NCBI GenBank assembly: GCA_905221605.1
Contig: CAJNDS010002203.1
Location: forward strand, 51,001-115,000
DNA from: Symbiodinium natans
Lineage: Eukaryota; Sar; Dinophyceae; Suessiales; Symbiodiniaceae
DNA: 64,000 nucleotides
Reading direction: 5' to 3'
Numbering within the stretch: position 1 is the first letter of the stretch; each line of letters opens with the position of its first letter. This document shows, piece after piece, positions 1-64,000 of the stretch. The position numbers and the translations under genes were made by a program. The notes below the pieces were generated by a model, which made no database searches, had not been told where the DNA came from, and saw only the letters and a program-made list of their open reading frames with translations.

Positions 1-660
1 AGGACTTTGGGCTTGGGGTTCAGGATCTGCCCTAAACCTTAAACCCTAAACCCTAAACCCTCAACCCTCAACCCTAAACCTTAAACCCTGAACCCTAAAC
101 CCTAAACCCTAAACTGCTGAGGCTCTGGCTCAGGGACTTCGACTCCAACAGCTGGAGTTCGGAGCTCAGGGATATAGAGAGCTCTGGGAAACAACAGCTG
201 CGGCGGCTTGAGTCTAAATCCTAAACCCTAAACCCTAAACCCTAAAGCCCTAAGCCCTAAGCCCTAAACCCTAAACCCTAAACCCTAAAGCCCTAAGTCT
301 CCATCCCCCCAAATACCCTAAGCCTCACGATTTTCCGGTGGCAGAGGTGGGCAGCACCATCTGTGGCTTTGCGTTTCAAGTGGCTTGGGTAGTCATTGGT
401 GCTCGCCGTCTGGATGTTTAGTCTCTGGTTGAGTCCCTATACACCCTTAACCCTAAGCCCTTATAAACCCTAAACCCTAAACCCTAAACCCCAAACCTCA
501 ACCCTAGACCCGTAACCTGTAACCCTAAGCCCTACACCCTAAACCCTAAACCCTAAAGCCTAAGCCCACTGAACTTAGTAGGCCTGTGCGGTCTCTATGT
601 GCAGACCAGTTGAGAGCCACAGGTGCTACTTGGGTATGAGCCTTGAAGGTTTGTTTTTGT

Positions 661-1000
661 AGGGTTTAGGGTTTAGGGTTTAAGGTTTAAGGTTTAGGGT
701 ACAGGGTTTAGGACCCACGTGCAAGAGGAGCTTGCTGAGGAACAACCCTGATGGCGGGAAGCTATCAGAGGCTTCGTGCAGTCCTTCTCGCTCCACGGCG
801 TCGCCTTTCAAGGCGTCGGTAACCCTCAAGCCCCATAAACCCTAAACCTAAACCCTTTTGCATGAACCCTAACCCTAAACCCTAAACCCTAAACCCTAAA
901 CCCTAAACCCTAAACCCTAAACCCTAAAGCCTAAACCCTTAAACCCTTAAACCCCTAAACCCTTAAACCCTAAACCCTTAAACCCTTAAACCCTGAAACC
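661..1000. repeat. Interstitial telomere-like arrays in both orientations
   Basis: TTTAGGG units near 661-710 and CCCTAAA/CCCTTAAA units from 840 to 1000. The block B equivalents (28420-28552 and 28680-28812) have very different unit numbers. Confidence 0.9.
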
Positions 1001-1157
1001 CTACAATGCCCTTGCCAACCCAAGACCCCTCGACTTTGAAGCCCTAAGTCGGGGCTTTCGTGAAGACTGCCTTCGTGGACTGGCCCTTAACCGGTTTAGG
1101 GTTTTAGGTTTTAGGGTTTAGGGTTTAGGGAGGGTTTAGGGTTAACCAAGTATTAAT

Positions 1158-1262
1158 TTTGGGACGTTCCGCATACTAACAGTCCTGAATTAGGGGTTAT
1201 AATGGGGTTCTATAGCCCCTATTAAGCACTGTTGCGTAGTAGAACGGGGGGGGAACATCCCA
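1158..1262. mobile_element. Hairpin element, TACTAACAGTCC family
   Basis: Outer ends GGGACGTTCC and GGGGAACATCCC are inverted, with inner TACTAACAGTCC and CACTGTTGCGTAGTA. The equivalent at 28947-29045 in block B is nearly identical. Confidence 0.6.
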
Positions 1263-1916
1263 GTACTGATTGCTTAAGAAGCCCCAAAAACCACTAGAAG
1301 AATCTTAACCCCTCCCCGCCCACCCCGACTCTCTGGTTGAACCCTGGTCTTCTGATCTTCGAAAGCCGAAAGCGAACTGGCCCTAGCAGCCCCCTCCCCC
1401 ACACAAAACCAAGAAACCAACCCCCCTAAAGACACCCGCCCCTAAACCCTAAACCCTAGACCGATGGAAAAACACACGATAGAATCTATAGACGACGGCT
1501 TGCACGGCTGAGAGGATCACAGAGGCTCAAGTTCCGCGACAACTCGAAAAGCACACCGGGAACTCCCTAAACTCCCTAACCTCCCGAAACCCCCTTATTG
1601 CCATAAACCCTAAACCCTAAACCCGAAACCCTAAATCCTAAACCCCAAAACCCTAAACCCTCACCCGGGCGTCCCTGCGGAGGAGCTGCGAGCGCTCACT
1701 GAACACCTCCAGGAGCCGCGCCTCAGGGGTCTCAGGGTCTCTAGGCCCAAGAGTGGGGTTAGGGTTTAGGGTTTAGGGTTTAGGGGTTAAGGCTTAGGGC
1801 TTAGGGCTTAGGGCTTAGGGTCTAGGGTCTAGGGTTTAGGGTTTAGGTTTTAGGGTTCAGGGTTTAGGGTTTAGGGTTTAGGGTTTACGGTGTTGTAGGT
1901 ATTTCTTCGTTTGTAA

Positions 1917-2022
1917 TCTGGTCGCACAGAAACCACATTCAAAAAAAATGGGGGTTGGTTACTTCAGAAAGAAACCTAGAACCACAAATACAAAAAAAGG
2001 GTATTACTGGGCTACGAAGGCA
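1917..2022. mobile_element. Degenerate CTTGGTAGCCCAG-family element
   Basis: Recognisable ends (CTGGTCGCACAGAAACC and GGTATTACTGGGCTACGAAGG) with a T-rich/A-rich middle. The block B version (about 29938-30040) keeps better ends, CTGGTCGCCCAGTAACC. Confidence 0.5.
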
Positions 2023-3699
2023 GTGGTTTCAGGCTGCTTCAGGCTGCGCGAAGGCAATGGGTTGAGGCTGCCCCGAGATGTTGTCGGTGTAAAAACTGCT
2101 GGTCGTGGCTCTTTGAGACTGACTCCGTGGCCCTCTGAATCATTATAGGGTTCTTAAGGGAGGGGGTTCAAAGGGGGTATGTAACGGGTCCCTACTACTC
2201 CCTACTCCTCCTTAAGGCTCCCTAAGCCCCCCCTCCCTTAAGTACCCTATGAAATCAGACTTCCGCTCAAAAAAGATGTACTGCTCGTTTCTGACGTGGT
2301 CTAGGGGTTGTACCTTGGACCCTTAAGGTTGCACCCTTGGGTTTCGGGGAACCTTTTTAGATCCTTGGGGTACGAGTCTTAATGCCTTGAGGTGGGGGGG
2401 GGATTAAACCCCTAAACCCGGCGGCAAAGGCCCTTCCGAAAAGCAAACATGGACCGTCGCCAAACCCTAAACCCTTAAACCTGGCCCCGTAGCCCTCAAA
2501 GGCTTCGGGGTGTAGTGGCTTAGGTTTATGGCCTAAAGGTTTTTACCAGATCGTAGAAAGGGAAGGAAGGAATGAGGTACCCTGTACAATCCCCTTTTGG
2601 GGTTTAGGGTTTAGGGGTACTTCCTCAGTAAGAACCAGTAGGTGTAGGGTTTCGGGTTGACCCCTCACCCTGGTCTGGCCCAACTCTCGGCAGACCTCCA
2701 GGCCAAGTAGCCCTGAACAAATCTCAAACCGAAGCAGGGCCTCAGTTTCGGCGCTCCGTCTTTGGGCATCCTGGAATCAACAGAAAGACTGTAGTCTCCT
2801 CCAGAACCATTACTTAAATTGGGGTTTAGGGTTTAGGGTTTAGGGTTCAGGGTTTAGGGTTTGGGGATACTGTAAATTTAAATCTGTTCTCTTGGGTGTA
2901 TAAATATAACAAACATGTAAACCTGAGTTCAGAAAGTCGAAGATTTGGGGCCCATGGCCACAGAACTCTCCAAATCAGTGCGGTTTGAACAACCCGCTTT
3001 ATACTGTAGCAGGAATATTTGACTGGCGTTGCTTGGTTTGGGTTGAGCTAAACCCTAAACCCTAAACCCGAAACCCCAAATCCTAAACCCCAAATCCTAA
3101 ACCCTGAAGCAATCAGGCTCGTTGGGTGCACACCTGGACTGAAGCCGTTCACGTTCACATGCTTCTGCAGGCGCACTACGAAATCTCAAGTAGAAGAGAT
3201 CGACGAAACAAAATCTGAAGGACGTACACATGCCCTCAAACCCTAAACACATGCCCTAAACCCCAAGCCCTAGATCCTAGACCCTGAACCCAAACCCCAG
3301 ACCCTAAACCCGAAGCCCTAAATCCAAAACCCTGAACCCATCTGAACCCCAAACTAGGGCTCGGGGACTGCGGGCCTGAGCGCATAGAGAAGAGGCTTGC
3401 GGTATGGGACAGCGGGGGAGGGGGGTTAGGGTTTGGGGTTTAGGGTCTAGGGGGTCTGCAGTTCAGAGAAAAAGCCACAATTGTGGAGCCCGAGTTCCTA
3501 AACACCCGTTTTGCCCCAGGTCTCTCCGGATGTGTCCGGCTGCTGCATCCAGACAAGGTCGGTACGTGTTCGACTCTTCGCCCGATTCAAGTACTGCTCT
3601 TGTCTTATAATGAATGGTTCAACGTACTAACATTGCGCTCTTGGGTTCTTCTTTCTTGAGGCGCATTAGAAGATGAGGGTGAGAGAAGCAAATGAAGCC

Positions 3700-3905
3700 C
3701 AGTTGATAAGGCGTGGCAAAACTCTCGGCAGCTTGGAAGCATCCTCTTCTGCCAAGGCGCTGGATGGGCCTCCGCCGCTTCCCTCAGCTCCTCCAGAGCT
3801 GGTGTGACTGTGATGCGCTTCGCAGCGGACTTGGCGGCGACGCTTGACGGCTCCGACACTGGCTCCGGCCGTGACAGGGCCAGGTCCCCTGTCGATTGCA
3901 GGTGT
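3700..3905 (-). CDS. Exon, unrecognised protein (block A)
   Basis: The open minus-strand stretch reads LQSTGDLALSRPEPVSEPS and later ALEELREAAEAHPAPWQKRM, with codon-like GC-rich composition bounded by CCCTAAA-like repeats. Block B carries it at 31854-32059 almost unchanged. The next coding-like exon upstream on the same strand is at 4090-4199. Splice sites are uncertain and no family is recognised. Confidence 0.45.
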
Positions 3906-3913
3906 GCCAAACA

Positions 3914-4092
3914 CCCTGAACCCTAAACCCTGAACCCGAAACCCTGAACCCTGAACCCTGAACCCTGAACCCTGAACCCTAAACCCTAAACCCTAAACCC
4001 TAAACCCTAAAGCCTAAAGCCTAAAGCCTAAAGCCTAAAGCCTAAAGCCTAAAGCCTAAAGCCTAAAGCCGAAACCCTAAACCCTACCCTAG
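3914..4092. repeat. Variant array CCCTGAA / CCCTAAA / CCTAAAG
   Basis: Successive homogeneous blocks of three variant units. At the block B equivalent (32070-32276) the CCTAAAG block is missing and CCCTGAA and CCCTAAA blocks are expanded. Confidence 0.9.
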
Positions 4093-4199
4093 GAGACCAC
4101 GGAGCCCGAAGCACTGCGACCGGCGCAGGTCCTGAAAGGCCTGCTTCAAGCGCTCGTCGAGGTTCGACAGCTGCTGCTGTTGTGCCTTCGCGTGGTTGG
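4090..4199 (-). CDS. Exon with predicted coiled coil (block A)
   Basis: The minus-strand frame reads ANHAKAQQQQLSNLDERLKQ and continues AFQDLRRSQCFG, a helical heptad-like sequence. Block B (32280-32389) differs by a single A-to-V change in the first residues. Probably the same gene as 3700-3905. Confidence 0.45.
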
Positions 4200-4330
4200 C
4201 CCTTAAGCTTTCTGTTGGTTAGTATGAGGTATCCTTTGTAATCCCTTAAAGGGTATGTATAGGGGGATATGGTACCTCATTCCCCCATTCCCTACTAGCC
4301 ATCAGCAAGCCTAAGAGCTGTTGAACATAT

Positions 4331-4441
4331 CTTGGTAGCCCAGTAACCATATCAAAACAGGGGTACCCGTTTTTGGGGTTGGTTACCCTAGACGGGAACG
4401 TTGAACCAAAAGAGGGGAAAGGTTCTTGCTGGGCTACCAAG
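4331..4441. mobile_element. MITE-like element, CTTGGTAGCCCAG family
   Basis: Ends CTTGGTAGCCCAGTAACC and TGCTGGGCTACCAAG are inverted repeats, flanked by ATAT on both sides. The block B equivalent (about 32522-32600) has lost an internal segment including most of the right end but keeps ATAT. Confidence 0.8.
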
Positions 4442-4697
4442 ATATCCCTAAATAAGGTCTCTCTCTCCCTCTCTCTCTCTCTCTCCCCTAAACCCTAAAC
4501 CCTAAACCCTAAACCCTAAACCCTAAACCCTGAACCCTAAACCCTGAACCCTAAACCCTGTCTGGGCTGCAATCATGAGGGCAAACAAGAGTCACATCTG
4601 GATGCGATCCTTAGCCGCCCGGCGGTGAGACCCCCCCACGGCCCTGAAGCCCGAGTGACTAGTCTGCTTCTTGGGCCCTGAAGGGAACCGAACTTTT

Positions 4698-4782
4698 TGC
4701 AAATATTATTATTATTATCAATATGATAATAACAATGATAAGAATACTAATAAAAATGATAATAATAATAATTATTATTCAC
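4698..4782. repeat. ATT/AAT trinucleotide tract
   Basis: ATTATT then AATAAT units forming a fold-back; block B version 32868-32955 is reorganised. Confidence 0.85.
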
Positions 4783-5707
4783 ATGAGCCATTCTTTCACT
4801 GGATCGTGATGACTCAAGCCATGCTTGAGCCCGGCCTGGGAGGGCTTGGACACCAAAAGCAGGGACACAGCCCCCGCTCGCACCCAAAACCCAAAACCCT
4901 AAAACCCTAAACCCCGAAACCCCGAAACCCCGAAACCACTAAACCCTAAACCCCTAAACCCCAAAACCTAAAACCCTAAAACCCCAAAACCCTAAAACCC
5001 TAAACCCTTAACCCCACCCCCAAAACCCGCTTAATCCCCTAATCTCCTAAAGCCCTAAAGCCCTAAGTAAGCCCAACGATCAAAACCCTGACGAGTTGCG
5101 GCGTGGGGTTGCCTTACCGGTGCCTATGGGGGGAGAAGTGAATGTAGGCATCCAACATGGGGGGGGGGGGTACGCTTGGGAAGTAGTATAGGGATACTTG
5201 GGGCACGCTTGGGAAGTAGCATAGGGATACTTGAGGGGGGGGGGGGGGGGTACGCTTGGGAAGTAGTATAGGATGCATGGGGGGGGGGGGGGCGCTTGGG
5301 AAGCAGTATCGGGAGTGTTGTAGGGCTCAGGTACGACGCGCAGGGCACATCTGGAGATCCCATCTCGGGATCTTGATTTGACGTAGGGCTGGGGGATGCA
5401 GAGGCACATTCATACCGTGTTTCGAGAACTGTATATGTATACACCTATCTATAGCTATGACCTTCTTTTTTTGTATCTACACGCAACTATTTCTCGCAGT
5501 ACGTAACTGTGTAATTACGAACTTTAAAATAAATACATGAAGCTATATATAGCTATAACAAAAAGTACAAATAAAACTATCTACATATGATTCATGAATT
5601 GGAGCCACCCCCCAAGCCGAAGGTGCCCTGCCTGAAGGCGACTTTCATCTCCCTCGCGCGCATCCTCCAGCAGATTCTAAGGGAGCTGCCAGGGTAGAGG
5701 GGATTCG

Positions 5708-5850
5708 TTCGGGTTTAGGGTTTAGGGTTTAGGGTTTAGGGTTTAGGGTTTAGGGTTTAGGGTTTAGGGTTTAGGGTTTAGGGTTTAGGGTTTAGGGTTT
5801 AGGGTTTAGGGTTTAGGGTTTAGGGTTTAGGGTTTAGGGTTTAGGGTTCG
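5708..5850. repeat. Interstitial TTTAGGG array
   Basis: About twenty uninterrupted units. Block B has only two to three units at the same place (34134-34150). Confidence 0.95.
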
Positions 5851-6012
5851 GGTTTCGGGTGTAGGGAAAGAACAGCGGAAGGATCTAGGGTTTAGGGTGT
5901 TGAAAGGTCGGTCGTCTTCCCAAACAGACTGCAGCGAAATCTAGGTGCCCGTAATGGCGTGTCACTTGAACGTTTCGAAACCATGGCGGACCCGACAAGC
6001 AGAACCATCAAG

Positions 6013-6049
<37 letters not shown>

Positions 6050-6290
6050 CCTGGCCTTAACCCTCAAGACCCTACGGGCCTGAACGCCTAATACAGGAAC
6101 TCACTTTTGGAGGTTGTAGGGCCATTCAGCCAAAGAACACATCCATTGTGAATGCATCCAGGGTTGAGAGTTTAGGGCTTCGGGTTTAGGGAAATCCAAT
6201 ACACAGCACCCTGAAGCCAATCAACCGTCTGAAATTACCCTGAAACCCTAAACGCCAAACCCTAAACCCCTAAACCCCCCCCGCCCCCCT

Positions 6291-6800
6291 GGCCATTTGC
6301 CTGGACTCGCTTCCGAAGAGCGTCGATTTCCTCTCAGCAGGTCGCTTCTCTCAACACAGGCTCCTGGTGTACAGACACACACACACAGACACAGGTGGTG
6401 GGTTCGCATGTGTTGAGGGTTTAGGGTTTTAGGGTTTTAGGGTTTAGGGTTTAGGATAAGGTTGGCTTCTGGGGCTTCCAGGAAGGCCTCGCGAGTTTTC
6501 ATGGCTGCTTCGCATTAATAAGCCTATAGTAAGATGCCACAGGCCATCCCAGATGTGGAAGGGGCTGGCAGGCCTTTTTCAAAGAACTCTATGGGTAGAC
6601 GAAACCTAGTGCAAGCTATCCATGCAGTGAGGGCTGCTCTGTTATGCCCTTTTCTTTCTGTGCACTCGATCATTAAAACCCTAAACCCTAAACCCCTAAA
6701 CCCCTAAACCCTTAAACCCCTAAACCCTAAACAGGATGGTTGCTTCGCACGCCAAGAAGATGCGTCCTCCTTGAGAGGGCTCAACTCGGCTTGGAAGCCG
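6291..6800 (-). CDS. Cluster of short exon-like stretches (block A)
   Basis: Three short minus-strand stretches look coding: EIDALRKRVQANG (about 6291-6335), CEAAMKTREAFLEAPEANL (about 6455-6520) and AELSPLKEDASSWRAKQ (about 6727-6790). They are separated by telomere-like arrays. They could be exons of the coiled-coil gene to the left. Equivalents in block B are at 34340-34860. Each stretch is too short to be certain. Confidence 0.3.
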
Positions 6801-7518
6801 CCTTAGCCCAAGGGCATTGCGAGTTGGCTCTGACAGGGTTGTCCCCCTACTTGGGAGTAGACCCTGGAAAACAAGTATATACCTTTTAGGTATAAGTAGC
6901 TATAGTGGGAACCAAGAACCAGAAAAAGTATCAAAGCATAGTACTCGAACACCCAGTTTAGGGTTTAGGGTTTAGGGTTTAGGGTTTAGGGTTCTTGTTT
7001 TCAGGTCTTTTTTAGCCCTGGCACCCAAGAGCCTGAGCATTAAACCGAACCCGAAACCTTTAAGCCCCAGTAGCGCAGTGCACACCGAATGCACACCAGG
7101 TTTAGGGTTTAGGGTTGAGGGTTGAGGGATTTGGGATGGGCCCACACATGAAAAACCCAGAGGAGCCAGGGCCCTGGCGCTTTGCAGTCATGAGCCTGCC
7201 ACCAGCGGCGATTGGGGTTTCGGGTTTAGGGTTTAGGGCAACGTTCTCAAGCTAGCAAGGGCCCTTGGTGCGGACCCTTGCTGTTAAAGCACTTATAGGG
7301 TTTAGGGTTCAGGACGTACCACTTCTACACTAGATGAACAGGACATGCACCGATGTCAAAGTTGCTAACTGCATTCAAGGACTCATCCACCACAGCTGCA
7401 ACAAACTATCCCACGCAGGAGCTTCCTCAAACTGATGCGTGGGGATCAGCTACGGACGCGGTCTTCCGACAAGCACGACTGCGACTTCCGATTCTTGTGG
7501 GGGTTACAAGATGGTAAA

Positions 7519-7633
7519 CTTGGTAGCCCAGTAAGCATTTTTTTCAGGGCACCCTTTTTTTGGGTTGGTTTCTTGACAAGGGAACTTTGAACCCAAAAAA
7601 GTAGGGATAAAGGGCACCACTGGGCTGCCCAAG
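7519..7633. mobile_element. MITE-like element, CTTGGTAGCCCAG family
   Basis: Ends CTTGGTAGCCCAGTAAGC and CCACTGGGCTGCCCAAG. It separates two coding-like stretches on the minus strand, so it is probably an intron. I see no clean target duplication. Block B equivalent: about 35673-35787. Confidence 0.65.
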
Positions 7634-7639
7634 GAGGCT

Positions 7640-7750
7640 CACAAAGGGCGCGCCTTGCAGCAAGCTCCCCGACTTCTTTTTGGAGGTGCTCCAGCCTCAA
7701 AGCCGTGGTTTGCTTCGATGTGGAAGGTATCAGTCCATAGCACCCAAAAA
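7640..7750 (-). CDS. Exon with predicted coiled coil (block A)
   Basis: Reads KQTTALRLEHLQKEVGELAA then RRALCEP on the minus strand, immediately upstream of the inverted-repeat element at 7519-7633, which probably serves as the following intron. Block B copy: about 35794-35904. Confidence 0.4.
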
Positions 7751-7888
7751 GGACACTCAAGGTATCAAGTCTGTGGCCCCCCCCGCCCCCCCCCAACCAA
7801 AAGAGACGCAAAGGCATCAAGTCTGCATCGCCCCCGCCAGTGCAACCTCACCCCAAAGACTCGTAGCTGCTCTGACATAGTTTGCTGG

Positions 7889-7986
7889 ACCGAGGAGTAG
7901 CCTAGGAAGGAAAAAGAGTACCCTGTTTGGCTTTAAGGGGATTCAAAGGGAACCCCAACCCAAAACAGGCCTGCTCCGAGTCCTAG
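7889..7986. mobile_element. MITE-like element, GACCCAGGAGTAGCC family
   Basis: Ends GACCGAGGAGTAGCCTAGG and GGCCTGCTCCGAGTCCTAG are inverted, and the interior resembles intron I3. Block B equivalent starts at about 36043. Confidence 0.6.
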
Positions 7987-8262
7987 TTTGTGAAGGCACA
8001 GCATGCATGTGTTTGTTGCACCGGTGGACGTTTCCGAGTCGAATTCAGGCGGGAAGTCGGGCAGGAGGGGCCGAATCGCTGCGGGCGGGGGGCTGGGGGT
8101 GGGGGTACAGTAGTTGTACTTCAGGATGCGCACACTAGGGATAGTCGACAATCAATCCTTCTAGAAGCTTTTGACTCGGGGTCCAGACAGGACGGGCGTA
8201 GACTTGAGACCAGACAAGGCTGAAGGGATGCTTCACATGCGAGGAGCAGATTTGCAACGGGG

Positions 8263-8392
8263 GGTTGCGACCCCTCACTATTTGATGATGACGACGGTGA
8301 CAATGACGATGGCGACGATATTGGTGGTAACGACGAAAACCCTGACCGCGAAACTGACGAGGCAACCCTAGACTCTAAACTTCAGCAGGCAA
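8263..8392 (+). CDS. Acidic exon (block A)
   Basis: The plus-strand frame reads DPSLFDDDDGDNDDGDDIGG and then an ETDEATLDSKLQQAS segment. Block B (36434-36560) has lost exactly one codon (GGT) and has conservative changes (D/E), which suggests selection on the reading frame. No family recognised. Confidence 0.35.
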
Positions 8393-8960
8393 GCTGCCAC
8401 GCTCCCCGACACCCAAATAAAACCTCCCCAATGCCCAAGCCCGCTCCACCCATCCACCCCCCCCCCCCCAAAAAAAAAAAAAAAAAAAGAACAGCCCCCT
8501 TAACCAGAAAACCTAAGCCCATCTAAGCCTCAAAGTGCCGTGGCCCAAATCTCTACAAACCCACCTTCCCCCCATGCAAACCTGCCCCCTGGAACCCTAG
8601 ACCCTAGACCCTAAACCCGCCCCTGGGGCCACCCGCTGCGCTGCGCGGCTTTGCTGGAGGCGGTGCTGGAGGTCCGTGACCTGCCCCGACCTGCACTTGG
8701 AGGTTCATGGTACTTAAGGGTTTAGGGTTTAGGGTTTAGAGCTACTACTTGGAGGTTCTTGGTACGTATAAACCAACAACAACTGTACTTATATCTGTAC
8801 TTATAACCATATTTGGCACTTACAGGGCTTATATGTGGGTTATGAGGAATTACAGTTTATACTTGGTGAGTAGGTACCATGAACCTTCAGTGCTGGGGTG
8901 CTGGAAGCTCTCGCCGGAACTCTTTGACTCCAACAACTTTGTAAGGTTTTTTCTAACTTA

Positions 8961-9026
8961 TACTAACAGTCCTTCATACGGATTGTGGTACCCTCCTATT
9001 ACAATCCCTATTAAGGACTGTTAGTA
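8961..9026. mobile_element. Hairpin element with TACTAACAGTCCTT stem
   Basis: A perfect 14-bp inverted repeat (8961-8974 and 9013-9026), followed by GGGGGAACATCCC. Relatives at 1158-1262, 28947-29045, 37125-37198, 47427-47472 and, as halves, at 25060-25090 and 57388-57420. Confidence 0.7.
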
Positions 9027-9120
9027 TCAGGGGGAACATCCCAAGTATTTTCTTATAAAGCTTTCGCGTGGCGGATCGCGTTGTGGATCCCCTTCAAGGA
9101 TCGGATGAGCTAGGAAACAT

Positions 9121-9235
9121 CTTAGCAGCCCCAGTAACCATATTATAATAAGGGCACCTTTTTTTTGGGTTGGTTACTTTATAAGGAACCTTGAACCCCC
9201 CAAAAAAGGGAAAAGGGTACCACTGGGCTGCCAAG
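9121..9235. mobile_element. MITE-like element, CTTGGTAGCCCAG family
   Basis: 115 bp with ends CTTAGCAGCCCCAGTAACC and GGTACCACTGGGCTGCCAAG, flanked by ACAT on both sides (9117-9120, 9236-9239). Block B equivalent: 37294-37409. Confidence 0.8.
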
Positions 9236-9270
9236 ACATTCTACACATCCTGCCCGTGTTGAGTGGAATC

Positions 9271-9455
9271 TCAGCATGGTCGACCTACTCGACACACACA
9301 CACACACACCAATCCACTGATACTAGAACATCCTGTGAAACGCGCTTCGGAGGTGTATTTCCCCCTGATCGTGGAGCAGCCCATTCGAGAAACAGCTTCG
9401 TGCCTGAGCTCAGCAACTATATCTTTGCTAGATGCTTGCTCAGACTTTGTCACGT
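9271..9455 (-). CDS. Exon downstream of membrane-protein gene, unit 1
   Basis: The minus-strand frame has TKSEQASSKDIVAELRHEAV; tandem unit 2 (about 15137-15215) has TKYEQASSREMVEGLRRKVV at the same place. Replacements K/R, D/E and I/M in the shared frame indicate protein-level constraint. It lies beyond the stop codon of the membrane-protein gene, so it is probably an exon of the next gene. Unit 3 equivalent: 37445-37635. Confidence 0.4.
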
Positions 9456-9867
9456 ATCACTCCAGAAACCTTGGCCACACACACGAGATGTAATCTACTC
9501 GTGTCTACCTCGACTCCTGACTCGGAAGGTCTTTCCTAGGTCCTTGCTCCAGTCTCTCAAGGCCTGCAGATGCACGGGGAATGTCGCCCGACCAGCAAAC
9601 TATTGACACGTGTGCATCGAATACTTCTAAAGCCTCGAGACCAGAACTTCAAACGCTGAATAAAGAAACTCAAGGGACTAAAGGAGGGACCCTTATAAGG
9701 GACCTTCGGGGTTGTTTGGGGGTTTTTTAGGGGCTACTTAGGTAGAAAGGGCCCAAACAAAAGGAGATATAGGGGTTCTATAGGGGAATAAGGTTCAGGA
9801 TACCTTCATTCTTGGGTCCCTCCTTATACCCCTGAAGAAACCCTAAACCCCAAACCCTAAACCTTCC

Positions 9868-12800
9868 CTACTCCAAACCCATCCGCTTCGCATCACAGAG
9901 AAGGGTTCGACACGAGGCAGCGGGCGCCGGCGTTGCCTTGAAGGGGACTGAAGGAGGGACCCTTAGAGAGTCCCTAAACCCTCAACCCTAAACCCTTCAA
10001 TTAAGGAAACTTAGGGTTGATGCAGGAGCTACGAAGACATTTAGGGACTATGTAAGGTATATATCGGGGTTTTGTTTATAGGGGAAGAAGATTACAGAAA
10101 TTGAGGGTTCTTGCAGGGGTCCCTCCTTATGCCTGGTTGTAGAAGATCAGGAACCATTGCAGTACGGAAAACATGCCAACGGACAAGGTCCACAGCAGCC
10201 ATGTGGGAGTTGCGCCGCTCGTGCCGAGCGCCACTGCGTTGCCCCCATTTATGCCCAGCAGCGCGAAGGCATAAAAGTATGCAAGAAAGGTGCTCGCTGC
10301 CGCAAAGCAGGCGTGCGCGCAAGGCGATCGTGTGCGTTTGAAGCCCCAGTGTTGTGCATGTAGGATACATGGGAAGATGATGGTCAATGACAAGCAGCTG
10401 AAGAACATCGTATCAATGTCCACGAGTAGGAGGGTCCTGAAGGAGTCAAAGCCTTCCGCCTTAAGTGCAGCAGCACATCCGCCCAGTCCATCGCAATCCA
10501 AGAAGCATGAGGAGCAAATGTAGAAGAAGAAGGGTGCAAATGCCTGCGTGCAGACCGACAGCGGCAAACTTGTGGCACTGCCAGATTGCCGTATGATTTC
10601 GGTGCGCAACGGTCCTCGGACTTCCATGTTGAAAGCGTCCAAGCTCTCCTCTTGGCTAGGATAGCTTGTTAGGCCACGGATAACAGGGTCTCTGATGATC
10701 TCCGCGTGGGCCAATAGCTGGTCACTGTCCTGTCTGCTAACAGCAGCTGCAGCAGCGACCTCTGGCACCTCCACAGCCACAGATATCCTTGGTTGCTCTT
10801 TGACCCCCCCAATAAAAGTTCAACTTCTAGCTCCCTTAATATGAAATTAGAGGAACCCCAAGACTCAGAAAATGCGAAAGTTGTAGTAAAGTCCCACCTA
10901 GTATCGGTAAGTCGTCAATTTCATCGTACAGCTGGGCAATCGTTGCCTCAATGATGGGCCGATCTGCGCCGACTGTGCACTTGGCGTAGCGCACGTCGAA
11001 AGAAGCAAGCCGCTCCAACATCTCTCCATGCTGCTTCAGCTTCATTGAAAACGAAATTGCCGCCGCAACTCCCGCTGGGAGGTAAGCACATCCCGTAACT
11101 AGAGTGTATAAAAGCACCCGCAGCAGAGCTTCCAGGTGCGGATAGGAAGCGGGCAGTGGCAGATTTAGAAAAAAGCCCTGTGCCCAACCCAGAAGACGAA
11201 AAACGAGGCATCGAACGCTCACCCAGTCGAAGAGCACGGCAAGGAGTAGCCAGGGCGGAAGCCACAGCGGCAACACGACAAGGTGGCGGCCGGACTGGTA
11301 CTTCAAGAAGACAGCCAGCTCCATGTTGCAGAACAGGCGCTCAAAGTAGGTCGCGTCCCATAAAACGAGCCTAGACTCCACTTAGAACCTTCATAAAAAT
11401 GATATTGTTAAAATCCTCTTGGGTTTTAAATATAAACAAAATTATAGAACAGTTCCAAAGGGGGATGTAGGAGCATGGTGGAACATCGCTGCACGAAATC
11501 CGGCAAAGCCCTGACGTACTTCTCCTTGATGGCCTCATCTCCTCCACACTTACCCTTAAGACCTTAAGAAAAAGAGTCCGTTGGAACTTTAGGGTTTAGG
11601 GTTTAGGGTTTACAATACACAATACTTCCTAAGGGTGGCTTTATATAGTCCTTGCGGAATGCACAGCTTGTCCACCCAGATGGATGGGGAAAGGCATCCA
11701 CAGGTCAGGACGTGGCCGAAGAAGAACCTACACTCCCTCTTAGAACCTGAAGAAAAATCATAATACTTGGTTTAAGGTTTAGGGTTAAGAATGATAGTAA
11801 TAATATTACTGTTAATCTGAATGTTCCCTTGGATTTTTATAACTAAAAACAAAAAATAACTCCTACGAAGGCTTTAGGAACATCAGGAAAAAGACCGTCA
11901 AGGGCAAGTCCACGGTCAGCGGGTAAATCAAGGGGCTGCCTGCCAACTGTGAGACGCTGCCCGCATGCAAAAGCAACATGACGGCTGCCGCCGCATAGGT
12001 GAACATGGATGCAGTCACCGCCAGCGTGTAGTTCAGATGATAGCCTAGACCCAGGAGTAGCCTAGAAATAAAAAAGGGTGCCCTTTTTCGTTTAAAGGGG
12101 TTGATAGGGGAACACAAGTACTAAAAAAGGGAATGAGGGCCTACTCTGGATCCTAGCAGCAAAGCCCCAAGGTCTTCTGCCATCGCCCTGCGGACCAGGA
12201 TTGGCTCACGAAAAGATCGACTCGAGGGGCTTCCTGGCCCGGTGGAGACCGGTCCCCGGCGGAGCAGTCCTAGGGCCCAACAGTACCCGACGAAGCAAGA
12301 GGGAGCCTATAGGAATAAGAGGGGAGCCCTTTTGGGTTAACAGGGGTTTTATCAGGCCGACCCCCCCCCCCCCCAAAAAAAAAAAAACAAAAAAAAAATA
12401 AATATATATATATATAGGTATATATATATATATTAATAAAATTAAAAAAGAAAAGAAAAGAACAAGGACACCCTAAACCGTAGACCCTAAACCTTAAACC
12501 CTAAACAGCAAGCACCAGTCTGAGTCCTAGAATCCCCCCGCTCCACGGCGAAAACCTGGCCAAGCCCGTCGAGGACCTGCCAGGAACTCACCGCACGGAG
12601 CCCGCGGGTCGGGAGGTGACGGAGCTCTGTGTGAAACCTTGGTAGCGCAGCATGCAGTTTAGGGTTTAGGGTTTAGGGTTTAGGGTTTAGGGTTTAGGGT
12701 TTAGGGTTTAGGGTAGCTCTCTATCTTCTTAGGGTAGTTCCATGGTCCCTTAATATGGGCCCTTAAACGCGGTTTACCCTATACAACCCAAGGGTCCAGA

Positions 12801-13315
12801 CTTCAGAACGCCTTAAAGGAGGTAAGGGACCCTAGAAGGGCCCATGAAACCCCTAAACCCTAAACCCTAAACCCTAAACCCTAAACCCTAAACCCTAAAC
12901 CCTAAACCCTAAACCCTAAACCCTAAACCCTAAACCCTAAACCCTAAACTACCCTTAGATATCTACTTGGCTGACTTCGGAAGCCCTCCTAAAAGTTTAA
13001 CTTTTAGGCTCCTTATAGTAGTTGCTACAGAAACCAAAAAGTTAAAGTCCGAAGAGCCAGCCAGAAGAAAGCCAAGTCTAGACCAGGAGTAACCTAGGAA
13101 TAAAACAGGGTGCCCTTTCTGGGTTCGAGGGTCTTTTAAGGGAACCTAAACTCCGAAAAAAAAGGAATAAGGGCCTACTCTGGACTCTGGGTCCTAGATA
13201 TTAAAATGAGAGGCAGCCTTTTTGGGTTGGCTACCCTAAACCCTAAACCCTAAACCCAAAAAAGGCAAAAGGGTACCACTGGGCTACCAAGAAACAAGTG
13301 CGTTGCGACTGCCAT
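9868..13315 (-). CDS. Multi-pass membrane protein with TIR-like motifs, copy 1 (nine exons)
   Basis: Exons in transcription order: 13315-13296, 12637-12535, 12269-12161, 12044-11873, 11727-11651, 11541-11475, 11370-10906, 10787-10133, 9936-9868. Together they give 1737 nt, 578 residues plus TAG, in one frame. The ATG at 13315 was chosen because the three paralogs acquire frame-breaking indels immediately upstream of it but not downstream. Motifs: DLFVSQSW (about residues 59-66), WVDKLCIPQ (152-160) and RLFCNMEL (194-201). Their order and shape recall TIR boxes 1 to 3, with two hydrophobic helices (about 84-105 and 113-134) inserted after the first box. Further hydrophobic segments occupy the C-terminal half, including one ending FLIFYNQ. 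I recognise this as a common dinoflagellate protein type of unknown function. NADase or signalling activity is only an inference. Introns use GT-AG (I1), GC-AG (I3, I4, I6, I8) and GA-AG (I2, I5, I7). Confidence 0.8.
9937..10132 (-). mobile_element. Introner-like intron I8, copy 1 (empty site in copy 2)
   Basis: A 196-bp GC-AG intron just before the last 22 codons. The ends carry AAGGAGGGACCC in inverted orientation, and GCA is duplicated at the two junctions. Copy 2 runs straight through (CAACCAGGGCACGCCG). A second element with the same AAGGAGGGACCC termini lies downstream at about 9680-9830. Confidence 0.8.
10788..10905 (-). mobile_element. Intron I7, GA-AG with GATA duplication
   Basis: The intron begins GATACTAGG and ends CCAAG, followed by exon GATATC. 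The duplicated GATA supplies a GA donor. Only this GA-AG splice keeps the frame between the flanking exons. Shared by all three paralogs (16501-16617 and 38980-39097). Confidence 0.75.
11371..11474 (-). mobile_element. Introner-like intron I6, copy 1 (empty site in copy 2)
   Basis: A 104-bp GC-AG intron. The gene-strand ends are GCTC-CTACATCCCCCTTTGGAAC and GGTTCTAAGTGGAGTCTAG, followed by exon GCTC. The element ends are imperfect inverted repeats of about 19 bp. GCTC is a 4-nt target duplication that supplies the GC donor. Copy 2 reads ACCATGCTCGTTTTATGG with no insertion (17060-17090). Confidence 0.85.
12045..12160 (-). mobile_element. Intron I3, CTAGGATCCAGAGTAGG family
   Basis: A GC-AG intron whose ends CTAGGATCCAGAGTAGGCCC and GGCTACTCCTGGGTCTAG are inverted repeats, with GCT at both junctions. 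It is present in all three paralogs (17661-17778 and 40248-40364). Relatives outside genes are at 13078-13197, 27542-27631, 33828-33936 and, divergently, 7889-7986. Confidence 0.8.
12638..13295 (-). mobile_element. Intron I1 of copy 1 with nested elements
   Basis: The intron is bounded by CTTGGTAGCCCAG-family inverted ends and a GTTTC duplication (GT-AG). At 658 bp it is much longer than its relatives, because two further elements (12966-13076 and 13078-13197) and three telomere-like arrays (12657-12714, 12848-12950, 13225-13260) sit inside it. The copy 2 and copy 3 equivalents (18323-18828, 40934-41408) hold other inserts. Confidence 0.7.
12966..13076. mobile_element. MITE-like element, CTTGGCTGACTTC family
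   Basis: 111 bp with ends CTTGGCTGACTTC and AGAAGAAAGCCAAG, flanked by the perfect duplication TCTA (12962-12965 and 13077-13080). A sibling of identical length lies at 52157-52267. The middle carries a TTTAACTTTT / AAAAGTTAAAGT palindromic core resembling that of intron I7. Confidence 0.8.
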
Positions 13316-13414
13316 TCACGGAGCACGGTGACTATAGGCAGCGTGGTCAAAAGGATGATGGGCTTTGTTGGGTTTAGGGTTTAGGGTTTAGGGTCTAGGG
13401 TTTAGGGTTTAGAA

Positions 13415-13500
13415 TCATTTCCTAGCCGCTTCAACCACACTACGAACTGGAACGCAGACATCAAAGATGCCTTGAGCCGTCGCTTCAAAACTTCCATCCT
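13415..13500 (-). other. Conserved segment upstream of membrane-protein gene
   Basis: Shared with 19005-19090 and 41580-41662, with a 3-bp difference in copy 1. Two minus-strand frames stay open (one MKALKRWLKASVMSA, one SFEAMAQGICDVCGIPVRS), so it may be an exon of an upstream gene or a 5' leader element. Confidence 0.3.
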
Positions 13501-13644
13501 ACTAGGGACCAAAAGATGATTGAAAGAACATTCCTGCTTCGAATCCCCCTTTCATGCCTAAACCCCAAAACCCCTAAGCCCTAAACCCAACAAAGAAACC
13601 CTAAACCCTAAACCCTAAACCCTAAACCCTAAACCTAAACCCCA

Positions 13645-13716
13645 TCCCAGGGCACCTGTTCTAGCTCGAAAGTGGCCTTCAGCTCCGGAACTCTGGCTAC
13701 AGGTTGGCTTCTCATG
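13645..13716 (-). CDS. Exon-like coiled-coil fragment, unit 1
   Basis: Reads DMRSQPVARVPELKATFELE; block B at about 41945-42020 reads DIRRQPEAGVQELNATFERE in the same frame. The frame and the hydrophobic spacing are conserved while many residues differ. It has been deleted from tandem unit 2, where CCCTAAA arrays are fused instead (19276-19376). Confidence 0.4.
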
Positions 13717-14039
13717 TCGCACAAAATCTCAATTTTTCAAAGAGAACCATGTAATCTTTATCAAAACAGACATTCATTTCGCGAATTTCCTGGGTGCCAT
13801 ATTCCGTTGATGTTTTGCTTTGAAAAAGCCACTCAGTCAGCCCAGAAAGGTTTAGTGTTTAGGGGTTAGTTTTGCTGTTTAGGGTTTAGTGAGTTTAGTG
13901 TCTAGGGTGTAGTGTTGTGTTTAGGGTTTAGGGTCTAGTGTTTAGGGTTTAGTGCTTAGGGTTTCGTGTTTACGTGTTGAGGGTTTATTACTAAGGGCTT
14001 GGGGTTAAGTTTTAGGGTTAGTGTTTAGCGTGGGTTTCG

Positions 14040-14720
14040 TGCCAAGCCTGTAAAGATCTGTTCGCCCTAAACACACCAAACCAACAAACCCATAGAAACC
14101 CTAGGCCCTAAACCCGTAAAAGCCCTAAGCCCTCAAAACACCAAAACAATACTCCCGTAGAAGCCCTAAACCCGTAGAAACCTTAAACCCGCAAAAGCGC
14201 TAAACCCTCAAAACCCTAAAACAATTACAGAAGCCCTAGACCCGTAGAAACCCTAAACCCCTAAAAGCCCTAAAGCCTCAAGACCGCAAAGCAATGTACC
14301 CGAAGAAGCCCTGAACTAGTAGAAGCCCTAAACCCCATAGAAACCCTCAGCCCTAAACCCGTAGAAACCCTAAACCCCAAAACGCCCTAAGCCCTAAAAC
14401 CCCAAAGCAACATTCACCTAGAAGCCCTGAACCCCCAGAAGCCCTCAACTCTCAAAACCCCAGACAATACACACGTAGAAACCCTAAACACCTAAAGCCC
14501 TAAGCCCTCCAAACCCCGAAACAATATTTCCGTAAAAGCCCTGAACCCTCAAAACTCCCCAAAACAGCATACCCTTAGAAGACCTAAACACGCAAAAACC
14601 CTGAAACCCTAAAAGCCCCAAACCCTCAAAATCCCCAACAGAAACACACCCGTAGAAACCCAAAACCCACAAAAACCTAAACCTTATTTTAACCCAAAAC
14701 CCCTAAAAACCCTAAACCCG
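14040..14720. repeat. Degenerate telomere-derived minisatellite
   Basis: Units of roughly 55-75 bp built from CCCGTAGAA, CCCTAAACCC and AAAGCCCTAAGCCCT blocks, often ending in AAAACAATA. No gene is seen here. Confidence 0.7.
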
Positions 14721-15782
14721 AACGCCAAAGGGAGATTCATTCATGAAGGCTTTATTATCATTATTATAATTCATTTCTTTTGGGGGGGGGGGGGGGTGGG
14801 GGGGGCCGGGGCGGGGTTTTGGAGGGTGATAGGGTTTAGGGCGTGCAGGCGTTCTAGGGTTCGGGATTCTGGCTCTTTAGGAACCTATGACCCCCATTGT
14901 CCTTGAAGAGAAGAAGGGCACCACAGCATTCCAGTTTCTTTTCTAGCATTTGAACATGTTTTTTTCTGTTATATTTCTGACACGAAGAAAGCCCATTTCA
15001 AGGAATAAGCTATGATCTTCAAAACCTATTTTATAAATCGACTTAGATACAGTCCACTTAAAATAGACGAATCGTCAGGACATAGGCCGGAGAAAAAAGA
15101 AGATAATTGTCAGGAAAAATGCTAACCTTGGCTTAGAGGAACAACTTTGCGCCTGAGCCCTTCAACCATCTCTCTGCTAGATGCTTGCTCATACTTTGTC
15201 TCGTCTCGCTTCAGGAATCTTGGCCACACAAGCACCCTAAACCCTAAACCCTAAACCCTAAACCCTAAACCCTAAACACATGTCTACCTCGAATCCCAGT
15301 GCCTGCACTGGACTCGGAAGGTCTTTCCTAGTGTCCTCCTCGGCCCTTGCAACAGGTTCTCTGTCTTACTTCTCCAATAACCAAGGGAAAAAAGGTTAAA
15401 CTTTATGACTCCTACTAACCCTAAACCCTAAATCCTAAACCCTAAACCCTAAACCCTAAACCCAGAAAGTTTAAAGTTCAGCTGTTGGAGAAGTGAGCCT
15501 GGAGCGACCGGCAAACTAGCGACACGTGCGGCTGTAGGATACGTGGAACCTCAAGCCCAGAACTTTTCAAAGGCTGGAACAAAGTTTAGGGTTTAGGGTT
15601 TAGGGATTATTTTAATTACTTCAAAGATCCCCACCCTCTCTGGGTAGAGATAACCTGGGGTTGGGCACTCCAGGGACACTCTGCATGGGAGACCGGGCGA
15701 GGAGAAGAGTTCTGGGCGAGGAGAGGAGTTGAGGTTAAAATCTAATTAACAACCCCACACCGAGGGTGGGGAACAACCATCC

Positions 15783-18121
15783 CTACTCCATACCCGTCGG
15801 CTTCGTATCACAGATCAGGGCTCGACACGAGGAAGCGGGCGTCGGCGTGCCCTGGTTGTAGAAGATCAGGAACCATTGGAGTGCGGAGAACGCGCCAACG
15901 GACAGGGTCCACAGGAGCCATGTGGGAGTTGCGCCTCTCGTGCCGAGCGCCACTGCGTTGCCCCCATTGATGCCCAGCAGCGCGAAGGCATAGAAGTATG
16001 CCAGAAAGGTGCTCGCTGCCGCGAAGCAGGCGTGCGCGCAAGGCGATCGTGTGTGTTTGAAGCCCCAGTGTTGTGCATGTAGGATGCATGGGAAGATGAT
16101 GGACAATGACAAGCAGCTGAAGAACAGATTAGCAATGTCCACGAGTATCAGGGTCCTGAAGGAGTCAAAGCCTTGTGACTTGAGTGCAGCAGCACATCCT
16201 CCCAGTCCATCGCAATCCAAGAAGCATGAAGAGCAGATGTGGAAGAAGAGGGGCGCGAACGCCTGCATGCAGACCGACAGCGGCAGACTTGTGGCGCTGC
16301 CAGATTGCCGTATGACTTCGGCGCGCAACTGTCCTCGGACTTCCATGTTGAAAGCATCCAGGCTCTCCTCTTGGTCAGGATAGCTTGTCAGGCTCCGGAT
16401 AGAAGGATCCCTGAGGATCTCCGCATTCGCCAACAGCTGGGCACTTTCCTGCCTGCTAACAGCAGCAGCAACCTCCGGCGCCTCAACAGCTGCAGATATC
16501 CTTGGTTGCCCTTTAACCCCCCAATAAAGGTTCAACTTTTAGCTCCCTTAATATGAAACTAGAGGAACCCCAAGACTCAGAAAGTGCGAAAGTTGTAGTA
16601 AAGTCCCACCTAGTATCGGTAAGTCGTCAATTTCATCGTACAGCTGGGCAATCGTTGCCTCAATGATGGGCCGATCCGCGCCGATTGTGCACTTGGCGTA
16701 GCGCACATCGAAAGAAGCAAGCCGCTCCAACATCTCTCCGTGCTGCTTCAGCTTCATTGAAAACGAAATTGCCGCCGCAACTCCCGCCGGGAGGTAAGCA
16801 CATCCCGTAACGAGAGTGTATAAAAGCACGCGCAGCAGGGCTTCCAGGTGCGGATAGGAAGCGGGCAGTGGCAGATTCAGAAAAAAGCCCTGTGCCCAAC
16901 ACAGAAGACGAAAAACGAGGCATCGAACGCTTACCCAGTCGAAGAGCACGGCCAGGAGTAGCCAGGGCGGAAGCCATAGCGGCAACACGACAAGGTGGCG
17001 GCCGGACTGGTACTTCAAGAAGACAGCCAGCTCCATGTTGCAGAACAGGCGCTCAAAGTAGGTCGAGTCCCATAAAACGAGCATGGTGGAACATCGCTGC
17101 ACGAAATCCGGCAAAGCCCTGACGTACTTCTGCTTGATGGCCTCATCTCCTCTATACTTACCTTAGGACCTGAAGAGAAAGAGTCCGTTGGGTTTTTCAA
17201 TAACAATACACAATACTTCCTAAGGGTGGCTGTATATAGTCCTTGCGGAATGCACAGCTTGTCCACCCAGATGGATGGGGAAAGGCATCCACAGGTCAGG
17301 ACGTGGCCGAAGAAGAACCTACACTCCCCCTAGAAACTTAATAATAAAAGAATATAGAATTATGGTACTACTACTGTTCTTAATATTCCATTATCAAAAC
17401 AATAGCAATATCAAAAACGACTAGTCTTTTTGATATCCCCCTGGGTTTTTTTTTATGACTACAAACAACAAACATCTCCGAAGGGGGCTTTAGGAACATC
17501 AGGAAAAAGACGGTCAAGGGCAAGTCCACGGTCAGCGGGTAAATCCAGGGGCTCCCTGCCAACTGTGAGACGCTGCCCGCATGCAGAAGCAACATGACGG
17601 ATGCCGCCACATAGGTGAACATGGATGCGATCACCGCCAGCGTGTAGTTCAGATGATAGCCTAGACCCAGGAGTAGCCTAGAAATAAAAAAAGGGTGCCC
17701 TTTTTGGCTTAAAGGGGTTTATAGGGGAACACAAACCCTAAAAAAAGGGAATGAGGGCCTACTCTGGATCCTAGCAGCAAAGCCCCAAGGTTTTCTGCCA
17801 TCGCCCTGCGGACCAGGATTGGCTCACGAAGACATCGACTCGAGGAACTTCCTGGCCCAACGAAGACCTTTGCAGCCCAGTAACCGTACTATAATAAGCG
17901 CACCCTTTTTTGGGTTGGTTACATTAGAAGGAACCTTGAACCCCCAAAAAAGGGGAAAAGGGTACCACTGGGCTGCCAAGAGACCAGTCCCCGGCGGAGC
18001 AGTCCTCGGTTGAAGAGTAGCCCGAGGGAAGCAAAAGGGAACCTAGAAGAGGACTAAAAGAGGGAACCCTTTTGGGTTTGAAGCGGGTTTTGTGAGGGAA
18101 CTCAACCCCCCCCCCCCCCCC

Positions 18122-18158
<37 letters not shown>

Positions 18159-18848
18159 AAATAAACACCCTAAAACGTAGACCCTAAACCCTAAACCCTA
18201 AACTCTGAGTCCTAGAATCCCCCTGCTCCACGGCGAAGACCTGGCCAAGCCCGGCGAGGACCTGTGAGGAACTCGCTGCCCGGAGCCCGTGGGTCGGGAG
18301 GTGACGGAGCTCTGTGTGAAACCTTGGTAGCCCAGTATGTAGGGTTTAGGGTTTAGGGTTTAGGGTTTAGGGTTTAGGGTTTAGGGTTTAGGGTTTAGGG
18401 TTTAGGGTTTGGGGTTTGGGGTTTAGGGTTTAGGGTTTAGGGCTTGGGGTTTAGGGCTTTTGCCACCCGTCTAGCCACGGGGCAACTGAAGAGGGAATGC
18501 TGTGTACGAATTGCTTCAGAGCCCAACCTTACGATATGCCAAGGCTCGGGGAGTGCCTCACGCTTAGCACGAAGGACAAGAGGGTTTGGGTCTTTCTCTA
18601 CATTAGGGTTTTTTTGGGGTCTCCCTACATAGTACGGCACCCTTGTACTAAGGACCCGGAAAGGGACCTTACCTTCGAGAACTACCCATACCATACCGTT
18701 ACGAAAATATATGATAATATTATCAAAATATTCTAGTAGGGGCACCTCTTTTTTGGGTTGGTTACTGCAATAAGGGAACCTTTTTAACCAAAAAACGGGA
18801 ACAGGGTACAACTGGGCTACCAAGAAGCAAGTGCGTTGCGACTGCCAT
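15783..18848 (-). CDS. Multi-pass membrane protein with TIR-like motifs, copy 2 (eight exons)
   Basis: Exons: 18848-18829, 18322-18220, 18004-17985, 17867-17779, 17660-17489, 17318-17242, 17149-16618, 16500-15783. The total is 1731 nt, 576 residues plus TAG; two alanines fewer than copy 1 in the Ala run after the GA-AG intron account for the difference. Two introns of copy 1 are absent: the exons at 17149-16618 and 16500-15783 are uninterrupted. One extra intron (17868-17984) splits the exon that encodes the first TIR-like box. The first intron begins GC where copies 1 and 3 begin GT. The last residues run on from FYNQ without interruption, which supplies the empty site for the last intron of copies 1 and 3. 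No frameshift or stop is seen. It is about as intact as copy 1, so it is probably functional rather than a pseudogene. Confidence 0.8.
17868..17984 (-). mobile_element. Introner-like intron in first-box exon, copy 2 (empty site in copy 1)
   Basis: A 117-bp GT-AG intron of the CTTGGTAGCCCAG family. Gene-strand ends are CTTGGCAGCCCAGTGGTACCC and GGTTACTGGGCTGCAAAG, and GTCT is duplicated on both sides (plus-strand AGAC at 17981-17984 and 17864-17867). The duplication supplies the GT donor. Copy 1 aligns through this site with no gap (CGGTCTCCACCGGGCC). Confidence 0.85.
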
Positions 18849-19275
18849 TCGCAGAGCGCGGTGACGAAAAGGCAGCGTGTCCGGTCGAAGGGATGATTGG
18901 CTGTGTTGGGTTCAGGGTTCAGGGTTCAGGGAGTTCAGGGAGTTCAGGGAGTTCAGGGAGTTCAGGGTTGAGGGTTGAGCGTTTAGGGTTTAGGATAATT
19001 CACTAGCCGCTTAAACCAAACCACGAACTGGAATGCCGCAGACATCACAGATGCCTTGAGCCATCGCTTCAAAGCTTTCATTTTGCGAGGGTTTAGGGTT
19101 TAGGGTTTAGGGTTTAGGGTTTAGGGTGATTGGAAGAACGTTCCTGCTTCGAATCCCGAAGCCCTAAACCCCCCAAAACCCATATGGGGGTACGAACATA
19201 AGGGACCCTTCGAGAGACGCCGAAAAGTAGGATCCCTTTTTCCCATGGCCCCAACAAGGTACCCCTAATTTCGGG

Positions 19276-31614: not shown

Positions 31615-33827
31615 GGTCTGCAGTTCAGAGAAAAAGCCACAATTGTGGAGCCCGAGTTCCTAAACACCCGTTTTGCCCCAGGTCTCTCCGGATGTGGCTG
31701 CTGCATCCAAGGTCGGTACGTGTTCGACTCTTCGCCCGATTCAAGTACTGCTCTTGTCTTATAATGAATGGTTCAACGTACTAACATTGCGCTCTTGGGT
31801 TCTTCTTTCTTGAGGCGCATTAGAAGATGAGGGTGAGAGAAGCAAATGAAGCCCAATTGATAAGGCGTGGCAAAACTCTCGGCAGCTTGGAAGCATCCTC
31901 TTCTGCCAAGGCGCTGGATGGGCCTCCGCCGCTTCCCTCAGCTCCTCCAGAGCTGGTGTGACTGTGATGCGCTTCGCAGCGGACTTGGCGGCGACGCTTG
32001 ACGGCTCCGACACTGGCTCCGGCCGTGACAGGGCCAGGTCCCCTGTCGATTGCAGGTGTGCCAAACACCCTGAACCCTAAACCCTGAACCCGAAACCCTG
32101 AACCCTGAACCCTGAACCCTGAACCCTGAACCCTGAACCCTGAACCCTGAACCCTGAACCCTGAACCCTAAACCCTAAACCCTAAACCCTAAACCCTAAA
32201 CCCTAAACCCTAAACCCTAAACCCTAAACCCTAAACCCTAAACCCTAAACCCTAAACCCTAAACCCTAAACCCTACCCTAGGAGACCACGGAGCCCGAAG
32301 CACTGCGACCGGCGCAGGTCCTGAAAGGCCTGCTTCAAGCGCTCGTCGAGGTTCGACAGCTGCTGCTGTTGTGCCTTCACGTGGTTGGCCCTTAAGCTTT
32401 CTGTTGGTTAGTATGAGGTATCCTTTGTAATCCCTTAAAGGGTATGTATAGGGGGATATGGGGTACCTCATTCCCCCATTCCCTACTAGCCAACAGCAAG
32501 CCTAAGAGCTGTTGAACATATCTTGGTAGCCCAGTAACCATATCAAAAAAGGGGTGCCCGTTTTTGGGGTTGGTTACCCTAGACGGGAACGTTGGTTCCC
32601 AAGATATCCCTAAATAAGGTCTCTCTCTCCCTCTCTCTCCCCTAAACCCTAAACCCTAAACCCTGAACCCTGAACCCTGAACCCTAAACCCTACACCCTA
32701 AACCCTAACCCTGTCTGGGCTGCAATCATGAGGGCAAACAAGAGTCACATCTGGATGCGATCCTTAGCCGCCCGGCGGTGAGACCCCCCCACGGGCCCTG
32801 AATCCTACAGACCAGAAGCCCGAGTGATTCGCCTGCTTCTTGGGCCCTGAAGGGAACCGAACTTTTTTTTAATATTCTTCTTTTTTTATTATTATCATTA
32901 TGATAATAATAATGATAATAATAATAATAATACTAATAATAATATTTATTATTCACATTCACATGAGCCATTCTTTCACTGGATCGTGATGACTCAAGCC
33001 ATGCTTGAGCCCGCCCGACCTGGGAGGGCTTGGGCACCAAAACTAGGGACACAGCCGCCGCCCGCACCCAAAACCCAAAACCCTAAAACCCAAAAACCCC
33101 AAAACCCCAAAACCCCGAAACCCTGAACCCCAAACCCCCAAACCCCATAAACCCCTAAAACCCTAAGCCCTAAGCCCGACGATCAAAACCCTGACGAGTT
33201 GCGGCTTGGGGTTGCCTTACCGGTGCCTATGGGGGGAGAAGTGAATGTAGGCATCCAACATGGCGGGGGCGGGGGGGGTGCGCCTGGGAAGTAGTATAGG
33301 GATACTTGGGGGGGCGGGGGGGGGGGGGGGGGGTACGCTTGGGAGTAGTATAGGTATAGGGATACATCGGGGGGGGACACTTGGGAAGCAGTACAGGATA
33401 CATGGGGGGGGGGGGGGGGCTTGGGAAGTAGTATAGGGATTGTTGTAGGTAGGGCTCAGGTACGACGCGCAGGGCACAGCTAGAGATCCCATCTCGGGAT
33501 CTTGATTTGACGTAGGGCTGGGGGATGCAGAGGCACATTCATATCGTGTTTCTATAACTGTATATATATATATATAATACACCTATCTATAGCTATGACC
33601 TTCTTTTTTGTATATACATGCAACTATTTCTCGCTGTATGTAACTGTATAGTTATGTATAATAAAATAAATACATGCAGCTATCATAACTATATAAAGCT
33701 ATAAAAAAAGTTCACAAATAGAACTATCTACATATGAATAATGAATAATAATTCTACATAATGTATAGCTGCTAGAAATGCATGTATACACATATATGAC
33801 CATGTAGTTCTATTCCGATACATATAG

Positions 33828-33936
33828 TAGACCCAGAAGTAGCCTAGGAAGAAAAAGAGTACCCTTCTTGGCTTTACAAGGATTTTTCGGGAAGCTAAAC
33901 CTTCCAAATGGGAAGTAAGGGCCTACTCTGGGTCCC
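33828..33936. mobile_element. MITE-like element, GACCCAGAAGTAGCC family, only in block B
   Basis: Ends TAGACCCAGAAGTAGCCTAGG and GGGCCTACTCTGGGTCC are inverted. It lies in a segment of about 280 bp (33740-34020) absent from block A at about 5580-5600, next to a CCCTAAA-like array. Confidence 0.7.
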
Positions 33937-36900
33937 CTAAACCCCAATCTCTAAACCCTTAACCCTAAACCCCAAACCCTAAACCCCAAACTCTAAACCC
34001 TTAACCCTAAACCCTGTAGGGAGCCACCCCACAAGCCGAAGGTGCCCTGCCTGAAGGCGACTTTCATCTCCCTCCCGCGCATCCTCCGGCAGATTCTTAG
34101 GGAGCTGCCAGGCCAGAGGGGATTCGTTCGGGTTTAGGGTTTAGGGTTAGTTTTGGAGTCTGTAGGGCCATTCAGCCAAAGAACACATCCATTGTGAATG
34201 CATCCAGGGTTGAGAGTTTAGGGCTTCGGGTTTAGGGAAATCCAATACACAGCACCCTGAAGCCAATCAACCGTCTGAAATTACCCTGAAACCCTAAACG
34301 CCAAACCCTAAACCCCTAAACCCCCCCCGCCCCCCTGGCCATTTGCCTGGACTCGCTTCCGAAGAGCGTCGATTTCCTCTCAGCAGGTCGCTTCTCTCAA
34401 CACAGGCTCCTGGTGTACAGACACACACACACAGACACAGGTGGTGGGTTCGCATGTGTTGAGGGTTTAGGGTTTTAGGGTTTTAGGGTTTAGGGTTTAG
34501 GATAAGGTTGGCTTCTGGGGCTTCCAGGAAGGCCTCGCGAGTTTTCATGGCTGCTTCGCATTAATAAGCCTATAGTAAGATGCCACAGGCCATCCCAGAT
34601 GTGGAAGGGGCTGGCAGGCCTTTTTCAAAGAACTCTATGGGTAGACGAAACCTAGTGCAAGCTATCCATGCAGTGAGGGCTGCTCTGTTATGCCCTTTTC
34701 TTTCTGTGCACTCGATCATTAAAACCCTAAACCCTAAACCCCTAAACCCCTAAACCCTTTTTTTGCAGCTGGGACTCTTTGATGCCCCTAAACCCTTAAA
34801 CCCCTAAACCCTAAACAGATGGCTGCTTCGCACGCCAAGAAGATGCGTCCTCCTTGAGAGGGCTCAACTCGGCTTGGAAGCCGCCTTAGCCCAAGGGCAT
34901 TGCGAGTTGGCTCTGACAGGCTTGTTCCCCTACTTGGGAGTAGACCCTGGAAAACAAGTATATACCTTTTAGGTATAAGTAGCTATGGTGGGGAACCAAG
35001 AACCAGAAAAAGTATCAAAGCATAGTACTCGAACACCCAGTTTAGGGTTTAGGGTTTTGGGTTCTTGTTTTCAGGTCTTCTTCAGCCCTGGCACCCAAGA
35101 GCCTGAGCATTAAACCGAACCCGAAACCGTTAAGCCCCGGTAGCACAGTGCACACCGAATGCACACCAGGTTTAGGGTTTAGGGTTTAGGGTTGAGGGTT
35201 TAGGGTTTAGGGTTTAGGGTTGAGGGATTTGGGATGGGCCCACACATGAAAAACCCAGAGGAGCCAGGGCCCTGGCGCTTTGCAGTCATGAGCCTGCCAC
35301 CAGCGGCGATTGGGGTTTAGGGTTTAGGGTTTAGGGTTTAGGGTTTAGGGTTTAGGGTTTAGGGTTTAGGGTTTAGGGTTTAGGGTTTAGGGCAACGTTC
35401 TCAAGCTAGCAAGGGCCCTTGGTGCGGACCCTTGCTGTTAACGCACTTATAGGGTTTAGGGTTCAGGATGTACCACTTCTACACTAGATGAACAGGACAT
35501 GCACCGATGTCAAAGTTGCTAACTGCATTCAAGGACTCATCCACCACAGCTGCAACAAACTATCCCACGCAGGAGCTTCCTCAAACTGATGCGTGGGGAT
35601 CAGCTACGGACACGGTCTTCCGACAAGCACGACTGCGACTTCCGATTCTTGTGGGGGGTACAGGATGGTAAACTTGGTAGCCCAGTAACCATTTTTTTCA
35701 GGGCACCCTTTTTTTGGGTTGGTTTCTTGACAAGGAAACTTTGAACCCAAAAAAGTAGGGATAAAGGGCACCACTGGGCTGCCCAAGGAGGCTCACAAAG
35801 GGCGCGCCTTGCAGCAAGCTCCCCGACTTCTTTTTGGAGGTGCTCCAGCCTCAAAGCCGTGGTTTGCTTCGATGTGGAAGGTATCAGTCCATAGCACCCA
35901 AAAAGGACACTCAAGGTATCAAGTCTGTGGCCCCCCCCGCCCCCCCCCAACCAAAAGAGACGCAAAGGCATCAAGTCTGCATCGCCCCCGCCAGTGCAAC
36001 CTCACCCCAAAGACTCGTAGCTGCTCTGACATAGTTTGCTGGACCGAGGAGTAGCCTAGGAAGGAAAAAGAGTACCCTGTTTGGCTTTAAGGGGATTCAA
36101 AGGGAACCCCAACCCAAAACAGGCCTGCTCCGAGTCCTAGTTTGTGAAGGCACAGCATGCATGTGTTTGTTGCACCGGTGGACGTTTCCGAGTCGAATTC
36201 AGGCGGGAAGTCGGGCAGGAGGGGCCGAATCGCTGCGGGCGGGGGGCTGGGGGTGGGGGTACAGTAGTTGTACTTCAGGATGCGCACACTAGGGATAGTC
36301 GACAATCAATCCTTCTAGAAGCTTTTGACTCGGGGATGCTTGGCTGAAGGGTCAGTTTAAGTTTCGGGTTTAGGTTTAGGTTTAGGGTTTAGGGTTTAGG
36401 GTTTAGGGTTTTTAGGGAGGTTTAGGGGGGGGCGACCCCTCACTATTTGATGATGACGACGGTGACAATGACGATGGCGAGGATATTGGTAACGACGAAA
36501 ACGCTGACCGCGAAACTGACGAGGCAACCCTAGACTCTAAACTTCAGCAGGCAAGCTGCCACGCTCCCCGACACCCAAATAAAACCTCCCCAATGCCCAA
36601 GCCGGCTCCACCCATCCCCCCCCCCCCCCCCCCAAAAAAAAAAAAAAAAAAAGAACAGCCCCCTTAACCAGAAAACCTAAGCCCATCTAAGCCTCAAAGT
36701 GCCGTGGCCCAAATCTCTACAAACCCACCTTCCCCCCATGCAAACCTGCCCCCTGGAACCCTAGACCCTAGACCCTAAACCCGCCCCTGGGGCCACCCGC
36801 TGCGCTGCGCGGCTTTGCTGGAGGCGGTGCTGGAGGTCCGTGACCTGCCCCGACCTGCACTTGGAGGTTCATGGTACTTAAGGGTTTAGGGTTTAGGGTT

Positions 36901-37293
36901 TAGAGCTACTACTTGGAGGTTCTTGGTACGTATAAACCAACAACAACTGTACTTATATCTGTACTTATAACCATATTTGGCACTTACAGGGCTTATATGT
37001 GGGTTATGAGGAATTACAGTTTATACTTGGTGAGTAGGTACCATGAACCTTCAGTGCTGGGGTGCTGGAAGCTCTCGCCGGAACTCTTTGACTCCAACAA
37101 CTTTGTAAGGTTTTTTCTAACTTATACTAACAGTCCTTCATACGGATTGTGGTACCCTCCTATTACAATCCCTATTAAGGACTGTTAGTATCAGGGGGAA
37201 CATCCCAAGTATTTTCTTATAAAGCTTTCGCGTGGCGGATCGCGTTGTGGATCCCCTTCAAGGATCGGATGAGCTGGTTGCGCCAGGAAACAT

Positions 37294-37409
37294 CTTAGCA
37301 GCCCCAGTAACCATATTATAATAAGGGCACCCTCTTTTTTGGGTTGGTTACTTTATAAGGAACCTTGAACCCCCCAAAAAAGGGAAAAGGGTACCACTGG
37401 GCTGCCAAG
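37294..37409. mobile_element. MITE-like element, CTTGGTAGCCCAG family (block B)
   Basis: Orthologous to 9121-9235 with the same ACAT flanks. Confidence 0.8.
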
Positions 37410-38059
37410 ACATTCTACACATCCTGCCCGTGTTGAGTGGAATCTCAGCATGGTCGACCTACTCGACACACACACACACACACACACACCAATCCACTTA
37501 TACTAGAACATCCTGTGAAACGCGCTTCGGAGGTGTATTTCCCCCTGATCGTGGAGCAGCCCATTCGAGAAACAGCTTCGTGCCTGAGCTCAGCAACTAT
37601 ATCTTTGCTAGATGCTTGCTCAGACTTTGTCACGTATCACTCCAGAAACCTTGGCCACACACACGAGATGTAATCTACTCGTGTCTACCTCGACTCCTGA
37701 CTCGGAAGGTCTTTCCCAGGTCCTTGCTCCAGTCTCAAGGCCTGCAGATGCACGGGGAATGTCGCCCGACCAGCAAACTATTGACACGTGTGCATCGAAT
37801 ACCTCTAAAGCCTCGAGACCAGAACTTCAAACGCTGAAAAAAGAAACTCAAGGGACTAAAGGAGGGACCCTTATAAGGGACCTTCGGGGTTGTTTGGGGG
37901 TTATTTAGGGGCTACTTAGGTAGAAAGTGCCCAAACAAAAGGACATATAGGGGTTCTATAGGGGAATAAGATTCAGGATACCTTCATTCTTGGGTCCCTC
38001 CTTATACCCCTGAAGAAACCCTAAACCCCAAACCCCCAACCCCAAACCCTAAACCTTCC

Positions 38060-40699
38060 CTACTCCAAACCCATCCGCTTCGCATCACAGAGAAGGGTTC
38101 GACACGAGGCAGCGGGCGCCGGCGTTGCCTTGAAGGGGACTGAAGGAGGGACCCTTAGAGAGTCCCTAAACCCTCAACCCTAAACCCTTCAATTAAGGAA
38201 ACTTAGGGTTGATGCAGGAGCTACGAAGACATTTAGGGACTATGTAAGGTATTTATCGGGGTTTTGTTTATAGGGGAAGAAGATTACAGAAATTGAGGGT
38301 TCTTGCAGGGGTCCCTCCTTATGCCTGGTTGTAGAAGATCAGGAACCATTGCAGTACGGAAAACATGCCAACGGACAAGGTCCACAGCAGCCATGTGGGA
38401 GTTGCGCCTCTCGTGCCGAGCGCCACTGCGTTGCCCCCATTTATGCCCAGCAGCGCGAAGGCATAAAAGTATGCAAGAAAGGTGCTCGCTGCCGCAAAGC
38501 AGGCGTGCGCGCAAGGCGATCGTGTGCGTTTGAAGCCCCAGTGTTGTGCATGTAGGATACATGGGAAGATGATGGTCAATGAAAAGTAGTTGAGGAACAT
38601 CGTATCAATGTCCACGAGTAGGAGGGTCCTGAAGGAGTCAAAGCCTTCCGCCTTAAGTGCAGCAGCACATCCGCCCAGTCCATCGCAATCCAAGAAGCAT
38701 GAGGAGCAAATGTAGAAGAAGAAGGGTGCAAACGCCTGCGTGCAGACCGACAGCGGCAAACTTGTGGCACTGCCAGATTGCCGTATGATTTCGGTGCGCA
38801 ACGGTCCTCGGACTTCCATGTTGAAAGCGTCCAAGCTCTCCTCTTGGCTAGGATAGCTTGTTAGGCCACGGATAACAGGGTCTCTGATGATCTCCGCATG
38901 GGCCAATAGCTGGTCACTGTCCTGTCTGCTAACAGCAGCTGCAGCAGCGACCTCTGGCACCTCCACAGCCACAGATATCCTTGGTTGCTCTTTGACCCCC
39001 CCAATAAAAATTCAACTTCTAGCTCCCTTAATATGAAATTAGAGGAACCCCAAGACTCAGAAAGTGCGAAAGTTGTAGCAAAGTCCCACCTAGTATCGGT
39101 AAGTCGTCAATTTCATCGTACAGCTGGGCAATCGTTGCCTCAATGATGGGCCGATCTGCGCCGACTGTGCACTTGGCGTAGCGCACGTCGAAAGAAGCAA
39201 GCCGCTCCAACATCTCTCCATGCTGCTTCAGCTTCATTGAAAACGAAATTGCCGCCGCAATTCCCGCCGGGAGGTAAGCACATCCCATAACGAGAGTGTA
39301 TAAAAGCACGCGCAGCAGAGCTTCCAGGTGCGGATAGGAAGCGGGCAGTGGCAGATTTAGAAAAAAGCCTTCTGCCCAACCCAGGAGACGAAAAACGAGG
39401 CATCGAACGCTCACCCAGTCGAAGAGCACGGCAAGGAGTAGCCAGGGCGGAAGCCACAGCGGCAACACGACAAGGTGGCGGCCGGACTGGTACTTCAAGA
39501 AGACAGCCAGCTCCATGTTGCAGAACAGGCGCTCAAAGTAGGTCGCGTCCCATAAAACGAGCCTAGACTCCACTTAGAACCTTAATAAAAATAATATTGT
39601 TAAAATCCTCTTGGGTTTTATATATAAAAAAATTATAAAACAGTTCCCAAGGGGGATATAGGAGCATGGTGGAACATCGCTGCACGAAATCCGGCAAAGC
39701 CCTCACGTACTTCTCCTTGATGGCCTCATCTCCTCCACACTTACCCTTAAGACCTTAAGAAAAAGAGTCCGTTGGAACTTTAGGGTTTAGGGTTTAGGGT
39801 TTAGGGTTTTTCAATAACAATACACAATACTTCCGAAGGGTGGCTTTATATAGTCCTTGCGGAATGCACAGCTTGTCCACCCAGATGGATGGGGAAAGGC
39901 ATCCACAGGTCAGGACGTGGCCGAAGAAGAACCTACACTCCCTCTTAGAACCTGAATAAAAATCATAATACTTGGTTTAAGGTTTAGGGTTCAGAAGAAT
40001 CGTAATAGCATTACTGTTAATCTTAATGTTCCCTTGGATTTTTAAAACTAAAAACAAAAAAACTCCTACGAAGGCTTTAGGAACATCAGGAAAAAGACCG
40101 TCAAGGGCAAGTCCACGGTCAGCGGGTAAATCCAGGGGCTGCCTGCCAACTGTGAGACGCTGCCTGCATGCAGAAGTAACATGACGGCTGCCGCCGCGTA
40201 GGTGAACATGGATGCAGTCACCGCCAGCGTGTAGTTCAGATGATAGCCTAGACCCAGGAGTAGCCTAGAAATAAAAAAAGGGTGCCCTTTTTGGCTTAAA
40301 GGGGTTTATAGGGGAACACAAACCCTAAAAAAGGGAATGAGGGCCTACCCTGGATCCTAGCAGCAGAGCCCCAAGGTCTTCTGCCATCGCCCTGCCGACC
40401 AGGATTGGCTCACGAAGACATCGACTCGAGGAACTTCCTGGCCCAACGAAGACCTTTGCAGCCCAGTAACCATACTATAACAAGCGCACCCTTTTTTTTT
40501 TGGGTTGGGTACTTTATTAAGGAACCTTTGAAACACCAAAAAAGGGAAAAAAGGGTACCACTGGGCTGCCAAGAGACCAGTCCCCGGCGGAGCAGTCCTA
40601 GGTTGAAGAGGAGCCCCGAGGGAAGCAAAAGGGAACCTAGAAGAGGACTAAAAGAGGGAACCCTTTTGGGTTTAAAGCGGGTTTTGTGAGGGAACTCAA

Positions 40700-40730
<31 letters not shown>

Positions 40731-40735
40731 AAAAA

Positions 40736-40773
<38 letters not shown>

Positions 40774-41428
40774 CTAAAACGTAGACCCTAAACCCTAAAC
40801 CCTAAACTCTAAACTCTGAGTCCTAGAATCCCCCTGCTCCACGGCGAAGACCTGGCCAAGCCCGTCGAGGACCTGCCAGGAACTCACCGCACGGAGCCCG
40901 CGGGTCGGGAGGTGACGGAGCTCTGTGTGAAACCTTGGTAGCGCAGCATGCAGTTTAGGGTTTAGGGTTTAGGGTTTAGGGTTTGGGGTTTAGGGTTTAG
41001 GGTTTAGGGTTTAGGGCTTGGGGTTTAGGGCTTCTTGCCACCCGTCTAGCCATGCTCCACGGGGCAGCTGAAGAGGGAATGCTGTGTACGAATTGCTTCA
41101 GAGCCCAACCTTACGATATGCCAAGGTTCAGGGAGTGCCTCACGCTTAGCACGAAGGACAAAAGGGTTTGGGTCTTTCTCTAAATAAGGGTTTTTTTGGG
41201 TCTCCCTACATAGTACGGCACCTTTGTACGAAGGACCCGGAAAGGGACCCTACCCTCGAGAACTACCCATACCATAACAATACAAAAATATATGATAATA
41301 TTATCAAAATGTTCTAGTAGGGGCACCTCTTTTTTGGTTGGTTACTGTAATAAGGGAACCTTTTTAACCAAAAATCGGGAACAGGGTACAACTGGGCTAC
41401 CAAGAAACAAGTGCGTTGCGACTGCCAT
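38060..41428 (-). CDS. Multi-pass membrane protein with TIR-like motifs, copy 3 (ten exons, chimeric)
   Basis: Exons: 41428-41409, 40933-40831, 40597-40578, 40453-40365, 40247-40076, 39932-39856, 39732-39666, 39562-39098, 38979-38325, 38128-38060. The total is 1737 nt, 578 residues plus TAG. It holds every intron found in either A copy. The 5' portion, with the extra intron in the first-box exon, reads like copy 2; the 3' portion, with the two introns missing from copy 2, reads like copy 1. The change-over lies around the intron at 40248-40364 and the adjoining exon. The motifs DVFVSQSW, WVDKLCIPQ and RLFCNMEL are intact. A small cluster of substitutions in one late hydrophobic segment (MFLNYFSL where copy 1 has MFFSCLSL) is private to this copy. 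Confidence 0.8.
38129..38324 (-). mobile_element. Introner-like intron I8, copy 3
   Basis: Equivalent of 9937-10132; same length and ends. Its presence here shows that the 3' half of this gene descends from the copy 1 lineage. Confidence 0.8.
39563..39665 (-). mobile_element. Introner-like intron I6, copy 3
   Basis: Same site, ends and GCTC duplication as the element at 11371-11474; 103 bp with small internal changes. The flanking exon frame is preserved. Confidence 0.85.
40454..40577 (-). mobile_element. Introner-like intron in first-box exon, copy 3
   Basis: 124 bp; same site, inverted ends and GTCT duplication as 17868-17984. The internal T/A runs have expanded. Confidence 0.85.
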
Positions 41429-44400
41429 CGCAGAGCGCGGTGACGAAAAGGCAGCGTCTGCGGTCGAAGGGATGATTGGCTGTGTTGGGTTCAGGGTTCA
41501 GGGTTCAGGGAGTTCAGGGAGTTCAGGGTTCAGGGTTTAGGGTTGAGGGTTTAGTGTTTAGGGTTTAGGATAATTCACTAGCCGCTTAAACCACACTACG
41601 AACCGGAATGCCGCAGACATCACAGATGCCTTGAGCCATCGCTTCAAAGCTTTCATTTTGCGACAGTTTAGGGTTTAGGGTTTAGGGTTTAGGGTGATTG
41701 AAAGAACGTTCCTGCTTCGAATCCCGAAACCCTAAACCCCCCAAAACCTATATGGGGGTTTACGAACATAAGGGACCCTTAAGAGCGACGCCGAAAAGTA
41801 GGATCCTTGTTTACCATGGCCCCAACAAGGTACCCCTAATTTCTGAAAACGCTAAACCCTAAACCCTAAACCCTAAACCCTAAACCCTAAACCCTAAACC
41901 CTAAACCCTAAACCCTAAACCCTAAACCCCATATCTGAGGATTCATGCCAGGGCCCCCTGTTCTCGCTCGAAAGTGGCGTTTAGCTCCTGAACCCCGGCT
42001 TCTGGTTGGCGTCTGATATCGCGCTCCGGCTGTGAAGCTTCTTAAACCCAAAACACCCAAACCCCAAACCCTAAACCCTAAACCCTAAACCCTAAACCCT
42101 AAACCCTAAACCCTAAACCCTAGCCCTAAACCCTAAACCCTAAACCATGGACTATGAACCCTCATCAAAACTCCCAGGGCGCGGGCAGGTTGGTGAAGCG
42201 CTGGCCGTAGCTGGCATTGGGGGCAGCCATTGGGGCTTCTCCCACACTTCAGGGTCCTCTTTGCGCCTTCAGTGGTTCAGGGTTTAGGCTTCTTCTTCAG
42301 ACTGAGGGTTGAGGGTTTAGCGTTTAGGGTTCCTAAACCCTAAACCCTAAACCCTAAACCCTAAACCCTAAACCCCAAACCCGGGATGTGGATGGGTTCA
42401 GGGTTTGGGGTTTATGATTTTTAGGGTTTAGGGTCCCGGCTGAGGGTGCAGGGCGTCGGAGACTCTGGTGGCACAAGGCGCCGGGTTTAGGGTTTAGGGT
42501 TTAGGGTTTGGGGTCTAGGGTTTAGGGTTTAGGGTTTGGGGTTTAGGGTTGAGGGTTTAGGGGTTAGGGTTCACGTTCCTTGCAGCGCGGAGTCGCGGGC
42601 TGAGGAGTGGCATGTGTGCTGGGAAGGCAAGGGCGAGCCGTGGAGTTAAAAGCCCTAAGCTGGCCTAAGCCCTAAACCCTAAACCCTAAACCACCCTAAA
42701 CCCTAAACCCTAAACCCTAAACTGCGCGAGAGCAAAGGCGGACATAAGCCTCCAGCGGAGCTACTGCCCCAACACCCCCTCATTCCCAAAGCACTGCAGT
42801 CCCTAAGCTTTTCAACCATTTTGAACCCTGGAATAAACCCCAAAAAAACCTTTACTGGCAAATCATTCTGACATCTGTCATATGGAGCATTCCGAACGTA
42901 TCCTGCTATTTGGGGGTTTAGGGTTTAGGGTTTATAGTTTAGGGTAACCCGCCATATCTTCTCGAACTTCCGCCAAGATATTGATCACGTTAGTCGCACT
43001 CTCATGGATCCCAAGGATGTGAAGCCTAAACCCTAAACCCTAAACCCTAAACCCTAAACCCTAAACCCTAAACCCTAAACCCTAAACCCTAAACCCTAAA
43101 CCCTAAACCCTAAACCTCCACGTAAGCCCCAAGCACCCCAAGTGACGCTTTTCCCTCGCAGTGCCCTGAGGCCGGGCCCGTCGTTCTTCGACGGGGCCAG
43201 TGGGGCGCCCCCGCCAAGAAGGAGACTTGCAACGTAGGGTTTAGGGTTTAGGGTTTAGGGTCCCTAAACCCCATGAACCCTACATGGTTTGATTGGGTTT
43301 TTGTTTGTTGCACTTCTCAAGCTGTGATTAGGGTTCAGGGCCGAAGGTTTAGGAGCAACCCTGAATTTGTTATTTAGGGTTTAGGGTTTAGGCTTTAGGG
43401 TTTTTCCTTTCTTTCGCGCTCTCTCTCTCTCTCTCTGTCGCTGTTTTTCGTTCAGAAAGTTCGTCCAGGGCGCAGGGTAGGGACATCATGCTACTTGATA
43501 AAACTCAAGTGTCCAAGAAGCTTCATTCTTGCGACTATTTCGACTACTGATTCAACTATCGTTGCTATCGGCAGTTGGTACTCTGCCTACAACTTCTGAC
43601 TTGCAGTAGGGTACCACAAGGATTTTTTGCCGTCCGCCAGGCACTGGTATACACTGCAGGGACGAGATCCGAAGCTGAAGTAGCTTAAACACCTGACCAA
43701 ACCAGCTCCATATGGGCTGCACCCCAAAAACCACACAATGCCCAGCACCCAGCTCGATTGTGGTTTCGGGCTTACTTATAGGCTTGGTAGCCCAGGAACA
43801 ATCTGATGATGAGGGCACCCTGTTTGGGGGGTTGCTTGATAAGGGAACCCATAAGCAAAAAAGGGTACAGGGTACCACTGGGCTACCAACCCTAAACCCT
43901 AAACCCTAAACCCTAAAACCCTAAAACCCTAAAACCCTAAAACCCTAAAACCCTAAAACCCTAAAACCCTAAACCCTAAACCCTAAACCCTAGCAAGGCT
44001 GAATAGGCTTCTCCCACACAACTTGCCCGCCCTCTTGGCGGAAGGTGCGGCTTCCCCAGTTTAGCCTTCACTGTGTCCGGCGTAGCTAAGAGCCCTCGGG
44101 GCTGAACACCCTAGACCAAAAAAGGTCAACCTTCTATGGGGGATTCTATTACAACCAAAAAGGTTGAAGGCTAACTACCCCTAATCCCTAAACCCTAAAC
44201 CCTAGACCCTAAACCCTAAACCCTAAACCAAACTAGCCAGCTTGCTTTTCGCCGCTGCGTTTCACACACTCACGAAATTTCAGCAACTGTGGGTGCCAGG
44301 ATGCCATCTGCTAACTATTGGAGGTTCAGGTGCCAATCCCCTAAACCCTAAACCCTAAACCCTAAACCCCAAACCCCAAACCCTAAACCCTAAACCCTAA

Positions 44401-45056
44401 ACCCTAAGCAATGCGATGTCCTGCTAAGCTTGAAGATCACGCACATCCTCAGAGATCCGAGGCCGAATCTCAAACTGCCAAGCGCTCAGCGATGTACCTG
44501 CTTTTTCCCACAGGGTCTTCCAAAAGCATGGAGAGGGGCGGGTGTTCAACTGCTTCGAAGTCATGCATGTTGGAAATGCTCATGCTCGTCTTCTGCCAAT
44601 CCTGTTTTGCCCTCTTGCGACCTCCACTCACACACACCTTGCATGGCAGTGTAGTCTGTAGCTGCCACGGAGTGAGCAGGCATACGTGCGGAAGGGAAGC
44701 ACACGCGTTCCCCGCTCTGCAGGCGGTAGGGGGGGGAGGGATCGAATTAAGCAAAGCTTCGCTTCATTTTCAGAGGACTAACGGCGAACTCATGTTAAGT
44801 GAAAGCTGTGCAGCAGCGTGTACAACCCACTTGTAGGTTCGGAATACGATCCGATCATCACAAACAAACTGCGTCCCATGCCTTTGAAGTCCTCTGCCCA
44901 TGGCCAACACTTTAAATGAATACGGTTGGCTGATGAGCATGGGCCTAGAATACACTCTCAAATCACGTCACATCACGGAGAGGCTCTTCACACCCCATCA
45001 GAAGCACCACCCATACCTGTGAGTCATGAGAGATCATTACTTCTTCCTCCCTTGGC

Positions 45057-45554
45057 TCAGTCATCCTTCTTGGCTGTACGGAACGGGATGCTGAGCTTGC
45101 CAAACTTGCCGCGCAGCACGTAGAGGCTTGCTGCCACACCCATGAGCGATGTGGTCACGGCGAAGGGCACGGTGGCTAGCTTCATGATGGCAAGGCCGCG
45201 TGCGCGATAGTCCTCGAACATGCCGGTAGCGAGAAGGGCACAAACCACGATGATCAGGGCTGCAAGCTTCTTCTTGTCGTGAACGCGGCAAGACGTTGTT
45301 TTGGCTTCTGCTGGAGCTGCTGCTGCTGCCGCTGCTGCTGGAGTCTGCGTCTGCATTGTCGCCTTCTTGTCAAGGGCCTCAGCAGCGAGAATCTTCGCGA
45401 CGTCCTTGAGGTCCTGTTCCTTGGATTCCTTCCCTTCCTTTTTGGGTGCCGGCGAGTCCGCTCGGGATTTCTTGGGCTTCTCCACCTCGAACGAGTTCTG
45501 CACGTCGTCGGTGACGGGCTCAACTTCGACGACTTCGACGGGGGCGGGAGCCAT
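45057..45554 (-). CDS. Small Ala/Lys-rich membrane protein, copy b
   Basis: The same 165-residue protein as the gene at 22430-22927, with the same 3' flank. The 5' flank differs from copy a within about 20 bp of the ATG and instead matches copy c. It is the first of a tandem pair with the gene at 46300-46797, 1243 bp away. A possible degraded spliced-leader-like stretch lies upstream at 45601-45623. Confidence 0.7.
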   Translation of the reverse strand: MAPAPVEVVEVEPVTDDVQNSFEVEKPKKSRADSPAPKKEGKESKEQDLKDVAKILAAEALDKKATMQTQTPAAAAAAAAPAEAKTTSCRVHDKKKLAALIIVVCALLATGMFEDYRARGLAIMKLATVPFAVTTSLMGVAASLYVLRGKFGKLSIPFRTAKKDD

Positions 45555-45837
45555 GGCGCAGACACGCAGGTTCGGCGTTCCAAGGAACAGAATGCAGCAG
45601 CTAGGAACCCAAAACGGCTATCGCCATTCACCGTAGAAGGCTCAATATGTTCTGCAACAACTGCTCAACAACCTTGCCTTTCCCAGCAGCGGATCTCTTT
45701 GGGAGCTGCGGGTTCACAAGGACTGCAAACTAGAGAGGTTTAAGTGCTTGTGGGGCGGGGCTTGTCGGTTCCGGCTCTCCGACGGCCATCCTGCAGCATG
45801 CCAACGCCCAAGGGCTACGATTCCTTCCTCACATGAC

Positions 45838-45968
45838 ATATGGGGGTTTCCGAAATAGGGGTACCCTTTTTTGGGGGCCCCTATATGGGGGCCCCTAGAT
45901 TAAATATAGGGGTTCTATTCGATTTCGGAAGAAAACAGGCGCACCGTTTTTTGGGAAATGCCCATATT
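45838..45968. mobile_element. GGGGGTTTCCGAAAT family element
   Basis: Begins CATATGGGGGTTTCCGAAATAGGGG, contains repeated GGGGCCCCTA motifs and ends GGGAAATGCCCATAT. Related copies at about 23705-23815, 51596-51672 and 53190-53300, and shorter ends at 19183 and 53006. It sits between the two tandem 165-residue protein genes. Confidence 0.5.
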
Positions 45969-46299
45969 GCACGGGCATTCAGCTGTTGTGCGGACAGCGC
46001 ACACGTCCCAGAACCCGGCTTTGCAGGCGGGCAATGGGGTCTGCGAATTAAGCAAAGCTGTGCTTTATGAGAGGGCTTGCCGTGAGCTGGATCTGTGGTG
46101 GAAGGGTATGCTTTCAAAGCCCAATGCTCCACTGAAGTCCTCTGGCCATGGCCAACGCTTTGGATAAATGCGGTTGGTAGGCAAGAATGGGCCTAGTGAA
46201 CATTCTCAAACAATGTCATGGGCGAGCTCTTCACACCCCATCAGAAGCACCACCCATACCAGTGAGAATTGAGAGATCATTACATCTTCTTCCCTTGGC

Positions 46300-46797
46300 T
46301 CAGTCATCCTTCTTGGCTGTGCGGAACGGGATGCTGAGCTTGCCAAACTTGCCGCGCAGCACGTAGAGGCTTGCTGCCACACCCATGAGCGATGTGGTCA
46401 CGGCGAAGGGCACGGTGGCTAGCTTCATGATGGCAAGGCCGCGTGCACGATAGTCCTCGAACATGCCGGTAGCGAGAAGGGCACAGACCACGATGATCAG
46501 GGCTGCAAGCTTCTTCTTGTCGTGAACGCGGCAAGACGTTGTTTTGGCTTCTGCTGGAGCTGCTGCTGCTGCCGCTGCTGCTGGAGTCTGCGTCTGCATT
46601 GTCGCCTTCTTGTCAAGGGCCTCAGCAGCGAGAATCTTCGCGACGTCCTTGAGGTCCTGTTCCTTGGATTCCTTCCCTTCCTTTTTGGGTGCCGGCGAGT
46701 CCGCTCGGGATTTCTTGGGCTTCTCCACCTCGAACGAGTTCTGCACGTCGTCGGTGACGGGCTCAACTTCGACGACTTCGACGGGGGCGGGAGCCAT
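46300..46797 (-). CDS. Small Ala/Lys-rich membrane protein, copy c
   Basis: Third copy with an identical protein; the few nucleotide changes relative to copy b are silent (for example CGC/CGT in the DYRARG region). Its 3' flank (about 45975-46290) is recognisably homologous to that of copies a and b but heavily diverged, unlike the coding region. This points to purifying selection or gene conversion limited to the gene. Confidence 0.7.
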   Translation of the reverse strand: MAPAPVEVVEVEPVTDDVQNSFEVEKPKKSRADSPAPKKEGKESKEQDLKDVAKILAAEALDKKATMQTQTPAAAAAAAAPAEAKTTSCRVHDKKKLAALIIVVCALLATGMFEDYRARGLAIMKLATVPFAVTTSLMGVAASLYVLRGKFGKLSIPFRTAKKDD

Positions 46798-46969
46798 GGC
46801 GCAGACACGCAGGTTCGGCGTTTCAAGGAACAGAATGCAGCAGCTAGGAACCCAAAACGGCTATCGCCACTCACCATGGAAGGCTCATGAATTATGTTCT
46901 TTAACAGGATGTTCATTCATCCAGGCTTCGACAACAATCCGACATCACGACACTGTTGAAGCTACAAGT

Positions 46970-47070
46970 ACATGATTGAAACAGGTATTGCACTGCCCTC
47001 GCACCTCTTCCGTTCTGCCTCAATTTCCGCCCGCATCTCATCCAGCGAGAGGTCCCGATATCCTCACAGC
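46970..47070 (-). CDS. Exon-like stretch, charged helix
   Basis: After a possible TGTGAG acceptor the minus strand reads YRDLSLDEMRAEIEAERKRC then EGSAIP. The charged, helix-forming composition is unlike the flanking repeats. It stands alone, and the gene it belongs to is unknown. Confidence 0.4.
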
Positions 47071-48039
47071 TGAAACCCTAAGCCCTACACCCTACACCCA
47101 CAACCCTAAACCCCAAACCCTAAACCCTAAGGCAGGAGATGTAATGTAGCCTCTGAACATCCAATGCAAAAACGCTATATATACCCCAGATAAACTAAAA
47201 AACCTATAATCACCCTAAAAAGCCCGATAAAAACCCTCTATAAACACCACACAAACCCTACATAATCCTAAAAACCTCGAAAACGCCTCTAAACCCTCCC
47301 AACCCTACTAGTGACAACAATCCTAAGTCTTGGGGTATGGGCCCTTAAACGGGTTACCCTATACAACACAAGGGCCCATACATCACAAACCTTTGAAGAG
47401 GGCTAGGGACCATACTCAGGCCCCCTGATACTAACAGTCCCTATTAAGACTGTTCGTATAAGGGGGAACAGCCCAAAAACTGAACTAGCCCATGAAACCC
47501 TAAACCCTAAACCCTAAACCCTAAACCCTAAACCCTGAACCCTAAACCCCAAACCCCTAAGGAGGGACCACGAGACTACCCTTAGACGAAGGTTCAAGGA
47601 GACCCGTAGCATCCTAGGCATCCTACAGGGCCCCTGGCGGCTTCAACCCGATGAGGTCCAAAGGTTAGGGTTTAGGGTTTAGGGTTTAGGGCTCAGGGCT
47701 TAGGGTTTAGGGTCTAGGGTCTAGTGTCTAGGGTTTAGGGTCTATAGGGTTTAGGGTAGTTTAGGGCTTCAGAACCCTTAAACACTCTTGAGGCACGACA
47801 GAAAACACTGCCTATTCATAAGTCCCCCGACAACCGAAGCCTTCAAAGCATCGACTGTGGTGGCCGATTTTACCCACCGAGGCGGCTACGGGCATGCTCT
47901 GACACGAAAGACTCAATGCTAACAACCACAAGGTCCCACAAGATTCTCCACAAATCCATCCCCCCCCCCGCCCCCCCCTCCCCATCCTGGCAACATCCTG
48001 AATCCATCGCCAAGGATCCTACCGCGGCCGGGCCGGGAC

Positions 48040-48697
48040 TCATCCGAACTTGCACAACGTCTGCTGGATCCTCTCTGCCTGCGGCTTCCTTGCCACGCTG
48101 GAGGTCGCCTCGGGATGAGGCTCTGGGCGAAGGGGCGGGGCCAGCATGGAACGTCGAAAAGAAACGGGTATGCTGATATCCTGATACAGTAGCATCTCAC
48201 TAGTCATGGGACTGTTTACAGCAGCTCTTTGATATTGATTGGCCCAGTTGCTGATTCGAGATTGAAGGGACTGGACGCTTCCGGAGCGCTTGGGCATGCG
48301 TCGGGCATCGATGCTGCGGGTTCGGCTGCTCGCACGGCTGACGCGGCTAACGCGGCTGGCTCGGCTGGCATTGCTGGTGCGGCTGGCGCGGCTGGTGTTG
48401 CTGACATGGCTGGCGTTGCTTGCTCGACTGCTGGCTCTGCTACGGCCCCCCTGGCTGCTGGCTCGGCTGAGGGTGCGGCCGCGGCTCTGTGAGTGCCCTA
48501 GGCGTGGGGTCTCGGAGCGGCCGCGGGCCTCAAGTGGGGGCAGGGTCTGAGGCCGCCGGGGTGTGGCTGGGGACATCAGCAGCAGTGGCTCCGCTTGCGC
48601 TGCCGGCTGCCCGTGTGGGGCGCGGGGCTTCACTTGCGGTGGGCTGCTGGGGAGCTCTTCCGAAGCCAGGCGCAGGATGTTCCGGAGCACGCTGTGC
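48040..48697 (-). CDS. Ser/Arg/Ala repeat protein exon
   Basis: An open frame of about 216 residues starts behind a CCTAG acceptor-like site. It begins LRNILRLASEELPSSP; the centre holds degenerate repeats of the type SRASNASHVSNTSRASR (roughly residues 80-130), and it ends near RIQQTLCKFG before TGA. No ATG is needed if it is an internal or last exon. The repeats resemble SR-type low-complexity regions but lack strict RS dipeptide runs, so a splicing role cannot be claimed. The opposite strand is also open because of the GC-rich repeat; the minus frame was chosen for its composition and for nearby minus-strand exons. Confidence 0.5.
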
Positions 48698-48879
48698 CTA
48701 GATCATGGTTGGGAAAGTATTCAAATTCAAAAATGCCTAGTCCTTAGTGGGCTTAAGTACCCTATATTACTATTCCTTATTGGGAACTTAAGTACCCTAT
48801 GTTACTATTCCTTATTTTGTGAATTTAAGTACCCTTCAAAAAAATGGAAAAATATCACACCCCCCCCTCACAATGACTC

Positions 48880-48990
48880 TAGAGGTGCCTTCTCTGCAAG
48901 TCCACCAGCTGGTCCAGGGCCGCCTCCCCCGGCAAGGCATCCAGCTGCGGAAGCAAGACCACTGCGGAAGGCGCCTTGACATCGGCCGTC
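48880..48990 (-). CDS. Exon-like stretch upstream of the Ser/Arg repeat exon
   Basis: The minus-strand frame reads KTADVKAPSAVVLLPQLDAL then PGEAALDQLVDLQRR. A plus-strand frame (LEVPSLQVHQLVQGRLP) is also open, so strand is uncertain. Minus is favoured because it is collinear with exons at 48040-48697 and 49340-49525. Confidence 0.35.
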
Positions 48991-49339
48991 TTCCTTACTT
49001 GGAGGCTCATGGTACTTATTCGCCAGTTGTCACTGTACTAGGATTTAGGGTTTAGGGTTTAGGGTTTAGGGTTTAGGGTTTAGGGTTTAGGGTTTAGGGT
49101 TTAAGGTTTAGGGGCACTTACTAACCAGTTATAACTGTACTTATAACCTACTTATAAGCCCCTTAAGTGCCCTAATATGGTCATAGGTACAGTTATGATT
49201 GGTTAAATAAGACCATCTTCCCTAGATATCCGGCTGCCTCGCATTGCCTCACCGAAGAAGTGGAACGAAATGCATGTATCAAGTGCCGAAAGATTCAAAA
49301 AACCCTAAAACCCTAAAACCCTAAAACCCTAAAACCCTA

Positions 49340-49525
49340 AGCCCTAAACCATAAAGAGGCTGACGGCTGAAACGAGAAGTGTCATCTCCTGGACCAGGGA
49401 TGCAAAGTCGCGCATGAGGGCGTCCACAGTGAGCAGCAGCGTGTTGCTCTCGTCCTCGCCGTCCCGGTATTCCAACATGGCCTGCTGCGTAGCCGTGTGG
49501 ACCGATTGCCTTGGCTCAGAGCCCC
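49340..49525 (-). CDS. Exon, unrecognised protein
   Basis: The minus strand reads RQSVHTATQQAMLEYRDGED, ESNTLLLTVDALMRDFASLV, then QEMTLLVSAVSL to TAG. An amphipathic helical run rich in Leu/Ala/Met ends in a hydrophobic stretch. It is bounded on both sides by CCCTAAA-like arrays, which probably lie in introns. Likely the same gene as the open frame at 49552-49902. Confidence 0.5.
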
Positions 49526-49551
49526 AAACCCTAAACCCTAAACCCTAAACC

Positions 49552-49902
49552 CTAAACCCTTAGGGCGTTTAGGGCCTGGAGTCTTTGAGCTTCTCTGAAC
49601 ATCTTCATGCCTGGCTTTGGGCTACAGAAATCATCTCTTCTCCTCACAGCCATGACATCAGATGCTAGAGCTGTGCCCGAAGGTGGGGCAGCACAGCTCC
49701 CTATGACGCCTCTGAGTTGCTGGTGTCTCTGTGCCCGCGCCCTGATGGCAGCGAAGGTAGAGGCAGGACCTTCGGAATGATGTGGCTCGTGGCGCAGCAA
49801 GGTACGGTTTAGGGGCTTATGGTCTTTGGGTGTGCTCAGAAACAAGGGTCGAACCTGTGTGTCCAAAGACGAAAGATGACGCTGGCAGAGTTTGAGACTC
49901 AA
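49552..49902 (-). CDS. Open frame, possible exon
   Basis: About 116 residues including HKPLNRTLLRHEPHHSEGPA and ending FREAQRLQALNALRV. Its composition is compatible with coding, and the next downstream minus-strand exon is at 49340-49525. No motif recognised. Confidence 0.35.
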   Translation of the reverse strand: MSLKLCQRHLSSLDTQVRPLFLSTPKDHKPLNRTLLRHEPHHSEGPASTFAAIRARAQRHQQLRGVIGSCAAPPSGTALASDVMAVRRRDDFCSPKPGMKMFREAQRLQALNALRV

Positions 49903-50247
49903 GAAACAGAGTTGGGGTTCTACGGAGTCGAGCCCCGAAGTGGATATTTCGACGCCATGCCAGTGACGAGAACAGGTGGCGAAAAGTAAGACTCTTCAGC
50001 ATCGCCTCGAATTCATTGACGCAATTGCCCAGGCATACCTTCTCAACAGCCGCATGCTCTCAATGCAAATCCGCACCCTGAACCCCAAACCTTGAAACCT
50101 TTAAAACCTTTCAACCCTGAACCCCAAACCCTAAACCCTATGAACCCTGAATCCAACATATACCCAAACCCTGCACGTCTTCTCGGAGACCTTCGGAAGC
50201 TGTCGGTGTTGGCGCGCGGCTGGAGGCTGCGCTGGCCGAGGCGCCTG

Positions 50248-50414
50248 CTTGGAGGTTCATGGTACTTATTAACTGCTTAGAGTTTAGGGTTTAGGATTTA
50301 GGGTTTAGACTGTACCAAAAACTGTACCTATAAGCATCTTAGGGCACTGAAGGGACTTATACGTGGGCTATAAGTACAGTCATACTTGGTTAACAAGTAC
50401 CATGAACCTCCAAG
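50248..50414. mobile_element. MITE-like element with telomere-like insert, CTTGGAGGTTCATGGTACTT family
   Basis: Ends CTTGGAGGTTCATGGTACTT and AAGTACCATGAACCTCCAAG are a perfect 20-bp inverted repeat. A short TTTAGGG array (about 50281-50308) interrupts the left arm. Relatives: about 8694-8895 (nested pair), 36860-37060 and 48994-49210. Confidence 0.8.
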
Positions 50415-50956
50415 AACCCTTTGAACCCGGAACTGAGCTCCACACCGGCCTGCAGTGCACTGAAGACCCCTAAACCCTAAATCCTAAACCCTAAAGCCCG
50501 AAAGGCTCCAGCGCCCCCACTCCACGCCTTTCGAGCCATGCCGGGCATTGCGCACGCTGGGCGGGGGCTCCTGATTAGGGTTTGTTTTTGTTTAGGGTTT
50601 AGGGCTTAGGGTTTAGGGTTTAGAGGCAGGACCTTGACGGCGGTTTCGGGTTTAGGGAATCGGGTTTAGGTTCGAGAAACCATCGGTCTCACCCCCTCAC
50701 CAGTCTCCGGGAAATGGAAACCCCGCTTCTCAAACCTTTTCCGCTGCACATGCCTCTGGCTGCCCACTTCCGAGTCTTCTCAGCCAAAACCCTAAACCCA
50801 GAGGGAACTCTTCTGTCTTCACACAGTGACCAAGTCTGGTCAACTTCAGAAGAGTTGCCCAACTCGGAAACGTGAATCCTTTCCCCCCTACCCCCCCGGT
50901 GTCTCTAAAGACCCTAGTACAGAAACCAAAACACACACAGGTCCTTTTGTCCCCGC

Positions 50957-50987
<31 letters not shown>

Positions 50988-52156
50988 CATTATAGGGTCC
51001 TTAAGGGAGGGGAGGTTCAAGGGGGTATGTAACCAAGGTTCCAAAATACTCCATACTATCCCTAAGGCTCTCAAGGCTTCCCTAGGTACCTACCCCACAT
51101 GAACCCCCTAAACCCTAAACCCTAAACTCTAAACCCCAAACCCCAAACCCGAAACCCGAAACCCTAAACCCTCTCCCTTATGAACGTACCCACGTCCCAG
51201 AATTCGAGCCGTGGCTCGGCCCTAGGGTCTCTGAAAGAAAGGAGCACCTAAAACCCTCAACCCCTTTTTTGCAGCAGGCTTGCAGAACCCTAGCCCCAAC
51301 ATCAACCCTAAACCCTAAACCGCCATCAAGGTCCTACCCCTAAACCCTAAACCCTAAACCCTAAACCCTAAACCCTAAACCCTAAACCCTAAACCCTAAA
51401 CCCTAAACCCTAAACCCCAAACCCATGCACTTCCCAAACCCGGCTCGCCACCGAGAAGCGTCCCACCGATCTGGGCAGCTCCGCTCGTGCTGCTCCTGCG
51501 CGGCGAGGGCCAACCTCAGATTCTTGGAGGTTTAGGGTTTAGGGCCAGTTTAGGGTTTAGGGTTTATCGTTTAGGGTTTAGGGCTGCTTCTCTCAGATGG
51601 GGGTTTCCGACATTATCCTTATTCTAAAAGGGAATCCTGCTATTTGGGGGTGTATAACCCTATTTTCGGAAATCCTGCGATAGCTTGGGCACCTAAGTTT
51701 CGGAGGAGTTGGGGGTGAGGGTGTCTGTGAGGTTCCAGCGTTTTCGCCTGAGAGACTTTTTTGGGTCCTCGACCCTCAACACCTTTGCTGCATGTCTGGG
51801 GCTGTGCTTGAGTTGATGTCCAGCTTAGAATTTGGCCGGTGCGATGAGGCTGAGCTTCAAAAGGTTCTCAGCAGTCGAAGCTTCGGGGCCATGATCTGTG
51901 CAAAACCATTCGTACGGACAAAACTAGCAACACCAAAGGAACAGCTGAACAAATCAAAACTAAAACGCAAAATATGCTGTATGCATCTCTTTCTCTCTCT
52001 CTCTCTCTCGCTCTCTCTCTCTGTCTCCCTGTGACTCTCTCTGATGCTCGCTGGGGTGGCTAGACTGCTGCAGCCTGCTTAGCTGCAGGGCCACTCAGCT
52101 GTGACCCAGCACCGTACGAGCTCCAGTTGCTCTGTGCTCCTTCGCACTCGTAAAGA

Positions 52157-52267
52157 CTTGGCTGACTTCTGAACCCCTCCTAAAAGTTTAACTTTTAGGC
52201 TCCTTATAGTAGTTCCTACAGAAACCAAAAAGTTAAAGTCCCAAGAGCCAGCCAGAAGAAAGCCAAG
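52157..52267. mobile_element. MITE-like element, CTTGGCTGACTTC family
   Basis: 111 bp, nearly identical to 12966-13076, flanked by AAGA on both sides (52153-52156 and 52268-52271). It interrupts an open frame on the minus strand (52079-52414), but the duplication offers no GT, GC or GA donor in the minus orientation, so it may not be spliced. Confidence 0.8.
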
Positions 52268-53769
52268 AAGATCTCTTGTAGCTAGCAAGGAACAAGGCGG
52301 GCCTTTGATTGTCGACTTGAAACTGATCCTCTTCTCACCTGTACAAAGCTGAGTGCGCGCGTGCTCAGTACGAGTAGCTTCCAACTTGCCCTTCAAGCGC
52401 CCGAATGAATGCATGTGCTTTTTTGCTGTAGCTGCCTCAATGTCCTTCTTTGGCGCGGAACCTGGACCCCCAAGATATGTAGAAAAACTTCACGCGGCTC
52501 AACACCCATGACAATGATCCTGTATATACTTTGGAGGCTTAGGAAATAAAGCTTTCTTGCACAACCCTAAACCCTAAACCCTACACCCTAAACCCTAAAC
52601 CCTAAACCAAACTCAGGAGGTCGGACTTCAGAAGCTCCTGGACCCCCAAGACCCGCCGAAAGGGAAGATCTCTCGCAGCCAAGGGGTCTCAAGGCCAGAC
52701 AGCTCTCCTTGCTTAGGGGCTTAGGGGCTCAGGGCTTAGGGGCTCAAGCCTTAGGGTTTAGGAGGCTATTCTGCCTAAATAGGCCCCGCCTTAAACAGGG
52801 CCCTGTAAGAGGGGCTGATATTGTAGGGTTAGGGTTTAGGGTTCAGGGTTTAGGGGAGTTTCCCTTCAGGCCTAAGACACCCCATGCTGGTCCTCAGCCT
52901 ATGTTGCTATCTGCCTCCAAGGGGCTGCTGCCCACAGAACCTGCACTTCACGGGCCGGAACTCACCTTGGGAGTTTGGGGTTTAGGGCAGAAGCATTGGG
53001 AGACAAGGGGGTTTCCGAAATTAGGGAATCCATCTATAAGCCCTTTCGGTGCAGGACCCTGCAAAAACTCTGAACCTTCCCCCTTAACATACCACCTGTC
53101 TTACTGGTTCCTAGTCGGGACTTACGGACTTCGATGCCACACAGAATCCCCTTGACCTTACAGAGAAAAAAGTACCTGAAGCACCTAATTGGGGGCTTAC
53201 GAAATAGGGAACCCTAAAATACACCCCCACAGAGTAGGACACCCTTATAATTGAGAACCCCAAAAATGCACCCCCAATATGGTAAACCCCTAATTGCCTC
53301 GGTCCCTCCCACCAAGAACCAGCAATGAAACCCCAAACCCCGAAACCCTAAACCCCCTAAACCCTAAACCCCCTAAACCCTAAAACCCTAAAACCCTAAA
53401 CCCTAAACCCTAAACCCTAAACCCTAAACCCTAAACCCTAAACCCTAAACCCTAAACCCTACTGGGGCCGAGGCATGTTCGCGCATGCTCGGCCTGGACC
53501 GCTGCTCTGGGAAGCCAGGCGCTGCACCAGGGGCAGAGAGCCTCCGCACCTTCCGTAGTCAGGTTCCCCTACTACCCTGTAGGGTTTAGGGTTTAGGGTT
53601 TAGGGTTTAGGGTTTAGGGTTTAGGGTTTAGGGTTTAGGGTTTAGGGTGTAGGGTTTAGGGCTACTACCCCCCCCTAGGTTCCGCCCCAGAATTACGGCG
53701 ACTTAGGTAGTATAGAGGGGGGCTTGGGGTTTGCGGTTTGGGGATTAGGGCTTAAGGTCTAGGGTTTAG

Positions 53770-53907
53770 GGGTTTCGAGTTGAAATGACCTGAGAACCTT
53801 TGCGTTGATCTAATTCCTTCTGCTCTCCGTGGTGATGCCTGTGCTCCGCGAGTTGCGAACACACAGACTCCATGAGGTTGCAATGGCCGAGAGGCTGTCC
53901 AAGTTCT
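53770..53907 (-). CDS. Exon-like stretch
   Basis: The minus-strand frame reads LGQPLGHCNLMESVCSQLAE then HRHHHGEQKELDQRKGSQ, adjoining the inverted-repeat element at 53926-54022, which could be the preceding intron. Confidence 0.35.
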
Positions 53908-53925
53908 TTTAGGATTTATGACTGA

Positions 53926-54022
53926 TTGCTTAAGAATCCCCCCCAAAAATAGAAAGGATCTTTCCTTGCATATAAGGGCAAGATAGGGATTATGATCTTG
54001 TGTTTTTGTGGGGTTCTTAAGC
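53926..54022. mobile_element. Inverted-repeat element, TTGCTTAAGAA family
   Basis: TTGCTTAAGAATCCCCCC and GGGGTTCTTAAGCAA form its ends. Half copies occur at about 1269-1310 and 29050-29090 next to the TACTAACAGTCC elements. Confidence 0.55.
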
Positions 54023-54332
54023 AACTAGGAGTTTATGCTCTAGGTTTCGGGTTCCCTTAAGGTAGCACAACCGGCCTCCATTCCTTGGCTCGAACTGGGT
54101 TCATAAGAAATCCTACCCCCCCAAATAATACAGGGGCCTTCATGAAAAGACTAGGGTTTTCGGGGCTACTAGTATCGTATCTTTTACAAAGGGACTCGAA
54201 GGGCATACAATTAGTAGCTACTCTGCGCCTTAAATTCATTGAGGCACACTTGGTGCTACTAGAACTGGAGGTTTCTCAAGAAATCCTGGCCCCCCTAAAG
54301 TAGCACAGCGCCTGGAGCCCAAGTGCCTGTCA

Positions 54333-54424
54333 GTTTAGGGTTTAGGGTTTAGGGTTTAGGGTTTAGGGTTTAGGGTTTAGGGTTTAGGGTTTAGGGTTTA
54401 GGGTTTAGGGTTTAGGGTTTAGGT
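54333..54424. repeat. Interstitial TTTAGGG array
   Basis: Thirteen units in single-copy sequence. Comparable arrays at 49043-49115, 51340-51425 (CCCTAAA), 53390-53461 (CCCTAAA), 53580-53660, 56128-56206 and 61395-61470 (CCCTAAA). Confidence 0.95.
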
Positions 54425-54779
54425 ACTGACCATACAATTTTACCCAAAAAGTTCTAATGAAAGGCTCCCTTTCCCTGACCCCATTTGCCCTTGAAGTACT
54501 GAACCATACGCGAGAAAAAATGCACATTGGACGAGCCGCCGTCATTTGCGCGCGGGGTGCGCTTCACAGATCCTCAGTGACGCGTTTTAAGCAAACCCAG
54601 TCGGGTATCCCTTGGACGGGCTTGGGGTTTAGGATTTATAGGAGGTTAAAGATCAGGTGCAGTTCTTGTGCTGGAGTTTGGGCTCTGGACCCTGTAAGCC
54701 CTGCAAGCCCTGCAAGCCCTCTAAACCCCTATAGACCCCTATAAACCCCTATAAACCCTAGACCCTAAACTCTTCAGGC

Positions 54780-57070
54780 TATTCAGGCAGCCAGCTTGAG
54801 CTGTGCAAAAGACCGGAGCGTAGGCTTTCATGCCGAAGCTAGAGCCGCTGCTTCAGCTGGGAAAGTGCTAAGCGTTCAGCTCCGGCCTGAGCCGTGAAAC
54901 CCTACACCCTGCACCCTAAACCCTAAACCCTTTTTTGACTCCAGGCTCAGCCGGGTCCGCACTTGGTGACAAACCCTAAACCCTAAACCCTAAACCCGAG
55001 AATAAGGCTAACTGCAACTAGATGGGTGATAATACAACCAGATGGGCAAAATTATAACTGAAATCTTGAAAAGTCGGGTTGATGGGGGATAATACAACCA
55101 GATGGGTCACAATACAACTGGGGGCCTGGGGTCTTAGAGTGCGATGCCACGGGTCTGGAGGGTTTTTGTGGAGTCGTTGGGGGCCAAGGGTCTGGAGGGT
55201 TTTTGTTGAGTCGTTGGAATTTCCAAACTCGTCTTTTGCAGTGCAAAGGTTGTTTTCGAAGAAACAGCTCCCGGCCACCACTGCCTTTTATGGGGTCTCT
55301 CTCTCTCTCACTCTCTTTATACATATGTATATATATATATATATATATGTATATGCACACATATATATATATGTATATATACATATAATTATTCCACCTT
55401 ATATATACATATATAAACAGATTATGCATACATATACATATATATATATATATATATGTATGTATGTGCATTGCATATTATATTGGATCTATGTTCGTGC
55501 GATGACGCAAAGAGAAGGGGCGAATCAGAACCACCATTTTCAAGATTTTGTCCTGAAACCTTAAAGATGTACCATGGATTTTCTGCAGGGCATGGCCAAA
55601 CTTATAAAGGCACCGCAATAGCCAGTTGTGGTTTCTCCCGTTTGGGCCGGCCCTCACACATGGCTCAGCTGTGTTTTCCCCCATGGGGTTGTGTTTTCTC
55701 CCGTTTGGTTGTGTTTCGACCTAAACCCTAAACCCTAAACACTAACCCCCTAAACCCTGAACCCTAAACACTAAACCCTAAACCCGACCCTTTCTGCAAC
55801 CAAGCCAGCACCCTGTAAACCCTTTGCAACCTTTACCTTGGACCCCTCAGGTGGACCCCTTGGAGTTTGGGGACCCCTGTTTAAGATCCCTGAGGGGCCA
55901 TGTTAAGGTTTAGGGTTTAGGACTATATTAAGGGAAACCTAAAGGGCACAACCTTAGGGGGGTTGTATTAAGGGACACCTCTAGGGGGGCACAGCCTTAG
56001 GGGTACCAGCCTTAACCCCTTGAAAACTTGTTTCTTTTTCTAAGCCCTAACCCCCTCTGAATTCCTGAGCCCCCTAGACTGCATCCGTGGGGGCTTGTGG
56101 GACGGAGCCTGGTCCCCCACAACAGTAGGGGTTTAGGGTTTAGGGTTTAGGGTTTAGGGTTTAGGGTTTAGGGTTTAGGGTTTAGGGTTTAGGGTTTAGG
56201 GTTTAGGGGGGATATTACGGCATAATTATCTAGGGACCACAAGGGAATGTTCTTCATAATTTTCTCGACCCCTATCTTGCTGATTTTGTGGGGTGGGTCC
56301 TTGTCAACGGGGATTAGGCTCTATACTTTTGGGGTCTATAATAATAATGATAATAATACTAATATAATTTGAAAAGGAAGCCTCTGCTGAGAAACAAAAA
56401 AAACCTCAAACCCTGAACCGTTTCCTGAGGACTTCTCGCTTCTCAGTAAGCCAGGCAACGGCCGGAGTGATCCCAATCCTGTTGACTCGTTTTTGGCACT
56501 TGGGGAAAGCTTGAGCTGGGCGCGTGGGTTTAGGGTTTGGGGTTTAGGGCACCCCAAACCCGAAACCCTCATAAACCTCAAATCTCCAAGTGCAGCCCCC
56601 GAACCCTAAACCTTAAACCCTAAACCCTATAAACCCGAAAGGCTAAACCCTAAAGGTTACCACCTGGATCGCCTGGACGGAGCAGCCATATCATGGTGAA
56701 GCGGCCAGGTGGCAAACGTCGTGCGTGCTCCCTCAAAACCCTAACCCCCCCCCCCCCCCCCCCCCCCCCTCCCCGAAAAAACAAATTAAAGAAACAAACA
56801 ACAACAACAAAAAAACACTTGTCTATCCCGAAGGCGCAGACTTCAAGGAATGTAGGATGTGGCGATGTGGTGTTTCAGGGCTTAGGGTTTGGGGCTTCAG
56901 GACTTCAAATTCTCCTACCCATGAGGGGGGGTAGGTGTGGGGGCCCGAATCAAATTAACAAAATAATATTTAATGTTATGGCTTTATATGGATTACATAG
57001 GGATCAAGCGCAATAAACATAGAACATGAACCCTAAACCCTAAGCCCTAAACCCTAACCCCTAAACCCTA
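54780..57070. other. Repeat-rich stretch, no confident gene
   Basis: Telomere-like arrays (56128-56206), TATATG tracts, a poly-C run (56746-56769) and the tandem ACAACCAGATGGG motif (55020-55120). Short plus-strand coding-like stretches occur at about 54778-54895 (QAIQAASLSCAKDRSVGF) and 56378-56525, but are too weak to call. Confidence 0.4.
55316..55465. repeat. AT-rich TATATG dinucleotide tracts
   Basis: Three TATATA-rich tracts. A similar tract lies at 24238-24312 and a shorter one at 57609-57660. Confidence 0.9.
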
Positions 57071-57071
57071 A

Positions 57072-57160
57072 ACCCTGATCAGGGGCCTCCTCGAAGTCCA
57101 CGTCACCTTCGCCCAAGGGCTTCGGTGGATGACGAAACCTGAGCCGCTTCTTCATTCCCT
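57072..57160 (-). CDS. Exon-like stretch
   Basis: Minus strand MKKRLRFRHPPKPLGEGDVD followed by FEEAPDQ. The opening ATG and basic-then-acidic pattern are plausible for a first exon; the left end runs into a CCCTAAA array. Confidence 0.35.
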
Positions 57161-58009
57161 AAGCCTGAGCTATAAGCCTGACAAAGGGAGTCCCGAGTCC
57201 TGACCAACTTAGGGTTTAGGGTTTAGGGTTTAGGGTTTAGGGTTTAGGGTTTAGGGGTTAGGGTTTAGGCCCTCTAAACCCTAGACTCTGAAGTTCTTTC
57301 TGGCGGGCTGGCGGGGGGATTTCACTTCCGCCGGCTCCTGAGCTCCATCGCGAGAAACAGGATACCCCTTTCTTTTTTTGGGTTGGTTTTGGGATGTTCC
57401 CCTTTATACTAACAGTCCTTAATTTTTTTTATCAAGAATGAGAACACCCCCCATTATTATCTCTAGTCTGGACTTTAGGAGGGGACCTTGAAGCAACAAA
57501 AAGGAAAGAGGGGTACCACTGGGCTGCCAAGTGATCTCTCGCCCAGGGACTCGGACGATCTCAGGCTGGTGTGGTTCTTCCAGCCCCAGTGTGAGCGAAG
57601 AAGTACTCATGTATATATATATATATATTACACACATATATATATATATACATAGATATGTACATATTAGTGTACACACTGTAGTACATTCCAATACAAC
57701 CCTACATTGGGTTTGTTGTGGGACAGGGCAGAGCGTTTGGAGCGTGGGGTAGTGTGTCAGACCCGCATTGGCATTCCACTCTTGAGCTCAAAACCTCTCC
57801 GCACCAGCCCTCGTATACGACAGGAGCCTTCAAACCCGCCATGAATCCTACCCCTAAACCCTATACCCTAAACCCTAAACCCTAAATCCTAAACCCTAAA
57901 CGCTAATCCCTAACCCTAAACGCTAAACCCTTAGCCCTGAACCCTACATGCTCAACACCATTCAGCAACTTCCAAGGGGGGGCCGGGCCGCTCCCTCTCT
58001 CTCTCTCTC

Positions 58010-58507
58010 TTTTCCTTCCTTCCTTCCTTCCTTCCTTCCTTCCTTCCTTTCTTCCTTTCTTCCTTTCTTCCTTTCTTCCTTTCTTCCTTTCTTCCTTTCT
58101 TCTTTTCTTCCTTTCTTCCTTTCTTCCTCTCTTCTTTTCTTCTTTCTTCCTTTCTTCCTTTCTTCCTTTCTTCCTTTCTTCCTTTCTTCCTTTCTTCCTT
58201 TCTTCCTTTCTTCCTTTCTTCCTTTCTTCCTTTCTTCCTTTCTTCCTTTCTTCCTTTCTTCCTTTCTTCCTTTCCTCCTTCCTTCCTTCCTTCCTTTCTT
58301 CCTTTCTTCCTTCCTTCCTTCCTTTCTTCCTTTCTTCCTTTCTTCCTTTCTTCCTTTCTTCCTTTCTTCCTTTCTTCCTTTCTTCCTTTCTTCCTTCCTT
58401 CCTTCCTTTCTTCCTTTCTTCCTTTCTTCCTTTCTTCCTTGCTTCCTTCCTTCCTTCCTTCCTTTCCTCCTTTCTTCCTTTCTTCCTTCCTTCCTTCCTT
58501 CCTTCCA
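58010..58507. repeat. CTTT/CCTT tetranucleotide microsatellite
   Basis: About 500 bp of interspersed CCTT and TTTC units. It produces long artificial Phe/Leu/Ser or Lys/Glu/Arg open frames on the two strands, which are not genes. Confidence 0.98.
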
Positions 58508-59040
58508 TGTTTCCTTCCAGCACACGCAGTCCCCGAACAAACCGCCCCGAGGGGTGCGCGTTACTGAGTCTGTGACTCTCTCTCTCTCTCTCTATTTATG
58601 AGAGGAGCTGTGGAGCCTTGATAAAGGATCCCCGAACAAACATGCGCAGGGGCTACGTGCGGCGCATCTTATAGGAACCCTTCGAGATACAACCTTAGGG
58701 GTAGGAGTAGGGATCCCTGGGTCCGAAACCTTGTTTAAGCCCTGATTCCTCCCTCCGGGTTCAATTGCAGCCTGGGCTTGTTCGAGATTTCTGTCCTCGC
58801 CCCTTGAGTCTATGTCAAAAAAAAGTGAATACTTTTTTCTAGTTTTTGGGTTTAGTGTCACTTTAGGTGTAGGGCATAGGGCTCAGGGGATGCGAGCTGT
58901 TTTCTCTCTCGCAACTTCCATGCTGCCACCAGCCGGCGAGCTCCTGCAAGAGTTGGGTTCAGGGTTTAGGGTAGAGGGTCTGCAGCAGTTGGGTTCAGGG
59001 TTTAGGGTAGGGTCTGCAGGAGTTGGCTTCAGGATGGTCT

Positions 59041-59335
59041 AGGGACCCATTGAAGTAAACCCAGACCCCGAGCCCTAAACCCTGGCCGTCCCTCACTGGG
59101 TTTTTCTTGGGGTTTAGGGTGTATAGGGTTTAGCCAAATGGGTTTAGGGACCCATTGAAGTAAACCTAGACCCCGAGCCCTAAGCCCTGGCCATCCCTCA
59201 CTGGGTTTTTCTGGGCGTTTAGGGTTTATAGGGTTTAGCCAAATGGGTTTAGGGACCCATAGTCATTGAAGTAAACCTAGACCCCGAGCCCTAAAGCCTG
59301 GGTTTTTCTGGGGGTTTAGGGTTTATGGAAGCAGG
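59041..59335. repeat. Minisatellite, unit about 100 bp
   Basis: Three direct copies beginning GGGACCCATTGAAGTAAACC, each with CCCCGAGCCCTAA and CACTGGGTTTTTCT segments and a TTTAGGGT core. Confidence 0.85.
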
Positions 59336-59531
59336 CGAAGCCTCGAATACCTTTTTCTGCAGTCAAAAACTCGGATCCAAGCACTCGTCTCAGAGACGCT
59401 TAGCTTTGCATGTCAGCAACGGCCCGGGCAGCAGATCTACTAAAGTAGGGTTACAGGTTTAGGTTGAGCACACTTAGCCACCAACACCCTGCCGGGCGGC
59501 CGGGGACACGCAGCAAATCAACTTTGGAAAA

Positions 59532-59957
59532 TCACTCAGCTCCGTTCTCCGACTCGTTTGCCACGCTCGCCGCGCTCTCCACGCTCGCCGCGCTCGCCGT
59601 GCCGTCTCCGCGGGTCGCCGCGCCTGCTGCCACATTGCCGGCTCCGCCCATCGTCTCATCCATGATTTTCACCATTGTCTTGGCATCTCGCAGCAGCGCA
59701 GTTTCCTCGGCAGAGTTGTCGACCTTCCCAGCAGCATCCTTGCGAGCATCGCCGTACTCGTAGAGGAACCATCGAAGCTCGTCCATGTGATTGCCCATGT
59801 CTGCACTGAGCTTCTTCATGCGCTTGGCACGGGACTCGGTGTCCACCTCGCTCATCACCTCAGCCTGGCGCTTGGTCGTTAACGTTGTCATCATCACGCT
59901 CACTTGCACCGTGCCAGTGCTTGGCGGCAGCTGGTCCCCGGGAGCATACCAAAAGGC
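59532..59957 (-). CDS. Terminal exon of unrecognised multi-exon gene
   Basis: The frame is open from PEAFWYAPGDQLPPSTGTVQ through VMMTTLTTKRQAEVMSEVDT, a charged helical region ending near AETALLRDAKTMVKIMDETM, and an Ala/Ser-rich tail to TGA. Upstream exons on the same strand are at about 60084-60205, 60301-60405, 60504-60844 and 60931-61075, so the gene spans at least 1.5 kb. No family recognised. It is one of the most convincing coding stretches in the single-copy part of the window. Confidence 0.6.
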   Translation of the reverse strand, partial: AFWYAPGDQLPPSTGTVQVSVMMTTLTTKRQAEVMSEVDTESRAKRMKKLSADMGNHMDELRWFLYEYGDARKDAAGKVDNSAEETALLRDAKTMVKIMDETMGGAGNVAAGAATRGDGTASAASVESAASVANESENGAE

Positions 59958-60083
59958 CTCGGGTTGTGGGTTTAGGGTTTTTGGGTTTTTGGGTTTAGGG
60001 GTAAGGGTTTAGGGTTAAGGTTAACAAAACCAGCACCAGCCCCAAAAACTGCTTTACATATTCTATACTTTGGTCAGGACGCC

Positions 60084-60205
60084 GCAATGGGCGACTTCTC
60101 GATGTGGATGAACTTCCCGACGGGCCCCTCATTGCGCCCAAACACCTTGAGCATGTACCTGGGCAGCACAGGTGCTTTAATTTCGTTTGGGGCAACGCGT
60201 TTGCG
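60084..60205 (-). CDS. Internal exon of the 59.5-61.1 kb gene
   Basis: Reads RKRVAPNEIKAPVLPRYMLK then VFGRNEGPVGKFIHIEKSPI. The mix of basic, hydrophobic and turn residues is typical of a folded domain. The splice donor is near a GCG-GCGTCC junction. Exact ends unresolved. Confidence 0.5.
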
Positions 60206-60300
60206 ATTTTAGGCTCTAGAGCGTTTAGAGTTTTGACTAAATGGCCATGACGGCGGGCATGGTTTGGGGATTTAGGGATTTAGGGTTTAGGGCTTAGGGT

Positions 60301-60405
60301 CGTGTCCAGCGGCTTCTTCCCCGGCAGGTCTTCTGGCTCGGTGACCCAGAGGAGCATTGCCAAAGGCTCAAGACGTGGCCACAGGATCGCAGCTTCGTTC
60401 ACTGT
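60301..60405 (-). CDS. Internal exon of the 59.5-61.1 kb gene
   Basis: Reads TVNEAAILWPRLEPLAMLLW then VTEPEDLPGKKPLDT, ending where a TTTAGGG array begins. The acceptor is probably GGAG before ACAGTGAAC. Confidence 0.5.
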
Positions 60406-60503
60406 CTCCAGGTGGGTTTTCAGGTGCCTCCCACGAGCAGCTTACACCCTGCCTAATGAACCCAACCTTAGGGCTAAACACTTTTTTATGCAATGAGACC
60501 GAC

Positions 60504-60844
60504 CTCTTGAGCAAAGTCTCCACACGCCGCGTCTCCGCTGAGCCAGCCATGTACCATGTGTACACCGTACTCTTCGGATCATCGATCGGAACGCACACCA
60601 CGTCCAGCTTGACCTTTGACACCTCGATGTTGGCCCAGCTACACTCGCTGAAATCCAGCTGTGGCACCTTCATGGTGCCAGAATTGGTCAGGATGACTGT
60701 GCGATCCTCGACTCGGCCCTGCATAGCCTCCACAGACAGAGAAATGATGGAAAAAACCTTGCTCGTCAGCAAGCTGTACGCCACCATGCTTGTCTTTGGC
60801 TTCTGCAGCTTCGCAGACCAATCCACACCAACCCTCAGGACTAC
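60504..60844 (-). CDS. Internal exon of the 59.5-61.1 kb gene
   Basis: Begins TVVLRVGVDWSAKLQKPKTS and includes VFSIISLSVEAMQGRVEDRT, SGTMKVPQLDFSECSWANIE and VYTWYMAGSAETRRVETLLK. The 5' end follows a telomere-derived ACCCTGACAG acceptor. The downstream boundary is near CTCAAGAG-GTCGGT. The beta-rich pattern suggests a globular domain; nothing matches a family I know. Confidence 0.55.
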
Positions 60845-60930
60845 TGTCAGGGTTGGGTTTCGCAGGATTGGGCTTCGGGTTGGTCGAGGGTTTCAGGTTC
60901 CGGGCTTAGGGTTATCCGCAGCCAGGTAAC

Positions 60931-61075
60931 TTTCGGCCAACGTGCTTGATCTGGTCCTTGATGGCAGCCTCCATGGAAACATGGAACTCGAGGTTCTTCA
61001 TGTACATCTCCAGGCTGCCGCTGCTGGTCATGGCATGGAACCAAGTCTGCGCCATTGTGGCCAAGCGCAGCGGTG
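60931..61075 (-). CDS. Internal exon of the 59.5-61.1 kb gene
   Basis: Reads LRLATMAQTWFHAMTSSGSL, EMYMKNLEFHVSMEAAIKDQ then IKHVGR before a GT donor (AAA-GTTACC). Methionine-rich amphipathic helices. It is the most upstream convincing exon of this gene in the window. Confidence 0.5.
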
Positions 61076-61599
61076 ATCCCGAGGCTCACTTGATTGGATG
61101 TAGGCGCTACGGACACGCGTCATCGGTCCATGTCTACCACATGACACTCAACCCAAAGCAACACCCAAACCCTGAATCATCAACGCTACGCAGCCTCTCA
61201 TTCCTTAAAACGCTCTAGAAGTACTCATGGGGTGCCTGATTGTTCTCACGGCCTCACCACGCCCACGCCCCCAAAAGCACAGAAGCCCCTCAGAAACTTT
61301 AGGTTGGTTCAGGTTTTTGAACTTGGATTTGGTCTTCTGGTTTGGAGTGTGGTGACAACTCATGTCGCTGCCCTGATGAGGGGTTAAGGCTTTGGGTTGC
61401 CCTAAACCCTAAACCCTAAACCCTAAACCCTAAACCCTAAACCCTAAACCCTAAACCCTAAACCCTAAATCAAAACACTAAACCCTAAACCGATATAAAC
61501 CTATAAGGCCCAAACCCTGAACCCTAAAACCCAAAACCCTAATCTCCCCTGCAATAAACCCTCAGGGACTATTGAAATTGCCTAGCGCCTACCCGAAAA

Positions 61600-61740
61600 C
61601 ACCAGGCCCTCAAGCAAAGTCCTCTCCAGGATGCCAATCCGGACGCGCAGGGTTGCCGGGCAGCTGCTGGCAAGGTCACCTCCACGCTTTTGGTTTGGGG
61701 TCTTGGCTTCAGGGTGAGGGACCTTGTCCATCATGACTGT
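61600..61740 (-). CDS. Possible further upstream exon
   Basis: A minus-strand stretch LASSCPATLRVRIGILERTL then LEGLVFSG is open. A second frame is open too, so coding status is doubtful. Confidence 0.2.
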
Positions 61741-62201
61741 TACTGAGATGATACTAAAACCCACCCCCACCCCCCAATTCTGAAATTCGCTTGGGCCGGA
61801 AAATATTTAAGGCGGGGCCAAAACCCTGAAACCGGAAAACCAGGCCCAAGGAGGGAGTCTGCGGTTCGGGGCTTGGGGTTTAGGGTTCATTTAGTAGCTT
61901 AATAAACCCGAGTGAAACCCTCGAAGCCCTCAGCCCTAAACCTTGAAACCCCCTCAACCCCCCCCCCATTATCACAGGTTTGGTAATGGGCTGGGTGCTG
62001 GTGCGGTCCGGGACAAACAATATTTAGAATTAGGGGGGTTAGTATCAGGGGAAGGGATTAGACACATGAACGCTTCTCTCATGTTGATGGTTGATCTTGA
62101 CTTACACGATTAATCTACTGTCTTGCGCTCAGGGGGAAGGGCGTATCTGTGCTCTCCAACCCCAACCCTCGCACGCTCTTTCGTAGCGCTGCGCCCACCC
62201 A

Positions 62202-62333
62202 TCACTTCTCGCCTTTGCCATTGCTCAGATGGCCTTGCATGTTCTGGTACACGCTGTCGGGATCCCGTCACTTCTCGCCTTTGCCATTGCTCAGACGGCC
62301 TTGCAGGCGCTGGTACACGCTGTCGGGCACGCC
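62202..62333. repeat. 66-bp tandem duplication of a gene end
   Basis: 62202-62267 and 62268-62333 are two copies of a unit running from the stop codon to GACAGCGTGTACCAG on the minus strand. The unit is 22 codons long, so both copies preserve frame and stop. They differ at a handful of positions. Confidence 0.8.
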
Positions 62334-62550
62334 ATCTGTTTCGATGCTCTCAACACACTGCTTCCAGTTGTCAGCCGGAAGCTCGGAGATATAGCCGGCC
62401 CACAAGAAGACCTGCCGCAGCACCCTTTCCAGCACACAAGTGGGTATGCTGTTGCCCAAAGCTCGCCCAAGCTGAGAGTCGCTGACCCCCGACGTCGCCA
62501 TTGCGTTCCAAATGCCAGGCATCACTCCTCCACACATGCAGCGGAACCAA
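62268..62550 (-). CDS. Possible C5-cytosine methyltransferase C-terminal exon
   Basis: The frame reads WFRCMCGGVMPGIWNAMATS, GVSDSQLGRALGNSIPTCVL, ERVLRQVFLWAGYISELP and ends SNGKGEK before TGA. The segment ALGNSIPTCVLERVL resembles motif X of C5-DNA methyltransferases (G-N-S followed by a hydrophobic helix V-L-x-x-I/V). Catalytic motifs are not in the visible part, so the identification rests on one motif. The last 22 codons with the stop are duplicated directly downstream (62202-62267). Confidence 0.45.
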
Positions 62551-62767
62551 CGGTAGTGGTAGTGGTAGTGGTAGCAGTACGTAGTACTAGAAGGAGTAGT
62601 AGTAGTAGTCCTTGAAGGCCTGCCATCTCTCGCAAGGTCATAAATCGGTGTCGCCCTGGAAGGTAATACCTGGCTTGGCAGGCGGGGGCCATGACATCAG
62701 GGGTTCAAGTGCTCTAACTTAATGCCAGCCCAAAACCCCTAGAAGCGGACGAGACCATGACAACCCC

Positions 62768-62960
62768 CTAGAAGCGGACGAGACCGTGACGGCCCAAAAT
62801 CCCCAGGGATGAGGCGAGCGACGCCCGAGAGGCTCCTCTGGTCGCTGTCACGGTTGGCACCATGCCCACAAGAGCTCGAGCATGCTGCCCTGCTCCCACA
62901 TCCACGACAGCGTCGCGGTCCCTGAGCCGCTTTCCAAGTTTCTGCTTTGCCTGCGCAATG
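62768..62960 (-). CDS. Possible exon
   Basis: Minus strand AQAKQKLGKRLRDRDAVVDV then GAGQHARALVGMVPTVTATR. Flanked by a TTTAGGG array on its 5' side. Might belong to the gene ending at 62268. Confidence 0.3.
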
Positions 62961-63034
62961 GGTTTAAGGTTTAAGGTTTTAGGGTTTAGGGTTGAGGTAG
63001 GAATGCATACCCACAACAGCAGCAGGAGTACCAG

Positions 63035-63349
<315 letters not shown>

Positions 63350-63439
63350 GTGACACGCTCTTAACTGATCATGGTGTTTTCTGCTGTTTTTTTACTTTTT
63401 CTATCGTTTTCTCCTGTTTTTCCTCCGTTTGACGGGTTG

Positions 63440-63600
63440 GGGGGGGGTGGGGGGGTGGGGGGTAATTACGTGCTGTGCTTTGTGCACACATGACCACGCT
63501 CAGGGGTTGGGGGGGGGGGGGAATTACGTGCTGTGCTTTGTGCACACATGGGGGTCGTGCTGTGCTTTGTGCACACATGACCACGCTGTCTACTGTTTTC
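63440..63600. repeat. Triplicated GTGCTGTGCTTTGTGCACACATG unit with G runs
   Basis: Three copies, two preceded by long G runs (63439-63462, 63509-63521). The unit contains the palindrome TTTGTGCACA. Confidence 0.8.
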
Positions 63601-63639
63601 CTCTGTTTTTTTGGTTGGTTTAGGGGCTAGATCTTTTGG

Positions 63640-64000
63640 GCTCACAGTGGAGGGTTGAGGATTTGGGGTTTCAGGGTAGAGTATTTTTCGGGCCTGTTTT
63701 GGGAACCTTTTGGGCTTCCACTGGAAATATGGGGTTTGAGGTTTCAGGCTACAGATCTTTTGGGTTTTTTTCAGGCTACAGATCTTTTGGGTTTTTTGGG
63801 CATTTGGGGTTTAGGGTTTCCGGGCAAGACCTTTTGGGCTCACAGTGGAGGGTTTCCGGGCAAGACCTTTTGGGCTCACAGTGGAGGGTTTAGGGTTTGG
63901 ACCTTCAGGGTAGAGACCTTTTCGGGTTTTTTGGGATTTGGGGTTCAGGGTGTAAGGGTAAGACCTTTTGGGCTCACAGTGCAGGGTTTAGGAATCTTTT
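63640..64000. repeat. Minisatellite of CCTTTTGGGCTCACAGTG units
   Basis: At least four copies of TTTTGGGCTCACAGTGGAGG or close variants, mixed with ACAGATCTTTTGGG units. It reaches the window end. Confidence 0.8.

Follow-up and report, generated by a model that had tools for sequence, protein, structure and literature searches.

A trio of paralogous genes

The window, that is the whole 64-kb stretch of DNA that was analysed, carries three paralogous copies of one gene on the minus strand (Table 1). Exons were joined at hand-set splice sites, open frames were counted from the first definable exon, and the three-copy alignment spans 2,802 columns. The dN/dS ratio between the gene copies is 0.24-0.26, and the reading frame therefore appears to be under selection. 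For the protein of copy 1, a HET domain (16.8 bits vs. a Pfam cutoff of 22.5) and a TIR_2 domain (15 vs. 28) scored below threshold, and a viral-contig search with 258 of its residues gave 12 pattern matches, none of which was confirmed as a relative. Neither Rfam at gathering scores nor ARAGORN gave a match across the window.

Telomere-type words are frequent: TTTAGGG, described as a dinoflagellate telomere repeat (PMC11453091), occurs 386 times in the window and CCCTAAA 505 times. These words and the predicted GC and GA donors of the introns described below would fit a dinoflagellate. A search for the spliced leader, allowing up to 3 mismatches, found no match. Very many of the telomere-type repeats are interstitial (e.g. 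12655-12714 and 12850-12952), and in copies 1 and 3 intron I5 contains such repeats as well. Elsewhere in the window, three very similar small genes or open frames (MAPAPVEVVEVEPVTDD...) lie at 22430-23131, 45057-45617 and 46300-46860 (minus strand), the first of them without a Pfam match, and at 57903-58601 there is a simple repeat, of CCTT/TTCC type on the plus strand, in which several frames are open on both strands.

Table 1 Predicted features of the gene trio and of related elements in the window (slashes mark the borders between duplicated target and element)
Feature	Position	Strand	Remarks
Gene copy 1	10127..12269	-	spliced part 520 codons, 5' end left undefined
Gene copy 2	15783..18004	-	spliced part 539 codons
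Gene copy 3	38319..40597	-	spliced part 520 codons
I6, copy 1	11371..11474	-	104 nt; GCTC/CTAC...TCTAG/GCTC
I6, copy 1, duplicated GCTC	11474-11471; second copy 11370-11367	-	element 11470-11371 (100 nt)
I6, copy 3	39563..39665	-	103 nt; element 39661-39563 (99 nt)
Empty I6 site, copy 2	17079..17082	-	one GCTC within open coding sequence
I4, copy 1	11728..11881	-	duplicated GTTC, GT-AG, ends resemble I6
I4, copies 2 and 3	17319-17497; 39933-40084	-	
I5, copy 1	11542..11650	-	predicted GA-AG
I5, copies 2 and 3	17150-17241; 39733-39855	-	
I7, copy 1	10798..10897	-	GT-AG, control intron
I7, copies 2 and 3	16511-16609; 38990-39089	-	
I2, copy 2	17868..17984	-	GTCT/CTTGGCAGCC...GCAAAG/GTCT; family B MITE, element 17868-17980
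I2, copy 3	40454..40577	-	family B element 40454-40573, duplicated GTCT
Empty I2 site, copy 1	12246..12249	-	one GTCT
I3, copy 1	12045..12160	-	family C element 12156-12045, flanks GCTG/GCTA
I3, copies 2 and 3	17661-17774; 40248-40360		family C elements; intron in all three copies
Family B MITE outside the gene	9121..9235	+	duplicated ACAT; duplicate near 37294-37409
Family B MITE outside the gene	4331-4441		duplicated ATAT

An insert in two of the three copies

The initial annotation had pointed to a 103-104 bp insert in copies 1 and 3 (I6) where copy 2 is uninterrupted, and the three-gene alignment bears out both its lengths and its coordinates. The site reads ATG-CTC, and both inserts are flanked on either side by GCTC, the 4-nt duplication that had been proposed; copy 2 has this motif once. 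The element starts with CTACATCCCCCTTTGGAACTG in copy 1 and CTATATCCCCCTTGGGAACTG in copy 3, and its opposite end, reverse-complemented, reads CTAGACTCCACTTAGAACCTT. The inverted ends had been called imperfect, and without gaps they match at 13 of the first 20 positions, a value equalled by 11 (copy 1) and 12 (copy 3) of 20,000 base shuffles. When gaps were allowed over 24 nt, the score was equalled by 116 of 5,000 shuffles for copy 1 and by 1,478 for copy 3, and because of this weaker result the inverted repeat by itself is modest evidence. The duplication and the inverted ends, combined with the empty site, are far stronger evidence than the inverted ends alone.

Excision of I6 as a GC-AG intron keeps a long open frame in copies 1 and 3, with the junction at the same position as in copy 2, while retention brings an in-frame stop into each of them. 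As the inserts differ in length by the one nucleotide between 104 and 103, the unspliced copies would moreover be read in different frames. The GCTC repeat permits several equivalent cut positions, only one of which yields a GC-AG pair (by inspection). We infer GC-AG splicing of I6 from the reading frame, and the proposal that the duplicated GCTC supplies the GC donor and the element end the TAG acceptor is supported by these tests. RNA folding of I6 was unremarkable (z -1.27 and -1.51). When the inserts of copies 1 and 3 are aligned, there are 6 differences in 103 positions and one gap.

Possible relatives of I6 within the gene

An nhmmer search with I6 of copy 1 reached I4 of copy 2, which lies two introns upstream of the I6 site, at E 0.00079 and, weakly, the I4 introns of the other two copies (E 0.96-2.9); the reverse direction was weak, with E 0.39 and 0.41 from I4 of copy 2 to I6 and 2.1 and 3.1 from I4 of copy 1. 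In local alignments with I4 of copy 2, the score was reached by none of 2,000 shuffles for I6 of copy 3 and by 2 of 2,000 for I6 of copy 1, and the alignment of I6 and I4 of copy 1 was reached by 1 of 2,000, base shuffles being a lenient control for such AT-rich sequence. I6 and I4 have the end GAGTSTAG in common. I4 has a perfect 4-bp repeat (GTTC), a GT donor and a TAG end, and its predicted GT-AG splicing follows the same plan as that of I6. Its inverted ends, ungapped, match at 12 of 20 positions in copy 2 (equalled by 39 of 20,000 shuffles) and are at chance in copies 1 and 3, with 8/20 (3,943 and 3,563 of 20,000 shuffles); with gaps they are weak, being equalled by 933 of 5,000 shuffles for copy 2 and 3,607 of 5,000 for copy 1.

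I4 of copy 1 and I4 of copy 2 are identical at 116 of 149 aligned positions, with many gaps. In the same pair of genes the likeness is 89-100% for the exons and 90-95% for introns I5 and I7, I4 changing much faster. An origin of the two I4 introns as separate insertions was considered and rejected, since they align throughout and share both the duplication and the ends; I4 is treated here as what appears to be one fast-changing intron.

I5, modelled as a GA-AG intron to preserve the frame, may be a distant member of the same family. The local alignment of I6 of copy 1 with I5 of copy 2 reached a score found in 3 of 2,000 shuffles, and the gapped inverted ends of I5 were equalled by 7 of 5,000 shuffles in copy 2 and 1,136 of 5,000 in copy 1. 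A search from I5 of copy 2 to I6 of copy 3 gave E 2.2, and I5 has no clear 4-bp repeat. In the control intron I7 both the 4-bp duplication and the inverted ends are absent (7/20; 4,014 and 4,074 of 20,000 shuffles).

Within the window, the likeness of I6 and I4, and perhaps of I5, is confined to the one gene and its paralogues, bar one partial likeness. The latter is at 2913-2802, with a duplicate at 30961-30852 (minus strand), where the interior of the I4 intron from copy 1 is matched at E 0.0056 and 0.00045, respectively. The matching part of the query holds telomere-type words; the stretch at 2913-2802 also reads TATATTTATACACCCAAGAG and GGTTCTGGAGGAGACTACAG, which resemble the middle and the end of I6. 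This pair, located within the two copies of a large duplication, could be a further member of the I4/I6 family.

A presence/absence intron from a different family

Scanning for inverted ends next to 4-bp duplications also brought up I2, an insert in copies 2 and 3 whose elements read, along the gene, GTCT/CTTGGCAGCCCAG...CTGGGCTGCAAAG/GTCT; its site is empty in copy 1. Taken as a GT-AG intron, its excision keeps the frame in copies 2 and 3. The inverted ends are strong, matching at 13 of 20 positions and equalled by 3 and 4 of 20,000 shuffles, and RNA folding is strong for the I2 intron of copy 2 (z -4.73). A strong hairpin is thus not common to I6 and I2.

The family to which I2 was assigned (family B) gave 24 nhmmer matches at E up to 10, of which 15 were below 1e-4, both I2 copies included. 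Seventeen places were inspected, some with guessed ends, and five of them have a 4-bp duplication with inverted ends matching at 10 or more of 16 positions: the two introns (AGAC when read on the plus strand), the two duplicate elements with ACAT and the element with ATAT (Table 1). The remaining 12 have no 4-bp duplication with inverted ends above 8/16. A 4-bp target duplication is seen at I6 (GCTC), I4 (GTTC), I2 (GTCT) and the family B loci with ACAT and ATAT.

Intron I3 is present in all three copies and contains elements of a further group (family C). The gapped inverted-end score of copy 2 was reached by 2 of 5,000 shuffles; the flanks share GCT and then mismatch once, and the duplication of family C is therefore imperfect. 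Two donors lie 3 nt apart, either of which keeps the frame (by inspection), and the flanks favour the outer one. Outside the gene, five stretches match family C at E below 1e-7, two of them being a duplicate pair. The profile of family C finds members of family B at E 0.0012-0.002, and that of family B finds members of family C at E 0.032-0.11 (nhmmer); the two families are not clearly unrelated.

Controls for chance

The scan for duplications with inverted ends gave 202 raw hits, 176 of which remained after a composition filter. Most came from a TA-rich stretch at 55.3 kb, and some are evident chance hits, e.g. 10402-10691 in coding sequence. Large duplications also occur twice in the window, one pairing 247-12714 with 27905-41010 and the other pairing 15851-22951 with 38324-45578. 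Their aligned copies differ in length by 35 nt or more at 15 places in the first pair and at 6 in the second. A 4-bp repeat together with inverted ends matching at 13/20 or more was found at two of these 21 differences, namely the I2 element in the first pair and the I6 element in the second, both located at predicted introns of the trio gene. One further difference, which scores 18/20, consists of a TA repeat and shows a repeat of 3 bp, and among the remaining 18 there are 13 that hold at least four telomere-type words.

History of the gene copies

At fourfold sites, copies 1 and 3 differ by 3.4% (9/266), while copy 2 differs from these two by 11.4% (28/246) and 11.7% (29/248). The divergence of I6 between copies 1 and 3 (6/103) is of the same order as their fourfold-site divergence, as would be expected if the insert predates the split of copies 1 and 3.

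Two findings extend the initial annotation: the second presence/absence intron, of another family and with another pattern, and the mosaic make-up of copy 3, which combines stretches like copy 1 with stretches like copy 2, judged from diagnostic sites. In alignment columns 301-800, the 5' part upstream of I4, copy 3 is like copy 2 at 44 diagnostic sites and like copy 1 at 4; outside this block it is like copy 2 at 18 sites and like copy 1 at 158 (counts exclude columns with gaps; Fisher p 2e-27, for a block picked after viewing the data). Either copy 3 would have received a block resembling copy 2, or the block of copy 1 would have been replaced. In a mosaic copy the presence of an intron follows local ancestry, and the patterns of I2 and I6 are discordant because I2 falls inside the converted or recombined block. 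The surroundings of I6 are uniform: the eight diagnostic columns listed between 1291 and 1639 all follow the gene-wide pattern, and columns 1364 and 1534, located 50 before and 17 after the insert, separate copy 2 from copies 1 and 3.

The two large duplications overlap at gene copy 3, the left flank of which is that of copy 1 and the right flank that of copy 2, as if by unequal crossing-over.

Gain or loss of I6

Our reading of I6 is that of an introner, a MITE-like element that most likely inserted into the shared ancestor of copies 1 and 3 once copy 2 had split off, and we give it a probability of roughly 0.77. With its length of about 100 bp, at which coding for a transposase is impossible, the element would be a non-autonomous DNA element, and a transposase would presumably have driven its insertion into the exon at ATGCTC, with duplication of 4 bp (GCTC). 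The upstream GCTC would then give the GC 5' splice site, and the ...TAG end of the element the 3' splice site. With the donor from the duplication and the acceptor from the element, splicing would remove one copy of the duplication plus the element and so restore the message exactly.

The duplication and the inverted ends indicate that I6 arose by insertion at some time, and would fit a copy 2 that was once filled as well as one that was always empty. Between gain and exact loss, left undecided in the initial annotation, the evidence upholds an insertion origin and favours gain without proving it; we regard gain as quite probable. Copy 2 does keep other introns, as had been stated, and the retention of the neighbours I5 and I7 argues for gain over loss. 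The diagnostic columns on both sides of I6 speak against a long conversion tract from a cDNA resembling copies 1 and 3. Excision of a cut-and-paste transposon usually leaves a footprint of extra bases, and gain is favoured also because ordinary excision from copy 2 would usually have left one.

Exact loss, which we consider unlikely, would start from an insertion-derived I6 in the ancestor of all three copies and remove it from copy 2, either through recombination of copy 2 with a cDNA of its own transcript or through a deletion running from one 4-bp repeat to the other. A comparison of three copies without an outgroup cannot polarise the change, as a precise loss and a site that was never filled look identical, and the conversion-like block in copy 3 shows that sequence exchange acts on these genes. 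Nevertheless, a loss would have had to spare I5 67 nt upstream and I7 473 nt downstream, and the diagnostic differences close by on either side rule out a long tract derived from copy 1 or copy 3, leaving the need for a very short one. The same converted or recombined block might point to gene conversion from an unseen paralogue as the source of the filled or of the empty I6 site, a scenario that overlaps with the other readings and is compatible with an insertion origin. We hold it to be improbable, as no block boundary occurs among the eight diagnostic columns around I6.

It is hardly credible that I6 is merely an old intron of the usual kind, or an insertion that is not spliced, with duplication and inverted ends due to chance. 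The inverted ends are indeed imperfect, their gapped test is weak for copy 3 (see above), and the blind scan does yield false hits; against this stand the exact 4-bp repeat with its exact empty site and a reading frame that splicing restores and retention breaks. Further arguments against chance are the similar ends of I4 and the I2 insert, which repeats the design cleanly within this gene; we retain the reading of an insertion into the shared ancestor of copies 1 and 3.

Elements as a probable source of introns in the trio

I6 would represent a clean before/after case of intron making, in which the target, the duplication, the element and the restored message are found within a single 64-kb stretch. 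Two families, discordant patterns in one gene trio and relatives of family B outside the gene make a transposon origin plain, and the discordance of I2 and I6 suggests that new introns are redistributed among paralogues by gene conversion.

A more general scheme, which we put forward tentatively and with more doubt than confidence, is that two or three MITE families make introns here, with ends CTAnA..., CTTGGCAGCCC... and CTAGRnCCAG..., a duplication of about 4 bp and an AG end, and that conversion spreads or erases them. An element that ends in AG along the gene would form a removable intron at once when inserted with a duplicated target starting in GT, GC or GA. The families with ends CTTGGCAGCCC... 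and CTAGRnCCAG... are weakly alike in their interiors, and the two may share an origin. If the scheme is true, most introns of a gene in this host may be such elements, and conversion between tandem paralogues would copy or erase introns, so that their presence would spread both by conversion and by transposition.

Comparison with known introners

Micromonas and Aureococcus reportedly harbour introners of the MITE type, said to have been described by Huff et al. in 2016 as short DNA elements with terminal inverted repeats and target duplications that become introns. I6 resembles these in being such a short element; they belong to other lineages.

In Amoebophrya, introner elements are described with direct repeats of 3-5 nt at their borders and inverted repeats inside, features for which Farhat et al. 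2021 compare them to non-autonomous TIR transposons (PMC7789003). According to the same account they occur mainly among introns with non-canonical splice sites (PMC7789003), whereas the introns considered here are predicted to be GC-AG, GT-AG and GA-AG, and the inverted repeat of I6 is imperfect. Non-canonical sites of the Amoebophrya type, outside GT-, GC- and GA-AG, were not found among the predicted splice sites of the trio. Introns of Prorocentrum cordatum are likewise said to be enriched in introner elements (PMC10666404).

Among 3,325 eukaryote genomes, Gozashti et al. 2022 reported introns derived from introners in 175, with enrichment of introners in genes in 161 of these; most families leave the length of the message unchanged, and GC and GA donors are reported among families, some of which have up to 50% GC donors (PMC9860276). 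The introners that they describe in Symbiodinium microadriaticum have a 4-bp target duplication and terminal inverted repeats, the 3' splice site coming from the element and the 5' splice site from the duplication (PMC9860276). I6 is like them in all these respects, as far as a comparison by description and with predicted splicing can tell (PMC9860276). The study of Roy et al. 2023, as summarised, holds that introners drive recent intron creation in dinoflagellates, with many families per genome (PMC11453091). I6 would agree with these in kind, as a candidate recent intron in a gene with more than one element family. The mechanism is thus already described for dinoflagellates; new here is the occurrence of two discordant insertions, from two families, within one gene trio.
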